NCBI GenBank assembly: GCA_902554355.1
Contig: CACDOC010000003.1
Location: 1 to 64,000, forward strand
Reading direction: 5' to 3'
Source of the DNA: an uncultured SAR86 cluster bacterium
GTDB taxonomy: Bacteria > Pseudomonadota > Gammaproteobacteria > Magnimaribacterales > Magnimaribacteraceae
Length of the DNA: 64,000 nucleotides
Shown: positions 1-64,000 of the stretch, piece after piece
Layout: each line of letters begins with the position of its first letter
How positions within the stretch are numbered: the stretch's first letter is position 1
The notes under the pieces: generated by a model
What the model saw: the letters and a program-made list of their open reading frames with translations, nothing else
Told to the model about the DNA's origin: nothing
Databases searched by the model: none
Made by a program: the position numbers and the translations under genes

Positions 1-339
1 TTTCACTATATTAATTTCCCAGACAGAGAAACAATGGAACAAATTATTAAAGTCCATCACCCGAAAGTTAAGAAGAAATTAGTTAAAGAAGCATTGGAAA
101 TTTTCTTTGATATTAGAAAGGTTCCTGGAATGAAGAAAAAGCCTTCCACTTCAGAATTGATAGATTGGTTAAAGCTTTTAATGGCTGATGATATACCTGA
201 TGAAATATTTAAGAATAGAGACCCATCTAAGGCTATACCTCCTCTATATGGAGCTTTAATTAAAAATGAGCAAGATGTTCAGTTATTAGAACGATTGGCA
301 TTTATGGCAAGAAGGGAAGGTAATACCAATCAACAGTAG
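1..339 (+). CDS. MoxR-family AAA+ ATPase, C-terminal part (cut by window edge)
   Basis: The reading frame is open from base 1 (FHYINFPDRETMEQ...), so the ATG at 34 in the ORF track is internal and the real start lies outside the window. What remains is a C-terminal helical lid like that of MoxR/CoxD-type AAA+ ATPases, with a PSTSELIDWLKLL segment; the Walker motifs are off-window. It ends 2 bp before a VWA protein. This is the classic MoxR plus VWA pairing, in which the ATPase and VWA protein together act as a metal-insertion or protein-remodelling chaperone. The family call rests on this tail and on the neighbour; the client is unknown. Confidence 0.8.
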   Translation, partial: FHYINFPDRETMEQIIKVHHPKVKKKLVKEALEIFFDIRKVPGMKKKPSTSELIDWLKLLMADDIPDEIFKNRDPSKAIPPLYGALIKNEQDVQLLERLAFMARREGNTNQQ

Positions 340-341
340 AA

Positions 342-1517
342 ATGTTCATTTCCCTTTTTAATACTTTACGATCTACAGGAATACCTTGTACTTTACGAGA
401 GTTGCTAGATTTAATAGCAGCTGTTGATAAAAACTTAGGTTTTGCAGATATGGAAAAGTTTTACTTTTTGAGCAGAGCCATCCTTGTAAAAGACGAAAAG
501 CATTATGATAAATTTGATAGGGCTTTCGATATTTACTTTAAAGGAATTGAAAGTCTCGATGACATTTTAGAGATGCTTATACCTGATGAATGGTTAAAAG
601 CAGAATTCGAAAAACATTTAACTGAAGAAGAGCTAAAACAAATTGACTCCTTAGGCGGCTTAGAGAAACTTCTTGAAGAATTTAAGAAGAGAATGGAAGA
701 GCAAGAAGAGAGGCATGAAGGAGGCAGTAAGTACATTGGCACTGGAGGAACATCGCCTTTTGGTAACTCTGGAGAAAATCCTGAAGGAATAAGGGTAGGA
801 GGAGAAGGAGGAAAAGGAAAAGCAGCTAAAGTTTGGGAAGCAAGAGATTTTAAAAATCTTGACGATGACGTAGAGCTCGGCACAAGAAATATGAAAGTTG
901 CTTTAAGAAGGCTTAGAAAGTTAATCAGGGACAGTGCTGATGAGGAATTTGATCTAGACGGAACTATAAGTTCGACAGCCAAAAAAGCTGGTATGTTGGA
1001 TGTAAAGTTTAGACCTGAAAAAAGAAATGCTGTTAAGGTTTTAGTTTTGTTTGATGTGGGTGGGTCTATGGATCCTCATATTAGGGTTTGTGAAGAACTG
1101 TTCTCAGCTTGTAAAACAGAATTTAAAAATTTGGAATACTTTTACTTTCACAACTTTATCTATGAAACAGTATGGAAAGATAACAGAAGAAGACAAAATG
1201 AAAGAATTTACACCGAAGACATCATTCATAAATACTCTGCTGATTACAAGATCATATTTGTTGGAGATGCCACCATGGCTCCTTATGAGATTACTAATCC
1301 TGGGGGAAGTATTGAACACTGGAATGAAGAGGCGGGCGCCTTATGGATGAAAAGGCTCGTAGGTGTTTACGATAAATTGGCTTGGTTAAATCCAGTTCCT
1401 CAAGAACATTGGGAGTACAGTTCCTCAGTCGAATTAACAAGGAGTTTAGTGGAAGACAACATGTTTCCTCTAACCATTAGAGGGTTAGAAGAAAGCATGG
1501 CTTATCTGAGTAAATAA
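342..1517 (+). CDS. VWA-domain protein, CoxE-like partner of MoxR ATPase
   Basis: 391 aa, no signal peptide. The N-terminal part is helical and charged (about 1-150), followed by a Gly-rich linker (GGTSPFGNSGENPEG) and a C-terminal von Willebrand A fold. The metal-ion-dependent adhesion site reads FDVGGSMDP, DxGxS rather than the usual DxSxS. A second acidic strand motif, IIFVGDATM, follows. It lies 2 bp after the MoxR-type ATPase gene, so the two are surely co-transcribed. Known MoxR/CoxE pairs assist maturation of metalloenzymes such as CO dehydrogenase, but no such target is seen here, so the client is open. Confidence 0.85.
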   Translation: MFISLFNTLRSTGIPCTLRELLDLIAAVDKNLGFADMEKFYFLSRAILVKDEKHYDKFDRAFDIYFKGIESLDDILEMLIPDEWLKAEFEKHLTEEELKQIDSLGGLEKLLEEFKKRMEEQEERHEGGSKYIGTGGTSPFGNSGENPEGIRVGGEGGKGKAAKVWEARDFKNLDDDVELGTRNMKVALRRLRKLIRDSADEEFDLDGTISSTAKKAGMLDVKFRPEKRNAVKVLVLFDVGGSMDPHIRVCEELFSACKTEFKNLEYFYFHNFIYETVWKDNRRRQNERIYTEDIIHKYSADYKIIFVGDATMAPYEITNPGGSIEHWNEEAGALWMKRLVGVYDKLAWLNPVPQEHWEYSSSVELTRSLVEDNMFPLTIRGLEESMAYLSK

Positions 1518-1524
1518 AAGTCTA

Positions 1525-2454
1525 ATGAAGGCTTTATCTATTTCTAATCTAAAAAAAGAATATCAAGGTGGTGTTCAAGCCCTTAAAGGTATAGACCTGC
1601 AAGTAGAACAAGGTGATTTTTTTGCGCTGTTAGGTCCTAATGGAGCTGGAAAATCTACGACTATTGGCGTTATCAGCTCACTAGTAACTAAGACATCTGG
1701 TAGCGTAAAAATATTAGGCATAGATATTGATGAGAACCATTCCTTGGCTAAAAAGAAACTTGGGGTAGTGGGTCAAGAAGTAAATTTTAATCAATTTGAG
1801 AAAGTAGGTGACATCATTAGGAACCAAGCTGGTTACTATGGTCTTGGTTTTAGAAAGTCGAAAGAAAATGCCAAGTATTACATGAAAAAGTTGGATATTT
1901 GGGATAAAAGGAATGAACAAGCAAGAAAACTTTCTGGTGGTATGAAAAGAAGGGTAATGGTAGCTAAGGCTTTAGTTAATAATCCCGAACTATTAATACT
2001 TGATGAGCCTACGGCTGGTGTAGATATCGAATTAAGGAGGTCTTTATGGGATTTTCTTACAGAAATTAATGACAATGGCACTAGCATTATTCTTACTACG
2101 CATTATCTTGAAGAGGCAGAAAGGTTATGCAGAAATATCGCAATCATAGATTCTGGAGAAATAGTTGAAAATACAAGTATGCAAGAACTATTAACAAGAT
2201 TAGAAGTAGAGACTTTTATTTTTGATTTATTAGAGCCGATCAAGGAACTTCCAGAAGTAAAAGAATTTGAAATTATTATTGAGAATCCCAAACGAATAAA
2301 AGTAACTGTTGGAAAAGAGCAGGGCTTAAGTACAGTTTTTAAGAAGTTTACTGAACTAAATATAGAAATATCCAGCATGAGGAATGAGACAGGAAGGTTG
2401 GAAGAGTTGTTCTTAGGTCTTGTAGAACCCTCCTTAAAAGAAAAAGAATTATGA
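1525..2454 (+). CDS. ABC transporter ATP-binding protein (YadG-like)
   Basis: 309 aa nucleotide-binding subunit. Walker A is GPNGAGKST (about residue 38), the signature is LSGGMKRR and Walker B is LLILDEPTAGVD, followed by an H-loop in TTHYLEEAE. The C-terminal extension of roughly 80 aa is typical of DrrA/YadG-type exporters. It overlaps the next gene, an ABC-2 permease, by 4 bp, so the two form a translationally coupled exporter. Substrate is not readable from sequence; YadGH homologues are annotated as drug or lipid exporters. Confidence 0.95.
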   Translation: MKALSISNLKKEYQGGVQALKGIDLQVEQGDFFALLGPNGAGKSTTIGVISSLVTKTSGSVKILGIDIDENHSLAKKKLGVVGQEVNFNQFEKVGDIIRNQAGYYGLGFRKSKENAKYYMKKLDIWDKRNEQARKLSGGMKRRVMVAKALVNNPELLILDEPTAGVDIELRRSLWDFLTEINDNGTSIILTTHYLEEAERLCRNIAIIDSGEIVENTSMQELLTRLEVETFIFDLLEPIKELPEVKEFEIIIENPKRIKVTVGKEQGLSTVFKKFTELNIEISSMRNETGRLEELFLGLVEPSLKEKEL

Positions 2455-3239
2455 GTGCTTCTGAACAAATTAGAGCTTTGGCTACTATTCTCTATAAGGA
2501 GATTCATAGGTTTATGAGAATTTGGACTCAAACCTTAATTCCTCCAGCAATCATGATCATGCTTTACTTTGTTATTTTTGGAACCCTTATCGGTAAAAGA
2601 ATAGGTCAAATGGGAGGTTTTGATTATGTTCAATTCATGATCCCCGGTCTTATTATGATGTCCGTTATAAGCAATTCTTACTCAAACGTAGTCTCCTCTT
2701 TTTTTGGACAGAAATTTGCTAGAAGCATAGAAGAATTATTAATTACACCTCTACCTCATTATTTAATCCTTTTAGGTTGGATATTAGGAGGAGTTGCGAG
2801 AGGACTTTTGGTTGGAGCAATAGTTACTATAGTTTCTTTGTGGTTTTATGACCTAAATGTAAATAACTGGCCTTTGTGTATTTTTGTTGTTATTTCAACT
2901 TCTGTTTTATTCTCTTTGGGCGGTTTCTTAAATGCTTTATTTGCAGAGTCGTTTGATGATATATCTATTATTCCAACCTTTATTATGCAGCCATTAATTT
3001 ATTTGGGTGGAGTGTTCTATTCTATTCAGCTATTACCTCCATTTTGGCAAACTATTTCACTAGCTAATCCTATTTTGTATATGATCAATGCTTTTAGATT
3101 TTCTATTTTGGGCTCTTCCGATTTAGAAGCTCTTGGGTTTTCAATATATTCTGCGTTAGCAATGATAGTTGGTTTTATAGTTCTTTTTTCCAGTATTTGC
3201 CTTTGGTTACTCAACAAAGGAAGAGGCATAAGGTCTTAA
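2451..3239 (+). CDS. ABC-2 type permease (YadH-like)
   Basis: 262 aa, about six hydrophobic segments, matching the ABC-2 membrane family in length and layout. A short cytoplasmic N-terminus is followed by segments near 24-44, 59-80, 108-130, 139-160, 170-195 and 230-252. The sequence FARSIEELLITPLP before the third segment is the usual coupling region of this family. It starts inside the stop of the ATPase gene and pairs with it as an inner-membrane exporter. Substrate unknown. Confidence 0.92.
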   Translation: MSASEQIRALATILYKEIHRFMRIWTQTLIPPAIMIMLYFVIFGTLIGKRIGQMGGFDYVQFMIPGLIMMSVISNSYSNVVSSFFGQKFARSIEELLITPLPHYLILLGWILGGVARGLLVGAIVTIVSLWFYDLNVNNWPLCIFVVISTSVLFSLGGFLNALFAESFDDISIIPTFIMQPLIYLGGVFYSIQLLPPFWQTISLANPILYMINAFRFSILGSSDLEALGFSIYSALAMIVGFIVLFSSICLWLLNKGRGIRS

Positions 3240-3242
3240 TAC

Positions 3243-4040
3243 ATGACTGATTCTCCATTAGGAAGAAAGTCTAATTATCCTGATAGATACGATCCTTCGC
3301 TTCTTGTTGGCTTAAATAGAGCAGATTCAAGACAAAAATTACGCCTTGATACTAATCATATAGGAATATTTGGAATAGATTCTTGGACTTGTTATGAACT
3401 TTCTTGGTTAAATGAAAGAGGTGTACCAAGAAATAGCATCTTATACTTTTCTTATAGTTGTCATTCAAAATTTTTTGTCGAATCTAAATCCTTGAAGTTA
3501 TATTTATTTTCGTTGAATAGCAAAAGGTTTTCTTCAAATGAAGAGCTAGTTGAAACTATAAAAACAGATTTAGAAACAACCCTAAAGACCGAAATTTTTA
3601 TAGAAATAAGTGCAGAACCAAGAGAAATAATTACTAATGACAATTCTATTGATTCATTAGATATAGAAGAACCTGGATTTCAACCTAACTCTTTGGTCCT
3701 TTTATCAACTGACAAAGACGCTGATGAAGACATTACATGTAGCCTTTTTAGAAGTCTTTGCCCAGTTACAGCTCAGCCTGATTGGGCTACAGTTCATATA
3801 GCCTATAAAGGAAAACAAATTATTCATGAGAGCTTATTGAGCTATCTACTGTCTTACAGAAATCATCAAGGATTTCATGAAGAATGTGTAGAGAAGATAT
3901 TCCAAGATATTAATGAAAGGTGTGAAATAGAAAGTTTACTTGTAAGGGCTAACTATTTAAGACGCGGCGGAATTGAAATAAATCCTGTTAGAACTACTCA
4001 TGAGAATTATGAGCAGATTTTAAGAGAGCAAAGACAATAA
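3243..4040 (+). CDS. queF: NADPH-dependent 7-cyano-7-deazaguanine reductase (type II QueF)
   Basis: 265 aa, the bimodular long QueF of gammaproteobacteria. It reduces preQ0 to preQ1 in queuosine biosynthesis for tRNA wobble modification. The substrate motif ESKSLKLYLFS sits near residue 80. The catalytic cysteine and acid are in SLCPVTAQPDW (Cys173, Asp180). The C-terminal motif LRRGGIEINPVRT is also conserved. Only 3 bp separate it from the ABC permease upstream and 4 bp from slyX downstream, so it belongs to the same run of genes. Confidence 0.97.
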   Translation: MTDSPLGRKSNYPDRYDPSLLVGLNRADSRQKLRLDTNHIGIFGIDSWTCYELSWLNERGVPRNSILYFSYSCHSKFFVESKSLKLYLFSLNSKRFSSNEELVETIKTDLETTLKTEIFIEISAEPREIITNDNSIDSLDIEEPGFQPNSLVLLSTDKDADEDITCSLFRSLCPVTAQPDWATVHIAYKGKQIIHESLLSYLLSYRNHQGFHEECVEKIFQDINERCEIESLLVRANYLRRGGIEINPVRTTHENYEQILREQRQ

Positions 4041-4044
4041 GAAG

Positions 4045-4251
4045 ATGAAAGACAATAATGAAGATAGATTAAATAAGATTGAATCGAAGTACTCTTTTCA
4101 AGAAGACTCTCTAGAGAGAATGAGCAAAGAGTTAAGGACCCAACAGTTAGAGATTCAGAAACTTAAAGATGAGATAGCCTCGTTGAAAGAATCTTTAAGT
4201 GAATTTTCTCCTAAAGAAGACACAAAAGAAGAAAACCCACCTCACTACTGA
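4045..4251 (+). CDS. slyX: SlyX family protein
   Basis: 68 aa, highly charged and predicted to be one continuous coiled coil (RLNKIESKYSFQEDSLERM...). It ends in PPHY, the hallmark C-terminus of SlyX. Length matches the family (about 70 aa). The cellular role of SlyX is not established. It is the last gene of the leftward block before tRNA-Ser. Confidence 0.85.
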   Translation: MKDNNEDRLNKIESKYSFQEDSLERMSKELRTQQLEIQKLKDEIASLKESLSEFSPKEDTKEENPPHY

Positions 4252-4279
4252 TTGTTTTAGATTAGTTTTACTTATCCTT

Positions 4280-4285
4280 TATAAT
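4280..4285 (+). promoter_or_regulatory. -10 box for tRNA-Ser
   Basis: A perfect TATAAT lies 16 bp before the mature tRNA-Ser 5' end. No good -35 hexamer at 17 bp spacing is visible, so the call rests on the -10 element and its position. Confidence 0.5.
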
Positions 4286-4301
4286 GCAGACTCCAAAATT
4301 T

Positions 4302-4391
4302 GGAGAGATGGCAGAGTGGTCGAATGCGCACGCTTGGAAAGCGTGTAAGGTGTTAAAGCCTTCGAGGGTTCGAATCCCTCTCTCTCCGCCA
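4302..4391 (+). tRNA. tRNA-Ser (GGA)
   Basis: 90 nt with encoded CCA. The acceptor arm GGAGAGA pairs with TCTCTCC. The anticodon stem CACGC/GCGTG closes the loop TTGGAAA, giving anticodon GGA (reads UCC/UCU). The long variable arm between anticodon and T arms marks a class II tRNA, and the T loop is GGTTCGAATCC. Discriminator is G. Confidence 0.97.
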
Positions 4392-4441
4392 TTAAATGAA
4401 GTAATTCAAGTAAAATATAAAAAAAATAATAGAGGAAAATT

Positions 4442-5302
4442 ATGTCAAGTTTAAAAAATAAAACATTATTCGTATCAGGAGCGAGTAGGGGTATTGGTCT
4501 AGCGATAGCCAAAAGAGCGGCTCAAGATGGAGCAAATATAATTCTTGCTGCTAAAACTGCTGAACCGCATCCTAAATTGCCAGGGACTATCTATACAGCT
4601 GCCGATGAGATCATTGAATGCGGAGGACAAGCTTTACCAGTTATTTGCGATATTAGGGATGAAAAAAACGTAAGAGATGCAGTCAATAAAGGTGCAGAAG
4701 AGTTTGGCGGAATTGATATTTGCGTAAACAACGCTAGTGCAATTCAATTAACCGGCACCTTGCAAACAGACATGAAAAGATATGATTTAATGCATCAAAT
4801 TAATTCGAGAGGAACTTTCTTAGTCAGCAAGGTATGCCTACCTTATCTCTTGGAATCTGAAAATCCTCATATCCTTAATCTTTCACCTCCTTTAGATATG
4901 AGTCCAAAATGGTTTGGACCACACGTAGCTTATACAATGGCAAAATTTGGCATGAGTTTATGCGTTTTAGGAATGGCAGAAGAATTTAAAGAACAAGGAG
5001 TAGCTGTTAATGCTCTTTGGCCAAGAACTGCTGTCGCAACTGCGGCTATTAAAAATGCATTAGGCGGAGATGAGATTATGAATATATCAAGGTCACCTGA
5101 AATAATGGGAGATGCCGCTTACGTAATCTTAACTAAAGATTCTAAAGAATTTACTGGTAACTTCTGCATTGATGACAATTTATTAGCAGAAAATGGCGTT
5201 ACAGATTTTAGTCAATACGCACAAGTTCCTTTTGATCAACTTGCTCCAGACTTCTTTGTACCAGAAGATCTTGAAGCGCCAGAAAGTGCTAAGAATAGTT
5301 AA
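4442..5302 (+). CDS. SDR-family oxidoreductase, HSDL2-like
   Basis: 286 aa short-chain dehydrogenase. The cofactor motif is SGASRGIGLAI near residue 12, the NNAS motif is VCVNNASAI-like (ICVNNASAI), and the active-site pair is YTMAKFG. The usual catalytic Ser strand reads LNLSPPLDM, as in hydroxysteroid-dehydrogenase-like 2 (HSDL2) and related bacterial SDRs, which are longer than classical ones. Substrate unknown, plausibly a fatty or isoprenoid acyl derivative. It lies 5 bp before an SRPBCC protein and is probably co-transcribed with it. Confidence 0.88.
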   Translation: MSSLKNKTLFVSGASRGIGLAIAKRAAQDGANIILAAKTAEPHPKLPGTIYTAADEIIECGGQALPVICDIRDEKNVRDAVNKGAEEFGGIDICVNNASAIQLTGTLQTDMKRYDLMHQINSRGTFLVSKVCLPYLLESENPHILNLSPPLDMSPKWFGPHVAYTMAKFGMSLCVLGMAEEFKEQGVAVNALWPRTAVATAAIKNALGGDEIMNISRSPEIMGDAAYVILTKDSKEFTGNFCIDDNLLAENGVTDFSQYAQVPFDQLAPDFFVPEDLEAPESAKNS

Positions 5303-5307
5303 ATCCT

Positions 5308-5703
5308 ATGAAAACTATAGAAGAAAAGAGATCCTTTGCTGTTCCTTCAAATGTAATTTGGAAGATTATTAGTGATTTGTCGAGAAGCGATTGGGTTCCT
5401 GGTGTTGAAAGTATATCTCTAGAAGATAATGTAAGGACTTTCAAGATGAAGGGTATGGGAAGATTAGTTGAAAAAATTATTAAGTGTGACCATGACTTAT
5501 TAGAACTTGAATACAGTGCAATAGAAACTCTTGCTCCCATTAATCACCATTTAGCAAAGATAAATTTGGTATCTCATGATAACCAGTCTACGGACTTTAT
5601 TTGGACAACTGAAATAGATCCCGAAGAGTTTGCAGATGCTATACATCAAGGCATGGTATCTTCATTAGATCAACTAGAATTAGTACTTTCAGAAACAGAT
5701 TAA
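5308..5703 (+). CDS. SRPBCC-fold (START-like) protein
   Basis: 131 aa. The opening EEKRSFAVPSNVIWKIISDLSRSDWVPGV is the typical first strand and helix of the SRPBCC/polyketide-cyclase-like superfamily, and the C-terminal long helix (FADAIHQGMVSSLDQLELVL) completes the fold. Such proteins bind hydrophobic ligands; neither ligand nor reaction can be read here. It follows the SDR closely, so a shared substrate is possible. Confidence 0.7.
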   Translation: MKTIEEKRSFAVPSNVIWKIISDLSRSDWVPGVESISLEDNVRTFKMKGMGRLVEKIIKCDHDLLELEYSAIETLAPINHHLAKINLVSHDNQSTDFIWTTEIDPEEFADAIHQGMVSSLDQLELVLSETD

Positions 5704-5772
5704 TTTTATTTGTTATAAGGATTCTTAACTGATAAGGTTGTTTTATATTGCATAAATTACTGGGGAGGGTTT

Positions 5773-5940
5773 ATGTTAGTGCTTAGTAGAAAGGCCGAAG
5801 AGTCAATGTTTATAGGTGACGATATAAAGATCACTGTTTTAGACATAAGAGGAGGTCAGGTTAGAATAGGAATCACAGCACCTCAAGATATAAAAATTCA
5901 TAGAGAGGAAGTTTACGAACGTATCAATCAAGAAGATTGA
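5773..5940 (+). CDS. csrA: Carbon storage regulator CsrA (missing from ORF track)
   Basis: 55 aa: [18 protein letters not shown] at the start, then [13 protein letters not shown] and [10 protein letters not shown]. This is full-length CsrA with the RNA-binding residues of the first strand and Arg in HREE. CsrA binds GGA motifs in mRNA leaders and controls translation and stability of many transcripts. The start is fixed by a strong Shine-Dalgarno GGGGAGGG 3 to 10 bp upstream; this GGA-bearing site is also a natural autoregulatory CsrA target. A tRNA-Arg follows 56 bp downstream, as commonly seen next to csrA in gammaproteobacteria. Confidence 0.97.
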
Positions 5941-5978
5941 AGCTAGATTTCTTTGATAGTGAATTCTATTTAACGGGT

Positions 5979-5984
5979 TATAAT
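5979..5984 (+). promoter_or_regulatory. -10 box for tRNA-Arg
   Basis: Perfect TATAAT 12 bp before the tRNA-Arg 5' end. A TTGATA sits upstream but at about 20 bp spacing, so the -35 assignment is doubtful. Confidence 0.5.
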
Positions 5985-5996
5985 CCAGTCTAAATT

Positions 5997-6073
5997 GGGG
6001 CTGTAGCTCATTTGGATAGAGTGTCTGGCTACGAACTAGAAGGTAGCAGGTTCGAATCCTGCCAGCCCCGCCA
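5997..6073 (+). tRNA. tRNA-Arg (ACG)
   Basis: 77 nt with encoded CCA. The acceptor GGGGCTG pairs with CAGCCCC. The anticodon loop CTACGAA gives ACG (A34 normally deaminated to inosine, reading CGU/CGC/CGA), and the T arm is CAGGTTCGAATCCTG. Discriminator is G. It lies directly downstream of csrA. Confidence 0.97.
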
Positions 6074-6111
6074 TTAACCAATAATCATTTATTTATAACT
6101 AAGGATCAAAT

Positions 6112-6543
6112 ATGAACGCAATAGAAAAGTGGCACGATATAATGAAAAACCCTGGTCCAAACATTACGGAAAAATTGGATGATCTTCTTCATGATGATGT
6201 TATTTTTTATTCTCCTGTAGTTTTTACTCCACAGAAAGGAAAAGAAATCACTAAATTATACTTATCTGCTGCAGGCGGAGTATTTAGCTCTAATAAAGAC
6301 AAGGAACAATCGAAGCCTGAGGAATCCAAATTTAGGTATACCAAAGAACTTATACATGACAATCATGCTTGTCTTGAGTTTGAAACTGAAATTAATGGTA
6401 TATACGTAAATGGGATAGACCTTATTACTTGGAACGATGAAAACAAGATAACTGAATTTAAAGTTTTAGTTAGGCCTTTACAAGCGGTAAATACACTTCA
6501 TCAGATGATGGGGGAGATGTTAGATAAATTAAAGGCAGGCTAA
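6112..6543 (+). CDS. SnoaL/NTF2-like protein
   Basis: 143 aa. The pattern of an N-terminal helix (AIEKWHDIMKNPGPN), then LDDLLHDDVIFYSPV, then beta strands such as ACLEFETEINGIYVNGIDLITW, matches the SnoaL-like / NTF2 cone fold. Members are small ligand-binding proteins or isomerases; no catalytic dyad can be assigned. Its stop is 1 bp from the TTG start of the phosphatidyltransferase gene, so co-expression is likely. Confidence 0.7.
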   Translation: MNAIEKWHDIMKNPGPNITEKLDDLLHDDVIFYSPVVFTPQKGKEITKLYLSAAGGVFSSNKDKEQSKPEESKFRYTKELIHDNHACLEFETEINGIYVNGIDLITWNDENKITEFKVLVRPLQAVNTLHQMMGEMLDKLKAG

Positions 6544-6544
6544 A

Positions 6545-7237
6545 TTGAATCCTAAGGTTTCTGCTTACCTCGTTCATCTATTTACAGCATTAGGTGTTGT
6601 TTTTGGGTTTCTAGCTTTATTGGCAACTGTAAATTTAGAAATACCCGAAGCTTTTCTGTGGTTAGCTCTTGCTCTTTTTGTAGATGGTGTAGATGGAACT
6701 TTAGCAAGAGCTGCTAATGTAAAAGAGAATACTCCTTATATTGACGGCGCAATATTAGACAACATCATTGATTATTTGAATTATGTAGTTGTTCCAGTTT
6801 TTATCTTCTATACATTAAACATGGTTCCTGAACCATTTTTATTACTTTCCTCAGCTGCAATATTATTGGTATCTTGTTTTACTTTTATAAATACTGAAAC
6901 AAAGACTGAAGACTTTTATTTTAGTGGTTTCCCGGCAAACTGGAATATTGTTATTTTATATTTCTATATTCTTGATTCAACGCAATGGATAAATTTGTTT
7001 TTTGTCTTACTATTTTGTGTACTTACGTTTATCCCTTTTAAGTATGTACATCCTTTTAGGGTAGTTGAATTTAGAAAAATAACATTGTTAATTACGTCTA
7101 TTTGGATGGTAACGACCACAGTTCTTCTATTCGGTATAACCTTTACTAATCCGTTAATAGGAACCTTAAATTATGCCATTTGGCTTCTGACCAATGCTTA
7201 CTTTCTAGGAAATGTGTTTTATAGGTCTATGAAATAG
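6545..7237 (+). CDS. pcs: CDP-alcohol phosphatidyltransferase, phosphatidylcholine-synthase-like
   Basis: 230 aa, about eight membrane segments. The CDP-alcohol phosphotransferase signature reads DGVDGTLARAANV...GAILDNIID, that is DG..AR........G...D...D with metal-binding aspartates. The layout DGAILDNIIDYLNYVVVP closely resembles bacterial phosphatidylcholine synthase, which joins choline to CDP-diacylglycerol in the inner membrane. It starts with TTG overlapping no other start, 1 bp after the SnoaL gene. If it is Pcs, the cell needs external choline. Another head-group acceptor cannot be excluded. Confidence 0.75.
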   Translation: MNPKVSAYLVHLFTALGVVFGFLALLATVNLEIPEAFLWLALALFVDGVDGTLARAANVKENTPYIDGAILDNIIDYLNYVVVPVFIFYTLNMVPEPFLLLSSAAILLVSCFTFINTETKTEDFYFSGFPANWNIVILYFYILDSTQWINLFFVLLFCVLTFIPFKYVHPFRVVEFRKITLLITSIWMVTTTVLLFGITFTNPLIGTLNYAIWLLTNAYFLGNVFYRSMK

Positions 7238-7238
7238 A

Positions 7239-8012
7239 TTAAGAAACCATTTTAGGCATGTAGTGGCAGAAAACATTAGAATAGTATTCTCCGGATAAAG
7301 GCTCAGGCCTTCCATGCTTAAGGGTAGCGCTCTCATAAAAAATCATTTCCCCAGGTTCAAGTAGTACGTTGTGAATGTTTTTTTGGTGATCTTCTATCTC
7401 TAAATACCAATCATCGTGGACCTTTTGGTCAATATTTATAATAGTTCCAATAATGTGCGTTTCTTCTCTGTCTCTATGAGAGTTTAGTATCGCACCATCG
7501 AGATACATTCGAACGCCGTAAACGTATGTAGGTAGAAGACTTAATCCGCTCCATTCCTCTATTAAACTTTGAATTGAGGTATGTATCTCATTCCTTAGAT
7601 CTTCAGGCAATTCAATTGTGATACTTGACTCTTTGTTTTCATAAACATTATGAATGTACCCTCCGGCCACATTCTCCTCTTGTTTGTTCAATAAATTAGA
7701 CTTATAAAATTTATTGATTTTTTGATGTATCTCTTTTGGCAGTTTCTGTTTTGTAAAACCTATTTCTGTATAGGATGGTATTTCTTTGAACCTTTTTTTA
7801 AATTCCTTAACGTTCTTCTTAATAATCTTATCTTTATCCAATAGAGAATCATCTAGTTTTTTCTTCGGTTTATAGTTATTAAGAACTGTATCTATTTGAT
7901 TCTTGTCAAAACCATTTTGTACAAGCGTGTAATAAATATCATCTAAGTCTACTCCTAAAGAGACATTTTCAAGGATCCAATCTAACCAAACTTGAGGAAT
8001 CTTTTTTGCCAT
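7239..8012 (-). CDS. 2-oxoglutarate/Fe(II) oxygenase, prolyl-4-hydroxylase-like
   Basis: 257 aa. The C-terminal half carries the double-stranded beta-helix iron site: His and Asp in NSHRDREETH, the distal His in ATLKHGRPEP, and a likely 2-oxoglutarate-binding basic residue just after (HGR). The first ~60 residues (WLDWILENVSLGVDLDDIYYTLVQNGFD) form a separate helical, UBA-like module seen in marine hydroxylases of this type. Cytoplasmic; target protein or metabolite unknown. It converges tail to tail with the phosphatidyltransferase, 1 bp apart, and follows the MDR gene on the minus strand by 4 bp. Confidence 0.82.
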   Translation of the reverse strand: MAKKIPQVWLDWILENVSLGVDLDDIYYTLVQNGFDKNQIDTVLNNYKPKKKLDDSLLDKDKIIKKNVKEFKKRFKEIPSYTEIGFTKQKLPKEIHQKINKFYKSNLLNKQEENVAGGYIHNVYENKESSITIELPEDLRNEIHTSIQSLIEEWSGLSLLPTYVYGVRMYLDGAILNSHRDREETHIIGTIINIDQKVHDDWYLEIEDHQKNIHNVLLEPGEMIFYESATLKHGRPEPLSGEYYSNVFCHYMPKMVS

Positions 8013-8016
8013 ACAC

Positions 8017-9123
8017 TTAGGAAGGAGTAATTAAATATTTCTCTCCTGTAGCTTGTTTGGAATATTGCAAAATATTTTCTTCGCTTATAACTTCTTCTAG
8101 AGTAATTTCTTTCGTATAAGCACTATGGAAGGTCGTGTTTATCTCATCAGCAACCCTTTGTCTTAATTCTTGAAATTTCTCTTGTCCTATTTTTCCAATG
8201 AAAGGGGTTAATAACCAGCCTCCAAGACCCCAAGAAAATCCAAAAGCTCTAGTCAAAGTAGTAGGGGATCTATCTAATCCCCCGTAAATATAGACTTGTT
8301 TATAGCTATCAGACCCATATCTACTATATTCTGTAGCAGTTTTATTAGCAGCTACTTCCATGGCTGTTAGTATTTGGCCTGATAATTTTCCTCCACCAGT
8401 TGCATCAAAACCTAAGGTTGCACCTGTTTCTACTAGTGCATCTATCAGCTGCTCCATGAAATCCTTGTCTGAGGAATTGCAAACAAATTTAGCTCCTAAA
8501 TCTTTTAACATTAAAACATGCTCTTCTTTTCTTACTATATTCACTAAATTAATATCTTCTTGATTGCATATTTTAATTAGCATTTGTCCTAGATTTGATG
8601 CTGCAGCGGTATGAACAAGAGCAGTGTGATCTTCCATTCTCATCGTCTCAACCATACCTAAAGCGGTTAAGGGGTTAACGAAACAAGATGCACTTTCTTT
8701 AGAGGTAGTTCCTTCATTCATTACCAAACATGCAGAAGCAGGTAGGCATCTATAGTTTGAATACATAGAGCCACCAGCAACCCCAACCACCTTGCCTATA
8801 AGGTCTTCAGCACCTTTGCCTGCGCTTTCTACTATGCCAGCTCCTTCATTGCCTACAGGAAGTGACTGATCAAGCCTGGCTTGGACGCTTCTCATCAGAG
8901 CCTCCGGTACTTTCATTTGAGCTACTCCATCACTGACTTTCAGTGTTGAAACATCAGCAGGACCTAGCAAAAGGCCTAAATCAGAAGGGTTAATAGGGGA
9001 AGCCTCAATTTTTATTAAAACCTCACCATCTTGTGGCTCAGGTTTATCTACTGATTCAAGGCTAATTTTAAGGTTACCATCAGAAGTAATTTCTGATCTA
9101 ATTTGTTTTGATGTATCTGTCAT
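8017..9123 (-). CDS. MDR-family NAD(P)H-dependent oxidoreductase (quinone-oxidoreductase-like)
   Basis: 368 aa. The N-terminal GroES-like domain includes VGNEGAGIVESAG (about 95-107), followed by a nucleotide-binding domain with HTAAASNLGQMLIKI and the later FDATGGG. Structural-zinc cysteines of classical alcohol dehydrogenases are absent, so it belongs with quinone oxidoreductases / enoyl reductases. Probably cytosolic reduction of an alkene or quinone; substrate unknown. It lies upstream of the 2-OG oxygenase in the same orientation. Confidence 0.85.
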   Translation of the reverse strand: MTDTSKQIRSEITSDGNLKISLESVDKPEPQDGEVLIKIEASPINPSDLGLLLGPADVSTLKVSDGVAQMKVPEALMRSVQARLDQSLPVGNEGAGIVESAGKGAEDLIGKVVGVAGGSMYSNYRCLPASACLVMNEGTTSKESASCFVNPLTALGMVETMRMEDHTALVHTAAASNLGQMLIKICNQEDINLVNIVRKEEHVLMLKDLGAKFVCNSSDKDFMEQLIDALVETGATLGFDATGGGKLSGQILTAMEVAANKTATEYSRYGSDSYKQVYIYGGLDRSPTTLTRAFGFSWGLGGWLLTPFIGKIGQEKFQELRQRVADEINTTFHSAYTKEITLEEVISEENILQYSKQATGEKYLITPS

Positions 9124-9153
9124 TATTTGTAGTTGATTATTAGATTAGTGATA

Positions 9154-9837
9154 TTAATTAAGACTTGTCATTTCGTAACTTTCTACAAGTCTTCCATATT
9201 TTTGTTTATCCATCCAATCAAGCTGTTTTCTTTGCCACTCTTGATCGTTTAATAAAGACTCAAGAGATTTTGCTTGCTCTTCTTTTGAATTAGATAGCAT
9301 AACGAAATTAAAGAAGTTTTTACTTCCTAGACCGTGTTGCCATAAATCTATTAAGAAACCATGACTTTCAAAAATTTCTTTAGCTTCTTCTAAGGCTTTT
9401 AGTGTCTGAGCCGATTTTCCTTTTTGAGGAGCCCAAGTCCAAATTTGAACAATATAATCGCCTGGATTTATTTCATCTAATGAGGTCATTTGATAACTTT
9501 TAATTGGTTCGAGTATGTCTTGACTGTTAAATTTCTTAATAAAGGGTGCCCAAGACTCATTACTGTAAGCTTGTGAAGCTCTCTGCGTGTAATTTTCAAA
9601 GAAATCTACCCATACAAATATCTTTTCTCCACCTTTTCCCATGTTTTGTTGATGAACTATTACGGATTGACCATTGGCTAGGCCTAAATCTCTTCCTTCC
9701 CTCATCAAATCAGCAGCTTCTTGATACTTTCCTGGCTTAGCTTTATAAAAATAAATATCAGCGATACCCTCAGCGTTTAGTAAAGAAAACGACATAAATA
9801 ATGTAACGACGGTTATAAATTTAATAAGTTTTTTCAT
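9154..9837 (-). CDS. Secreted protein with two dimeric alpha/beta-barrel-like modules
   Basis: 227 aa with a clear Sec signal peptide (MKKLIKFITVVTLFMSFSLLNA). The mature part shows two similar halves, each beginning with a strand and ending in a Y.MTSL motif (SYQMTSLDE near 118 and SYEMTSLN at the end). This suggests a tandem repeat of a NIPSNAP/ABM-like ferredoxin fold. Exported to the periplasm; function unknown. The start is supported by a strong AAGGAGG 7-8 bp upstream on the minus strand. Confidence 0.6.
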   Translation of the reverse strand: MKKLIKFITVVTLFMSFSLLNAEGIADIYFYKAKPGKYQEAADLMREGRDLGLANGQSVIVHQQNMGKGGEKIFVWVDFFENYTQRASQAYSNESWAPFIKKFNSQDILEPIKSYQMTSLDEINPGDYIVQIWTWAPQKGKSAQTLKALEEAKEIFESHGFLIDLWQHGLGSKNFFNFVMLSNSKEEQAKSLESLLNDQEWQRKQLDWMDKQKYGRLVESYEMTSLN

Positions 9838-9927
9838 GTTTTATACCTCCTTATAAACCTTTGATTTGCTTACTATACACTGTATCAAAGATAGAACTAA
9901 GTTTGCTAGTTTTAGAGCCTTTTTATG

Positions 9928-9933
9928 TATAAT
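9928..9933 (+). promoter_or_regulatory. -10 box for tRNA-Gly
   Basis: TATAAT 13 bp before the tRNA-Gly 5' end. A TTGCTA lies 19 bp upstream as a weak -35 candidate. Confidence 0.5.
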
Positions 9934-9946
9934 GCATTTCCGTTTT

Positions 9947-10022
9947 GCGGGTATCGTATAATGGCTTATTACCTCAGCCTTCCAAGCTGATGATGTCGGT
10001 TCGATTCCGACTACCCGCTCCA
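9947..10022 (+). tRNA. tRNA-Gly (TCC)
   Basis: 76 nt with encoded CCA. The acceptor GCGGGTA pairs with TACCCGC. The anticodon stem TCAGC/GCTGA closes the loop CTTCCAA, giving anticodon UCC (reads GGA/GGG). The T arm is GTCGGTTCGATTCCGAC. Discriminator is T(U). Confidence 0.97.
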
Positions 10023-10041
10023 GCTTTTTATAGGAGAAATC

Positions 10042-10311
10042 ATGTTTGAATTATCTTTATTTAATTTTGCTCAGTTTACAGATCAAGGTTTATCAATTTT
10101 AGGGACTTTTTTATTAACAAGTTTAAGTGCCAAAACAAGGATGTACGGCTTTGTCGTGTTCCTTCTTGTTAATATTCCCGGAATATATTTGTTGATAGTT
10201 ACTGAATTGTGGTGGATCTTAGCCGTAACTCCCCTTTGGTTATATTTAAACTATAGAGGATTTATAAATAATTATAGAGAGCATAAAGGAAAGGTCCCAA
10301 GCTCTACATGA
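10042..10311 (+). CDS. Small inner-membrane protein, function unknown
   Basis: 89 aa with two or three hydrophobic segments (about 15-30, 34-53 and 56-74) and a basic C-terminal tail (NNYREHKGKVP). It has a usable Shine-Dalgarno (TAGGAG) 5-10 bp upstream of the ATG and starts 20 bp after tRNA-Gly, so it may be read through from the tRNA promoter. Its end overlaps the convergent MBL hydrolase by 8 bp. No family recognised. Confidence 0.6.
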   Translation: MFELSLFNFAQFTDQGLSILGTFLLTSLSAKTRMYGFVVFLLVNIPGIYLLIVTELWWILAVTPLWLYLNYRGFINNYREHKGKVPSST

Positions 10312-10978
10312 TCTGTCTCCACATATCCAGATCTTGTATTCTTAGGTAAGTATTGATTTGCTTAACTCTTTCCATGCTTTCGTAAGGTTCAGCGCTATAA
10401 TTATGTCCTGGGTAAAGTATTGTCTCGTCAGGCAAAGCAGATAATTTTTGTAGACTGTGAAACATGTCTTCAGAGTTTGATCCAGGTAAATCAACTCTTC
10501 CACACCCTTGAACAAACAAAGTGTCACCAGAAACAAGATTATTATTTACCTTAAAACATTGAGAACCTGGGGTATGACCGGGTGTATGAAGAAACTCAAT
10601 ATCATTTTCACCAATAGTTAAGTGGTCTCCAGATTCAACAATATTTAGGTCTGTATCAGAAACTCCAGTTACTTTTTTTACTCCTTCAGCTTCAAGCTTA
10701 TGGACAAATATTTTGACTGGGTCTTTTTCTAACAATTCCGCAATTCCTTCTATTGAATGACCTCCCATGCCTCCACCTATGTGATCTGGATGGTAATGCG
10801 TAACTAAAACAGAAGCCAACTTAAGGTCTTTTTCTTTAATATGATTTAAAAGAGCGTCTATATCCCATGCGGGATCTATGATAACAACTTCCCTAGTAGA
10901 TTTAGATCCTATTAGATATATAAAATTATCCATTGGACCAACTAATAATTGTTCTAGATATAAGTCATCATTATTCAT
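10304..10978 (-). CDS. MBL-fold metallo-hydrolase (glyoxalase II-like)
   Basis: 224 aa. It has the di-zinc motif THYHPDHIGG, a second ligand in TPGHTPGSQ, Asp in SGDTLF and a last His in YPGHNY, the full set of metallo-beta-lactamase-fold ligands. Length and the CFKVNNNLVSGDTLFVQGCGR segment match the hydroxyacylglutathione-hydrolase-like branch (thioester hydrolysis or persulfide dioxygenase relatives). Cytosolic. It lies 13 bp downstream of the MFS gene in the same direction. Confidence 0.9.
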   Translation of the reverse strand: MNNDDLYLEQLLVGPMDNFIYLIGSKSTREVVIIDPAWDIDALLNHIKEKDLKLASVLVTHYHPDHIGGGMGGHSIEGIAELLEKDPVKIFVHKLEAEGVKKVTGVSDTDLNIVESGDHLTIGENDIEFLHTPGHTPGSQCFKVNNNLVSGDTLFVQGCGRVDLPGSNSEDMFHSLQKLSALPDETILYPGHNYSAEPYESMERVKQINTYLRIQDLDMWRQIM

Positions 10979-10991
10979 AGCTACCCCTCTG

Positions 10992-12317
10992 TTAATTAAA
11001 CACCTTGTTTAAAACTACCTTATCTTCTTTATATCTTTTACCGGCCATGTAATAACAAGGTATAGAAATAATACTGATAATAGAAAACACAACAAGCATC
11101 ATAGTGTAAGGTTCTTGAAAGTTAGATGCTTCCATCCAGTCAGCACAAACACCTCCGCCCCACGAACCAATAGTTAATCCAATTAAATTAAGGGTTAAGA
11201 TATAAAAGGCAACAACAGTGGCTCTGATCCTGTCAGGCACCAATTCTTGAACAGTACTAAAAGTGGGACCAAAGAAACAACCTAATTGGAAGTAGCCTAT
11301 TACTATACCTACCCAAAAAATAAATGTCCCTGGTTCAACGAAGCGGTAATAAATACCTATTGGTAAGGTTAATAAAGCAAGCCAAAATAGAAACATAGGC
11401 CTTCCTTGATCAGTATTTTCTTGCCACCAATCACTTAAAATACCTCCTATTAAATTACCAGCCATTCCAGCAAATACTCCTATCCATCCAACAATTTGAG
11501 CAATGTTTGATCTTTCAAAGCCTCTTTCTTGTACTAACCAAAGTTGTTCAAATCCTGAAGCTCCTAACACTATGTGGTAGAACACTCCCGCCAAGATAGT
11601 AAATCTTAAAGCTGAAGAAGTTGATAAAGCTTTATACAAAGTTTTAACAATTTCAAGAGTAGTATCTTTTGAAAGGGTTTGTTGAGGTTCGTCTTCTTTA
11701 ATGTTTTTTCTAGGTCTGTCTTTGAATAACAAAGCACTTAGACCTAATGCAAGACCTATACCACCTAATAAGTAAAAACAATTTCTCCAACCCAATGACT
11801 CACCCAAATAACCAGCAATTAATAGACTAACGCCAACGCCTATAGGAACCCCCATGTAGTAAAAACCAGCTGCAAACCCCATCCTTTTTGAAGGGAAAGA
11901 ATCAGACAACAATGACATAGAGGTGGGGGTTAAGATTGATTCACCGACACCAATAAAGATTCTAGGTAGTGCCATAGAAACAAATCCTTTCGCAGCGCCC
12001 GTTAGAGCCGTAAAAACACTCCAAAGGATTACTCCAAAGGCTATTAGTCTAGGCCTGTTTACCATATCAGCAAGAATGCCCATAAAGAGACCAGCTACTG
12101 AGTAAAAAACAATAAAAGGTATTGTGGTTAGAAAGCCGTATTGAGCGTTAGTCAACCCTAAGTCAGGAACTATAAAATTAGAGAAGCTAGCAATTAACTG
12201 CCTATCAACAAAATTTAGTAAATTTAATAATGTAAGAAAGAAAAGCAGCCTATATGCGTTCAATTCAAATTCCTCTTTTACAACAATATTAGCATGAACA
12301 ATATTTAAGATAGACAT
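10992..12317 (-). CDS. MFS transporter (Spinster/sugar-acid type)
   Basis: 441 aa with about twelve hydrophobic segments. The opening LLNFVDRQLIASF is typical of the FDRxxl motif of MFS sugar-acid and spinster-like carriers. The loop 2-3 motif appears as GILADMVNRPRLIAFG and the loop 8-9 counterpart as GILSDWW. A long cytoplasmic loop around 205-225 separates the two bundles. Inner membrane; substrate unknown. It is divergent from a winged-helix regulator, which may control it. Confidence 0.88.
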   Translation of the reverse strand: MSILNIVHANIVVKEEFELNAYRLLFFLTLLNLLNFVDRQLIASFSNFIVPDLGLTNAQYGFLTTIPFIVFYSVAGLFMGILADMVNRPRLIAFGVILWSVFTALTGAAKGFVSMALPRIFIGVGESILTPTSMSLLSDSFPSKRMGFAAGFYYMGVPIGVGVSLLIAGYLGESLGWRNCFYLLGGIGLALGLSALLFKDRPRKNIKEDEPQQTLSKDTTLEIVKTLYKALSTSSALRFTILAGVFYHIVLGASGFEQLWLVQERGFERSNIAQIVGWIGVFAGMAGNLIGGILSDWWQENTDQGRPMFLFWLALLTLPIGIYYRFVEPGTFIFWVGIVIGYFQLGCFFGPTFSTVQELVPDRIRATVVAFYILTLNLIGLTIGSWGGGVCADWMEASNFQEPYTMMLVVFSIISIISIPCYYMAGKRYKEDKVVLNKVFN

Positions 12318-12332
12318 TATCTTTTAATTTAA

Positions 12333-12360
12333 TAAGTGTTATAGTTAAGTAACACACTTA
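12333..12360. promoter_or_regulatory. Imperfect inverted repeat between MFS gene and regulator
   Basis: TAAGTGTTA and TAACACACTTA face each other across a short AT-rich centre in the 52-bp gap between divergent genes. It is placed where an operator for the winged-helix regulator would be expected. One arm carries two extra bases, so the match is imperfect. Confidence 0.4.
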
Positions 12361-12369
12361 AAGGTAAAA

Positions 12370-12972
12370 ATGAAAAAAAGGAGAGAATGGAGTAATTCTG
12401 AGATAAGGGCTCTTACAAGAGGTGAGTCCATGCATTATTACTCAACGGGACAACACTACTATACGAAGTCGGATTGGTATGTTTGGTTTTTTGGTAATAC
12501 TACTAGATACTCTATTTTTCATACTTTTTTATTAAAGTACGGAGAAGGGGAGCTTGTAAGCTATACAGATTTGACCAGAACTGAAAAGGTCGGCGCAGTA
12601 AGGTTAAAAATAGATTCCGTTAAATCAACAATCCGTGAGGGTTTGGCTTTAGGTTTTATAGATGCGTATAAATCTGAAAAGGATAGAAGGGTGACTGTCT
12701 ATACTTTCAACCCTTCAATTCTAGAAGAAATATCTGATTATTGCTTCATGATGAGAAGAAACAGAATGTGGGAAGCAGCTTCATTTATTAGTAATTCTTC
12801 TACGGAATCAATAAATAAGAAGCTTGCTAAAGCTGGTATGAGAAAAGAGTGGATGGAATCAATTAGTAATTTTATTTCTAAACTTGCTCAGACAGCTAAA
12901 GCAGCTTTTGGAGAAGACCAATTGCCCAATGTTATTCCTTTAAAAAGCAACCAAAAGGGTAAAAGCGGCTAA
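12370..12972 (+). CDS. MarR-like winged-helix transcriptional regulator
   Basis: 200 aa. The central region (about 50-125) reads as a winged helix: FLLKYGEGELVSYTDLTRTEKVGAVRLKIDSVKSTIREGLALGFIDAYKSEKDRRVTVYTF. That is an HTH followed by a wing with the DRR motif typical of MarR proteins. The C-terminal third is helical and probably dimerises. It is divergent from an MFS transporter with a palindromic stretch between them, so it may regulate that carrier. The exact subfamily is not recognised. Confidence 0.68.
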   Translation: MKKRREWSNSEIRALTRGESMHYYSTGQHYYTKSDWYVWFFGNTTRYSIFHTFLLKYGEGELVSYTDLTRTEKVGAVRLKIDSVKSTIREGLALGFIDAYKSEKDRRVTVYTFNPSILEEISDYCFMMRRNRMWEAASFISNSSTESINKKLAKAGMRKEWMESISNFISKLAQTAKAAFGEDQLPNVIPLKSNQKGKSG

Positions 12973-12984
12973 GAATTTAACCGC
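12965..12984 (+). terminator. Possible terminator of the MarR-like gene
   Basis: GCGG(c)TAA...TTA(a)CCGC forms a short hairpin overlapping the stop codon, followed by ATCTTTT. The U tract is weak. Confidence 0.4.
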
Positions 12985-13061
12985 ATCTTTTAGCTTCAAT
13001 TTAAGTTGTTAATCCAATTAAGTTACATAGAATAACTTTCGTCTAAGGATGGATGAAACCT

Positions 13062-13154
13062 AATGAATAGGTTCTAGAGAGTGGGTCGTCTTATTTGATT
13101 TCACCTACCTTCCCAGGAGTTAATCTCAGGGCTAAGACTCACTCTCTATTCATT
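13062..13154 (+). ncRNA. Candidate structured RNA in the convergent gap
   Basis: Complementary arms nest over 93 nt: AATGAAT (13062) with ATTCATT, AGAGAGTG (13076) with CACTCTCT, and GTCTTA (13088) with TAAGAC. An inner CCCAGGAG...CTCAGGG hairpin adds a further stem. On the plus strand, TTGTTA and TAGAAT at 16 bp spacing lie upstream, a plausible promoter. The last arm overlaps the stop codon of the convergent SDR gene, so on the minus strand it could instead be that gene's 3' UTR or terminator. It lacks the hallmarks of tmRNA, SRP RNA or RNase P RNA. Identity unknown. Confidence 0.45.
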
Positions 13155-13940
13155 AAACATAGCCGTTCTTCCTCCATCAACAACTATATCCTGACAAGAA
13201 ATAAAAGACCCTGCTTCACTGGCAAGATATAAAGCAGCTTCAGCAATATCAATCGCTAAGCCCGAACGATTTAAAGGAACCGCTTTTGCGAGATTCCCTT
13301 TTAATTTTTCGAGCTTTTTCTCATTTTCTTCTTCAGAAAGGGTATTAGCTCTTTGCGATCCTCCCCAAAAGATAGGGGTAGCTATTGCACCGGGGGAGAT
13401 AGAATTCACTCTGATATTATCAGGACCTAATTCTACTCCTGACATTCTAGTGTAATGAGTTACTGCAGCTTTTAGTGCTGCATACAAAGGATCTCCTTGA
13501 CGGTATCTTAATCCTGCAATACTTGAATTATTTATAATACAGCCACCTCCACTTTTTCTCATGGGTTCAATAGCAAATTTTGTACTAAGAATTACGCTTG
13601 AGAGTAATAAATGAACTCCATAATCAATATCTTTTTGAGTTACTTTTTCAATACCAGCTCCAACAGGACCTCCAGCATTATTGAATAAGATGTCTAATTT
13701 TCCGAACTCTTTTATTGTTTCTGTTACTGAATTCTCTATATCCTTTTCTTTAGTTACGTCTGATAGTAAATATTTTGAGTTCTCACCAAGTTCTTTACTA
13801 AGTAATTCTCCCTTTTCTTCTGACCTACCTGAAATTACTACTTTTGCTCCCTCGTTAATGAAAAGCCTGGCAGTTTCAGCTCCTATTCCGCTTGTTCCTC
13901 CAGTTATAAGTGCCACTTTATTTTCTAATCTCTTTGTCAT
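13146..13940 (-). CDS. SDR-family oxidoreductase
   Basis: 264 aa classical SDR. It has the cofactor motif TGGTSGIGAE, NNAGG near residue 89, catalytic Ser in NNSSIAGLR, the YAALKAA active-site pair, and the C-terminal DIVVDGG strand. NAD(P)-dependent alcohol/ketone interconversion in the cytosol, substrate unknown. It lies 2 bp downstream of a serine hydrolase gene, suggesting an esterase plus dehydrogenase pair. An SDR paralogue group occurs several times in the window. Confidence 0.92.
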   Translation of the reverse strand: MTKRLENKVALITGGTSGIGAETARLFINEGAKVVISGRSEEKGELLSKELGENSKYLLSDVTKEKDIENSVTETIKEFGKLDILFNNAGGPVGAGIEKVTQKDIDYGVHLLLSSVILSTKFAIEPMRKSGGGCIINNSSIAGLRYRQGDPLYAALKAAVTHYTRMSGVELGPDNIRVNSISPGAIATPIFWGGSQRANTLSEEENEKKLEKLKGNLAKAVPLNRSGLAIDIAEAALYLASEAGSFISCQDIVVDGGRTAMFNE

Positions 13941-13942
13941 AT

Positions 13943-15073
13943 TTATTCCTTATTTAAGCAATCATAAGTTGCATTAATTAGCTCTAATGATCTTCCATCT
14001 GCAGCAAAATTATTTTTCATTTGGTTCATGACATAAGATACTCCAAGTTTATTTTCAGGGTCCCCAAATGCACACGAGCCACCCCAACCTGAGTGACCAA
14101 AAGATTTTTTAACTGGTCCATAAATAACTTTATGCATATTCATAATAAATCCAGCCCCCCATCTTGTGACTACATCCAAAACTAAATCTCTGTTGGTTAT
14201 TCTTTCTTCAGTCATTTTAGTTATTGTGTCTTCTTTCAGTATTTTTAGTGAAGGATCATCCGTTACCACCAAGCTATACAACTTAGCTAATCCAGAGGCA
14301 CAACCTTGTCCGTTTGCGGATGGAATCTCAGCCGATCTCCAGTCTCTTGAGTTTTGCAGATTAATTAGATTAGGGCCCCTTGCAGTCGCTTTTTTAGCTT
14401 CGTTTATTTCTGTAGACGTTTGAGGTTGGTTTTCTTCTTTAGGGAAGGGTACCATTTCAACAACTCTTTTTTCTTCAGTTTCAGGTAGCCCAATAAAGAA
14501 ATCAATATTATTCGGATTACCAATTTCATCAGCATAAAATGTACCTAAAGTTTTCCCAGTGACCCTGATGATTAATTCCGAAGTAAGCCATCCGTATGTC
14601 ATTGAATGGTAACCAGAAGCTGTTCCAGGCTCCCATATGGGCTTCATAGCAGCTAATTCTTCAGCCATAGTTTCTTGGCTATAATAATCTTTTACTTCGT
14701 TAGTTGCTGAACCGCATATTCCTGCTTGATGGGAAAGTAGCATCCCCACTGTTATGTCTTCTTTGCCATTGCAGCCAAATTCAGGCCAATAATGAGAAAC
14801 CTTCTCTTCATAATCTAAAAGCCCCTTTTGAACAGCTAAAGCACAAGTTATTGCAGCAACGCCTTTTGTCGTAGACCATACCGTCGCTAAGCTATCTTGA
14901 CTCCAAAGATTAGTTTTTTGTTTATCGGTATAACCTCCCCAAATATCTACTATTGCTTTACCGTCTTTGTAGACAGCGAACGAAGAACCTATCTCTCTAC
15001 CTGACGAGTGAAGAGATTCAAATAAATCTTTAACCTCTTTAAATTTATGATCGCAATTTCCCTGTATTTCCAT
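13943..15073 (-). CDS. Serine hydrolase, beta-lactamase/EstB-like family
   Basis: 376 aa. The class C beta-lactamase-like SxxK motif is in TVWSTTKGVAA (about residue 67), the Tyr motif is YHSMTYGWL, and a late GHSGWGG stands in for the KTG box. No signal peptide is visible, so it is probably a cytosolic carboxylesterase of the EstB type rather than an antibiotic hydrolase. It precedes the SDR by 2 bp. Confidence 0.88.
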   Translation of the reverse strand: MEIQGNCDHKFKEVKDLFESLHSSGREIGSSFAVYKDGKAIVDIWGGYTDKQKTNLWSQDSLATVWSTTKGVAAITCALAVQKGLLDYEEKVSHYWPEFGCNGKEDITVGMLLSHQAGICGSATNEVKDYYSQETMAEELAAMKPIWEPGTASGYHSMTYGWLTSELIIRVTGKTLGTFYADEIGNPNNIDFFIGLPETEEKRVVEMVPFPKEENQPQTSTEINEAKKATARGPNLINLQNSRDWRSAEIPSANGQGCASGLAKLYSLVVTDDPSLKILKEDTITKMTEERITNRDLVLDVVTRWGAGFIMNMHKVIYGPVKKSFGHSGWGGSCAFGDPENKLGVSYVMNQMKNNFAADGRSLELINATYDCLNKE

Positions 15074-15083
15074 TTATTAATAT

Positions 15084-15983
15084 TTATTTTGAAATTTTTG
15101 ATTCTACATTATTTAGTTTTTTTGTAAGCCAAATAACTAAGCTTTTTTCAAATTGATCAATTGATTTATATTTTTTCATAGGTTCTGATAAATTTTCTAC
15201 AGCTTTTTTTAAGCTTGTAAGTGCGTGCTTATCGTTAAGTATTGATTCAATTGGGTCAACGTAAACACGAATAGTAAATAATACAGTTTCGTGTATTGGT
15301 AGTTTTCTTATTGTTTGTCTTTCAACTCTTAAAAATAATTTACTCGGATTTGTATCTCTAAATTCAACAAAGGGTTTGCTGTGAACTGGTTGGAACAACT
15401 TTGGATCATCGTAAATAGACCAGTTATATCTTTCCAATATCCTATCCGCAGGAAGTTTTTTAAAAATTTCATTTACCCTTTCACCAATGTCTTCTTTATA
15501 GCCTGGGACTCCTTCGTGTAAATCCATCAAAGATTTAGAGAACTTTTCAGTTAAAGACCAATGAGAAGGAGCGCTTAGAGAAGCAGCTTCTAAATAGAAT
15601 TTATCTTTTTTGGGACTCATCAAGACTAAATCTTCTTGTACTAGAAGAGAGGCTAGTTCAATCGGGTTTTTAAACTGATTAAGTTTATATAAATCATTTG
15701 TACTTTCTATATAGACTGAATCTTTTGAAATTTTAAAATTTTCTGAATGAAATTCCTGTAGGTTATTTAAAATAGATTCAAGAACTTCATTCTGCTCACC
15801 TTCACAGCCTTCAACAATCTGCAAAACCTCATTTCTATTAGTCTCAAGCAGTTCCTTCTTTAAATGTATCTCGTTTATAAATTTATCATCTATTTCTAGC
15901 CATTTAGATTCTGAAATAGGGCTAAGGCCTATCTTGACGCCCCCTTGGCCATCAAGATAAGGTTTGTATTTAGGCGAGGGCAA
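15084..15983 (-). CDS. DUF3445 heme-dependent oxidative N-demethylase-like protein
   Basis: 299 aa. The C-terminal half carries the DUF3445 pattern: LFLRVERQTIRKLPIHETVLFTIRVYVDP and earlier APSHWSLTEKFSKSLMDLHEGVPGY. The family includes the alpha subunit of a heme-dependent oxidative N-demethylase of dimethylamine. The other subunits are not beside it, so it may act alone or on another amine. It sits in a minus-strand run 1 bp after a lipoprotein peptidase. Confidence 0.85.
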   Translation of the reverse strand: MPSPKYKPYLDGQGGVKIGLSPISESKWLEIDDKFINEIHLKKELLETNRNEVLQIVEGCEGEQNEVLESILNNLQEFHSENFKISKDSVYIESTNDLYKLNQFKNPIELASLLVQEDLVLMSPKKDKFYLEAASLSAPSHWSLTEKFSKSLMDLHEGVPGYKEDIGERVNEIFKKLPADRILERYNWSIYDDPKLFQPVHSKPFVEFRDTNPSKLFLRVERQTIRKLPIHETVLFTIRVYVDPIESILNDKHALTSLKKAVENLSEPMKKYKSIDQFEKSLVIWLTKKLNNVESKISK

Positions 15984-15984
15984 T

Positions 15985-18078
15985 CTAATCTAAACCGCGT
16001 TTCTTTAACAGCGGTTCAATTTTTGGTTCTGAACCTCTGTAATTTATATATTGAGTCATTAAATCTTCAGTATTGCCAGAAGCATATACATACTCTTTAA
16101 GCTTTGTAGCTGTCTCCTTATCAAATAAGCCTTTCTCTCTAAAAGGCTCAAAAGCATCTGCTTCCAACACCTCTGTCCATAAGTAACTGTAATATCCGGA
16201 AGAGTATCCACCCGCAAATATATGTCCGAAATAGGTGCTTCTATATCTGCTCTCAATTTGTGGAATTAATCCAAGTTCTCCCAATGTGTCATCTTCAAAT
16301 TTATCGATATCTTTTATATCTTCTGTGCTTGTGTGATAGGCCATATCTAAATGTGCAGCAGCCACGTATTCACTTGTTTCAAATCCTTCATTAAAAGTTC
16401 CTGCTTCTGATATTTTATTTAATAGACTATCTGGAATAGGCTCATCCGTCTTATAGTGAAGTGCAAATGTTTTAATTACCTCAGGCTCTCTTGCCCAATT
16501 TTCCATCATTTGGGAAGGAAACTCTACGTAGTCTCTAGTCACGTTTGTACCAGAAAGACTTGGGTAATTGGCATCTGATAATAACCCATGTAGACCATGT
16601 CCAAATTCATGAAACAAAGTCTCAACTTGTTCAAAGGAGAGCAGGGATACACCATCTTCATTTTCAGGAGGGAAATTGCAAACATTCACAACAATGGGTA
16701 TTTGCTTACCATCAAATTTACTTTGGCTTCTGAAAGTATTCATCCACGCACCTCCACCTTTATTAGGTCTAAGCGTGAAATCGGTGTAAAAGATTCCTAT
16801 GGTTTCATTCTGTTCATTTAGAACTTCAAAACTTCTTATGTTATCTCTGTATTTAGGCAAATCATTTCTTTCCACAAAAGTTATATCAAAGAGTTTAGAC
16901 GCAACATCAAAAGCACCTTGCAAAACTCTATCTTCACTAAAATAAGGCTTAACTTCTTCTTCACTGAAATCATACTTGGATTGTCTAATTTTCTCTGCGT
17001 AGTGCCACCAATCCCAAGCAGCAAGCTCAAAGTTACCACCTTCTTGTGTGATTAAGTTCTGCATTTCTTCCGCTTCAGATTTTGCTCTAGCAATACCAGG
17101 TTCCCAAATTTGTTCCAATAAATCATCAACCCTAGATGTCTGTTTAGCCATTGTGTCGTCTAGAACATAATCGGCATGAGATTCAAATCCCATTAACTTC
17201 GCCTTTTCTTTTCTTAGTTTTAACATTTCAACAATAAGAGATTTATTATCAAACTCATTATCATTATCTCCCCTTTGTATATAAGAGTTATACAACTGTT
17301 CTCTAAGTTCTCTTTGAGTGGAATAAGTTAAGAAAGGATACATGCTTACTCTAGTAGGCTTGAAAACCCATTTTCCTTCATGACCTTCCGATTCAGCCAA
17401 TAAAGCAGCTTGTCTTATTTCTTCAGCAGGCAAGCCATCTAATTCGTCTTCATTTTCAATTATTAAACTAAATCCATTAGTTTCTTTAAGCACGTTTTGA
17501 TCAAATTGAACGGACAAGGTTGAAAGTGAACTATTTATTTGTACCAACCTATTCATCTCAGAATCAGTAAGATTAGCTCCATTCCTAACAAAACTTTTAT
17601 GAGTCTGATCTAATAGTCTTTCTTGTTCTGTGGTGAGTTCTAGAGAATCCTTTTGTTCGTATACAGATTTAATTCTAGAGAAAAGCTCTTTGTTTAATAG
17701 AATACTATCTCTGTGAGAAGACAAGGTTGGACTGATTTTCATCGCCAAAGCATCCATTTCATCGGAAGTATTCGAACCAAGTAAGTTAAAGAATACAGCT
17801 GAAACTTTATCGAGAGTCTCTCCTGATCTTTCTAATTCAACAATCGTATTTTCAAAAGTAGGTTTTTCATTGTTAGTAGCTATAGCTTCAACTTCTAATA
17901 AATGCTGCTTCATTCCTTCTTCAAAAGCTGGCTCATAGTGTGAGAACTCAATTTTTTCGAAAGGGGGTATTTGATAAGGTGTATCATACTCTGTTAAGAA
18001 AGGGTTCATTTCATCTCCATTGTTTTGACATCCTAAACCTAGGAAAATAATTAAAAATAAATAAAATGGTTTTTTCAT
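15985..18078 (-). CDS. M3-family oligopeptidase, Dcp-like lipoprotein
   Basis: 697 aa zinc metallopeptidase. The zinc site is LFHEFGHGLHGL with the third ligand downstream. The opening YDTPYQIPPFEKIEFSHYEPAFEEGM is typical of peptidyl-dipeptidase Dcp and oligopeptidase A. The N-terminus (MKKPFYLFLIIFLGLGCQ) ends in a lipobox, so it is anchored to a membrane and acts in the periplasm. It would trim imported peptides. Length matches family (about 680-720). Confidence 0.95.
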   Translation of the reverse strand: MKKPFYLFLIIFLGLGCQNNGDEMNPFLTEYDTPYQIPPFEKIEFSHYEPAFEEGMKQHLLEVEAIATNNEKPTFENTIVELERSGETLDKVSAVFFNLLGSNTSDEMDALAMKISPTLSSHRDSILLNKELFSRIKSVYEQKDSLELTTEQERLLDQTHKSFVRNGANLTDSEMNRLVQINSSLSTLSVQFDQNVLKETNGFSLIIENEDELDGLPAEEIRQAALLAESEGHEGKWVFKPTRVSMYPFLTYSTQRELREQLYNSYIQRGDNDNEFDNKSLIVEMLKLRKEKAKLMGFESHADYVLDDTMAKQTSRVDDLLEQIWEPGIARAKSEAEEMQNLITQEGGNFELAAWDWWHYAEKIRQSKYDFSEEEVKPYFSEDRVLQGAFDVASKLFDITFVERNDLPKYRDNIRSFEVLNEQNETIGIFYTDFTLRPNKGGGAWMNTFRSQSKFDGKQIPIVVNVCNFPPENEDGVSLLSFEQVETLFHEFGHGLHGLLSDANYPSLSGTNVTRDYVEFPSQMMENWAREPEVIKTFALHYKTDEPIPDSLLNKISEAGTFNEGFETSEYVAAAHLDMAYHTSTEDIKDIDKFEDDTLGELGLIPQIESRYRSTYFGHIFAGGYSSGYYSYLWTEVLEADAFEPFREKGLFDKETATKLKEYVYASGNTEDLMTQYINYRGSEPKIEPLLKKRGLD

Positions 18079-18133
18079 ATAAGGACTACTCTAGGAATAG
18101 TTAGCATATAAGTCTATAACATTTAAGAATTTT

Positions 18134-18379
18134 ATGACCAGTAACTTTACAAAAATTAGAAAACTCTTTGGATGGTTCCTAATTATAATTTCAATTATTC
18201 TTTCTATTGCAGGTATAGTAGTTGCAGCAATGGGCGAATTGGTTAAAGGCGGAGCAATATATGTTGCGAGTCAAGTTACTTGGTATCCAGGCCTTGCCTT
18301 ATTAGGCCCAGAAATTGTTCAAAAAAGTAAGGACATATGGAATAATTTGAAAGAAAGGATTATAGGTTTTTTTAAATGA
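18134..18379 (+). CDS. Small membrane protein
   Basis: 81 aa with two hydrophobic segments (about 13-33 and 40-62) and an amphipathic C-terminus (SKDIWNNLKERIIGFFK). It resembles short 'transporter suffix' type proteins, but this is a weak recognition. Its stop overlaps the next ATG by 4 bp, so the two genes are translationally coupled. Confidence 0.55.
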   Translation: MTSNFTKIRKLFGWFLIIISIILSIAGIVVAAMGELVKGGAIYVASQVTWYPGLALLGPEIVQKSKDIWNNLKERIIGFFK

Positions 18380-19401
18380 TATACACAAAAGAAGAAATAC
18401 TTAGCGATCATGATTATGCACAGCCTAATGAAATGGCAGGTTATTTATTGCATGGCGGTTTAAATGAAGAGGGAAACTACATTTCTCCTAGAACTCGCAT
18501 TAGATGGAAAGCTGTTAACCAATGGACTCAAATCTTAAATGATAGAGGGCATGAACTTTTAGACTGCTCTGTTGAAATTTTAAAGCATGATAATTTTCCT
18601 AGTTTAAATCAAGCAAAACTACTTCTTAATCAAGGCGAAGGGCAATTTCTTTGGAATAGTTTAACGATTACTGGAATTATTGAGGCAAGAGGTAGGGCTC
18701 TAGCGGAAATCGAGGCACCAAACTTTCAAGACATCATAGTAGAAGACATATCAGATACTTGTCTTGCCCACATGAATAAAGGCTTATTTATTGCGCACGG
18801 ATTTGATGAAGGGGGTGATCCTGATAGTGATCAAGGAGCACATGATCAGATGTGGTTTGCCGCAAGAGATTTATTATTAGGAAAGGATGCCTATCCTATT
18901 CCGGAAGTGCCTGAATCAATTGGAAGACCTGCTCAAGAAAGAGAAATGCCGGATCTACCTATCGAACATGAAGGAATACTTAACTTGTTGTTAGATGTTT
19001 TGATGATTGAAATAAGAGCTGAAAGCTTTTTTTCTTATTGTATGAATCTTGCTAAATCAGATGATGTATTTATTGATAGAAGAGAAGACGCCTTACTGGC
19101 AGGTGATATGGTTTCTAGAATCAGACAAGATGAAGCTATACATGTTGCATACCTTAATTTGTTAGTTTCTGAGCTAAGGTCATTTACCTTTAAAACTGTA
19201 GATGGGCTTGAGAAAAAAGGCTCTGAAATTATAGATCCTTTATGGAAAAAAATGGTTCAGTGGCATGGCGAAGAAGTACATAGAGAGTCTGTAGCAATTA
19301 GGTCTGAAGAGTTCGTTAAATTGTTTGATAAAATTGACAACTCAAATCTCAGAAATAAATTTAATTCACTTTCAACAAATAGCGAACTTTATTCTATTTA
19401 A
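18376..19401 (+). CDS. Ferritin-like diiron protein candidate, function unknown
   Basis: 341 aa, mostly helical. Carboxylate/His pairs are spaced as in ferritin-like diiron proteins: GEGQFLWNSLTITGIIEARG, EIRAESFFSY and RQDEAIHVAYL. The last is an ExxH metal motif. No signal peptide. A diiron oxygenase or oxidase role is inferred from these motifs only. It sits between a small membrane protein (4-bp overlap) and a VOC-fold protein (5 bp gap), which makes a three-gene unit. Confidence 0.55.
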   Translation: MIYTKEEILSDHDYAQPNEMAGYLLHGGLNEEGNYISPRTRIRWKAVNQWTQILNDRGHELLDCSVEILKHDNFPSLNQAKLLLNQGEGQFLWNSLTITGIIEARGRALAEIEAPNFQDIIVEDISDTCLAHMNKGLFIAHGFDEGGDPDSDQGAHDQMWFAARDLLLGKDAYPIPEVPESIGRPAQEREMPDLPIEHEGILNLLLDVLMIEIRAESFFSYCMNLAKSDDVFIDRREDALLAGDMVSRIRQDEAIHVAYLNLLVSELRSFTFKTVDGLEKKGSEIIDPLWKKMVQWHGEEVHRESVAIRSEEFVKLFDKIDNSNLRNKFNSLSTNSELYSI

Positions 19402-19406
19402 TTATC

Positions 19407-20252
19407 TTGATAGAAAGAATTGATCATCTAATTGTAGCTGTTGAAGATTTAGATACCGCAGAAAGCAACTATACAAAAATTTTTGGTCATAAACCTGTAT
19501 GGAGAGGAGAACACCAATCCCTAGGTACTAAAAACTCAATTTTTAATTTTAATAACCTGTATCTTGAATTGTTAGCTACTAATGGTAGCGGCGCAGGAGC
19601 ATCTTTGGTCAATTCTACTTTAGAAGAAAATGGCGAAGGTTTGGCAGGAATAGTATTTGGTTCAGATAATTTAAAAGAAACAAAAGAACAGCTTTCTCTA
19701 AAGGGTTATGAATTGTCAGGTCTTATAGAAGGAGAAGGATTTGATGTAGATGCAGGAAAGAAAAGAACTTGGGAGAATTTATTTCTTCCTAATGAAATTA
19801 CTAGAGGGTTATTTTCTTTTGCGATAGAACATAAAACAGGAAATCTAGAAACTGCGAATGCCGTTAAACCTGACTCCGTTAATAAATTAGATCATGTAGT
19901 TATTAATACCAATGATGCTGAAGGTTTTATCCAAATTTATGAGAAAGATCTAGAAATAAGACTTGCTCTAGATCAAACAGTGGAGAAGTGGGGCGGGCGA
20001 ATGCTATTTTTTAGATTAAATAAGACCACGATTGAAGTAATTGCTAAATCTGATGAACATGAACCTAAAGATAGTTTATGGGGCCTTGCATGGGATGTTG
20101 AAGATTTAGAGGCTACCCACAAAAGGTTAACTCAATTAGGAATAGAAGCTACTCCTGTTAAAGAGGGAAGAAAACCTAATACACTTGTTTCTACCATTAA
20201 ATCTCATACTTGCAATATACCTACTTTATTTATTCAACACCTCGCTTCTTGA
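19407..20252 (+). CDS. VOC-fold (glyoxalase-like) protein
   Basis: 281 aa. Two tandem VOC modules are visible: ERIDHLIVAVEDLDTAESNYTKIFG at the N-terminus and NKLDHVVINTNDAEGFIQIYEKDL from about 158. Such proteins bind a metal and act as isomerases, lyases or dioxygenases; the substrate is unknown. It uses a TTG start 5 bp after the diiron candidate. Its 3' end overlaps the convergent membrane-protein gene by 23 bp. Confidence 0.82.
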   Translation: MIERIDHLIVAVEDLDTAESNYTKIFGHKPVWRGEHQSLGTKNSIFNFNNLYLELLATNGSGAGASLVNSTLEENGEGLAGIVFGSDNLKETKEQLSLKGYELSGLIEGEGFDVDAGKKRTWENLFLPNEITRGLFSFAIEHKTGNLETANAVKPDSVNKLDHVVINTNDAEGFIQIYEKDLEIRLALDQTVEKWGGRMLFFRLNKTTIEVIAKSDEHEPKDSLWGLAWDVEDLEATHKRLTQLGIEATPVKEGRKPNTLVSTIKSHTCNIPTLFIQHLAS

Positions 20253-20940
20253 GCTTGTCATATATCCAGTAAGGCGAATAGATTAATAAGAATAAAAAAG
20301 CCCCTATGATAATAAGTAAAGGGATATGTAGTGGCGGATCAGGAAAGAAATCCATGATACTCTGACCTTCTGTAGGTTTTGCCCCCAAATACCAATAATT
20401 TGCTGGCGGTCCTAACAGAAGATTAATCAGATAAATAATTGGAAGTATGCTCAAAGAAACATAAATCCCATTTTTTACTGATTCAAAAGTAGGCCGGTTG
20501 TTTAAAGTAATGCAAGCGTAACCAATGTTCACCATAAGCAACCCATGCCCTAAGAAGAATAGTATGTATTTTGGATCTGGAAAAGTAAGAGTAACATCAG
20601 GCGTTATAAGAGCATTTACTCCACCGCCAATACCCCAAAAGAAAGCAACTTCAAAAAATAATCTTTTTTTTGTTAAAAGAAAAAAACCTATAAAGAATCC
20701 TGAAAGACTACACATATGAATAGGTAGTAATCTTATCCAGGGATAGTCCATGGAGTTCCAGATAAAAGGCTTGATCAATTCAAGCCCAATAATAGAAAGA
20801 CCCAATAGTCGTGCTAGATATTCTTTTTGTGCTTCTGACTTATTTTTGTAAGCGCTTGGAAAAAATACTGCCAAACAAAAAATTAGCAATAACGTAAATA
20901 GGTGAGAAGTTCCGAATATAGTGAAAGGTTGGGCTTCCAT
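20230..20940 (-). CDS. TIGR02206/YwaF-type membrane protein
   Basis: 236 aa with six or seven membrane segments. The pattern FTIFGTSHLFTLLLIF, RLLPIHMCSLSGFF and NYWYLGAKPTEGQSIMDFFP is typical of the YwaF/TIGR02206 family. Function of the family is not established. Convergent with the VOC gene and overlapping it by 23 bp. Confidence 0.85.
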   Translation of the reverse strand: MEAQPFTIFGTSHLFTLLLIFCLAVFFPSAYKNKSEAQKEYLARLLGLSIIGLELIKPFIWNSMDYPWIRLLPIHMCSLSGFFIGFFLLTKKRLFFEVAFFWGIGGGVNALITPDVTLTFPDPKYILFFLGHGLLMVNIGYACITLNNRPTFESVKNGIYVSLSILPIIYLINLLLGPPANYWYLGAKPTEGQSIMDFFPDPPLHIPLLIIIGAFLFLLIYSPYWIYDKLKKRGVE

Positions 20941-21004
20941 AATCTGTATTTTAAAGAATAAAAACTAATTTAGTGGATATAATAGATAACAATATAAAAA
21001 AGAA

Positions 21005-22273
21005 ATGAAAAGTATTTCAACAAGTTTCTTTCCAAATATAAATAAAGAAGAAGCAATAACTTTATTTAAAGCCTTCTGCTTCTTTTTCTTTGTCTTGGCT
21101 TCGTGGTATGCACTGCGTCCTGTAAGAAATGAATTAGCCGTTCAAGGCGGTATTAATAATTTACCGTGGCTTTTAACTGGCGTAATGCTGGCTATGTTAA
21201 TTATCAACCCTATCTATTCTTGGCTAGTTTCAAAGGTAGACTCAAAGAAAATAGTACTCTATATCTATTCCTTCTTTATATTGAACTTAATTCTATTTCT
21301 GTCCTTATGGTATGTCTCAAGCGCAGAAGGAAGGATATGGACAGGTAGAGCGTTCTATATCTGGTGTAATGTTTATTCATTCTTCGTGGTGTCTATCTTT
21401 TGGGTAGCTATGATTAATTTTTTTAATCAAACAGATGCTAAAAGATTCTTCGGGATAATAAGTGCTGGCGGATCTTTAGGGGCTTTCTTTGGCTCTTCAG
21501 TTGCTAGGTACTTTTCTACAGAAATTTGTGGAAAAACGAGCATAGATGACCTAGGGCCCATAACTTTAATAGTTTTTTCAATTTTTTCTTTACTCATTGC
21601 GCTCTATTTTTCAAATGCTTTTAGAGCCAGTTCTAGAACCTCAGGACAGGGAGGAGAAATATTAGGCGGTTCTAGTGTTGAAGGTATTAAAAATATAATT
21701 ACTGATCCTTTAATAAGAAATCTAGGGTTTTACGTCATATTATTCACTATGCTGATGACAACTTCTTGGATGATCTCTTTAGGAATTGTAGAAGATTGGT
21801 CTAAAGACCCTTGTGAGAGAACAGCCTTTTTTGCTCGGATCGAGCAAATTGTTACTCCTTTAACTTTATTTATGCAGGTTTTCTTAACTTCATATTTATT
21901 AAGAAATATAGGTATTCTTCCAATAATGATTGCTTATGGAATAATATTTGTTGCCGCTTTTTCTTCTTACGCGCTTTTTCCAACAATCACTACAGTGACT
22001 GCTGTAGCAGTGTGTACAAGGATATTCGAGTACGGATTAAATAAGCCTACCCGTGAAACTTTGTATACAAATTTAGCGAAACAAGACCGATATAAATCAA
22101 CTGTCCTTATAGACACTTTTATCGCTAGATCTGGAGACGTAATAGGTGGCTGGTTCGTAAGAGGCCTTGTAGGTGCAGGGGTAGTAACCTTGTCTGTATC
22201 CTGGGCTGCTTTACCTTTTGCTTTAATGATATCTTTTATAGGATTTAAAGTAGCAAAGGCATCTGAGAACTAA
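21005..22273 (+). CDS. NTP/NDP exchange-type membrane transporter
   Basis: 422 aa with about twelve hydrophobic segments. The opening ASWYALRPVRNELAVQGGINNLPW and the later FEYGLNKPTRETLYTNL are the signatures of the Npt/ATP-ADP translocase-like branch of the MFS. In free-living bacteria these carriers are found without host association, and their substrates are not defined. It overlaps the Rieske gene by 1 bp (TAATG), so the pair is coupled. Confidence 0.85.
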   Translation: MKSISTSFFPNINKEEAITLFKAFCFFFFVLASWYALRPVRNELAVQGGINNLPWLLTGVMLAMLIINPIYSWLVSKVDSKKIVLYIYSFFILNLILFLSLWYVSSAEGRIWTGRAFYIWCNVYSFFVVSIFWVAMINFFNQTDAKRFFGIISAGGSLGAFFGSSVARYFSTEICGKTSIDDLGPITLIVFSIFSLLIALYFSNAFRASSRTSGQGGEILGGSSVEGIKNIITDPLIRNLGFYVILFTMLMTTSWMISLGIVEDWSKDPCERTAFFARIEQIVTPLTLFMQVFLTSYLLRNIGILPIMIAYGIIFVAAFSSYALFPTITTVTAVAVCTRIFEYGLNKPTRETLYTNLAKQDRYKSTVLIDTFIARSGDVIGGWFVRGLVGAGVVTLSVSWAALPFALMISFIGFKVAKASEN

Positions 22274-22590
22274 TGACAGAAAATTATATCCAGGTTGCTG
22301 ACATTACTGATATTGATTTAAATCATTCATTATCTGTTGACGTCGATGGACAAGCTATCCTGATTTGTAATACGGAAAATGGTGTATTTGCTGTTGAAGA
22401 TAGGTGCACGCATGCAGATATTCCTTTATGCGGAGGCCAGATAGTTGGAAATTTTATAACTTGCCCACTTCACGGAGCAGTATTTGATTTATCCGATGGT
22501 TCAGTTCAATCACCACCTGCATTTGAGGATCTTGAAACCTATGAAGTGAAGATTGATGGCACTTCTGTAAGTGTTAAAAAATCAAAATAA
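22273..22590 (+). CDS. Rieske [2Fe-2S] ferredoxin-like protein
   Basis: 105 aa. Both cluster motifs are present: RCTHAD (Cys45, His47) and CPLHGAVFDL (Cys64, His67). This is a small soluble Rieske protein of the aromatic-dioxygenase ferredoxin (BphF/NirD) type, an electron carrier for an oxygenase or reductase. No oxygenase large subunit is adjacent; its partner may be elsewhere. Translationally coupled to the upstream transporter. Confidence 0.92.
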   Translation: MTENYIQVADITDIDLNHSLSVDVDGQAILICNTENGVFAVEDRCTHADIPLCGGQIVGNFITCPLHGAVFDLSDGSVQSPPAFEDLETYEVKIDGTSVSVKKSK

Positions 22591-22616
22591 GAGTAAAGTA
22601 ATATCTAAAAAAACTA

Positions 22617-23447
22617 ATGAAGCTTAAATTTATAGAAATAGAGAAGATTTCAGAGAGCGTTAGGAAAGTTTATTTGAATCGACCAGATAAAAGAAATGCT
22701 TTATGCAATCCTTTGAGGCAGGAGCTCTTTCACAGCCTTGAAGAGCTTGATAATGATAGAGAAGTCAAAGTTATTATAATTGCTGGAAAGGGTTCCTGTT
22801 TTTGTGCTGGTTATGACCTTTCTTACAATAATGCAGAAGATTTACCTTTTCATACTAGCAAAACAGATGGGTTTTGGCCGAGGCATGTAACCGATGGCGC
22901 TTTTAAGATTTGGGATTTATCTACACCCGTTATCGCCGAAGTTCATGGCTATTGTTTAGCAGGAGGTACTGAATTGGCAGCGTCATGTGATTTAGTGTAT
23001 GTAGCTGAAGATGCAGAAATTGGTTATCCCGTTGTAAGGTCGATGAGTCCACCAGACAACCAATTCTTTCCTTGGTTAATGGGTATGAGAAATGCTATGG
23101 AAATGATGCTAACGGGTGAATCCATATCAGGAGAAGAGGCAGTTTCTTACGGCTTTGCTAATAAGTGCTTTGACAAAGAATCTTTATCAGACGAAGTAAT
23201 AAAAATCGCTGAGAAAGTTGCAAAAGTACCTTCAGATATTCAAGCAATTAATAAACGTGCGGTTCATAGACAAATGGAAGCCATGGGGATGAGAAATGGA
23301 ATAAGAGCAGGAACTGAGATGCAGGCTTTAGCTATGCACTCTAAATCTACTCAAGAACATTTAAAAGAATTGGCTTCAGGTCTTAAAGAAGCTTTAACTA
23401 AAAGAGATAAAGAATTTGGTGATTACCGAACTAAAGAAAAAGACTAA
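22617..23447 (+). CDS. Enoyl-CoA hydratase/isomerase family protein
   Basis: 276 aa crotonase fold. The N-terminal LNRPDKRNALCN motif is followed by the oxyanion-hole segment GSCFCAGYDLS near residue 60, and HGYCLAGGTELAASCDL carries the second oxyanion glycine. Both general-base glutamates cannot be assigned with certainty. It acts on an acyl-CoA in the cytosol. One of three crotonase paralogues in the window. Its 3' end overlaps the next lipoprotein gene start by 32 bp. Confidence 0.9.
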   Translation: MKLKFIEIEKISESVRKVYLNRPDKRNALCNPLRQELFHSLEELDNDREVKVIIIAGKGSCFCAGYDLSYNNAEDLPFHTSKTDGFWPRHVTDGAFKIWDLSTPVIAEVHGYCLAGGTELAASCDLVYVAEDAEIGYPVVRSMSPPDNQFFPWLMGMRNAMEMMLTGESISGEEAVSYGFANKCFDKESLSDEVIKIAEKVAKVPSDIQAINKRAVHRQMEAMGMRNGIRAGTEMQALAMHSKSTQEHLKELASGLKEALTKRDKEFGDYRTKEKD

Positions 23448-23796
23448 ATATTTAATAGTTCTTCTATTGGTAATCCAAATTTCCTGTTCATCTTCAGAAG
23501 AAAATCAAGGAGCAACTTGGGTTGGTCCCGCTGACTTCATGCATGTGACTAAAGATAAAATGGAAATGACCTACGCAGTAGATGTTGTTGGGCAGAAGAT
23601 GTATCTAAATAGTTTTTACGAAGTTATAAAGAAAGGAACAGAAACTGTAATTTTTAAAATTAAAGTAACAGATCTTGAATTTGGAGAACGAAAAGACGGT
23701 ATATCCTTTTGTAGAGTTTGGGGAACCATTGATGATTCAGGGATAGAAAGTTATTTACTAGCGCAGGATTGTTTAGCAGTACAAAGCAAAGATTAG
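23416..23796 (+). CDS. Small lipoprotein, function unknown
   Basis: 126 aa. A basic N-terminus and hydrophobic stretch (KKKTKYLIVLLLVIQISC) end in a lipobox Cys near residue 24, so it is exported and lipidated. The remainder is beta-rich with three further Cys. The start is uncertain: TTG at 23416 or GTG at 23419, inside the hydratase gene. It converges with an SDR, overlapping by 4 bp. No family recognised. Confidence 0.65.
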   Translation: MVITELKKKTKYLIVLLLVIQISCSSSEENQGATWVGPADFMHVTKDKMEMTYAVDVVGQKMYLNSFYEVIKKGTETVIFKIKVTDLEFGERKDGISFCRVWGTIDDSGIESYLLAQDCLAVQSKD

Positions 23797-24578
23797 ATTA
23801 AACCTTCGTAGGAACCGCCATCAAGTTGAATATTCTGCCCAGAAATAAAACTAGCTTGTTGGCTGCATAAAAAAGCACAGGTAGCTCCAAACTCTTCTGG
23901 CTTACCAAATCTATTAGCTGCAATAGAACTAGCAATTTGAGACCTTGCTTCATCTCTAGAAATATTCTGATTTTTCATGAGCATTTCTGTCATGAATACT
24001 TGCCTATCAGTATCAAATCTTTCTGGCAAAAGATTATTAATAGTGACATTGTCTTTGGCTACTTCCTTAGATATGCCCTTAGAAAATGCTGTAAGGCCTG
24101 TTCTAGCCGAAGTTGAAAGCGACATCATAGGATGAGGTGATTTAACCATTGCAGAGGTAATATTAATAATTCTTCCGAACTTTCTTTGTTTCATTCCAGG
24201 AAGGAGGGCTTGTATCATAAATATAGCTGCCAACATATTGGATTCTAAAGCTTCTAACCATGCGTCTTTATCAGTATCTAAAAAATTTACTGGAGGAGGT
24301 CCGTTATTATTATTAATTAAAATATCAGCATCAGGACAACTTTCTACGATTTTTTCTCTTCCTTCTTCAGTATTAAGATCAGCTACTACCATCGCAATTT
24401 TATTTTCATCAATTAAAGATAGTTCTTCAAAAGTCTCTTTAAGAGAGTCTTCACCTCGAGCATTTATAACTACAGAGACGCCTTCCATCATCAGGCTCTT
24501 AGCGCACGCTTTCCCTAATCCCTTAGAAGAGGCACATACAATTGCTTTTCTATCTTTAATGCCTAAATCCATAAGCAA
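23793..24578 (-). CDS. SDR-family oxidoreductase
   Basis: 261 aa. The cofactor loop is ASSKGLGKA, NNNNGPPP replaces the classical NNAG, and the C-terminal strand is ISGQNIQLDGGSY. The usual YxxxK is not intact: the segment after the catalytic Ser strand (INITSAMVKSPH) reads LSTSARTGLTAF, so Tyr and Lys of the active site appear replaced. Related SDRs of this kind exist with altered activity. It sits 5 bp downstream of a VOC protein on the minus strand. Confidence 0.85.
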   Translation of the reverse strand: MLMDLGIKDRKAIVCASSKGLGKACAKSLMMEGVSVVINARGEDSLKETFEELSLIDENKIAMVVADLNTEEGREKIVESCPDADILINNNNGPPPVNFLDTDKDAWLEALESNMLAAIFMIQALLPGMKQRKFGRIINITSAMVKSPHPMMSLSTSARTGLTAFSKGISKEVAKDNVTINNLLPERFDTDRQVFMTEMLMKNQNISRDEARSQIASSIAANRFGKPEEFGATCAFLCSQQASFISGQNIQLDGGSYEGLI

Positions 24579-24583
24579 GTATT

Positions 24584-25108
24584 CTAAGTTCTATTAACAA
24601 ATTCTTTCTCACTATCTTCTACCTTTGAGAAATCCTCTTTATCTTTAAAGGTTTGCTCAACCCAATTTAGAGCTTCTTCTTCTGTCATGTTGGGGTCCCA
24701 TAATTCCGTTTGAGGTTGAATTACATGCCAAGGAGTATCGAAAAAAACCTCTAAAGCATTACCTTCGGGGTCGTTAAAATATAGAGATAAAGCATTGCCA
24801 TGGCATAACGGCAGATATTCCGAACCTCTTGCATCAAGGTTTTGTTTAACTTTTTTAACTTCTTCAAATGTTCTAACTCTAAAGGAAATATGGTTGAGTT
24901 GAGTAGAATGTTCTAAATCTTGACGCTGTACTGAGAAACCTATTTGATGATGTTCATCTGGATCTGTGCTCATGAAAATTATTTCTGGTCCTGAGCCTCC
25001 TATGAGGCCTTGATCACTAACTTTAAAACCAAATACTTCTGAATAAAATTTTATAATTTCTTTAGAGTCTTTAATATTTAATATAGTGTGAGATATTTCT
25101 AATTTCAT
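24584..25108 (-). CDS. VOC-fold glyoxalase/bleomycin-resistance-like protein
   Basis: 174 aa, one VOC module: ISHTILNIKDSKEIIKFYSEVFGF, then NHISFRV, then LYFNDPEGNALEVFFDTPWH. The His/Glu ligands of a type I extradiol-like metal site are present. It lies at the downstream end of the aromatic-catabolism-like minus-strand cluster and may be a ring-cleavage or isomerase enzyme for a small substrate. Specificity unknown. Confidence 0.85.
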   Translation of the reverse strand: MKLEISHTILNIKDSKEIIKFYSEVFGFKVSDQGLIGGSGPEIIFMSTDPDEHHQIGFSVQRQDLEHSTQLNHISFRVRTFEEVKKVKQNLDARGSEYLPLCHGNALSLYFNDPEGNALEVFFDTPWHVIQPQTELWDPNMTEEEALNWVEQTFKDKEDFSKVEDSEKEFVNRT

Positions 25109-25123
25109 AACTTTATAAGAGTT

Positions 25124-26638
25124 TTATTGCATTCTAATCTTTAAATCTTCAATTATTTGTTCTAAAGATACATCATTTCCACTGCATCCATAAATATATT
25201 TATCAGGCCTTATAACGAAGACATCACCAAGCTCTAAGAAGTCTGCTGCCCAGGGATTAGAAATTATCATTTCATTGTCCAAGGTAAGATAAGTGCAGTT
25301 AAGTTTATTTAAGAAATCTTTATACACTTCATTTATAGTTATTTCATTTTTTGAAATTAAGGTAAAACCTTCTCCAAACAAATCATCCCTTCTTTCCATT
25401 ATTTCACCATCTTTATACACAACTATCTGTGGAAATAGCTGACCTGCAGCCATAGATTCTTTTGCTTTTCCTTCAAAGAACAATCCTTCATCTAAATTAG
25501 GTAAAACAAATGATCCATATCCTTTTGCAATCAACTCTTGAGGAACATCATTATGATCCTCGGCTTGAGCATAAGCTTCCATTAATTCTCCAATCCCAGC
25601 AGAGTTTTCAACCACAAATTTGGCATGCGGTCTTCTTTCTTGTTGATAAGAGTCTAATAAAGCATCAGAAAAACCATTATTAAGCACATAAGAGATTTTC
25701 CAAGAAAGATTAAAAGCATCCCTGTAACCAGACATCATACCTTCTCCCATGAAGGGTGGGTTTTGATGTGCCGCATCTCCTATCAAAAAACAATTTCCTT
25801 GTCTAAAATCATGCGCTAATACTGAATGGAATTGATAAATGGCCTTTCTAATTATTTTATATTCCTCAGGATTGAGCCATCTTTCTACAAGCTCTTGTAT
25901 TTTTTTATCATCTTGGAAATCATTTTTATCTTCATCTTCATAAATAATAAATTCCCACCTTCTAAAGGGCAGATGTGCAGGAATAAAAGTACCAATTCTT
26001 TCAGGATCACAAACTTGAATGGCTTTGTCATCTAATCTATTTGGTGCAGTTAATTCAGCGTCAACAATTACCCAGTCACGATTATAATCAAGGTCTTCTT
26101 GAGTAATCTTTAGTAATTTTCTAAGAGTGCTGGACCCACCATCCGCACCAATTAAATATTTACATGAGTATTCAACTTCAGATGAGTCTTCTAGGTTTTT
26201 AATCGAAAATAGGACATCTTTTTCACGATTTTTAACATTCAATAGTTCATGTTGCAATAAAGTGGTAATAGAAGTCCCCTCTATCTTTTTTCTAATTTTT
26301 TTATCTGTATAGGGTTGATGAAAAAATCTCATCGGAGCCCACCCATTAGGCGTTGTGAATCCCTTTAAATTAATTGCTTCTCCAATAAAATTAAGATTCT
26401 CATCAACGAATCCCGCTCCACCTACTTCAGAACTATTTCTTATATAGATATCTTCTATATCAACTTCTTGTGTCATTCTTAGACCTTGATCGCTAATACT
26501 TACGGCTCTAGGTAATGAATATATTTCTTTATCTCTATCTATAGCCAGAACTCGTAAACCTCTTTTTTCTAATAGCAACGCAGCAAAGCTTCCTACAGGA
26601 CCCAATCCTACTATCGCTACATCATAGTCGTGATTCAT
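25124..26638 (-). CDS. FAD-dependent aromatic monooxygenase (MhpA/PobA-like)
   Basis: 504 aa. The FAD-binding GXGXXG-type motif is VGLGPVGSFAALLLEKRG, the ribose motif is LIGDAAHQNPPFMGEGMMSG, and the middle DG motif is IGADGGSSTLRK. This is the class A flavoprotein hydroxylase layout, closest in appearance to 3-(3-hydroxyphenyl)propionate hydroxylase (MhpA). It would hydroxylate a phenolic ring using NAD(P)H and O2. It overlaps the GST gene by 4 bp and neighbours an extradiol dioxygenase and an FAH hydrolase. Confidence 0.9.
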   Translation of the reverse strand: MNHDYDVAIVGLGPVGSFAALLLEKRGLRVLAIDRDKEIYSLPRAVSISDQGLRMTQEVDIEDIYIRNSSEVGGAGFVDENLNFIGEAINLKGFTTPNGWAPMRFFHQPYTDKKIRKKIEGTSITTLLQHELLNVKNREKDVLFSIKNLEDSSEVEYSCKYLIGADGGSSTLRKLLKITQEDLDYNRDWVIVDAELTAPNRLDDKAIQVCDPERIGTFIPAHLPFRRWEFIIYEDEDKNDFQDDKKIQELVERWLNPEEYKIIRKAIYQFHSVLAHDFRQGNCFLIGDAAHQNPPFMGEGMMSGYRDAFNLSWKISYVLNNGFSDALLDSYQQERRPHAKFVVENSAGIGELMEAYAQAEDHNDVPQELIAKGYGSFVLPNLDEGLFFEGKAKESMAAGQLFPQIVVYKDGEIMERRDDLFGEGFTLISKNEITINEVYKDFLNKLNCTYLTLDNEMIISNPWAADFLELGDVFVIRPDKYIYGCSGNDVSLEQIIEDLKIRMQ

Positions 26639-27558
26639 TTAGATTTTTCTAATTGGGTATATATTTCTTTTAGGCTAGATTGAGTAGAAAAAGTTTTATG
26701 TAAGTCATCTATACCTTTGGTAAGTATAGGATGTGAAGCGTTATCAATAGCTACTTTGAATGACTCTCTATTCAATAAGTTAAAATAATATTTTTTAATA
26801 AAGGGTTTATCTGCCAATAGAAGGTTACCCCAACCGCATTCATGAAAACGATGAAGAATAACAGCCCAACTAATATCTGCTAATGTGAATTCTTCACCAA
26901 CTATCCATAAAGATTTTTTACCTTCTAAGTGTTTCTCTAAATCATATAAGTGTTGATTCAAATTAAAAAAAGAAGATTTAAGTAATTTCGAAAAAGGAAA
27001 TAGAGAACTAAAAATTTTCATACCAAAAGTTTTAAAAGCAAAGAAACCAATGACTCTCTCTTTCATGGGATGAGTTCTTAAACCAATAAATATTTCTTTG
27101 AAGGGTACGTATCTCATCATTGCCACAAATAATGGAAAAGTTAGCGGTGCCACGCTGTTTCCGGCATATTTATCTTGATTTTTTAAAGGATTACCAATTA
27201 AAGATGATTTCTCGACCCAGTAATCCATGTTTTCCTTATCATTCTCAGAAGAAGGTAGGATATTTTTATTATCTGTGTGCTCTACTAGATAATAGATTTG
27301 TTCGTGCGATTCATAGATGGGCCTTCCCTTGTGTAATAAAACAGGAACAGTGGCCCCTGGATTTATCTTTAAAAACCTTTTAGAAGCTACTTCGTATTTG
27401 CCAGTTTCAATTAGATCTATATGTTCAGATCTATAATCTAAGCCTATTTCTTCAAGACAAAGTCGAACCTTTCTTGAGCATATAGAAAAATTATTGTGAT
27501 ACAGAACCCAATCGTCGGAAGTTTCTTCAACTACGTAGTTTTGAAGACCTGTAGTCAT
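26635..27558 (-). CDS. Glutathione S-transferase family protein
   Basis: 307 aa. The N-terminal thioredoxin-like domain has YHNNFSICSRKVRLCLEEIGL with a Cys/Ser active-site region, then GATVPVLLHKGRPIYESHEQI. The C-terminal helical domain has FTLADISWAVILHR. Longer than a typical GST (about 210 aa), with an insert around 130-200. In aromatic pathways such proteins isomerise maleyl- or ring-cleavage products with glutathione. 4-bp overlap with the monooxygenase. Confidence 0.85.
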   Translation of the reverse strand: MTTGLQNYVVEETSDDWVLYHNNFSICSRKVRLCLEEIGLDYRSEHIDLIETGKYEVASKRFLKINPGATVPVLLHKGRPIYESHEQIYYLVEHTDNKNILPSSENDKENMDYWVEKSSLIGNPLKNQDKYAGNSVAPLTFPLFVAMMRYVPFKEIFIGLRTHPMKERVIGFFAFKTFGMKIFSSLFPFSKLLKSSFFNLNQHLYDLEKHLEGKKSLWIVGEEFTLADISWAVILHRFHECGWGNLLLADKPFIKKYYFNLLNRESFKVAIDNASHPILTKGIDDLHKTFSTQSSLKEIYTQLEKSK

Positions 27559-27569
27559 CTTAAAGGAGT

Positions 27570-28340
27570 TTATATTATTAGATGATGACCACCATCCATC
27601 AGCATTGTCTCTCCAGTTACTACTTTATTAGTACCTATGAAACTATATATTCCTTCAGCTACTTGTTCAGGAGTGACTGTTAGTTTTAATGGAGTATTAT
27701 TAGTTAAATTTTCTAGGGCTGCATTATAAAGATCGTCACCCATACCATTTCTTAACCAATCACCTTGAATAAAACCTGGGCATATAGCATTTACCCTAAT
27801 TGGTCCTAAATTTCTGGCCATAGACATGGTCATGGTATTCAAGGCTCCTTTAGAGCATCCGTAAGCCAAACAGCTACCTATACCTTTTATCCCAGCTATT
27901 GAAGAGATATTTACAACACTTGGATTATCGCTATCTAGTAAGGATTCTCTGCAGGCTCTAACCATTTGAAAGGGTCCCACAACATTGATCTTATAAATAC
28001 GTAAAAAATCATCTGCATCAAGACCATCTAAATCACCATGGTTAAAAACAAATTTAGTAGTACCAGCATTATTTACAAGAGCATCTATTCTTCCCCATTT
28101 AGCTATTGTTTCTTTTGCTGTATTTATACATGCTTCGTTATCTCCAACATCAGCAGATATGGCTAATGCTTCAGCTCCTAACCCTTCACATTCTTTGACA
28201 ATATTATTGGCATCTTCAATTGAGCTTGTGCAAGTTATGGTCACATTCCAGCCCTTTGAAGCTAAAAGTTTTGCTGTAGCAGCTCCTACACCTCTACTAC
28301 CACCTGTTATTATTCCAACTGGTTTATCACTTTTGTTCAT
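27570..28340 (-). CDS. SDR-family oxidoreductase (dihydrodiol- or alcohol-dehydrogenase-like)
   Basis: 256 aa classical SDR. Motifs TGGSRGVGAA, NNAGTT, Ser in NISSIAGIK, YGCSKGALN and the C-terminal MLMDGGHH are intact. Within the aromatic cluster, a dihydrodiol or alcohol dehydrogenase role is plausible, but this is inference from position. 2 bp from the extradiol gene. Confidence 0.9.
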   Translation of the reverse strand: MNKSDKPVGIITGGSRGVGAATAKLLASKGWNVTITCTSSIEDANNIVKECEGLGAEALAISADVGDNEACINTAKETIAKWGRIDALVNNAGTTKFVFNHGDLDGLDADDFLRIYKINVVGPFQMVRACRESLLDSDNPSVVNISSIAGIKGIGSCLAYGCSKGALNTMTMSMARNLGPIRVNAICPGFIQGDWLRNGMGDDLYNAALENLTNNTPLKLTVTPEQVAEGIYSFIGTNKVVTGETMLMDGGHHLII

Positions 28341-28342
28341 CT

Positions 28343-29353
28343 TTAAGTACCCTCCTTATTTCCAAATGTTTCAGAAATAGCTGCCCCCCATTGTGATGGT
28401 CCGAACTCTGGATAGTCAGGATCTCCATCGTCCATAGGATTCAGTATTTGTGGTGGGATGCTATTATCTAAATAATCTCCATCGGTCTGATGTTCATGCA
28501 CTTGTTTAAAAGGACTTCTCCAATAATCAAAGATTTGACTACCTTGATAATGACGACCCACGCCCCATTCTAACTCATAGTCGTATTCTTTCGCTTTTCT
28601 TTTCAATAGCTCATGCCCCATAAAAACATCATCAATGTTTAACATTTCAAAAGATACATGATTTAAACCGGCAATACCTTCAGATACAAGGTGAGCATTT
28701 AACCAAAAAATTGAATGATGATCGGTTGGAGTAGAACCTTTGTCTAATCTAGCAAAGATTCCTACAGTTACTGGGTCTTCGCCTAGAGGTGCTGGTGGTT
28801 GTAATATATCTGTAGCTATTATGCCTAAATGTTCGTTATACCATTTCAATGATTTTTCTATATCAAGAGAGTTAATACCGTAATGTCCAAATCTAATTAT
28901 TCTAGGTGTATCTCCTTTGTTAAACCTTTTCAATTGATTTACTCTGTTGATTTGTCCACCTTCATTCGTTGGAAAGGGTTTAGGTAATTCGTCTATTTTT
29001 CTATCTTTTATACCAAAAACAACCTCAACTCCTATTCCATCCGGGTCTTTAGCTTTAGTTATAAAGCCCTCACCAGGCGTAGTTAATTCTTCAATATCAC
29101 TAAATGCACCTGACTTACTTAGTGTTTTTAAATCTTCCATAGAAGCTGCTTTAAAGGCAGTCGAAATAAATTTCTTTTCACCCTTTTTGCATATTTCTAT
29201 AAATTGTTGAGGACCATCTCCTCTCATAATTAAAGTATCATCAGATTTCGAAACTGTATGCATGCCAAAATGTATTAGAAATTGTTCCTGTATGTCTAAG
29301 TCAGGACATTGAAGGGTAGGGTAAGCTACATCTGTTACTTTTATTACAGGCAT
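28343..29353 (-). CDS. Type I extradiol dioxygenase-like protein
   Basis: 336 aa, two VOC domains. The second begins RFGHYGINSLDIEKSLKWYNEHLG, then LNHVSFEMLNIDDVF, and ends FKQVHEHQTDGDYLDN. These hold the two His and a candidate Glu ligand of the mononuclear iron site of catechol 2,3-dioxygenase-type enzymes. It would open a catechol-like ring next to a hydroxyl group. Substrate cannot be read. It lies in the middle of the catabolic run. Confidence 0.82.
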   Translation of the reverse strand: MPVIKVTDVAYPTLQCPDLDIQEQFLIHFGMHTVSKSDDTLIMRGDGPQQFIEICKKGEKKFISTAFKAASMEDLKTLSKSGAFSDIEELTTPGEGFITKAKDPDGIGVEVVFGIKDRKIDELPKPFPTNEGGQINRVNQLKRFNKGDTPRIIRFGHYGINSLDIEKSLKWYNEHLGIIATDILQPPAPLGEDPVTVGIFARLDKGSTPTDHHSIFWLNAHLVSEGIAGLNHVSFEMLNIDDVFMGHELLKRKAKEYDYELEWGVGRHYQGSQIFDYWRSPFKQVHEHQTDGDYLDNSIPPQILNPMDDGDPDYPEFGPSQWGAAISETFGNKEGT

Positions 29354-29431
29354 TTGTTTTGCTCCATCATCAATAACACTCTCTGTAAATAACCAGAAAG
29401 ACCTTTAAGATAGGGTGTTAAATTATTCATA

Positions 29432-30337
29432 TTAATTTTTTTTATCAAATAATGGCTTGAACATTTCAGGAATAAAATCCGCTCTTGAATGATCTTCAAT
29501 TCTTACACATTTATTATTCATCTTTCCTAGGCCTTCAATAGAAGTGTTTAAAATATCACCGTCTTTTAAAAATTTACCTTCCATCACTCCAACACCACCA
29601 GGCGTTCCTGTAAAAATAACATCACCTACATTTAAAGTTAGTATCTCGGATAAATAAGCAATAATATCCGGAACGTCAAAGATCAAATCATTCGTATTGT
29701 CACTTTGTCTCAGCTCATCATTAACTCTACATTCTATTAATAAACCCTTTTCAGCATCAACCAAGTCAGGAGAAACTAGAAAAGGACCCATTGGACCAAA
29801 AGTATCAAAGGATTTACCCAGATTAAACTGAGCTGGACTTGCTGTAAATTGGGTTGGTCTATCAGATATATCCTGTCCAATACAAACTCCTGCTATATGA
29901 CTCCAAGCTTCTGATTTTGAGATATTCTTACCTTCTTTACCTACAACAACAACCAATTCTGCTTCATAGTCCACATAATTACTTCTCAACTCAATATCAG
30001 CAGTTGCCCCAACGAGACAAGTTGTGTGCTTGGTAAAAATCATAGGCGCCTCAGGAATTTGCATTCCAGATTCTTCGGCATGATTCCTATAATTTAACCC
30101 AACTGCATAGCAGTTTTTTGGCTCTGAAACCGGAGAATCAAAATTAACTTCATCAAGACTACCAGAAGCTTCGAAATTATTTAGATTTTCATTCAGATCA
30201 TTTAGTTTATCAATTTGAAATAAGGCCTCCGAAGAAGAGGAACTAAAATCTCCTTCAGAAATTGACTCTAAATCATAATAATGATCTTCTGATAACAATA
30301 CTGCTCTTTTATTTATTGATCCTAGTTTAAATGACAT
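29432..30337 (-). CDS. Fumarylacetoacetate hydrolase family protein
   Basis: 301 aa. The metal-binding strand NYVDYEAELVVVVGKEGKNIS supplies E-x-E/D ligands, and VGDVIFTGTPGGVGVMEG is the signature of the FAH superfamily (hydrolases and decarboxylases of C-C bonds in ring-cleavage products). First gene of the minus-strand aromatic-type cluster, with an 80-bp gap to the extradiol gene. Confidence 0.92.
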   Translation of the reverse strand: MSFKLGSINKRAVLLSEDHYYDLESISEGDFSSSSSEALFQIDKLNDLNENLNNFEASGSLDEVNFDSPVSEPKNCYAVGLNYRNHAEESGMQIPEAPMIFTKHTTCLVGATADIELRSNYVDYEAELVVVVGKEGKNISKSEAWSHIAGVCIGQDISDRPTQFTASPAQFNLGKSFDTFGPMGPFLVSPDLVDAEKGLLIECRVNDELRQSDNTNDLIFDVPDIIAYLSEILTLNVGDVIFTGTPGGVGVMEGKFLKDGDILNTSIEGLGKMNNKCVRIEDHSRADFIPEMFKPLFDKKN

Positions 30338-30440
30338 CTTTTCTCCTAATTAATTTTATAATCCTGACATTAAGTGATCACAATACTTATTCTATTTTTA
30401 TTAAAAAACTTTAATATGTTACCTCAATTTAATAAGCTCT

Positions 30441-31325
30441 ATGGAAAGAAAAACATTTATAAATACGAATGGAGAAGATTTCTCGTATTTAGCGCATGAA
30501 TCATCTGTAAGTAAATATAATTTTGTTTTTTTTCATGCCACAGGATTTAATGCAGAGACCTATCAGATATTATTTGAAAAGCTTTTAAGCTATTTTGGTG
30601 ATCAAATTAGTATATATGCTCTAGATCAACGTGGACATGGCCTCTCAAAAGCAAAATCTGATCATACTCAATTAAAATCTTGGGATGTATTCGTAGATGA
30701 TGGAATAGAATTTATAGACTCTATAAATGGACCTGTCATATGCTCAGGACATTCCATGGGTTCGATAGTTGCCGCTAAAATTTCTTCTTTATACCCAAAA
30801 AAAGCCTCACATTTATTTATGGTAGAACCTGTTTTATATAGTCGTTGGGAATCGTTGAAATTTTCATTAATGTCAAATTTGAAGATAAATAGAAAATTGG
30901 ATGTAGCTTCTGGTGCTGCTAAAAGAAGAAGAGAATTTGAAAGTTTAGAATATGCACTTTCTTCCTATAAAGGCAGAGGTGCATTTGCAACTTGGGGCGA
31001 TGAATGGATTTCAAGTTATTTAGCTGGAGGAACCGAAGAAGCTAAAGATGGAAATATTCAATTAACCTGTGCTCCAGAATGGGAAAGCGCTACTTTTAGA
31101 GCTTCTTCGATGGATACCTGGAAATATCTAAAGAAAATCAGAATACCCTGTCAGGTAGTTTATGCAGAAGCCAGTCACACTTATTCGCCAACAGCAAGAA
31201 TAGAAATAAGTAGATTGGGAAAAAACTGGAATTCTAAATGCTACGACGATGCCACACATTTCTTACCTATGGAAAAGGCAGATTCTGTAACAGAAGATAT
31301 AATTCGGTTTATTGAAGACTACTAA
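30441..31325 (+). CDS. Alpha/beta hydrolase
   Basis: 294 aa. The nucleophile elbow is CSGHSMGS (Ser near residue 104), the oxyanion segment is FFHATGFNAETY, and the last His is in DDATHFLPM. Cytosolic esterase or C-C hydrolase. It is divergent from the FAH gene with a 103-bp gap, and overlaps the convergent dehalogenase by 17 bp. Substrate unknown; a ring-cleavage product is a fair guess. Confidence 0.88.
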   Translation: MERKTFINTNGEDFSYLAHESSVSKYNFVFFHATGFNAETYQILFEKLLSYFGDQISIYALDQRGHGLSKAKSDHTQLKSWDVFVDDGIEFIDSINGPVICSGHSMGSIVAAKISSLYPKKASHLFMVEPVLYSRWESLKFSLMSNLKINRKLDVASGAAKRRREFESLEYALSSYKGRGAFATWGDEWISSYLAGGTEEAKDGNIQLTCAPEWESATFRASSMDTWKYLKKIRIPCQVVYAEASHTYSPTARIEISRLGKNWNSKCYDDATHFLPMEKADSVTEDIIRFIEDY

Positions 31326-32175
31326 TAAATTCATTTAGGGCGGATCCAATTTCATCTGCAGAATCTTCTTGGATGAAATGGTTGCCTTTAACAGTAATTT
31401 CCTTTTGGTTTTTCCAACTTCTCACAAACTCTCTTTGATCACCAGTCAAAATAGTGCCAGGGTCTGCATTGATAAAGAGTTTAGGAATTTCAGAATTTTT
31501 ATGAAAATCAGCGTTTTTCGCCACTTCTTCTACAACTTCTTTTGGCTCTCCATCTAGAGGAATTTGTCTTGGCCAAGTAAGAGTAGGGCGTCTGTCTTCA
31601 CCAGGATTTATAAAAGGTTTTATGTACTCTTCTTTTTCCTCATCTGAGTAGCCTGAAATTGAGTCACCTAATAATATTCTTTCTACAAAGAAGTTTTTTT
31701 CAAGAACAAGCTCTTCACCTGCTTCAGATCTAAAAAGTCCAAATATCTTCGTTGCTGCATCTGGCCATTGATCCCAAGTGAGAGGCATTACTATGGCTTC
31801 CATATAGGTGATGGATTTGACTCTATTAGGATTTTCTCTTGCAAATTGAAATCCCATGGCAGAACCCCAGTCATGAATAACTAAGTGTATTGAATCTCCT
31901 AGATTTAATTTATCCATCAAAGTGGTTAAATACTCATATTGACCATGATATTTGTAACCTGGATTATTTTCCCCATCTAATTTATCAGAATCTCCCATTC
32001 CTATAAGGTCGGGTATAACTACTCTATTTGTATCTTCTACATGGGGAGCAATGTTTCTCCATAAGTATGAGGAAGTAGGATTCCCATGAAGAAAGAGTAC
32101 GGTATCACCAGTGCCTTCATCAATGTATGCCATTTGTTTCCCACTTACATCTGTAAACTTTTTGTCATATTTCAT
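31309..32175 (-). CDS. Haloalkane dehalogenase (HLD-II type)
   Basis: 288 aa. Every catalytic hallmark is present: the halide-stabilising pair Asn32 in LHGNPTSSYLWRN and Trp103 in HDWGSAMGF, nucleophile Asp102, catalytic acid Glu126 in YMEAIVMP, and base His266 in GNHFIQED. The layout follows DhaA/LinB-type subfamily II enzymes, which hydrolyse carbon-halogen bonds to alcohol plus halide. No signal peptide. It lies downstream of an amidase (17 bp). Confidence 0.92.
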   Translation of the reverse strand: MKYDKKFTDVSGKQMAYIDEGTGDTVLFLHGNPTSSYLWRNIAPHVEDTNRVVIPDLIGMGDSDKLDGENNPGYKYHGQYEYLTTLMDKLNLGDSIHLVIHDWGSAMGFQFARENPNRVKSITYMEAIVMPLTWDQWPDAATKIFGLFRSEAGEELVLEKNFFVERILLGDSISGYSDEEKEEYIKPFINPGEDRRPTLTWPRQIPLDGEPKEVVEEVAKNADFHKNSEIPKLFINADPGTILTGDQREFVRSWKNQKEITVKGNHFIQEDSADEIGSALNEFISSLQ

Positions 32176-32192
32176 TTGTTTATTAATTTTGA

Positions 32193-33677
32193 TTAAACGT
32201 AATTAGGAGGCGCTGTATATCCTCCTATCTCTTCAGCTATCAGTCTTGCAAATTCGATTGTTTTATAATCTTGAAATGCACCACTCACAGCTTGAACACC
32301 TATTGGTAAACCGTCGCTTGATGGACCTGTTGGGAAAACAGTACTGGGTAAATACGAGTTAACGATTATGCCCGACCAGAAGATTTGTTGAAAATAGGGT
32401 TGTTCTTGATTGTTTACCATCAAAGTTCTTTCACTAAATTTTCTTTGATCATGTTCAAAAGCAGTTACTGCCATTTGAGGGCAAAGTAAAATATCCCACT
32501 CTTCAAAGAATTCTTTCCAAGCTATCTTTAATTTTTCTCTTTGATAGTTAGCTTTAAGCCAGTTAGCGTGAGATAAAACGGCTCCCCTAGCTGATGCCGC
32601 TTCGAATAGTGCAGTTTTATCTCCTAGAACTGCCGCATCGGAAGTCATTTTGGATTCATCTAATTCTTCTACCATTTTTTGTATTTTAGCTCGCTCTTCA
32701 TCTCCCATACCTGCAGCCATTACTGACTGTAGAAGTAATTGATAGTTTGCGTGTGCAAAAGTAGGGTCAAAATTTGGTCTAGCATCAAAAGAAACTTTTG
32801 CACCTAGTTTGGCTAACGTTTCTCCTACTTGAGTTGTTCTTTCTTCTATTTCATTAGAGACAGGAGCTACTTCATCTGTTGCCCAAACAGCAACTTTTAA
32901 TTCTTTTAAGCTTTTAAAATTTGGTTTAGGTAGTTGCAGCTTCCAGCCCGTTGCTTCTCTTTCTGCAGGCCCTGCCATTATATCTAGGGCGCATTTCAAG
33001 TCTTCCGCGCTTCTTGCCAAGGGACCACATACTGATAGATCTGAATCAGGAACATTGGAAATTAATTCATGTCCTGTTTGAGGAATTATTCCATGTGTGG
33101 GTTTGTGTCCATAAACTCCACAAAAATGTGCAGGATTTCTAATCGAACCTCCGATATCAGAACCAGCTTCTAATCCTGTAAAACCCGCAGCTAAAGCAGC
33201 TGCACTTCCTCCTGATGAACCACCCGGGATTCTTTCCAAATTCCAAGGATTATTTGTAGTTCCATAAATTGAATTAAAACTTTGGAAATCAGCTAGATCT
33301 AAGGGAACATTAGTTTTTCCCATGAAATGAGCTCCCGCTTCTCTAAATCTTCTTACCGCTAAACCATCTGATTTTGCTGTATTCTCTTTAAAAGCTTCAT
33401 TTCCCCAAGTAGTTTTTTGTCCTTCTATAGCATAGGACTCTTTTATGGTCATCGGGATTCCATGTAACGGTCCTAAATCCTCACCTTTAGATAACGCATT
33501 ATCTGCTTTTTCAGCATCCTGAATTGCTTTTTCAAACATTTTTACAACCACAGAGTTGATGTCTCCATCAAACTTTTCAATTCGATCAATATACATTTGG
33601 GTAAGTTCTTTTGAGCTTACTTCTTTTGATTTAATTTTTTTTGCTAATTCAGTAGCTGATAATTGATAAATTTCCAT
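32193..33677 (-). CDS. Amidase-signature-family amidase
   Basis: 494 aa. The amidase signature PGGSSGGSAAALAAG is followed by GSDIGGSIRNPAHFCGVYGHKPT, holding the Ser-cisSer-Lys triad (Lys is earlier, in HGIPMTIKESY). Length suits a stand-alone amidase rather than GatA, since no GatB/GatC neighbour is present. Cytosolic hydrolysis of an amide; substrate unknown. Upstream of the dehalogenase. Confidence 0.92.
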   Translation of the reverse strand: MEIYQLSATELAKKIKSKEVSSKELTQMYIDRIEKFDGDINSVVVKMFEKAIQDAEKADNALSKGEDLGPLHGIPMTIKESYAIEGQKTTWGNEAFKENTAKSDGLAVRRFREAGAHFMGKTNVPLDLADFQSFNSIYGTTNNPWNLERIPGGSSGGSAAALAAGFTGLEAGSDIGGSIRNPAHFCGVYGHKPTHGIIPQTGHELISNVPDSDLSVCGPLARSAEDLKCALDIMAGPAEREATGWKLQLPKPNFKSLKELKVAVWATDEVAPVSNEIEERTTQVGETLAKLGAKVSFDARPNFDPTFAHANYQLLLQSVMAAGMGDEERAKIQKMVEELDESKMTSDAAVLGDKTALFEAASARGAVLSHANWLKANYQREKLKIAWKEFFEEWDILLCPQMAVTAFEHDQRKFSERTLMVNNQEQPYFQQIFWSGIIVNSYLPSTVFPTGPSSDGLPIGVQAVSGAFQDYKTIEFARLIAEEIGGYTAPPNYV

Positions 33678-33679
33678 GT

Positions 33680-34462
33680 TTAATCATCTCCCGGTTTCCA
33701 ATCTTCATATCTTTCCTGGAGCCTTTGCATTCCGGAGATCCATCTATCTCTATCATTGCCTTTCCGAGAAACGTATTCCAAAACTTCGGCATGAGGTGTT
33801 ACTAAGAAACGTTCTTTTTCAATAGCATCTAAAACATCTGCTGCTGCAACTTCAGGTTCAATCATTCCATCTACACCAGCAACTCCTGCTCCTTGTGCGG
33901 TCATTGCTGTTCTCACAGCTTGAGGACAAAGACATGAAACACCTATACCTTTATTGCCATAGGTAATTTTAAGCCATTCAGCAAAACTTACCGCTGCTGC
34001 TTTAGTTACAGAATAACCGGCTGAACCAATTTGTGTCAGAAGACCTGCTGCAGACGAAGTACTCATTAAATAACCTTCACCACGTTCTAACATTTGTGGC
34101 AAGACATGCTTAGCTGCAAATATATGAGATTGAACATTTACTTCCCATATATTTTGCCAATCTGAAGTTTCTACTTCAAAAAATCCAGGCACACCCCCAA
34201 TCCCAGCATTTGAGCAGAAAATATCAATACCACTTGATAAAGAATCTGCTTCTTTGATTACATTGATTATGTCGTCTTCAAGACCTACATTAGCTTGAAC
34301 CGCTAATCCTCCAATAGAATCTGCAGTATCTTTTGCTCCTTCTAGGTTCATGTCCACGCAAACCACTGATTCCGCTTCAGCGTCATTGAAGGCTTCGCAT
34401 AGTGCTTTTCCTATTCCACTAGCGGCACCAGTTACAACTACTCTTTTCCCTTTTACTTGCAT
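33680..34462 (-). CDS. SDR-family oxidoreductase
   Basis: 260 aa. Motifs TGAASGIGKA, SNAGIGG, Ser in MSTSSAAGLL, YSVTKAAAV. It overlaps the acyl-CoA synthetase start by 1 bp on the same strand, so an acyl or alcohol metabolite is likely. Reads as a classical NAD(P) dehydrogenase of this family. Confidence 0.9.
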   Translation of the reverse strand: MQVKGKRVVVTGAASGIGKALCEAFNDAEAESVVCVDMNLEGAKDTADSIGGLAVQANVGLEDDIINVIKEADSLSSGIDIFCSNAGIGGVPGFFEVETSDWQNIWEVNVQSHIFAAKHVLPQMLERGEGYLMSTSSAAGLLTQIGSAGYSVTKAAAVSFAEWLKITYGNKGIGVSCLCPQAVRTAMTAQGAGVAGVDGMIEPEVAAADVLDAIEKERFLVTPHAEVLEYVSRKGNDRDRWISGMQRLQERYEDWKPGDD

Positions 34463-36171
34463 TAATCTAACCCTAATTCTTTTATGGCTTCTTCCCTCAT
34501 TAGTTTTTTCGCTGTTTTACCAGAAGCAATTCTTGGTAATTCATCTTCTTGGAACCACATGCGTTCAGGAATTTTAAACTTAGCTATTTTTCCATCCAAG
34601 AAAGATGATAATTCAGCTTCATTCAAAGTTTGTCCTGGTTTAAGAGCAATTCTAGTAACTAGGCTTTCCCCTAAACGCTCATCAGGTATTCCAAATACAG
34701 AGGCTTCCGCAACAGCTGGATGCTCAGCAATCACGCCTTCAATCTCTAAACAAGCAATGTTTTCTCCTCCTCTAATGACAATGTCTTTAATTCGGTCTTT
34801 AATGAAAACAAAACCATCTTCATCAACGCAACCCACATCGCCACTTCTGAACCAGCCTTCGGAATCCATAGCTTCTTTAGTTGCTTCCTCATTTTTCCAA
34901 TAACATCTAAAATTAGAAGCAGACCTAATAGCTACTTCACCCAATTCACCGGTTTCTACTTCATTACCTTCTTCATCTAAAATTTTAATTTCATGAACTA
35001 AAGGGGTAGGGAATCCCGCAGAATCAGGTTTACTGTAAAGAAGTTTTCCGCTTGCGTTTGTTCCAGCAGCATTCGTTTCAGTTAATCCATATCCAACACC
35101 AGCCGCTTTAGTTGGGTGATTTTTTTCTTGATCCTTAATTTGTTCAGGTGGTCTAGCGGCTCCACCACCACTTAACATGGCTAAGCTTGAAACATCTATA
35201 TCTGGGTTTTCTTCACTGGTTCTCAATATGTCTTGATTCATTGTAGGCACGCCAGAGAAGGAAGTGACTTTATATTTTTCAATGAGTTCAATTGCCTTGA
35301 GAGGGTCCCATTTATACATCAGAACCATTTTTGTTGCTGACAATAAAGACAACAGAAAATTAGAATGGGAACCGGTTACATGAAATAAAGGAACGGCTGC
35401 TAGAGTGCATGGTTTTTCCGGTTGCGGAAAGGTCGGACCATCACTTTCTAAACTTCCTGCTAATGTAGCGAGGAATGCCCAAGCTACTGGTGTATTTATA
35501 ATTGATCTATGAGTAGCAACAACTCCTTTAGGGTATCCAGTACTTCCTGATGTATACATGATGCTAGCATCATCTTCAGGGCCAACTTCAACCACAGGAA
35601 AGCTTTCTTTAGGTTCTACTACTTCATCAAAATTAACAGCATTTTCATATGCACTTGCATCGCAACGAACAGCTATTCTTGGTATGTCTTCAACAAAACC
35701 TTTAAGTCTTTCAAGTCTCTCATCGTCTCCAATAAATAGCTTAGATTCACTATGAGTAATGCCATAATCTAATTCTTCACCTTGCCACCAAGAATTTAAT
35801 GGAACTGCAATAGCGCCTATCGAAGTAACCGCCATATAACTATATATCCATTCTGGATAGTTTCTCATGGAAAAAGAAACTGAATCCCCTTTCTCTATGT
35901 TATATGTTTCTTGCAAAACATGAGCTAGACCAGCAGCTTTATTTAGGACCTCTTGGTAACTATACGACTCATCTTCATAAGCTAAAAAGTCCCATTCACC
36001 ATGAATTAAAGCAAATTGAAAATATTCACCCAAAGTTTTTGGGGCACTAGCAAAGGTGTTATAAGTATTTCCTCTAATTGTTTCTTCTTTTAATTCGAAT
36101 AAGCCTTCTTTAGTGAGTTCTTTAGCTAAAGATTCTCGGTTTTCTTTTTTTAAAAATTCGTCTACATGCAT
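34462..36171 (-). CDS. AMP-binding acyl-CoA synthetase
   Basis: 569 aa ANL-superfamily enzyme. The P-loop is MYTSGSTGYPKGVV, A5 is GYGLTETNA, A7 is WFRSGDVGCVDEDGFVFIKDR and A10 is ASGKTAKK. It activates a fatty or carboxylic acid to the CoA thioester via the acyl-AMP. It starts the run of enoyl-CoA hydratase and SDR genes that would carry out beta-oxidation-like steps. 1-bp overlap with the SDR. Confidence 0.95.
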   Translation of the reverse strand: MHVDEFLKKENRESLAKELTKEGLFELKEETIRGNTYNTFASAPKTLGEYFQFALIHGEWDFLAYEDESYSYQEVLNKAAGLAHVLQETYNIEKGDSVSFSMRNYPEWIYSYMAVTSIGAIAVPLNSWWQGEELDYGITHSESKLFIGDDERLERLKGFVEDIPRIAVRCDASAYENAVNFDEVVEPKESFPVVEVGPEDDASIMYTSGSTGYPKGVVATHRSIINTPVAWAFLATLAGSLESDGPTFPQPEKPCTLAAVPLFHVTGSHSNFLLSLLSATKMVLMYKWDPLKAIELIEKYKVTSFSGVPTMNQDILRTSEENPDIDVSSLAMLSGGGAARPPEQIKDQEKNHPTKAAGVGYGLTETNAAGTNASGKLLYSKPDSAGFPTPLVHEIKILDEEGNEVETGELGEVAIRSASNFRCYWKNEEATKEAMDSEGWFRSGDVGCVDEDGFVFIKDRIKDIVIRGGENIACLEIEGVIAEHPAVAEASVFGIPDERLGESLVTRIALKPGQTLNEAELSSFLDGKIAKFKIPERMWFQEDELPRIASGKTAKKLMREEAIKELGLD

Positions 36172-36172
36172 T

Positions 36173-36991
36173 TTACTTTCCTGTAAATTTGGCCTCTCTC
36201 TTTTCTACAAAGTGAGCGACACCTTCTTTAAAATCCTCTGATCCAAAACTATCTAGCATTGCTTGCATAGAGCTCTCAAGATTCTCGCTGATCGTTTCTC
36301 CTTGTGCATTGTATATTTGCTCTTTCATGATCCTTAGCGATCTAGGGGAGACATTTTTAGCTAAATCTTTAGCGTACTCTAAAACAGCATCATCAAATTC
36401 TGATTCAGAGAAAGTTTTATTAACTATTCCCATCTGCTCAGCTTCTTCCGCTGTAAATTTTCTTGAAGAGAATAAAATATCATTTGCCCTTGCTATTCCA
36501 ACTAACCTAGGAAGTATCCAACCGACACCCCATTCAGCTATTAGCCCTCTTTTTGAAAAAGCGCTTGAAAATACTGCTCCTTCTTTAGCAAACCTTATAT
36601 CTGCGTAAAGAGCCATGATGAATCCGACTCCTGCTGCAGGACCATTTATAGCAGCAATAATGGGTTTAGGAACTGTAGGGAAGTAGCTAAACCCTCCATC
36701 AAAACCTTTGACTCCATTTGTAGCATAGTTTCTTTCTTCTGCTTCTAACTGAGATCCTTGGGACTCTCCTTGACTTGTCGCTGCAAGACCATCCATGTCA
36801 GCACCTGCACAAAAGCCTCTTCCAGCTCCAGTAACTATGATCACTTTCACTTCATCATCTTTAGCTGCATCGTCTAGTTTTTCTTTTAGACCAGCCCTGA
36901 TTTCATCATTGACTGCGTTAAGTCTGTCAGGCCTATTTAATGTAACAATCGCTACACCTTCTTTTTTTTCTAATAAAACTGCATTATTCAT
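36173..36991 (-). CDS. Enoyl-CoA hydratase/isomerase family protein
   Basis: 272 aa. Opening LNRPDRLNAV, oxyanion segment GRGFCAGADMDG, and AAINGPAAGVGFIMALYADI carry the crotonase fold. The active-site glutamate region around FSKRGLIAEWGVGWILPRLVG matches PaaG-like isomerases or hydratases. 1 bp downstream gap to the AMP-binding enzyme. Confidence 0.92.
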   Translation of the reverse strand: MNNAVLLEKKEGVAIVTLNRPDRLNAVNDEIRAGLKEKLDDAAKDDEVKVIIVTGAGRGFCAGADMDGLAATSQGESQGSQLEAEERNYATNGVKGFDGGFSYFPTVPKPIIAAINGPAAGVGFIMALYADIRFAKEGAVFSSAFSKRGLIAEWGVGWILPRLVGIARANDILFSSRKFTAEEAEQMGIVNKTFSESEFDDAVLEYAKDLAKNVSPRSLRIMKEQIYNAQGETISENLESSMQAMLDSFGSEDFKEGVAHFVEKREAKFTGK

Positions 36992-37005
36992 ATTTATCTC
37001 CTTTA

Positions 37006-37770
37006 TTAAGCTGTAGAGCCTCCGTCTATCACTAAAGTATGACCATTTACAAAGGTCCCTGCTTGGGAAGCTAAAAATACAGCAGCTCCTCCTATTTCAT
37101 CAGGTTCTCCAATTCTCCTTAGAGGGCAGCCAGCTGTTGATGCTTTAAGAATTTCAGGATTTTCCCATAACGCTCTTGCGAAGTCTGTTTTAAAGAGACC
37201 AGGCGCTATTGCATTGGTTCTTACGTTATGAGGTCCAAATTCTGCAGCTAAATTCTTAACCAACATGATATCTGCTGCTTTAGAAATATTGTAGGTACCA
37301 ATCACCGTGCTTGATTGTAAGCCGCCTATAGAGGAAACAATAATTATGCTTCCATCTTTTCTTTCGGTCATTTCAGGAATAACCATTTGGCATAGCAGAT
37401 GATTACTTTTGATGTTGTTGTTCATAACCTTATCAAAAGCTTCTTCAGGTATGTCCATCATGGAACCAAAGAAGGGATTAGTAGCTGCGTTACAAACCAA
37501 TATATCGATCTTGCCTAATTGCGCTCGAGTTTCGTCAACTAGCATTTGAAGAGCTGTCTGATCAGAAATATTGCATGGAATAACTATTGCTCCTCCTTCT
37601 TCGCCCTCGCAAGCTTCATTAATTTCATTAGCAACTATTTCACAAGCATCTACTTTACGACTAGATACAACCACTTTTGCTCCATGTAGAGCCATCTGCA
37701 TAGCAATTGATTTTCCAATCCCTTTTGAAGATCCAGTAATAATTGCCGTTTTTCCTTTTAAATCAAACAT
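37006..37770 (-). CDS. SDR-family oxidoreductase
   Basis: 254 aa classical SDR. Motifs TGSSKGIGKS, CNAATNP, Ser in VSSIGGLQ, YNISKAADI, and a C-terminal LVIDGGSTA strand. Likely a 3-hydroxyacyl or sterol-type dehydrogenase judging by the adjacent hydratase and acyl-CoA synthetase. 14 bp upstream of the hydratase. Confidence 0.92.
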   Translation of the reverse strand: MFDLKGKTAIITGSSKGIGKSIAMQMALHGAKVVVSSRKVDACEIVANEINEACEGEEGGAIVIPCNISDQTALQMLVDETRAQLGKIDILVCNAATNPFFGSMMDIPEEAFDKVMNNNIKSNHLLCQMVIPEMTERKDGSIIIVSSIGGLQSSTVIGTYNISKAADIMLVKNLAAEFGPHNVRTNAIAPGLFKTDFARALWENPEILKASTAGCPLRRIGEPDEIGGAAVFLASQAGTFVNGHTLVIDGGSTA

Positions 37771-37867
37771 AAATTCTCCCTAGTAATAGCAAGCAGTCTA
37801 CTCTAGATTCTTTCTAGAAAAAATACTTAAACGAACAAAAAGATTAGACTTTTGATAAAATTCTTTA

Positions 37868-40093
37868 ATGATAAGAAAATCTATTTACTCTTTTCTGGTC
37901 ATAGTTCTAATTTATTTTGGTTTTGCCTATCTCGTAGCTATAGGATCTATAGGAAATTATGAAGGACCTGGCAAGATTTCAATTTCATCCACTCCAGAGG
38001 AAGTTTTAAATAAAAGAACTCAACAACAACTTGATGATAAAAATAAAGTTGGTATTGATGATACTAAATTAATTTTATTTGGTGATTTGCATGTCCATAC
38101 CACCTATTCATCAGACGCTTTTCTTTTCAGCCTTCCATTGATGGCTGGGGAGGGTACACATCCACCCGCAGATGCATGTGATTTTGCAAGATATTGTTCT
38201 TCCCTAGATTTTTGGTCTAACACTGATCATGCAGAAGATTTAACTCCTAAAGATTGGCAAGAAATAAAAGATACTGTCAGACAATGCAATCAGGTTAGTG
38301 GAGAGGGACAACAAGACACTATTGCTTTTTTAGGTTGGGAATGGACACAACAAGGTGGATATGGAATACCGCATTATGGTCATAAAAATATCATCTTGAA
38401 AGATTTAGAAGAAAATCAAATACCAGCAAGACCAATTGCTTCCCCTCAAGTAGGTTTTGCCAATATGCCTTTTCCTGCAAGATTCGGATTATCTTCCTTA
38501 AGACCTTTTGATGGAAGAGTTCAAGACTTAATGACTTATGCAAGAGATGGCCAAACAACTCCATGTGAACAGGGAGTATCCGTTCAAGATCTACCCAAAG
38601 ACTGCAGAGAATACGCAGATAACCCAGGAGAACTTTTCGATAAATTAAATGAATGGGGGCATGAAGCGGTTGTTATTCCTCATGGGACTGCTTGGGGAGC
38701 ATATACACCTCCCGAAAGTGATTGGCAAAAACAACTTACTGATGAATTTTACGACCCTAATTATCAAACATTAATTGAAGTTTATTCCGGTCATGGTAAT
38801 TCTGAACTGTACAGAAATTGGAGAAGTGTTCTCTATGATGAAGACGGTGAAGCTATTTGCCCGAGTCCTTCTGATAATTACCTTCCAGCTTGCTGGCAAG
38901 CAGGAGTAATTATTCAAGAAAGGTGCTTAGAAGAAGGAGAGAGTGAAAGGGTATGTACTCAAAGAGCTAAGGAAGCTAGACGAAATTATGCAGATGCAGG
39001 TAATGCCGGACAGGCGACTGTTTTCAAGGAAGACCCCACCGAATGGCTGAACTCTAATCAGTGTCAGGATTGTTTTTTACCGGCTTTCAATATGAAACCT
39101 AAAGGTTCAGCTCAATACATTTTGGCATTAAGGAACTTTGATCCAAATGATACTGTTGAACGATTTAAGTTCGGATTTATTGGTTCAAGCGATACACATT
39201 CTGCTAGACCTGGAAATGGATATAAGGATATTAATAGAATTGACTTTACTGATGCAGCAGGTCCAACAGAGCCAGCAGGGTTTAGTTTATTTGGTTTCAA
39301 TGAAGGAGAAGGTGTTTATGCAAAATCTACCGCTAAAAATTATACACCTGAGTCAATGCCCCCCGGCCCACCTGAAGCTGACAGGATCATGTCTTACTTC
39401 TATACGGGAGGATTAATAGCAACGCATTCTGTAGATAAGTCTCGAGACTCAATATGGCGCTCAATCAAAAATAAAGAAGTTTACGCAACAAGTGGACCAA
39501 GAATTCTTTTATGGTTTGATCTAGTTAATTCAGAAGAAGGGATTTTACCTATGGGTTCTGAAACAGAACTAAAGAAAAATCCTAGATTCATTGTTAGAGC
39601 ACTAGGTTCCTTAGAACAGAAACCTGGTTGTCCTGACTACGCAGTTAATGCTCTCGGAAAAGAAAGAACTAAACTTCTATGTAAAAATGAATGCTACAAC
39701 CCATCTGATACTAGAAGGACAATCGATAAGATTGAGATTATCAAAATTATTCCGCAACAATACAAAAATGAAAAACTTGATGACCTTATATTAGATCCTT
39801 GGAAAAGTTTTGAATGCACCGGATCTGAAGAGTGTTTAATTACATTTACTGACACTAGCTTTGAAGAACAACAGAGAGACGCTCTTTATTATGTTAGAGC
39901 TATTGAAAAAGAATCAAAAGCTGTGAATGCTGGAAATTTAAGGTGTGAAACAGATGCTTTTGGTCAATGCAAAGAAGTGAATCTTTGTTACGGTAGTCCT
40001 TTACAAAATCTTAGAGAAGAGGATTGTTTAGAAGATACGCAAGAGCGTGCATGGTCCTCTCCGATCTTTGTTGATTTCAGAGAGGACTATTAG
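37868..40093 (+). CDS. DUF3604 protein with PHP-like metal motifs
   Basis: 741 aa. After an N-terminal membrane anchor or signal (SIYSFLVIVLIYFGFAYLV) comes FGDLHVHTTYSSDAFLFSLP with an HxH motif, then SNTDHAED and a later GSSDTHSARPGNGYK. These are the three signature segments of DUF3604, with PHP-superfamily-like metal ligands. Many Cys residues in the C-terminal third (about 560-720) suggest disulfides and periplasmic location. Function unestablished; an esterase role is plausible. Ends 2 bp from a convergent hydratase gene. Confidence 0.85.
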   Translation: MIRKSIYSFLVIVLIYFGFAYLVAIGSIGNYEGPGKISISSTPEEVLNKRTQQQLDDKNKVGIDDTKLILFGDLHVHTTYSSDAFLFSLPLMAGEGTHPPADACDFARYCSSLDFWSNTDHAEDLTPKDWQEIKDTVRQCNQVSGEGQQDTIAFLGWEWTQQGGYGIPHYGHKNIILKDLEENQIPARPIASPQVGFANMPFPARFGLSSLRPFDGRVQDLMTYARDGQTTPCEQGVSVQDLPKDCREYADNPGELFDKLNEWGHEAVVIPHGTAWGAYTPPESDWQKQLTDEFYDPNYQTLIEVYSGHGNSELYRNWRSVLYDEDGEAICPSPSDNYLPACWQAGVIIQERCLEEGESERVCTQRAKEARRNYADAGNAGQATVFKEDPTEWLNSNQCQDCFLPAFNMKPKGSAQYILALRNFDPNDTVERFKFGFIGSSDTHSARPGNGYKDINRIDFTDAAGPTEPAGFSLFGFNEGEGVYAKSTAKNYTPESMPPGPPEADRIMSYFYTGGLIATHSVDKSRDSIWRSIKNKEVYATSGPRILLWFDLVNSEEGILPMGSETELKKNPRFIVRALGSLEQKPGCPDYAVNALGKERTKLLCKNECYNPSDTRRTIDKIEIIKIIPQQYKNEKLDDLILDPWKSFECTGSEECLITFTDTSFEEQQRDALYYVRAIEKESKAVNAGNLRCETDAFGQCKEVNLCYGSPLQNLREEDCLEDTQERAWSSPIFVDFREDY

Positions 40094-40095
40094 TC

Positions 40096-40887
40096 TTATT
40101 TGCCTTTCCAGTTAGGTGCTCTTTTTTCAGCAAAAGCTACTGGACCTTCTATAAAGTCTTCACTTTTATATAAAGCTTGCACAGCAGGATAATTATTATT
40201 TTGCATAGATTTTTCAAGATCAGACTCATCTAAATTCTTATAAGCCACTTCCTTAGTAGCTCTAATAGACATAGGTGAGCATGCCTCTATTTCTGAAGCC
40301 CATCTTCTAGCAGCATCCATTAGCTCAGCTTGAGGAACAACCTCATTAACAAACCCCAATTCTTTAGCTTCTTCAGCTCCTACATGACGACCAGTCAACA
40401 TCATGCCCATCGCATTTTTCATACCTATTTGTCTTGGTAATCTTTGAAGACCACCTGCAAGAGCAGCTAATCCAACTTTAGGTTCAGGTAATGCAAATCT
40501 TGCATTATCAGAAGCGATAATCAAATCGCATGCTAATGCAATCTCAAATCCTCCACCCATAGCGACACCATTAACAGCTGCAATAATCGGTTTATTTAGA
40601 TTAAAACGACTAGTAAGTCCTGCAAAACCAGATTCCGCCATACCTATACTTCTATCTCCTCCAGCCGCTTGATACTTTAAATCATTACCAGCAGAAAAAG
40701 CTCTATCACCAGAACCAGTAACTATACCTACCCAAAGATCTTCATCTTTAGCAAATTCATTCCACACTTCATCAAATTCAAGATGTGATGGTGGATGCAA
40801 AGAATTCATTACGTCAGGCCTATTGATAGTGACCTCTAAAATATGTCCGTTGATCTCAGTTGTTAAAAATTCATAATCAGTTTTCAT
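40096..40887 (-). CDS. Enoyl-CoA hydratase/isomerase family protein
   Basis: 263 aa crotonase. INRPDVMNSLHPP at the start, oxyanion segment GDRAFSAGNDLKY and AVNGVAMGGGFEIALACDLII. The layout is like carnitinyl-CoA dehydratase (CaiD)-type hydratases. Cytosolic; acyl-CoA substrate unknown. Alone in its orientation here, convergent with DUF3604. Confidence 0.92.
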   Translation of the reverse strand: MKTDYEFLTTEINGHILEVTINRPDVMNSLHPPSHLEFDEVWNEFAKDEDLWVGIVTGSGDRAFSAGNDLKYQAAGGDRSIGMAESGFAGLTSRFNLNKPIIAAVNGVAMGGGFEIALACDLIIASDNARFALPEPKVGLAALAGGLQRLPRQIGMKNAMGMMLTGRHVGAEEAKELGFVNEVVPQAELMDAARRWASEIEACSPMSIRATKEVAYKNLDESDLEKSMQNNNYPAVQALYKSEDFIEGPVAFAEKRAPNWKGK

Positions 40888-40957
40888 TTAAGTCTCCTTA
40901 TTAATATAGAAAGGATAACAGTCATTCTTTATAAGTTAAATAGGGTAAGATTATGAA

Positions 40958-41677
40958 ATGGATTCAAACTTAACACTTGGAATACTTTTAACGGATCATG
41001 TGGTTCCTAAGTTACTTAAAAAACATGGCGATCAAGATGAATTTTATGAGTATATCTTTAATAAAGTTGATCCTAGTATTAATTTAAAGGTCTACGATGT
41101 TGTAATTGATGACTATCCAAATGATATTGATGAGTGTGATGGCTATATTATTACCGGCAGTAAGCTTAGCACTTATGATGATGTTGATTGGATTAAACGC
41201 TTAGAAGAATACATCAGATTATTAGACGTTTCTAAAAAAAATCTTTTAGGTGTATGTTTTGGTCATCAATTAATAGCTCAAGCCTTAGGAGGTAAAGTTG
41301 AAAAGGCTAAAGTTGGCTGGACTTTGGGCATCCAAGCTTATAATTTTTTATCTAAGTTTCCATGGGTAAAAAATCACAATGAGTCAGTAAGATTAATTCA
41401 TTCTCATCAGGACCAAGTAACTGAATTGCCTACTAAGGCTGAATTAATAGCAAAGAACGATACTGTTCCCATTGCAATGTTTAGAATTGGTGATCATATT
41501 ATGTCTATGCAAGGTCATCCTGAATTTTCAGAAGAATATGCTCATGATGTCGCTAATATGAGAAAAGAAATATTAGGAGAAAAAATTTTTAGTAAAGCGA
41601 GCCAAAGCTTAATGCAAAAAGATTCAGATAGATTAGAAGTTACCCAGTGGTGGGTAGATTTTTTTAACAAGGATTAA
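40958..41677 (+). CDS. Class I glutamine amidotransferase-like protein
   Basis: 239 aa. The nucleophile is Cys100 in LGVCFGHQLIAQALGG, and His/Glu occur in QGHPEFSEEY. No synthetase domain is attached, so it resembles free-standing GATase1 proteins (GMP-synthase-glutaminase-like, gamma-glutamyl hydrolase-like). Substrate unknown. Convergent with a TauD-type dioxygenase with a 4-bp overlap. Confidence 0.88.
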   Translation: MDSNLTLGILLTDHVVPKLLKKHGDQDEFYEYIFNKVDPSINLKVYDVVIDDYPNDIDECDGYIITGSKLSTYDDVDWIKRLEEYIRLLDVSKKNLLGVCFGHQLIAQALGGKVEKAKVGWTLGIQAYNFLSKFPWVKNHNESVRLIHSHQDQVTELPTKAELIAKNDTVPIAMFRIGDHIMSMQGHPEFSEEYAHDVANMRKEILGEKIFSKASQSLMQKDSDRLEVTQWWVDFFNKD

Positions 41678-42483
41678 CCCTCAATCGTAATCCTCTCCAT
41701 TCTTCTTAACTCTGGCCAATAATCATTTACTGGCTTGTGAAGAACTGATCTATTGTCCCAAAAAGCAATTGAATTTTGCTCCCAATTAAATCTACACACA
41801 AATTTATCTTTTTGAATATGATCGAATAAAAATTCAAGCAAATCTTTAGATTCACTAGAATCCATATTTTCTATGTGCGAAGTAAATAACCTATTAACGT
41901 ATAAAACTTTTTTATTAGTAATAGGGTGAATTTTTACCACTGGATGTGAAATAGGGGGGTTCTCTATAAGAGCACCAGCCAATCTTTCTCTGCCACCTTC
42001 TTCCGCTAAACTTTCCTGAAATCCATGCTCGAAACTATGAATTGCGTTTAATCCTAATAATTTATCTTGCATTTCTTTATCAAGATCAGAAAAAGCTGCC
42101 GACAAGCTAGCAAATAAAGTATCACCCCCAGTTTCTGGAATAACTCTTCCTATTAAAATGCTACCTAGAGGAGGGCTTGCTTTAAAGGTCATGTCCGTAT
42201 GCCACTCTTCAATTTTAGAAGGGTTTTCACGATCATTTTCCAGGATAGTTATTTCAGGAAAACCTTCTACTGTTGGGTATGCTGGATGAGTCTGTAAGTT
42301 TCCAAAAAAAGAAGCAAATCTCTTATGATCTCTTGGACTTATGTTTTGATTTCTGAAGAAAAGAACTTCATTTTCAGCTAAACAAGAAAGTAATCCAATT
42401 GATGTTTTTTCAGAAATATTAGATAGATTAATATCTTCTATATAAGCACCCAGTTCATCGTCTTTTTTAATTACTTTAAACAT
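41674..42483 (-). CDS. TauD/TfdA-family 2-oxoglutarate dioxygenase
   Basis: 269 aa. The iron ligands are in WHTDMTFKASPP and the C-terminal His lies in FWDNRSVLHKP, with Arg near the end (LRRMERITIEG) for 2-oxoglutarate. Such enzymes release sulfite, or hydroxylate herbicide-type or carnitine-like molecules. Substrate not assignable. It converges with the amidotransferase. Confidence 0.9.
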   Translation of the reverse strand: MFKVIKKDDELGAYIEDINLSNISEKTSIGLLSCLAENEVLFFRNQNISPRDHKRFASFFGNLQTHPAYPTVEGFPEITILENDRENPSKIEEWHTDMTFKASPPLGSILIGRVIPETGGDTLFASLSAAFSDLDKEMQDKLLGLNAIHSFEHGFQESLAEEGGRERLAGALIENPPISHPVVKIHPITNKKVLYVNRLFTSHIENMDSSESKDLLEFLFDHIQKDKFVCRFNWEQNSIAFWDNRSVLHKPVNDYWPELRRMERITIEG

Positions 42484-42525
42484 AATTTAGGTTAGGTTAT
42501 CAGAAACAGACAATAATTTATAAAT

Positions 42526-42993
42526 ATGAACATTGTTTTAACAAGACACGCTAAATCTAGCTGGGATAATTTGAATCTTACTGATCATGACCGCCCTTTG
42601 AATAGAAGAGGAAGGGAAGATGCAGAGCTTGTAGCTAAATATCTGGCTACTTATGAATATACATATAAAACTATATTGTGTAGCACATCAAAGAGAACAT
42701 CTGAGACGCTAGAGATTTTCTTAAACTATATCCACAAAGTAGATCAAATTAATTACCTATCTAACTTATATCATGCTTCAGCAGAGACTATAAGAAAGGA
42801 AATTACTACTTTAGACACAGATGGAACATATATGCTTTTAGGGCATAACCCTGGTATAGAAGACTTCTTAAGAAATCTCCATAAAGATACTTCTTTGAAA
42901 GTCCCCACATGCTCAATAGCTTTATTATCTAACCAAAATAATTACCTACGGTTAAATAAATTAATTACTCCAAAGGAATTAAAGTCACAATAA
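42526..42993 (+). CDS. sixA: SixA-type phosphohistidine phosphatase
   Basis: 155 aa. The phosphohistidine motif is VLTRHAKSSWDN (RHG-type, here RHA), and LGHNPGIEDF carries the second catalytic His. Length and the small single-domain form match SixA, which dephosphorylates phosphotransfer histidine domains. It precedes the phosphate-starvation island by 76 bp; a link to the downstream two-component system is possible but unproven. Confidence 0.88.
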   Translation: MNIVLTRHAKSSWDNLNLTDHDRPLNRRGREDAELVAKYLATYEYTYKTILCSTSKRTSETLEIFLNYIHKVDQINYLSNLYHASAETIRKEITTLDTDGTYMLLGHNPGIEDFLRNLHKDTSLKVPTCSIALLSNQNNYLRLNKLITPKELKSQ

Positions 42994-43005
42994 GACTCTT
43001 TACAA

Positions 43006-43054
43006 TGTCACACAAATGTCATATAAAAGACACATATGTGACAATTATGTGACA
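43006..43054. promoter_or_regulatory. Putative PHO-box array upstream of the 151-aa secreted protein
   Basis: Hexamers recur at exact 11-bp steps: TGTCAC (43006), TGTCAT (43017), AGACAC (43028) on the plus strand, then GTGACA at 43038 and 43049, which are TGTCAC on the minus strand, again 11 bp apart. 11-bp direct repeats of a TGTCA core are the hallmark of PhoB boxes. The array ends a few bases before the Shine-Dalgarno AAGGAG of the next gene. Confidence 0.75.
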
Positions 43055-43068
43055 TATAAGGAGTAAAC

Positions 43069-43524
43069 ATGAAATTAATCGTCAAAATAATTAGTTTAAG
43101 TCTAATAATGATTTCTTCTTATACATATTCGGAGTCCAATCACGGATCTCTTTTCTCATTTACAGAAAATATGCTAGAAATCGAAGGATCTGCTCCTAAT
43201 ATAATATTTTCAAGCAATGATGAGATAGGTGAATTATGCTCAGATGAAATGATTGCTTGCTTTAGGTCCGATAAACCTTCAAATATATATATTCAAGCTG
43301 GACTCGGCGAAGACTTGATTAATGCTACATTAGTTGGTCTTATGTCTGATTATTTACAATTTAATGAAAATAAAAATATAGATTATTTAAAGAGTTGTAA
43401 TGTTCAAGTAGACTATCTTTTAAGCTCATTTAAGGTAAATAAAGCCAAGATTTATAAAGCTACTGCTTGTGGAAGGAAAACTATTTCACATAAAGAGATG
43501 GAAATTCTTCTAGCATCAAAATAA
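43069..43524 (+). CDS. Uncharacterised secreted protein, PHO-box controlled
   Basis: 151 aa. The signal peptide is MKLIVKIISLSLIMISSYTYS. The mature protein has four Cys (57, 64, 110, 134), enough for two disulfides, consistent with periplasmic folding. No family recognised. A densest-in-window PHO-box array lies right in front, with AAGGAG 6 bp before the ATG, and a strong hairpin terminator follows, so it is a single-gene, probably phosphate-responsive unit. Confidence 0.75.
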   Translation: MKLIVKIISLSLIMISSYTYSESNHGSLFSFTENMLEIEGSAPNIIFSSNDEIGELCSDEMIACFRSDKPSNIYIQAGLGEDLINATLVGLMSDYLQFNENKNIDYLKSCNVQVDYLLSSFKVNKAKIYKATACGRKTISHKEMEILLASK

Positions 43525-43537
43525 ATTTCTTAGGGAG

Positions 43538-43569
43538 AAAAAAAGAGGGACTTGATCCCTCTTTTTTTT
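43538..43569. terminator. Bidirectional rho-independent terminator
   Basis: AAAAAAAGAGGGA, loop CTTGA, TCCCTCTTTTTTTT. A 13-bp stem with A run on one side and U run on the other. It ends the 151-aa protein transcript. Confidence 0.92.
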
Positions 43570-43672
43570 CAAATTAGAAACTTAACATTCACAAGTTTGT
43601 AATCCTATAAGTTTAAGATTTGCACCATATATAGTTTTAAAATTTCTTAAAACCACAATATGTTGTAGATTT

Positions 43673-44470
43673 ATGATAAATTTAGATAACAAATGCTCTC
43701 ATTTTAAAACCATTTGGCTCAGCGATATACACCTAGGAACAAAAGGTTGCCAAGCTGAAAAACTATTAGATTTCCTGTACGAATATTCTTGCGATAAACT
43801 TTATTTGGTAGGGGACATAATTGATGGATGGAGATTAAGCCAAAATTTTTACTGGCCTCAATCTCACTCCAATATTGTAAGAAGATTGCTTTCCTTTTCA
43901 AAACAAGGAACAGAGATCATTTTTATTACTGGAAATCATGATGAATTTCTTAGATCCTTCTCTCCTTTGAATTTAGGAAACATAAAAATACTTGATGAGG
44001 ATGTGCATAACGCTGAAGACGGTCGAGAAATCCTCATAATTCACGGTGATGAATATGATGTTGTAACAAAATATAGCAGATGGCTTGCAGTTTTAGGATC
44101 TATTGGTTATGAAATACTTATGACTTTCAATCGCTTGTGGAATGCACTTAGAAAAATATTAGGCTATAAGAATTATTGGTCCCTCTCTGCCTTTGTTAAA
44201 CATAAAGTCAAATCAGCGGTTAATTTTATAAGCGATTTTGAAGAGACACTTGCACTAGCTTGCAAGAAGAAAGGATACCAAGGGGTCATCTCAGGTCACA
44301 TTCACCATGCAGAAATAAGAAAAATCCAAGGAATAGATTATATGAATTGTGGTGATTGGGTTGAGTCCTGTACAGCACTAGTAGAAAACGAGGATGGTAT
44401 CATCGAAATAATTCAATATGGAGAATTAACAAATAAAAATATTCTCGATATAGCCAATAAAGTTGCATGA
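43673..44470 (+). CDS. plcP: PlcP-type metallophosphoesterase (phospholipase C for lipid remodelling)
   Basis: 265 aa calcineurin-like phosphoesterase. Metal motifs are LSDIHLGTKG (Asp18, His20), GDIIDGWR (Asp48-region), TGNHDEF, IHGDEYD and SGHIHHAE, the complete set. It reads as the PlcP branch rather than LpxH, with long identity-type stretches such as SDIHLGTKGCQAEKLLDFL. PlcP removes the head group of phospholipids during phosphate starvation to give diacylglycerol. It overlaps the glycosyltransferase gene by 4 bp, the partner that turns diacylglycerol into glycolipid. Its own promoter shows no PHO box. Confidence 0.85.
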   Translation: MINLDNKCSHFKTIWLSDIHLGTKGCQAEKLLDFLYEYSCDKLYLVGDIIDGWRLSQNFYWPQSHSNIVRRLLSFSKQGTEIIFITGNHDEFLRSFSPLNLGNIKILDEDVHNAEDGREILIIHGDEYDVVTKYSRWLAVLGSIGYEILMTFNRLWNALRKILGYKNYWSLSAFVKHKVKSAVNFISDFEETLALACKKKGYQGVISGHIHHAEIRKIQGIDYMNCGDWVESCTALVENEDGIIEIIQYGELTNKNILDIANKVA

Positions 44471-45468
44471 AGATTGTAATTGTTACAGATGCGTGGTTTC
44501 CTCAGGTAAATGGTGTTGTAACAACATTAAATTTTCTTAAAAAAGAATTGGAAAAACAAAATTATCAAGTAGATATTATCCATCCCGGTCTATTTAGAAC
44601 CTCTTCATTTTCTATTTATCCTGAAATTTCATTAGCGATGAACCCTTGGAAAGTAAAAAACTATATAAATGAAGATATGGACTATTTACATATTGCAACA
44701 GAAGGTCCTTTGGGTTTGTTTGCAAGAAATTTTGCAATTCGAAATAATATTGAATTTACTACAGCAATACATACTAAATTTCCTGAATACCTAAAAAAGA
44801 TTCTCTTTATTCCATTGTCCTTAACTTATGGATATTTGAAATGGTTTCACGGACCAACACACAAAACACTAGTAAATACTAATTCACAGATTGAAGAACT
44901 TTCTTCAATAGGATTTAAAAATTTAGTTTTGTGGAGTAGAGCGATTGATAGAAATATTTTTTATCCTCGAAAAAAGTTATCTAACAAGGATTATTTGTTA
45001 TATGTGGGTAGAATCTCGAAAGAAAAAAATCTTGAAGATTTTTTAAACCTAGACACAATTAAACAAAAAATTGTGGTTGGATCTGGCCCTATGCTCAATG
45101 AATATAAAAAGAATTATAGAACTGTAGAGTTTGTGGGTCCTAAATTTGAAAACGAACTTGCGCAATATTATTCTGACGCCTCTGTTTTTGTTTTTCCATC
45201 CAAGACAGATACATATGGAATAGTTATGATTGAGGCATTGGCTTGTGGAACACCTGTAGCTGCATATCCTGTAACAGGACCAAAGGATATCATCATTAAT
45301 GAGATTAACGGATACCTCCATCACGATCTACTTACGGCTGTTTCACTTGCTGAGAATATAAATTCTAAATTTTGCGAAGAGTCAATCGAATCCTTGTCCT
45401 GGAGCAATGTAGCAAATACTTTTTTGGGAACTTTGATTCCAGCAAGACCTAAGCTCATTAATACTTAA
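44467..45468 (+). CDS. agt: GT4-type glycosyltransferase, Agt-like (glycolipid synthesis)
   Basis: 333 aa GT-B fold. The N-terminal domain opens with VTDAWFPQVNGVVTTL and the donor-binding half has VVGSGPMLNEYK and TYGIVMIEALACGTPVAA, holding the EX7E-type acceptor signature. In marine heterotrophs, such a gene fused in operon with plcP makes mono- or diglycosyl-diacylglycerol to replace phospholipid. That role is established for Agt/PlcP pairs; here it rests on similarity and the 4-bp overlap. Confidence 0.82.
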   Translation: MKIVIVTDAWFPQVNGVVTTLNFLKKELEKQNYQVDIIHPGLFRTSSFSIYPEISLAMNPWKVKNYINEDMDYLHIATEGPLGLFARNFAIRNNIEFTTAIHTKFPEYLKKILFIPLSLTYGYLKWFHGPTHKTLVNTNSQIEELSSIGFKNLVLWSRAIDRNIFYPRKKLSNKDYLLYVGRISKEKNLEDFLNLDTIKQKIVVGSGPMLNEYKKNYRTVEFVGPKFENELAQYYSDASVFVFPSKTDTYGIVMIEALACGTPVAAYPVTGPKDIIINEINGYLHHDLLTAVSLAENINSKFCEESIESLSWSNVANTFLGTLIPARPKLINT

Positions 45469-45518
45469 ATTTTTTTACTTCATGCAAAGTGATTAATTAG
45501 CTAAAATTGAAGTTCATT

Positions 45519-45938
45519 ATGAATACAAAGAAGGGAATAACTTTTGGTGCATTTGACTTATTTCATGCAGGTCACATTCTCATGTTACAAGAAGCTAGAA
45601 CCGTATGTGATTATTTGATAGTTTGCATACAAACCGATCCGAGCATTGACAGAAAATCTAAAAATGCTCCAGTTCAGTCAATAGTAGAAAGACAAATTCA
45701 GGTTACAGCTTGTAAATATGTTGATGAAGTTCTCATTTATGACACTGAATCAGATCTGCTAGAAATTCTAGACACTGTTGAATGGGATGTCAGAATCTTA
45801 GGTGATGAATATCAGGATAAAGACTTTACTGGTCGAGAAAAATACCTTGAAAAATGCTATTTTAATAAGCGACCTCATACTTTTTCCAGTTCTGAATTGA
45901 GAAAAAGAGTAGCTGATAAACACTTCAAAGCAAATTAA
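45519..45938 (+). CDS. Cytidylyltransferase, TagD/glycerol-3-phosphate type
   Basis: 139 aa from the ATG at 45519; the ORF track start at 45507 is a TTG four codons earlier. It has GITFGAFDLFHAGHILML with the HxGH nucleotidyl-transfer motif, and FSSSELRKR near the end, the ISSTxxR counterpart. This is the small glycerol-3-phosphate or related cytidylyltransferase family that makes a CDP-alcohol. It sits 50 bp after the Agt-like gene. Its product could supply a CDP-activated head group, but no teichoic-type operon is present, so the role is inference. Confidence 0.82.
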   Translation: MNTKKGITFGAFDLFHAGHILMLQEARTVCDYLIVCIQTDPSIDRKSKNAPVQSIVERQIQVTACKYVDEVLIYDTESDLLEILDTVEWDVRILGDEYQDKDFTGREKYLEKCYFNKRPHTFSSSELRKRVADKHFKAN

Positions 45939-45970
45939 GTCACAGAAAATTAATAAATAATTTTCATATC

Positions 45971-45998
45971 TGTCACTTTGTGACATTATAATTGATGT
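45971..45998 (+). promoter_or_regulatory. PHO-box-like motif and -10 of the phoB-like gene
   Basis: TGTCACTTTGTGACATTATAATTGATGT. The 15-bp palindrome TGTCAC-TTT-GTGACA is followed by TATAAT at 45987. The ATG follows 6 bp after TATAAT, so a transcript starting ~7 bp downstream would begin at or beside the start codon. Confidence 0.7.
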
Positions 45999-46685
45999 AT
46001 GGCAAAACACATTTTAGTTGTTGAAGACGAACCTGATCTAAGAACTACTCTTGAATTTAATTTAAAGTCTGAAGGATATAAAGTTAAATCTGCTGCGGAT
46101 GGTGAAGCCGCAATTACTGAAATAGGAAAAAAAGTACCTGATCTTGTGCTTCTTGATTTAATGCTACCTGATATGTCGGGACTTGAAGTTTGTAAAAAAA
46201 TTAGAAATGAGTCTTTCAGCAATCAAGTCTTTATCATCATGTTGACTGCAAAGGGAGAAGAAGTAGATAGAGTTGTGGGATTTGAACTAGGTGCCGATGA
46301 CTATGTAGTCAAACCTTTTAGTGTTAGAGAGCTTATGTTACGAATTTCATCAATCTTAAAAAGAGGATCAGAAACAAATACTAGCAAAGAACAAATTTCT
46401 ATTGGTGATGTTGAAATTAATTTAGCTTCACATAGAGTTTTTATAAGTGGTCTTGAAATTGAACTTACTGCAAAAGAATTTGAATTACTCAAATACCTGG
46501 CGGAACGCAATGGAAGAATTCAAACCAGAGAGGTATTACTGGAACAAGTATGGGGTTATAACAATTCAGTAACGACTAGGACTGTGGACACTCATATTAA
46601 AAGACTTAGATCTAAAATCGGTGATGTTGGATCAAAAATAGAAACTGTAAGAGGTGTAGGTTATCGCTTTAATTACGTCGTATAA
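45999..46685 (+). CDS. phoB: PhoB-type response regulator
   Basis: 228 aa OmpR/PhoB family. The receiver domain has VVEDEPD acidic pair, phospho-acceptor Asp53 in LLLDLMLPDMSG, Thr83 and Lys105 in YVVKPFS. A C-terminal winged helix follows (about 130-225, ending VRGVGYRFNYV). With a PHO-box-like motif in front and the sensor next door, and phosphate genes all around, it is very likely PhoB. There is no Shine-Dalgarno. Only the family, not the name, is certain from the protein. Confidence 0.87.
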   Translation: MAKHILVVEDEPDLRTTLEFNLKSEGYKVKSAADGEAAITEIGKKVPDLVLLDLMLPDMSGLEVCKKIRNESFSNQVFIIMLTAKGEEVDRVVGFELGADDYVVKPFSVRELMLRISSILKRGSETNTSKEQISIGDVEINLASHRVFISGLEIELTAKEFELLKYLAERNGRIQTREVLLEQVWGYNNSVTTRTVDTHIKRLRSKIGDVGSKIETVRGVGYRFNYVV

Positions 46686-46692
46686 TCTATGA

Positions 46693-48426
46693 ATGGATAT
46701 TAGATGGAGGATCTTCTGGTCTACTTTTCTGCTTACATCGATGACTGTTCTCAGTCTAGGATATTTACTCTTAGAAAGAACAGGTGATTATTTATTAGAA
46801 CAATTAGACTCGGAGCTAACTTCTGAAGCGAAAGGTGCAATTTTTATACTTTCTAATCCAGAGTATGAAATTACCAGTTACCAAACACTTTCACGACAAC
46901 TCTCAGATGCATATGGCTTTAGAGTTTCTCTCATCAAATCAAACGGTGAAGTTGTAGGCGACTCAGATGTCGAAGAGGAAGATCTTAAGAAACTGGACAA
47001 TCACTACAATAGACCCGAAATTCAAGCAGCTATTTATAATAATATTGGAAAAGCAACTCGTTATAGTAATACCTTAAAAACAGATATGAGGTATCTCGCT
47101 TTAGCATCAAATAAAGCAGGAGAAATAAGCTTTGTTCGATTCGCCGTTCCATTATCTGAAATAGATGCCACATTACTGGTTCTGCAAAATTCTGTATATG
47201 GATTTTTGTTCGTATCCTTATTAATTGCTGTACTTTTAAGTTATTTATTGTCTAGATTTCTAACTCTTGAGTATATTGAATTAATATCAAGTGCCAGAAA
47301 ATTAGCTAAGACAAGTGGTATGAAGGGATCGAAAAGAGCTGCGGTAGAGCAGATAAGTTCTAATTTAATTGAAATTCAAGGGGCACTTAAAGAGGAATTC
47401 ACTGCTATTGCCAATGAAAGAAATCAGTTTGGGAATGCTCTTGAAGAAATGGGACAGGGTGTAATTTCGATTAACAAAAATGGAATAATAGAATTAACCA
47501 ACCCAGCTGCCAGTAAACTGTTAGGTGTAGATAACCTGTCTGCAGGAGATTCTTTTATGGAAAAGGTGTCAATATCTGGATTACAAGACCTAATAAAAGA
47601 AACTTCTTCTTCAGAGCCTGGGTTAGATGAGATCGAAATACACCAACCTTTTTATCGAGCTTTTATTGCTAGTGCTAGCTTTAATCCCGATACAGAAGAG
47701 TCGTTACTCGTATTTTCAGATATTACTAGAATAAAAAAACTAGAATCTGCGAGAAGTGACTTTATCGGTAATGTTTCTCATGAACTAAGAACACCTATTT
47801 CAGTGCTTCTAGCCTCTTCAGAAACTATTCTTAATGCAGATATAAAAAAGGAAAAAGATCTAAAACATTTTGTCAAAGCTATACACCGAAATGCTGAGAG
47901 ACTTAAAAGCTTAGTAGATGATCTTCTGCACTTATCGCGCATAGAGGGTGGCAGTCTTAACATGACTATCGAGAAGATAAATCTTGATTACATAGTCAAA
48001 TCAATCATATTGAATCTAGAGCAAGAAGCTCTTAAGAAGGGTATAAAAATCGAACCTCTGGTTGATAAAAGAATTGAAGTATTATCGGACTTCATTTCTT
48101 TAGATATAATTATTTCTAATTATTTAAATAACGCTATAGCTTATTCTCCGAGCAATTCAAAAATCTTAATTACTGCAGAAGATGCAGGTGGAAAAATAAG
48201 GTTATCTGTTAAGGATGAGGGAGAGGGTATTCCTGAAAAATATAAAGATAAAGTTTTTCAAAGATTTTTCAGAGTTGACAAAGGAAGGTCCCTGAACCAG
48301 GGTGGTACTGGGCTTGGGTTATCAATAGTCAAAAACCTAGCTTCAACTCTTTCCTGTCCATTTGGAGTTGAAAATCTAGAGCCCAATGGATCAAGTTTTT
48401 GGATAGAGCTAAATAAATCAACTTAA
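46693..48426 (+). CDS. phoR: PhoR-type sensor histidine kinase
   Basis: 577 aa. TM1 near 7-28, a periplasmic sensor of about 130 aa, TM2 near 165-190, then a linker and PAS domain (about 245-345). HisKA follows with His363 in GNVSHELRTPIS, and HATPase with NYLNNAIAYSP, DEGEGIP and GGTGLGLSIV. The large periplasmic and PAS regions resemble the longer PhoR layout rather than the short E. coli form. Downstream of the phoB-like gene by 7 bp. No pstSCAB or phoU is in the window, so how phosphate is sensed is open. Confidence 0.85.
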   Translation: MDIRWRIFWSTFLLTSMTVLSLGYLLLERTGDYLLEQLDSELTSEAKGAIFILSNPEYEITSYQTLSRQLSDAYGFRVSLIKSNGEVVGDSDVEEEDLKKLDNHYNRPEIQAAIYNNIGKATRYSNTLKTDMRYLALASNKAGEISFVRFAVPLSEIDATLLVLQNSVYGFLFVSLLIAVLLSYLLSRFLTLEYIELISSARKLAKTSGMKGSKRAAVEQISSNLIEIQGALKEEFTAIANERNQFGNALEEMGQGVISINKNGIIELTNPAASKLLGVDNLSAGDSFMEKVSISGLQDLIKETSSSEPGLDEIEIHQPFYRAFIASASFNPDTEESLLVFSDITRIKKLESARSDFIGNVSHELRTPISVLLASSETILNADIKKEKDLKHFVKAIHRNAERLKSLVDDLLHLSRIEGGSLNMTIEKINLDYIVKSIILNLEQEALKKGIKIEPLVDKRIEVLSDFISLDIIISNYLNNAIAYSPSNSKILITAEDAGGKIRLSVKDEGEGIPEKYKDKVFQRFFRVDKGRSLNQGGTGLGLSIVKNLASTLSCPFGVENLEPNGSSFWIELNKST

Positions 48427-49308
48427 ATTTTCGTTAAGATATTCATAAGCCAGGGCGTCACAAATTCCCCAATCTATTGCGAAAAGCTTATTTATATTAG
48501 AGTGTTCTAAAATAAAAGAAAAAATATCTGCAGCTGGAACTATTACATCTGCTCTATCTTCTGCAAGACCATAAAGATTTATTCGATCAACAACTGGCAT
48601 CTTAGATAAATTGATTCTGATCTTTTCAAATTTCTCTCGTTCTAAAGGATTGTATTTATCTATTTCAAGAATCTTAAAAATTCTCCTTATATTGCCACCG
48701 ATACCCACTAAAGCGTCTGCATTATTTTCTTTAAGTAAATTTAAAAAGGCTTTTAACTTTTCCCATTCTTTTATGCTATCTTTACCCTTCATTATTCTCA
48801 CAGCACCGAGATCAAATGATTCATACAACTCTTTGGAGGCATTGAGCATATAAATTTCTGTACTGCCTCCCCCAACATCAACATAGATTGGTTTATTCAG
48901 GTTTTCAATTTTTCTTGTATTCGCATTTCTTAGGCAATAGGCTTCTTGTTTACCACTTAATATACTAACGGATGTTTGACAGGCTTCTTCAATCTTGCTG
49001 CATATTTCACTTCCATTTAGTGCATTCCTGGTGGCCGATGTTGCACAGATTCCGGCCCATTTTATATTCCTTTTTTGTACTTTCTTAGAAAGTTTTTTAA
49101 GCTCCTCAATAATTCTTTTTTCTGATTTTTCTGAAATCCTATTTGTTTCAAATACATCTTGACCCAGCCTAAGATCAATTCTTTTAAAGGTATCTAACTC
49201 TAATGGGTACAGTTTTTTTGATCTTCTAATCCTAAATTGTTTGAACTTAATTGCATTTGATCCAATATCTACGGCAGCAATACGCTGGAAAGTTTTCTTT
49301 GATTTCAA
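48418..49308 (-). CDS. ppx: Ppx/GppA-family exopolyphosphatase
   Basis: 296 aa. The actin-fold phosphate motif opens with AAVDIGSNAIKFKQFRI, and VDVGGGSTEIYML is the second phosphate loop. At about 300 aa it has only the Ppx/GppA core and lacks the C-terminal extension of E. coli Ppx (513 aa), like minimal PPX2-type proteins. It degrades polyphosphate or pppGpp. Overlaps the PPK2 stop by 4 bp and converges with the phoR-like gene by 9 bp. Confidence 0.9.
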   Translation of the reverse strand: MKSKKTFQRIAAVDIGSNAIKFKQFRIRRSKKLYPLELDTFKRIDLRLGQDVFETNRISEKSEKRIIEELKKLSKKVQKRNIKWAGICATSATRNALNGSEICSKIEEACQTSVSILSGKQEAYCLRNANTRKIENLNKPIYVDVGGGSTEIYMLNASKELYESFDLGAVRIMKGKDSIKEWEKLKAFLNLLKENNADALVGIGGNIRRIFKILEIDKYNPLEREKFEKIRINLSKMPVVDRINLYGLAEDRADVIVPAADIFSFILEHSNINKLFAIDWGICDALAYEYLNENLS

Positions 49309-50144
49309 TTGGATTGATTTTGTATTAGTTTTTGTAACAATTTCAACTGCTGATATGTGAGACCAGTAAATTCAACACCTTTATGTTCTATTTTGTAGTT
49401 ATTTATACCTACATCCCATGTTTTGGGTTTGCTTAGTTTTTTTCCTTCATAGTCAATCTCATTTAAGAGATACCTTAAGGCTGTTAAGCGAGCAACCATT
49501 TTATTATTTGCATTAATTACAATCCAAGGACTTTGTTCATAGGATGTATTTGAGAACATTTGTTCTTTAAAAAAAGAGAATATCTCCCATTTGTCTGCCA
49601 TTCTTAAATCATTAGGACTCAGTTTCCAGAGTTTCAAAGGATCATTTTGCCTTTGTTTGATTCGTTTGCTTTGTTGTCTTTTTTCAATGGATAAATAGAA
49701 CTTAATCAAAATAAGGTCTTCTTCAATATATGATTTTTCCCATCTTACGACTTTGTTCATAAAATGGGTATATTGCCTTTTAGAGCAATAACCCATAGTT
49801 ATCTCGACAGTGGCCCTTGTGTACCAAGACCTATCAAAAAAAACTATTTCCCCTTTTTTTGGCATGTGTTTTTCATATCGTTTGAACCATTTTTTTGATT
49901 CATTTGGAGTTGGTATTCCTAAATGCACATACCTAAAATGATCAGGTATAAGATGTCTTGCTAGTAGATTGATTGTGTCAGTTTTTCCAGCGGTGTCTCT
50001 TCCTTCAAAAACAACAGCGATTTTTTTTTCTTCTTTAATTGCCCAATTTTGAAGCTTCAGAAACTCAATTTGCAGGCTTCTTTTTTCTTTTCTATAAATG
50101 TCAGAATTTAGTCTGTCATATTCGGAAACGTCGTAGTTGATCAT
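49305..50144 (-). CDS. ppk2: Polyphosphate kinase 2 family protein
   Basis: 279 aa. Walker A is FEGRDTAGKTD (48-56) and the lid/Walker B is VFFDRSWYTR (102-108). PPK2 enzymes transfer phosphate between polyphosphate and nucleoside phosphates; the direction favoured here is not readable. The Walker A carries Thr-Asp where many have Gly-Gly. Upstream of ppx in the same operon, divergent from the PiT transporter gene. Confidence 0.93.
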   Translation of the reverse strand: MINYDVSEYDRLNSDIYRKEKRSLQIEFLKLQNWAIKEEKKIAVVFEGRDTAGKTDTINLLARHLIPDHFRYVHLGIPTPNESKKWFKRYEKHMPKKGEIVFFDRSWYTRATVEITMGYCSKRQYTHFMNKVVRWEKSYIEEDLILIKFYLSIEKRQQSKRIKQRQNDPLKLWKLSPNDLRMADKWEIFSFFKEQMFSNTSYEQSPWIVINANNKMVARLTALRYLLNEIDYEGKKLSKPKTWDVGINNYKIEHKGVEFTGLTYQQLKLLQKLIQNQSN

Positions 50145-50255
50145 AATAAAATTGTGTGAATATTAAAGTAGGGTATGTAATAAATAAAGGTGATAAGTTA
50201 GATTTCACATAATATAATTTGACACTAATAAATTTCTGGAGTGTGATGCCACTAA

Positions 50256-51485
50256 ATGATAATTGAATTCGCTCTTCCAATTTTAATTCTTACAGCCCTA
50301 GCCGGCTTGATAATGGCCTGGGGAATTGGTGCAAATGATGTTGCTAACGCAATGGGAACATCTGTAGGATCCGGCGCTATTACCCTTTCGACCGCTATCT
50401 TAATAGCCTGTATATTTGAATTCTCAGGAGCCTTTTTAGCTGGTGGAGAAGTAACCTCTACGGTTAGAAAAGGTATTCTAGATCCCTTATTATTTCAAGA
50501 TAATCCTGACCTGTTTGTGTTTGGAATGATATCAGCACTGCTAGCTGCTGGAACATGGCTTGTGGTTGCTACCTATTTTGGATGGCCTGTTTCAACTACC
50601 CACACCATAGTAGGAGGTATAGTCGGTTTTGGAATATTGGGATTATCATTTTCGGCAATAGATTGGGACACGATGTCAGATATAGCTTTAAGCTGGCTTC
50701 TCTCTCCCCTTATATCGGGGACTATATCTTTCTTCATATATCTATCTATAGACAAATTAATTTTAAGAAATAACAACCCAATTCAAATGGCACAAAGATA
50801 TGGCCCAATATATCTTTTCTTTGTTGCCTTTATTGTCAGTATGGTGACTTTTACCAAAGGACTTAAGCATATTGGTCTAGGTTTAGATTACACAGATAGC
50901 ATAATCTATTCATTTATCTTTGGTTTATTTATAACTTTCTTAGGCTTTGTATTTTTATCAAGACTAAGAAATAGTTCTATAGATCAAATTTTCGGAATAC
51001 TGATGGTATTCACAGCCTGCGTTATGGCGTTTGCCCACGGTTCTAATGACACTGCTAATGCGGTTGGGCCCGTAGCGGCAGTATTCTCAACTGTTATGAA
51101 TGAAGGTGTATCTAAGGAAGCGGCAGTATCAGCTTGGCTTCTACTTGGAGGAGGAGTGGGGATAGTTCTTGGTCTGGCTATGTGGGGTTATAGAGTTATT
51201 CAAACTATAGGAAAAGAAATTACTAAACTAACCCCTACGAGTGGTTTTGCTGCAGAACTAGCGGCTGCTACTACGGTTGTTATCGCATCCGGTAATGCCA
51301 TGCCCATTTCAACGACGCATACATTAGTCGGGGCGGTCTTTGGTGTTGGCTTAGCGATGTCTATTAAAGACTTAGATTTCAAAGTAGTTGGCAAGATAGT
51401 AGCCTCTTGGTTGACTACTGTTCCAGCAGGAGCAATTCTCTCAATGATTTTTCTAACACTATTTAGGTACTTATTCCAGATCTAA
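50256..51485 (+). CDS. pit: PiT-type inorganic phosphate transporter
   Basis: 409 aa, about ten membrane segments. Both PHO4 signatures are present: GANDVANAMGTSVGSGA near the N-terminus and AHGSNDTANAVGPVAAV mid-protein, related by internal duplication. A metal-phosphate/proton or sodium symporter of the inner membrane. Upstream lies TTTCACATAAT, a single weak PHO half-site, and a perfect TTGACA -35. It sits in the gap opposite ppk2. Confidence 0.95.
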   Translation: MIIEFALPILILTALAGLIMAWGIGANDVANAMGTSVGSGAITLSTAILIACIFEFSGAFLAGGEVTSTVRKGILDPLLFQDNPDLFVFGMISALLAAGTWLVVATYFGWPVSTTHTIVGGIVGFGILGLSFSAIDWDTMSDIALSWLLSPLISGTISFFIYLSIDKLILRNNNPIQMAQRYGPIYLFFVAFIVSMVTFTKGLKHIGLGLDYTDSIIYSFIFGLFITFLGFVFLSRLRNSSIDQIFGILMVFTACVMAFAHGSNDTANAVGPVAAVFSTVMNEGVSKEAAVSAWLLLGGGVGIVLGLAMWGYRVIQTIGKEITKLTPTSGFAAELAAATTVVIASGNAMPISTTHTLVGAVFGVGLAMSIKDLDFKVVGKIVASWLTTVPAGAILSMIFLTLFRYLFQI

Positions 51486-51497
51486 TCGTAACCAAAT

Positions 51498-51525
51498 TGT
51501 CACAAAGTGACATCATAATTGTCAC
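51498..51525 (+). promoter_or_regulatory. PHO-box-like motif before phytase-linked TonB receptor
   Basis: TGTCACAAAGTGACATCATAATTGTCAC. TGTCAC recurs at 22 bp (two 11-bp steps), and the first half forms a TGTCAC-AAA-GTGACA palindrome. CATAAT could serve as a -10. Almost identical to the phoB and gspD motifs. Confidence 0.75.
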
Positions 51526-51566
51526 CAATATTTCAGACAATACAAATTACTATTATGGAGTAATTT

Positions 51567-54101
51567 ATGAAACGTCTGAGTTTTTTGTCGATTTTTTCTT
51601 TATCTCTTTCCCTTTTTGTACCCAACTTCGCATTTGCAGACGAAGATTCGTCGCAAGCCGATGAAGAAGTTGTAGTTGTAGGCTCCCTTGCTAGCTTAAG
51701 AAGTGCCCTCAACAAAAAAAGGGATTCTGATAAAAATGTTGGTGTCATTGATTCTGATGCCTTAGGAAATTTTGCCGACATTAACGTAGCTGAGTCCTTG
51801 AGGAGAATTTCTGGTATATCAGTTGAAAATGATCAAGGTGAAGGAAGATACGTAACTGTAAGAGGAATGAATGCTGATTTAAACGCTATGACTATAAATG
51901 GTGTCAGTACAGCTTCTCCTGAAGATAGAAGAGGAGTGATTTTAGATGGTGTTCCTACAGATCTTTTAGAATCTATGACAGTTTATAAGACACTTACTCC
52001 GAACTTAGATGCAGATACAATTGGAGGGGCTATAGATTTAGAAACAATTTCAGCATTTTCTTATGGACCTAATTTTACAAAATTTAAAGCTGAAACTTCT
52101 AGAAATGATCTTACCAAAGATAGCAGTAATCCTAAATTATCAGGCACATATACTACAGTTATTCCTCAAGAGAATGGAGATTTGGGAATTGCATTTGTCA
52201 TCAGCTCTCAAGAAAGACATATCATGGCAGATAACAATGAAACTGGCGGATGGGGATCTAATTATGTCAATGATGACTATGAAATGCGTTACTACGATCT
52301 CACAAGAGAAAGAGATGGGATAGTTCTGAATCTAGATTACGTCTCAAATTCAGGAAGTAAAACTTATTTACATGCTTTCCATAATGAATATGTAGATACT
52401 GAATATAGAGCAAAGTGGGAAGTTAGAGATGTAATGGAAGAGTACACACCAACTATATCTGGAACTGTAGCGACTTATGGGGCTTCTAGAATGGATACTG
52501 AAGGGAAAAATAGAACTGAAATTAGATCTATCGATAATTTAGCCATTGGTCATGAGACACAACTTGCAAATGGAAGCTTTTTAGAAGTTCAAGTATTTAG
52601 ATCTGAAGCAGAACAGGATGATACGGATAGATATAATTTGATATTTAGAAGTAAAGAGAAAGATGGTGTTACTACTTTAGATACTGCCAATCCTCAAAAA
52701 CCAGTTTTAGGACTCCCTTCTGAATTTTATGATGCCTCTACATTCCCAGGAAAGGCAGCAGAGCAAGAATATGCCCTTACTGAGGACGAAGAACAGGGCT
52801 TCAAAATTGATTACACCTACATGATCGGTGAAACAGTTGTCCAGACTGGACTAAAGTATAGACAAAGAGAAAAGATAAATAATTATCAATTCTGTGAGTA
52901 TAAGATGCCAAAGGATACTACATTGGGAGATTATGATTATCAAACAATAGGAAATTATTTAGCAAACACACACGGACCTGCTCCAACTTTTGAACAAGTT
53001 AAATCAATAGTAACAAATAATACTTCTGGAACAGTTACTTTCTCAGACGGTACTACCTGTCCTGGACCAGGTACTTACTTTAGAGGTATGGGTGGTGATG
53101 AAGAAGAAGAATCTATCCCAGCAGACTGGACAACAGAAGAAGACATCCTAGCCTTATATTTTATGGGTACGACTTTGTATGAAAACTCCACTTGGGTTTA
53201 TGGCATAAGATTTGAAGATACTGAAACTACTTACAAAGGTAAAAACTGGAATGATACTTATCTTGGAGATAATGAATTTGAAAATAACTACACCTTTGCA
53301 GCACCCTCTTTAAATATTAAATATGATATCTCAGATGATATGGTTCTTAGATTTGGTGCATTTAGATCACTTGTAAGACCTGGGTTTAAAGAATCAAGAG
53401 CTGGTGCAATTATCAATGTTGACGATAATGAAATAGAGGGTGGAAATCCGAATTTAGATCCTACCAAAGCCACTAATATCGATATTTCTTTTGAATACTA
53501 TATTGATGAGAATACTTTTTTTGGAGTGGGTGCTTTCTATAAAAAAATAGAAGATGCAATCGTAGAAGTTGAATCTCAAGACTTCAGCATGAGAGGATCA
53601 ACATGGGATATAGCTGAAACTTATATCAATGCAGATGATAGCAGCATCAATGGTTTAGAGTTTTCCTATCAAACAGCTTTTGATAACGGCTTTATTTTAG
53701 TTGCAAATTACACATATGCAGACGGAGAAACTGACTTACCTGCTGATGCTGCTGCAGGACAAAGGACTATCCCTTACTTTAAACAAGTAGAAAATACGTG
53801 GAATGTTTCTCTTGGGTATGACGAAGGTCCATGGGATATTAGATTGGCCGCAACATACAGAGATAATTATCTTGATGAAGTAGGGTCTAAGCCTCTTAAT
53901 GATCGTTATACAGATGATCATATGCAATTAGATTTAACAGCAAAATATAAAGTTAATGATTCTCTAAGACTAACGTTTGAAGCTATTAATTTGAATGATG
54001 AACCTGAGTACTATTACTTTGGTAATCCCTCAAGACTTTCTCAATATGATGAGTATGGAGCTACTTATGGAGTCGGATTTAGGTACATCTTGAATCAATA
54101 G
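51567..54101 (+). CDS. TonB-dependent receptor, phytate-ester type
   Basis: 844 aa outer-membrane receptor. Signal peptide MKRLSFLSIFSLSLSLFVPNFAFA, then a TonB box (DEEVVVVGSL). The plug follows (about 60-165, with VRGMNADLNAMTINGV), and then a 22-strand-type barrel ends in GVGFRYILNQ, with aromatic penultimate residues. A PHO-box-like motif and a terminator flank it. It is followed by a beta-propeller phytase gene, a pairing seen in other proteobacteria, so uptake of phytate or inositol phosphates is inferred. Confidence 0.9.
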   Translation: MKRLSFLSIFSLSLSLFVPNFAFADEDSSQADEEVVVVGSLASLRSALNKKRDSDKNVGVIDSDALGNFADINVAESLRRISGISVENDQGEGRYVTVRGMNADLNAMTINGVSTASPEDRRGVILDGVPTDLLESMTVYKTLTPNLDADTIGGAIDLETISAFSYGPNFTKFKAETSRNDLTKDSSNPKLSGTYTTVIPQENGDLGIAFVISSQERHIMADNNETGGWGSNYVNDDYEMRYYDLTRERDGIVLNLDYVSNSGSKTYLHAFHNEYVDTEYRAKWEVRDVMEEYTPTISGTVATYGASRMDTEGKNRTEIRSIDNLAIGHETQLANGSFLEVQVFRSEAEQDDTDRYNLIFRSKEKDGVTTLDTANPQKPVLGLPSEFYDASTFPGKAAEQEYALTEDEEQGFKIDYTYMIGETVVQTGLKYRQREKINNYQFCEYKMPKDTTLGDYDYQTIGNYLANTHGPAPTFEQVKSIVTNNTSGTVTFSDGTTCPGPGTYFRGMGGDEEEESIPADWTTEEDILALYFMGTTLYENSTWVYGIRFEDTETTYKGKNWNDTYLGDNEFENNYTFAAPSLNIKYDISDDMVLRFGAFRSLVRPGFKESRAGAIINVDDNEIEGGNPNLDPTKATNIDISFEYYIDENTFFGVGAFYKKIEDAIVEVESQDFSMRGSTWDIAETYINADDSSINGLEFSYQTAFDNGFILVANYTYADGETDLPADAAAGQRTIPYFKQVENTWNVSLGYDEGPWDIRLAATYRDNYLDEVGSKPLNDRYTDDHMQLDLTAKYKVNDSLRLTFEAINLNDEPEYYYFGNPSRLSQYDEYGATYGVGFRYILNQ

Positions 54102-54118
54102 ACAACTTTCTCTAACAT

Positions 54119-54150
54119 GAAACTCCTCAAAGAGAGGAGTTTCAGTTTTT
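54119..54150 (+). terminator. Rho-independent terminator after the receptor gene
   Basis: GAAACTCCTC, loop AAAGA, GAGGAGTTTC, then AGTTTTT. A 10-bp stem. The phytase gene 34 bp beyond thus may have its own promoter or be read through. Confidence 0.9.
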
Positions 54151-54176
54151 AAGTCTTAAATAACAAAAACCTTAAT

Positions 54177-55214
54177 ATGAAAAATACAATTTATTTACTT
54201 TTCTTCTTATCATTTACTGTAAGTGCCACTATCGAAGATCATAAAATTTATCCAATTTATGAAACTGAAGCAGTAAAAACATCGGGTGATGCTGCAGATG
54301 ACCCTGCATTTTGGTTAAACAAAAAAAATCCTGAAAAAAGTATAGTTTTGGGAACTGATAAAAAATCAGGTATTTATACTTACGACTTATCAGGTAAAAC
54401 ATTAGATTATTTTCCGATGGGACGGATTAATAATATTGATTTAAGAAACGATTACTTAATTCAAAATAGGACAGTCTCATTATTAGCTGGTACTAATCGA
54501 GACTTCAATAGAATAGATTTTCTGTTGATAGGATCAAATGGTAATGTTGCTGAGTATTTAGATAATTCTTTTCAGACTGAACTAACCTCTGTTTATGGTC
54601 TCTGTATGTTTAAAGATACAGATAATTCCAAAACTTTTGTATTTGTAACTGATGAAGAAAGTTTAGCAATATACCAATACGAAATTCAGACTTATACACC
54701 AATCTCAGCAAAATTGGTCAGAACAATACCTACTCAATCTGTATCTGAGGGCTGTGTAGTGGATGATGATTTGAAAATACTTTATTTTTCTCAAGAAGAT
54801 GAAAAATCTGGAATTTTCAAGACTACTGCATTGCCAGAAGATGGAAATATTGAAACGATAGATTTACTTAAACCATCAGGAAATATAACTGGTGATTCCG
54901 AAGGGCTGGCTTTAGTTAAATTACCCGATCAAACATTACTAATTTCATCCTCACAAGATTCTAATGAGTATCTAATTTATACAACCGGCACAGATGATCA
55001 GTACCTTGGTAAATTTACTATTGAAGCATCAACAATCGATGGAACAAGTGAAACAGATGGTATAGAGGCTTATTACGGGCCACTTAGCCCTCAATTTCCT
55101 TTAGGAATTTTTATAGCGCAAGATGATGTAAATCTTGATCAATACGGTGAACCAATAAATCAAAATTTCAAATTTTCTTCCCTGAAAGATGCTATAGATC
55201 CATTTATTAAATAG
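54177..55214 (+). CDS. Beta-propeller phytase (3-phytase-like)
   Basis: 345 aa. A signal peptide (MKNTIYLLFFLSFTVSA) is followed by DAADDPAFWLNKKNPEKS and GTDKKSGIYTYDLSGK, the recognisable N-terminal calcium/substrate motifs of beta-propeller phytases. It removes phosphate from phytate, outside the cytoplasm. Adjacent to the TonB receptor and a phosphate regulon. Length is close to the single-domain family form (about 350-380). Confidence 0.9.
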   Translation: MKNTIYLLFFLSFTVSATIEDHKIYPIYETEAVKTSGDAADDPAFWLNKKNPEKSIVLGTDKKSGIYTYDLSGKTLDYFPMGRINNIDLRNDYLIQNRTVSLLAGTNRDFNRIDFLLIGSNGNVAEYLDNSFQTELTSVYGLCMFKDTDNSKTFVFVTDEESLAIYQYEIQTYTPISAKLVRTIPTQSVSEGCVVDDDLKILYFSQEDEKSGIFKTTALPEDGNIETIDLLKPSGNITGDSEGLALVKLPDQTLLISSSQDSNEYLIYTTGTDDQYLGKFTIEASTIDGTSETDGIEAYYGPLSPQFPLGIFIAQDDVNLDQYGEPINQNFKFSSLKDAIDPFIK

Positions 55215-55279
55215 ATAATAAAAGTAATAACCTTAACTCAAAAATAAGGTTAAAATTGTGTAAAAATTGAGCAGAAAAA

Positions 55280-55864
55280 ATGTGTGGAAGATTTACACTT
55301 AGAAACTTAGATGATCTCAAAGCTAGATATGGAGAAACAGATTTTAGGCCTAGTTATAATGTCGCTCCGAGTCAAAAAATATTAGCACTAACTGATAAAT
55401 TTCAAACAATGGAATGGGGATTCTCGCCTTATTGGGCTGAAAAGCCATTCAATTTGATAAATGCAAGATTAGAAACACTTTTTGAGAAACCTTCCTTTAC
55501 TAATTCTAATAGATGTCTTATCCCTGCAGATGGCTGGTATGAGTGGAAGCAAGAAGACGAAGTCAAAACACCATATTTTCATCATTTAAATGGAGATATA
55601 TTTTTCTTTGGTGGAGTCTTTGGAGGATACAGAGGGAAGGTGGGATGTGCTATCGTCACTACAGATGCAGTCGAGTCCTTAAAAAATATTCATGAGCGAA
55701 TGCCTTTGATTATTTCAAGACAACACTTTCAGGATTGGTTAAACGGAGACAATATTGACTGTTCAGATATTTTTTCTTCAAAAGCAATCATCAATCATCC
55801 TGTTTCGACACATGTAAATAATCCATTCAACGATGATCCCAAGTGTGTATTCCCCGCTAGTTAA
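55280..55864 (+). CDS. yedK: SOS-response-associated peptidase (YedK/HMCES)
   Basis: 194 aa. Catalytic Cys2 after Met (MCGRFTLR), then NVAPSQK, INARLETLFEKPSF with the Asn/Glu, and GWYEWK. His is in IHERMPLII. These proteins form covalent crosslinks to abasic sites in single-stranded DNA. It is an odd guest in the phosphate island. Own start is clear, gap of 65 bp from the phytase. Confidence 0.95.
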   Translation: MCGRFTLRNLDDLKARYGETDFRPSYNVAPSQKILALTDKFQTMEWGFSPYWAEKPFNLINARLETLFEKPSFTNSNRCLIPADGWYEWKQEDEVKTPYFHHLNGDIFFFGGVFGGYRGKVGCAIVTTDAVESLKNIHERMPLIISRQHFQDWLNGDNIDCSDIFSSKAIINHPVSTHVNNPFNDDPKCVFPAS

Positions 55865-55891
55865 TTATATCGCCTGCCTTTTAGTGTAAGA

Positions 55892-56557
55892 ATGAATAAA
55901 ATATTATTAAAGAAATTATTGGCTGAATTTGTGGGGACATGTTTTCTTGTAATGATTGTCGTTGGTTCTGGGATAATGGCTCAGAGCTTATCAACTGATC
56001 AGTTAAGTATTCTTCTAGCAAATACCATAGCAACTGGAGCAGGACTGACTGCATTAATTTGGATATTCATCTCAATTTCAGGAGCTCACTTCAATCCTGC
56101 GGTCAGTTTAATAATGTTTTTAAAGAAAGAGTTAACATTTAAGGAGTTTTCTTGTTTCAGTTGCGCCCAGTTTGTCGGAGGATTTTTTGGTGTAATTATA
56201 AGTAATATTATGTTTGGCATGGATCCAGTGCAGATTTCAGAAAACTCAAGAAGTGGATTGAATATATATTTTAGTGAATTGGTAGCTACATTTGGTCTTA
56301 TCATTACCATTCTCGGTGTAAGAAAATTAAGTACTCTTGCCATTGCACCAGCAGTAGGGTTATATATCTCAGCAGGTTATTGGTTTACATCTTCAACTTC
56401 CTTTGCAAATCCTGCAGTAACTTTTGCCAGAGGATTCAGCGATACCTTTACTGGTATCCATCCAGAGTTTATTTTATCTTTCATAATCTTTCAGATTATT
56501 GGTGCTTGTTTAGCAATGCTTTTTATGAGTTATGTGCAGAATGATGAAATTAAATAA
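55892..56557 (+). CDS. Aquaglyceroporin of the arsenic-resistance (AqpS) type
   Basis: 221 aa, six membrane segments with two NPA loops: GAHFNPAVS and SFANPAVTFARGFSDTF. The stretch YWFTSSTSFANPAVTFAR closely resembles the aquaporins found in arsenic operons (AqpS). Under phosphate stress, arsenate enters through phosphate transporters such as PiT, and a channel releasing arsenite or organoarsenical is a sensible match. No arsC or arsR lies nearby, so this is inference from the sequence type. Confidence 0.85.
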   Translation: MNKILLKKLLAEFVGTCFLVMIVVGSGIMAQSLSTDQLSILLANTIATGAGLTALIWIFISISGAHFNPAVSLIMFLKKELTFKEFSCFSCAQFVGGFFGVIISNIMFGMDPVQISENSRSGLNIYFSELVATFGLIITILGVRKLSTLAIAPAVGLYISAGYWFTSSTSFANPAVTFARGFSDTFTGIHPEFILSFIIFQIIGACLAMLFMSYVQNDEIK

Positions 56558-56640
56558 ACCTAGATAAGCACTTTTAAACACTGAATAGAATTAAATTTAG
56601 CATTCTAAATTTATATATCTTAACGAACAGCATCTAGGTT
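56557..56640. repeat. Nested inverted repeats after the aquaporin
   Basis: Outer arms AACCTAGAT (56557) and ATCTAGGTT (56632) enclose a perfect inner hairpin TAAATTTAG-CATT-CTAAATTTA (56592-56613). U-rich sequence follows further on. May be a terminator, a small RNA, or a protein-binding cruciform; no known family recognised. Confidence 0.5.
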
Positions 56641-56689
56641 CATGGTACTTTGCCTTTTAATTAAATAATTTTTTTATAAGACACAATCA

Positions 56690-56717
56690 TTTCACATTCT
56701 AGAAAAGTAATTGTCAA
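56690..56717 (+). promoter_or_regulatory. PHO-box-like motif before the lipoprotein/receptor unit
   Basis: TTTCACATTC...TAATTGTCAA: TTTCAC and TGTCAA lie exactly 22 bp apart (56690, 56712), the same spacing as in the receptor and gspD motifs. The middle is degenerate, so this is the weakest of the five. Confidence 0.55.
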
Positions 56718-56761
56718 ATCGCTCAGGCCTAATACCCAGACTTAATTAGGAGGAGTTCATA

Positions 56762-59629
56762 ATGCTATTACGCTTTTTATCTATATTCAGTTTGTTTTTA
56801 ATTGTTTCTTGTGGAGGAGGTGGTGATACCTCAATAGATTCTCCAGGAGAACTTGGTCAGGTTTCAGCACCAACTGCTGCTGACCAACAAGTTGTAGTTG
56901 GTGGTTCTGTACTGACGGGAACTTGTCCTAGCTCATCAAACATTGATGTTGACGACAGTATTGGTGGTAACACTGTCTGTGCAATATCAGGCACCATAAC
57001 TGGTGATCTTACGTTAACTGATGATGTAATTTATAGATTAAGCGGCACAGTTAATGTGGGTGCCGACATGGGAGGAGATGGAACAAAAGCTGGAGGTTCA
57101 GCTGGTGTTTTGAACATTCCTGCGGGAGTAACCATTGTTTCAAAAACTTCTGCTGATTATCTTGTTGTTCAGAGAGGTTCGAAGATTGAAGCTAAAGGAA
57201 CAGCATCAAAACCAATTGTCTTCACTCACTCTTCTGTTTTAGATGGTTCACTTACAAATCCAGATACAGCTAGTGGTCTCTGGGGTGGATTGGTTATCTT
57301 AGGTAAGGCACCTATTAATAAATGTTCTAATGATGTTCGAGGTACCGCAAGTTGTGAAAAACTCGTTGAAGGAGCAACAGATGCTCTGATGGGTGGAGCA
57401 ACTCCAAATGATAATTCAGGAACATTAAGATTTGTTAGGGTTGAATATGCTGGTTATGAAATATTTCCAGGTAACGAATTAAATGGAATCACTTTTGGTG
57501 GTGTAGGTTCAGGAACTACCGTTGATTATGTTCAAGTTCACAATAATCAGGATGATTGTGTTGAGTTTTTTGGCGGCACTGTAAACGTTACTCATTTGGT
57601 TTGTACAGGTGCTGGAGACGATAACCTTGATATTGATTGGGGTTATACAGGCAAGATGCAGTACGTTGTAGTTAAACAATCTAGAGGTGCCGGAGATCAC
57701 ATTGTTGAATCAGATAATACGAATGCTGATGCATCAGTCGGATATTTAACTACTCCAAGATCTCAACCAAAAATTGCAAACTTTACTTTCCTTTCAACCG
57801 GTAGAGACGAAGCTCTAAAATATAAAGAAGGTGTATCCGGTATGTATATGAATGGTATTGTTGTCAGTTCTGGTGATAAAGGTTGTATTGAACATACCAA
57901 GGCAGAAACACTCCAAGACGCACCTGGTTATGACAAAATTGCTCATCATTCAGTCTTCATGGATTGTGGAACTGGTGGTGTTTATAATGCAGGAGACGAT
58001 TCTGCCACAGTAGCAGAATTACAAGCTTCTATTGAATCTAGAGCTACTAACCTAGTTACTGACAAAACTAATACATTGGTTGGTCAGATGTTCTTGGGAA
58101 CTAACGAATCTGGTGTTGTTTCGGCATTTACTAATCAAACAGCTGTTTGTGCAGTTGGATCTCATGCAAGTGGAACTTCAACCTTGTGTCCAAGTGACGC
58201 AACTCAAATTGATGGTTTTTTCGCTAAAACAAACTATGTTGGTGCTTTCGCTCCAGGATCTGATGAAGACAACAACTGGGCAGCAGGATGGACTAAAGGT
58301 CTTTTTACTGCACCAGAATGTCCAGTCGGAACTTTTGAATCTGAGCAACTAGAAGGTAAAAAAGTCTGCAGTGTTCAGGGAACCTTAACAAGTGATGTCA
58401 CCTTAACAAGAGGCAACTTCTACAAGCTTGTAGGAAAAGTTCAAGTTGGTGAAGACATGGGTGGCGATGGAACAAAAGATGGTGGAGCCAGTGCTACTTT
58501 AACAATAGAGCCCGGAGTTACTGTATTTGGTGAATCTGGATCTGATTATTTAATCGTAATGAGAGGTTCTAAATTAATGGCTAATGGTACAAAATCTGCA
58601 CCAATTATCATGACTGGTAGAGATGATGTTACAGGACAAGCTACTCAGTTTTCTAGAGGTTTATGGGGTGGGTTAGTTTTACTTGGCCAAGCTCCGATAA
58701 ACAAATGCTCTAATGATGTCCGAGGTACCGCTGCTTGTGAAAAAGTAGTTGAAGGTTCATCCGATGCACTTATGGGCGGAAACACTCCTGACGACTCAAG
58801 TGGATCACTAAAATATTTAAGAGTTCAGTATGCTGGATATGAAATATTTCCAGGTAACGAATTGAATGGAATCACTTTTGGTGGTGTAGGTTCAGGAACT
58901 ACTGTTGAATACGTTCAGGTTCATAATAATCAAGACGATTGTGTAGAATTCTTCGGCGGTACGGTTAATGTCAAATACTTAATCTGTACAGGTGCTGGAG
59001 ACGATAACCTTGATATTGATTGGGGTTACCAAGGGAAGCTACAATTTGTAATTGTTAAACAATCATCTGATGCGGGTGATCATATTGTAGAATCTGATAA
59101 CACCAATGCCGATGCATCTGTTGGTTATTTAACAGAGCCTAGATCTCAACCAATTATTTCAAACTTTACTTTTATCAGTAATGGTAAAGATGATGTTATC
59201 AAGCTTAAAGAAGGTGTTTCAGGAATTTATACAAATGGTATTGTCATAGATGCATCTAATAGTAAGGCCTGTATTGAAACCACTAAAGCTGAAACTTTCC
59301 AAGACGCTGCAACAACGCCAAAGGTTACATTTAACTCAGTAGCATTTGATTGTAAGGCGTTAGCAGCACTGGGTGATGACGCAGGAACACTTGCTCAAGC
59401 TGAAGCTTTAATAACTGTAGGAAGTAATAACCTTTACTCTGTAGATTCTGGTGGAGGTTCATACGTTCCAACAGTTTCAGGAGTAATTAATGGTACAGCT
59501 GAAAATGCAATGACGGTAGCTGATAAATCAGCAGATGCATTCTTTACAACTACTGATTACGTAGGGGCTGTAAAAGATTCTACTGATACTTGGTATAAAG
59601 ATTGGACTGTTTCTGGAAGCTTAAATTAA
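56762..59629 (+). CDS. Surface lipoprotein with duplicated beta-helix-like halves (ElpS-like)
   Basis: 955 aa. The signal ends in LFLIVSCGGGGD, a lipobox, so the protein is lipidated; +2 is Gly. Two similar halves of about 460 aa follow, each rich in strand-turn repeats such as NNQDDCVEFFGGTVN and GAGDDNLDIDWGY, consistent with a right-handed parallel beta-helix. It is followed 25 bp later by a TonB receptor, then GspC and GspD. Caulobacter has a phosphate-starvation lipoprotein, ElpS, sent to the surface by a type II system; the gene order here is reminiscent, though I cannot run the comparison. Upstream Shine-Dalgarno TTAGGAGGAG is strong. Confidence 0.82.
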   Translation: MLLRFLSIFSLFLIVSCGGGGDTSIDSPGELGQVSAPTAADQQVVVGGSVLTGTCPSSSNIDVDDSIGGNTVCAISGTITGDLTLTDDVIYRLSGTVNVGADMGGDGTKAGGSAGVLNIPAGVTIVSKTSADYLVVQRGSKIEAKGTASKPIVFTHSSVLDGSLTNPDTASGLWGGLVILGKAPINKCSNDVRGTASCEKLVEGATDALMGGATPNDNSGTLRFVRVEYAGYEIFPGNELNGITFGGVGSGTTVDYVQVHNNQDDCVEFFGGTVNVTHLVCTGAGDDNLDIDWGYTGKMQYVVVKQSRGAGDHIVESDNTNADASVGYLTTPRSQPKIANFTFLSTGRDEALKYKEGVSGMYMNGIVVSSGDKGCIEHTKAETLQDAPGYDKIAHHSVFMDCGTGGVYNAGDDSATVAELQASIESRATNLVTDKTNTLVGQMFLGTNESGVVSAFTNQTAVCAVGSHASGTSTLCPSDATQIDGFFAKTNYVGAFAPGSDEDNNWAAGWTKGLFTAPECPVGTFESEQLEGKKVCSVQGTLTSDVTLTRGNFYKLVGKVQVGEDMGGDGTKDGGASATLTIEPGVTVFGESGSDYLIVMRGSKLMANGTKSAPIIMTGRDDVTGQATQFSRGLWGGLVLLGQAPINKCSNDVRGTAACEKVVEGSSDALMGGNTPDDSSGSLKYLRVQYAGYEIFPGNELNGITFGGVGSGTTVEYVQVHNNQDDCVEFFGGTVNVKYLICTGAGDDNLDIDWGYQGKLQFVIVKQSSDAGDHIVESDNTNADASVGYLTEPRSQPIISNFTFISNGKDDVIKLKEGVSGIYTNGIVIDASNSKACIETTKAETFQDAATTPKVTFNSVAFDCKALAALGDDAGTLAQAEALITVGSNNLYSVDSGGGSYVPTVSGVINGTAENAMTVADKSADAFFTTTDYVGAVKDSTDTWYKDWTVSGSLN
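56910..59625 (+). repeat. 1383-bp tandem internal duplication in the lipoprotein gene
   Basis: Segments match at a fixed offset of 1383 bp (461 codons). For example CCAGGTAACGAATT recurs with its flanks at 57467 and 58850, and ACAGGTGCTGGAGACGATAA in the two halves. Some stretches are nearly identical at DNA level while others differ, which suggests duplication followed by patchy gene conversion. Confidence 0.85.
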
Positions 59630-59654
59630 TCAAGGGTAATAATAGGAGTTACTA

Positions 59655-62258
59655 ATGAAAATATTATCAAGTAAAAAGTTTGGCTTAACGACTCTTTTGC
59701 CCTTGTTACTACTTACCTCTTCAATTTCTGCAGATGAAGTTGATGAGGTGGTAGTCAGCGGATACTTCATTCCAGACGAAAAGAGAGATACCACAGAAAT
59801 AAATGTGGTTTTAGATAGTACTGCAATAGAAAGGACTGGCGATGACAACATAGCAGTTGCATTAACTAGACTTACTGGTCTAAGTTTAGTTAGAGGTAAA
59901 TATGTCTACGTTAGAGGCTTGGGGGAAAGATATTCTGCTGCCACACTCAATGGCGGTGTTTTACCAAGCCCTGAACCGCTTAAAAGAGTTGTTCCATTAG
60001 ATCTTTTTCCAACTGAGGCGATTGAATCAGCTATTGTTCAAAAAACATACTCCGCAGATATGAATGGTGAATTTGGTGGCGGTATGATTGCAATTAAAAC
60101 AAAAGCAGTTCCTTCAGAAAGAATTGCATCTTTATCGTTATCCACGGGTTACAACACAAATCATAAAGAAGATGGTCTTCTTTATGATGGCGGTGGAGAT
60201 GATGACTGGGGCTATGATGATGGTATCAGAGATTATCCAGCTTCAGTCGCAAGTGCAATTGCTGCTGGTAAAAAAATTGATCGATCTAATTTTGAACCAT
60301 ATCAACTAGCTAATATGGCTAGAGAATTTGAAAACTCTAAACTATGGGTGATACAAAAGGGCAATGTTCCTGCTAATGGTTCATTCAATGTAACCTATGG
60401 CAATCAACTTGATTGGGATCTTGGCAATGACCTTTCATCTGGATTTCTATTAACAGCAGGAGTTAAATCTTCTTGGCAAACTCAAGAAGGTTTAAGGCAA
60501 ACTGGAGACTTGCAAGCTAATTCAGACGGAACTGTATCTGTAATCAAGGCCGAAGATAAAACATTTATGTCTACGTCTAATGATGCTACAACTTATGGAA
60601 TGGGTGTCTTTGGAGTTGAATCGGATTCTGCAGAGGTAAAATTGACTTCCCTATACATCCACAAAGGCACTAAAGAAGCAAGATCTATAACTGGATATGA
60701 TCCAAGTGATGCTGCTGATGTACGTGAAGATTATACTGAGTTTTTTGAAAGAACTTTGCGCAATAATCAGCTAAGTTTTGATAAGATTTTTCAAAATGAA
60801 ATTACTTTGAATGGAAGAGTATCTTTCGGAACGGCAAGTCGTAATGCACCTTATGAAAGATCTGTTTTTTATGAAGATAGTGATAATGACGGTATATTTT
60901 TATACGATGTTAACACAGGAAGAAATCAAACTCAGTTCAGTAGTGTAGACGATGATGTTTTTAATATCGGTTTAGATCTAACGCTTCCCGTTGAAACTGA
61001 TACCGCTGATTTAATCTTTAAAATTGGGTTAGATCAGAAAGTGAATGATAGGGAGGCTGAAGTTAGAAGCTACAGATTTTTAGCTGCTGGTGGACCTCTC
61101 CCCGATGATTTACTTGGAAAAAGAGTTGATTATATATTTGCTGATCAGAACCTTGATCCAAATAGACTTTATGTGATTGAAAATACTGGTTCTTCATCAC
61201 CTGCTGGATACGAAGGTGAGCTTGAAACTGACGCTTATTATGCATCTGTTGAAGCGTTGATCTCTGATCAATTTAGGATCTCTGCTGGAGCTAGATACGA
61301 AGACGGAACACAGGAAATTAATACCTATGATCTTTTTACTGGTAAAGACAACTCGATAGATAAAACAATTGATGAAGATTATATTCTTCCTAGCCTAACG
61401 TTTACATATCTACCTGAGAATTATGAAAATCTTCAAATCAGATTTGGTTACTCTGAAACTATTGCTAGGCCAACATTCAGAGAATTGTCACCTACACTAT
61501 TTGTAGACGTAGATACTGATAGGGTGATAGCTGGATCTTTATATCTTGAAAATTCAGAGATTGAAAATTTCGACCTCAGACTTGAATATTATTTTGATCA
61601 AAATCAATTTTTAACGCTTGGTGCTTTTTATAAAGAGATTGATAAACCAATTGAAGAATCTGTAACAGAAATTGGAGACTTGGTAATTACTTCATACCAA
61701 AACGTACCTTTAGCTGAAATAAGCGGTTTTGAATTTGAATTTGAGAGAATTTTTGACGGTTTTGAATCATCTTGGTTTGCAAGTAAAGAACTGTTAGTAA
61801 AAGTAAACTACACTTTCACTAACTCTGAAATTGTAATCGGAGAAGGAGATACGTTTGTTAATTTAGTGGGCGTGACCGAATTAGCTTCAAGCTTATTAGC
61901 TAATGGTAGGGACGATAGATTACAGGGTCAATCTGATAATATTCTTAATTTTCAAATTGGCTTCAATGATTTCATTGCAAATTCTCAAGGTACCCTAATT
62001 TTTAACTATGTTGATGATAGGGTTAGGGCAAGAGGAATTGATGTTTTACCAGATATCATAGAGGAAGTACCAACAACTCTTGATTTTGTTTACTCACGAA
62101 ATTTTGATGTTGATGACCTGGAGAACACTTTAAAACTATCATTGGAGATTCGAAATATTTTAGATGAGTCCTATGAGGCAACTGTTGCTGATAATATTTT
62201 CTATGATCAGTATGATTTAGGTAGATCCTTCTCATTGGGATTAAAATATGAGTTCTAA
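59655..62258 (+). CDS. TonB-dependent receptor, lipoprotein-linked
   Basis: 867 aa. Signal peptide MKILSSKKFGLTTLLPLLLLTSSISA, TonB box VDEVVVSGY, and plug with VRGLGERYSAATLNGGVLPS and PLDLFPTEAIESAIVQKTYSADM. The barrel ends in the aromatic FSLGLKYEF. It differs clearly from the first receptor: RGLGERYS and PSPEPLKR are typical of the branch that accompanies parallel-beta-helix lipoproteins. Translationally near the lipoprotein gene (25 bp) with its own Shine-Dalgarno (TAGGAG). Substrate unknown, perhaps a phosphorus compound. Confidence 0.92.
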   Translation: MKILSSKKFGLTTLLPLLLLTSSISADEVDEVVVSGYFIPDEKRDTTEINVVLDSTAIERTGDDNIAVALTRLTGLSLVRGKYVYVRGLGERYSAATLNGGVLPSPEPLKRVVPLDLFPTEAIESAIVQKTYSADMNGEFGGGMIAIKTKAVPSERIASLSLSTGYNTNHKEDGLLYDGGGDDDWGYDDGIRDYPASVASAIAAGKKIDRSNFEPYQLANMAREFENSKLWVIQKGNVPANGSFNVTYGNQLDWDLGNDLSSGFLLTAGVKSSWQTQEGLRQTGDLQANSDGTVSVIKAEDKTFMSTSNDATTYGMGVFGVESDSAEVKLTSLYIHKGTKEARSITGYDPSDAADVREDYTEFFERTLRNNQLSFDKIFQNEITLNGRVSFGTASRNAPYERSVFYEDSDNDGIFLYDVNTGRNQTQFSSVDDDVFNIGLDLTLPVETDTADLIFKIGLDQKVNDREAEVRSYRFLAAGGPLPDDLLGKRVDYIFADQNLDPNRLYVIENTGSSSPAGYEGELETDAYYASVEALISDQFRISAGARYEDGTQEINTYDLFTGKDNSIDKTIDEDYILPSLTFTYLPENYENLQIRFGYSETIARPTFRELSPTLFVDVDTDRVIAGSLYLENSEIENFDLRLEYYFDQNQFLTLGAFYKEIDKPIEESVTEIGDLVITSYQNVPLAEISGFEFEFERIFDGFESSWFASKELLVKVNYTFTNSEIVIGEGDTFVNLVGVTELASSLLANGRDDRLQGQSDNILNFQIGFNDFIANSQGTLIFNYVDDRVRARGIDVLPDIIEEVPTTLDFVYSRNFDVDDLENTLKLSLEIRNILDESYEATVADNIFYDQYDLGRSFSLGLKYEF

Positions 62259-62273
62259 TTCTATTTATTACTT

Positions 62274-62301
62274 TAAAATGGGCTCTACAGAGCCCATTTT
62301 A
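62274..62301 (+). terminator. Rho-independent terminator after the second receptor
   Basis: TAAAATGGGCTC, loop TACA, GAGCCCATTTTA. A perfect 12-bp stem ending just 5 bp before the gspC ATG, so gspC either reads through it or uses a promoter inside it. Confidence 0.85.
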
Positions 62302-62306
62302 TTATT

Positions 62307-62699
62307 ATGGAAAATTTCAACATAGCTAAGAAAATAATTTTTTATTGTTTAGTTTGCTTTGTTTTAGTTGCATTGATATATCAACTTTTTTTAATATTTA
62401 ATGCACCAACGTTTCAAAAAACATCTCCCATAAATGTTTCAGCTACTATTAATAATAATTTAAACTCAAATTATAGTAATCAAACTGCAACTCAGTTAAC
62501 CAATGATGAATTTCCTTATAAAGTCGTTGGTTATAGGGCGGGAGAAAAAAATAGTTCAGTTGTACTTAGAAAAGCTGATGTCGATTATGTTGTTCAGCAA
62601 GGTGAACTGATTGAAAATACCTATAGACTAATTTCTGTTAGTAAAAATGAGATAGTATTTGATAGAGCAGGAAAACAGATGTACATCAAAATAGATTAA
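62307..62699 (+). CDS. gspC: GspC-like type II secretion inner-membrane protein
   Basis: 130 aa. One N-terminal membrane segment (about 9-32), a low-complexity linker rich in Asn/Ser/Thr, then the homology-region domain YKVVGYRAGEKNSSVVLRKADVDYVVQQGELI. It lacks the PDZ domain or coiled coil of larger GspC, so it is a short form. GspC bridges the inner-membrane platform and the GspD secretin. Directly upstream of gspD, which confirms the call. Confidence 0.82.
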   Translation: MENFNIAKKIIFYCLVCFVLVALIYQLFLIFNAPTFQKTSPINVSATINNNLNSNYSNQTATQLTNDEFPYKVVGYRAGEKNSSVVLRKADVDYVVQQGELIENTYRLISVSKNEIVFDRAGKQMYIKID

Positions 62700-62764
62700 G
62701 AATATCTCCTTTATTTTCAACAACTTATTTCTGATCTAGTAAAAACACAAATTTGTAACATAAA

Positions 62765-62792
62765 TTTCACAAAGTGACAGCACAATTGTCAC
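62765..62792 (+). promoter_or_regulatory. PHO-box-like motif before gspD
   Basis: TTTCACAAAGTGACAGCACAATTGTCAC. TTTCAC and TGTCAC are 22 bp apart, and the sequence matches the receptor motif at most positions. It suggests that the secretion genes themselves answer to phosphate. Confidence 0.75.
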
Positions 62793-62823
62793 TAGATCAC
62801 CTCAGAATGTCGTTCATTCAAAA

Positions 62824-64000
62824 ATGACTAAAAAATTAATAATCTTTGCTTTACTGATCCCTTTTTTTATTGGTGCAGAAGACACTTATATTCTTAATTA
62901 TGATGACGTTGATATAAAAAAAGTTACACAAGATGTCGCAAGCTTTTCCAATAAGACATTAATCCTCGATCCGAAAGTGAAGGGAAGAGTTTCTATCTTT
63001 TCAGATACTATTCTTACATCTCAACAAGTTTGGGAGGTATATTTAAGAACTATTCAGGTTAGTGGTTTCTCTGCAGTCTCCGACGGTAATATTGTCCGAA
63101 TTGTGTCTGAAAACGACGCTACTCGCGATGAAACTGATATTTCTAATGATGGCGACTTTTCTACAAAGATTATCCCATTAGTTAATCGATCTGCTGGGGG
63201 TATTTTGCCCATGCTCAAACCAATTACTGGTAGGCAATCATATTTATCCAGTATTCCCTCCGTCAATTCCATATTGATTGTTGATAAATTATCAAATGTA
63301 CAGAGGATTGAAACCTTGGTAGATCAATTAGATAAAGATAATTCTGCTCAAATTTCTATTATTAAACTTGATAATTTATCTTCAATTGAAGCAGTAAGAA
63401 TTTTAGAGCGTCTAAAATTACAAGAAAATCCAACCATTAATAATTTTATAGCTGTGCCATTTCCGACTTCCAATTCAGTGATTCTTTCAGCAAATAACTT
63501 TGTAACAAATAATATAACTAAAACTTTACAGGCACTAGATAAAGATGCTTTGAACGATAGTTCTGTTGCAGTTATCTATTTAAAATTTGCTAAAGCTGAC
63601 GAAGTTTCTGCAATACTAAATACTGTTTCATCACGTTTTACTAACTCAGAATCATCTGAAAAACCTGTAGTTACTTTCCACGAGAAAACTAATTCCATTA
63701 TTGTATCAACCGAGCAAGCTAATTTAGATGTAATACGTAATCTCATATCCAAACTTGATATTAGAAGAGCACAGGTATTGGTTGAGGCGATTATTGTAGA
63801 ATTATCTGAGACCGCTGCAAAATCACTAGGAGTAGAAACTGTTTTTGCAGGAGGTGAGGAAGGTGATGTACCCTTGGCCATCACTAGGTTTCAAGATTCA
63901 AATTCACCTGATTTATTAGCTTTAGCTGGTTCAGCTGCTGAGTCGGGAGATGATGTAACTCTTAGAAATATTGGTGCTTCATCGTTACTTAATACTCAAG
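62824..64000 (+). CDS. gspD: GspD type II secretion secretin, N-terminal part (cut by window edge; not in ORF track)
   Basis: 392 codons are visible from the ATG at 62824 and the frame is open to the end. A signal peptide (MTKKLIIFALLIPFFIGA) is followed by N0 (YILNYDDVDIKKVTQDVASFSNKTL...), N1 to N3 ring modules (TKIIPLVNRSAGGILPMLKPI, ISIIKLDNLSSIEAVRILERL, VAVIYLKFAKADEVSAIL), then the start of the secretin domain at RRAQVLVEAIIVELSE. This is the outer-membrane channel of type II secretion. Remaining gsp genes should lie beyond the window. Confidence 0.93.
   Translation, partial: MTKKLIIFALLIPFFIGAEDTYILNYDDVDIKKVTQDVASFSNKTLILDPKVKGRVSIFSDTILTSQQVWEVYLRTIQVSGFSAVSDGNIVRIVSENDATRDETDISNDGDFSTKIIPLVNRSAGGILPMLKPITGRQSYLSSIPSVNSILIVDKLSNVQRIETLVDQLDKDNSAQISIIKLDNLSSIEAVRILERLKLQENPTINNFIAVPFPTSNSVILSANNFVTNNITKTLQALDKDALNDSSVAVIYLKFAKADEVSAILNTVSSRFTNSESSEKPVVTFHEKTNSIIVSTEQANLDVIRNLISKLDIRRAQVLVEAIIVELSETAAKSLGVETVFAGGEEGDVPLAITRFQDSNSPDLLALAGSAAESGDDVTLRNIGASSLLNTQ

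Follow-up and report, generated by a model that had tools for sequence, protein, structure and literature searches.

A probable ElpS-type surface unit for phosphate starvation in a SAR86-cluster bacterium, carried by a segment that seems to have displaced the phosphate locus typical of its genus

We analysed bases 1-64000 of an 85,465-base contig (hereafter the window) and found on its plus strand, in this order, genes for a lipoprotein (56762-59629), a TonB-dependent receptor (59655-62258), gspC (62307-62699) and gspD (from 62824), the same row that an earlier sequence-only reading of this DNA had described. We interpret these genes, with a probability of roughly 0.8, as an ElpS-type phosphate-starvation surface unit lying on a segment that seems to have replaced the phosphate locus usual for the genus. 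The bacterium is small, AT-rich and marine, and near-identical family members in named Alteromonadales assign it to the class Gammaproteobacteria. The contig belongs to a metagenome-type assembly of 1.17 Mb in 61 contigs, which is 51% complete. Units of this kind are already known, and the unexpected part is the apparent exchange of the segment.

The lipoprotein is 955 aa long, comprises two tandem repeats (about 56900-58309 and 58310-59626) and starts with a lipoprotein signal peptide (...FLIVSC; MLLRFLSIFSLFLIVSC-GGGG), in which Cys17 was assigned as the lipobox cysteine by reading. No family model in Pfam or NCBIfam matched the protein and a sequence search of solved structures returned no relative. 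The sequence-only reading had suspected a resemblance to ElpS of Caulobacter and named an alignment as the way to check it; aligned with a Caulobacter-type ElpS orthologue, the protein shows 36% identity over 429 aa (E 3e-65) and is, at the level of sequence, a real ElpS homologue. The orthologue is termed Caulobacter-type by inference from its lipobox (LAGC at 17-20, Cys20), its gene order and its nearest named relative, a Caulobacteraceae record at 68% identity; its gene is followed by those for the receptor, GspC and gspD-G onward, with the prepilin peptidase on the opposite strand. In Caulobacter, cc0170 encodes ElpS (lipobox LAGC at 17-20) and cc0171 the receptor, followed by gspC-N (PMC2996285). 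Reported there as well are induction of ElpS by phosphate starvation, extra phosphatase activity in supernatants, and expression of the receptor gene independently of elpS in both rich and poor media (PMC2996285). The receptor of the window (TBDT2, 867 aa) carries a Plug domain (PF07715, E 5e-7), resembles the TonB-Xanth-Caul subfamily with a match to TIGR01782 that stays under the cut-off, and is 33.6% identical to the receptor beside the Caulobacter-type orthologue.

The two repeats of the lipoprotein are 59% identical to each other. A single scan of about 85,000 species genomes, of which the best 80 loci were kept, showed that lipoproteins of one repeat (about 500 aa) and of two repeats (about 900-990 aa) both exist in the family; since 23 of these best 80 named loci encode proteins of >800 aa, the two-repeat lipoprotein is common and not a novelty of the window. 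The AlphaFold model (mean pLDDT 79.9) shows two domains built of many short strands, and the top Foldseek matches are beta-helix proteins, namely a PL6 alginate lyase (E 2.8e-4), a GH55 glucanase, tailspikes and pectate lyases, with low whole-chain TM-scores, as a two-domain query would give. The protein is therefore predicted from the model to consist of two beta-helix repeats. An alignment of 21 two-repeat proteins shows no variation at the acidic residues 264, 265, 268, 286, 287 and 290 or at the corresponding positions of repeat 2. As the two acidic groups are 22 residues apart, approximately one beta-helix turn, they could stack, and the stacked groups may form a metal or catalytic site.

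The gsp genes continue without a break beyond the end of the window. GspD (62824 to contig base 64665) scores 439 bits against the NCBIfam GspD model (TIGR02517, cut-off 351) and is followed by gspE, F, G, H, I, J, K, L, M and an A24 prepilin peptidase gene, which ends at 72464. GspD, E, F and G (TIGR02517, T2SSE, T2SSF, T2SSG) as well as GspJ, K and the prepilin peptidase (T2SSJ, T2SSK_1st and A24 peptidase domains) lie above their cut-offs. For GspC, H, I, L and M the assignment draws mainly on position and weak similarity: the 130-aa GspC by position and homology to gspC of relatives, with a T2SSC match of E 0.18 only, and H and I by an N-methylation motif only; L and M match no profile in this operon, while the protein at the M position of a relative passes T2SSM. 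No gspN was found on the contig read to 72464. The type II secretion (T2SS) operon, which had been named for inspection together with the ElpS alignment, is, going by profile matches and gene positions together, complete from C to M with the prepilin peptidase, and without gspN.

The sequence-only reading had further taken ElpS to be exported by the type II system, and one may suppose that the adjacent T2SS carries the lipoprotein to the surface as a substrate. The proximity of the gsp genes to the lipoprotein gene speaks for this, and some lipoproteins are indeed T2SS substrates. Many relatives, however, possess the lipoprotein with no gsp genes nearby, and the genome of one of them (G037, 97% complete) lacks a secretin altogether. 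In Caulobacter, moreover, deletion of gspC-N leaves surface ElpS unchanged and stops only its release, which probably proceeds via a secreted protease (PMC2996285), so that the T2SS serves there in release and not in surface placement. We consider it improbable that the T2SS places the lipoprotein of the window.

Regulatory sites were scored with a matrix based on 59 sites bound by PhoB in E. coli (PMC10294691 Table 1). This ChIP-derived matrix replaced a simple consensus, TGTCA-N6-TGTCA with ≤2 mismatches, which had no discriminating power (54 matches vs 59 expected). Ranks 1 and 2 in the window go to two PHO boxes of 19.9 and 19.8 bits on both strands at 43006-43054, before a gene for an apparently exported 151-aa protein of no known family (orf43069, 43069-43524), behind which PlcP- and Agt-like genes follow, and rank 3 (16.3 bits) goes to CGTAACCAAATTGTCACA on the plus strand at 51487-51504, before a receptor-phytase gene pair. 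Before gspD we found a plus-strand array at 62743-62771, whose best unit TGTAACATAAATTTCACA (62754-62771, 12.9 bits) comes 5th among the roughly 128,000 positions scored in the window and sits in a block identical across 3 relatives, in which the surrounding DNA varies; the proposal that the secretion genes have a PHO box of their own is supported by this site. An inverted repeat before gspD, GTGACA-N7-TGTCAC, was considered as a non-PHO element and rejected, a similar pattern being present just downstream of the best box of the receptor-phytase pair; the repeat more probably belongs to the PHO array. For the lipoprotein gene a PHO-box-like site had been placed at 56690. The best site, AGACACAATCATTTCACA on the plus strand at 56679-56696, lies a few bases from there and is nearly conserved in 3 relatives, but is weak by itself (9.2 bits, rank 18, region P about 0.05).

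The signal is much clearer for the family as a whole. Across 105 ElpS-family upstream regions the median best score was 15.3, compared to 4.9 for dinucleotide shuffles and 2.0 for upstream regions of other genes at the same loci (Mann-Whitney P 2e-48), and in 91 of the 105 the best site reads towards the gene (binomial P 5e-15); both P values are inflated by sequence relatedness, and the control regions include coding DNA. The strand bias and the excess over shuffles are not explained by base composition. In most of the SAR86-like relatives scanned, the top intergenic PhoB sites precede the genes for the lipoprotein, the receptor paired with phytase, orf43069, a porin or a PhoU-like protein. 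For Caulobacter, the T2SS has been reported to lie within the PhoB regulon (PMC11208175).

The lipoprotein-receptor-gsp unit is surrounded by further phosphate-related genes. On the plus strand these are genes for a metallophosphoesterase (43673-44470) and a glycosyltransferase (44467-45468), PlcP-like and Agt-like as judged from domains and context, phoB (45999-46685; best NCBIfam match PhoB TIGR02154, under the equivalog cut-off), phoR (46693-48426; best matches the PnpS/PhoR models, likewise under their equivalog cut-offs), a pit-type phosphate transporter gene (50256-51485, PF01384), and the pair formed by a second TonB-dependent receptor (TBDT1, 51567-54101) and a phytase (54177-55214, PF02333). 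The minus strand carries a ppx-like polyphosphate gene (48418-49308) and the polyphosphate gene ppk2 (49305-50144). An aquaporin gene (55892-56557) lies near the unit. Relatives in several families of the same order carry these phosphate genes in linkage too. At four loci from other families of the order (L040, L041, L044, L045) the aquaporin gene adjoins a gene for a small look-alike of ArsC-type arsenate reductase or low-molecular-weight phosphatase; this pair may possibly serve arsenite export, countering arsenate taken up in phosphate starvation. Two relatives (L034, 6049-8562, and L046, 4023-6536) contain an additional TonB-dependent receptor gene between the SRAP gene and the aquaporin gene, which is not found in the window.

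Both the modelled fold, close to structures of alginate lyase, glucanase and pectate lyase, and the likeness of the receptor to the TonB-Xanth-Caul subfamily would also suit a polysaccharide uptake pair, which scavenges carbon and whose link to phosphate is mere neighbourhood. Such a pair would leave unexplained that PHO boxes occur family-wide, that phoBR, pit and ppk2 are linked to lipoprotein and receptor in several families, and that ElpS (PMC2996285) and its Flavobacterium relatives (PMC8115612) are induced specifically by lack of phosphate. We regard carbon scavenging as a rather remote explanation and favour phosphate starvation as the setting of the unit.

The arrangement of lipoprotein and receptor is not confined to this bacterium. 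Of the best 80 loci kept from the genome scan, 78 named ones extend far enough to place the receptor gene, and in 70 of these it follows directly downstream of the lipoprotein gene; gsp genes are close by in 24 of the 59 with 7 kb on either side. Lipoprotein and receptor occur across Pseudomonadota, and T2SS adjacency is frequent without being a rule: in many Alteromonadales, and in relatives such as G037, the pair stands without the T2SS. Two Xanthomonas loci (L103, L141) show phoR/phoB, lipoprotein, receptor and gspD-G in order. The same arrangement was reported earlier in Xanthomonas campestris, a gammaproteobacterium (PMC2996285), so that the gammaproteobacterial version proposed by the sequence-only reading is not new. 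At L103, from Xanthomonas arboricola, the lipoprotein is in two pieces (308 and 255 aa), possibly due to a broken gene or a sequencing error. In two other genera of the family of the window (L221 in G006, L222 in G011) the T2SS operon stands directly beside pit and PhoU-like genes and no lipoprotein gene is present; the link between T2SS and phosphate is therefore independent of the lipoprotein.

Identity profiles along the contig revealed a 30.5 kb segment of another genus type, extending from about 42240 to about 72740, with 42240-64000 within the window. It carries phoBR, ppx/ppk2, pit, phytase, the PlcP/Agt-like genes, lipoprotein, TBDT2 and the T2SS. Compared to genus g6, a related genus of the same family, the contig shows about 62-79% identity left of about 42240, 88-99.8% within the segment and about 65-81% beyond about 72740. 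To a genome of its own genus (G005) identity is mostly 80-100% outside the segment and low or absent inside, and over contig bases 18000-21000 identity is 78-82% with own-genus genomes, against 68-71% with g6. We considered that the whole contig had been misbinned and dismissed this, since its flanks fit the genus of the genome. Six members of g6 (one a fragment) have a lipoprotein 98-100% identical to that of the window, whereas 5 genomes of its own genus have none. At the corresponding position G005 carries phoB, a shorter phoR, a porin gene, a PhoU-like gene, pit, SRAP and the aquaporin gene, and its phosphate locus is without lipoprotein, TBDT2 and T2SS. No family genome in which both were sought contained the PhoU-like gene together with the lipoprotein gene. 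A secretin was found in 4 of the 6 genomes of the two genera with the lipoprotein, as opposed to 0 of 19 without it; in the two secretin-less lipoprotein genomes the lipoprotein gene is on a short contig or cut by the contig end.

Alternatively, the assembly may have joined two co-occurring populations into a chimeric segment, and the genome itself would then be without the unit. The metagenome-type assembly (51% complete, 61 contigs) and the sharp switch of identity at both ends speak for this. On the other hand, a chimera requires two independent joins at syntenic positions. The left junction falls inside a TauD-like gene that is intact, the right one after the last gsp gene, and identity within the segment is patchy. 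Near the junctions (≤400 bases away) the parental types share exact matches of at most 14 and 17 bases, which disfavours a simple assembly join; the actual parents are not among the genomes compared. Even with a chimera the unit as such would stand, since genomes from several families contain it, among them one that consists of a single contig. We hold a chimera to be unlikely, less so than the two alternatives weighed above. The sequence comparisons suggest instead that the whole phosphate-starvation locus was exchanged by recombination with a related genus, an assembly artefact being less likely. Whether the phosphate-starvation programme of SAR86-like bacteria is one exchangeable allele at a single locus, swapped between genera via recombination in the flanking genes, we judge to be an even bet; if so, a cell would switch its phosphate strategy in one event. 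We found no report of this phosphate island in SAR86 in the open-access literature.

Taken together, we propose that upon exhaustion of phosphate PhoB would turn on the whole set. The lipoprotein would lie on the outer surface over the receptor and bind or trim phosphorus-bearing polymers, and the receptor would import the product released. The T2SS, which would not be required to place the lipoprotein on the surface, may secrete hydrolases and perhaps, by analogy with Caulobacter, also a protease that sheds the lipoprotein. The segment coding for these functions would have replaced the usual phosphate locus of the genus by recombination with a related genus. The analysis connects PHO boxes across Pseudomonadota with a widespread, uncharacterised pair of lipoprotein and receptor, and it puts a full T2SS under probable PHO-box control in very small marine bacterial genomes. 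If the swap is true, phosphate scavenging moves between marine lineages as one cassette, and its spread would bear on which bacteria can inhabit phosphate-poor water.

Among known systems, the ElpS (cc0170)-cc0171-gspC..N locus of Caulobacter crescentus agrees with the window in homologous genes and their order, and in phosphate control, which for the window is predicted from PHO boxes. It differs in that the window has two tandem repeats in the lipoprotein, no gspN, a PHO box of its own before gspD, the prepilin peptidase inside the operon instead of on the opposite strand, and phoBR, phytase and lipid genes close by. The Xanthomonas loci differ from the window by the one-repeat lipoprotein of L141 and the plant-associated genus. 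In Flavobacterium (PMC8115612), the FI/FII/FIII lipoproteins and the PUSIII/PUSIV clusters likewise combine ElpS-related lipoproteins with a TonB-dependent transporter, one cluster with phoBR, and are strongly induced by phosphate depletion; when phosphate is missing, these lipoproteins rank among the exoproteins of highest abundance, and a pair of receptor and phytase resembling 51567-55214 of the window is induced too. In contrast to the window, these clusters belong to Bacteroidetes, and no T2SS was seen beside them in the passages covered. SusCD/PusCD systems share with the window the outline of a surface lipoprotein and a TonB-dependent transporter, but a Pfam search found no SusD-type domain in the window lipoprotein, which is modelled as a beta-helix. 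Finally, PlcP-Agt lipid remodelling clusters are described from marine bacteria, with PlcP reported in SAR86 (PMC4796936); the window resembles them in having a metallophosphoesterase and a glycosyltransferase gene behind PHO boxes, assigned here by domains and neighbourhood.
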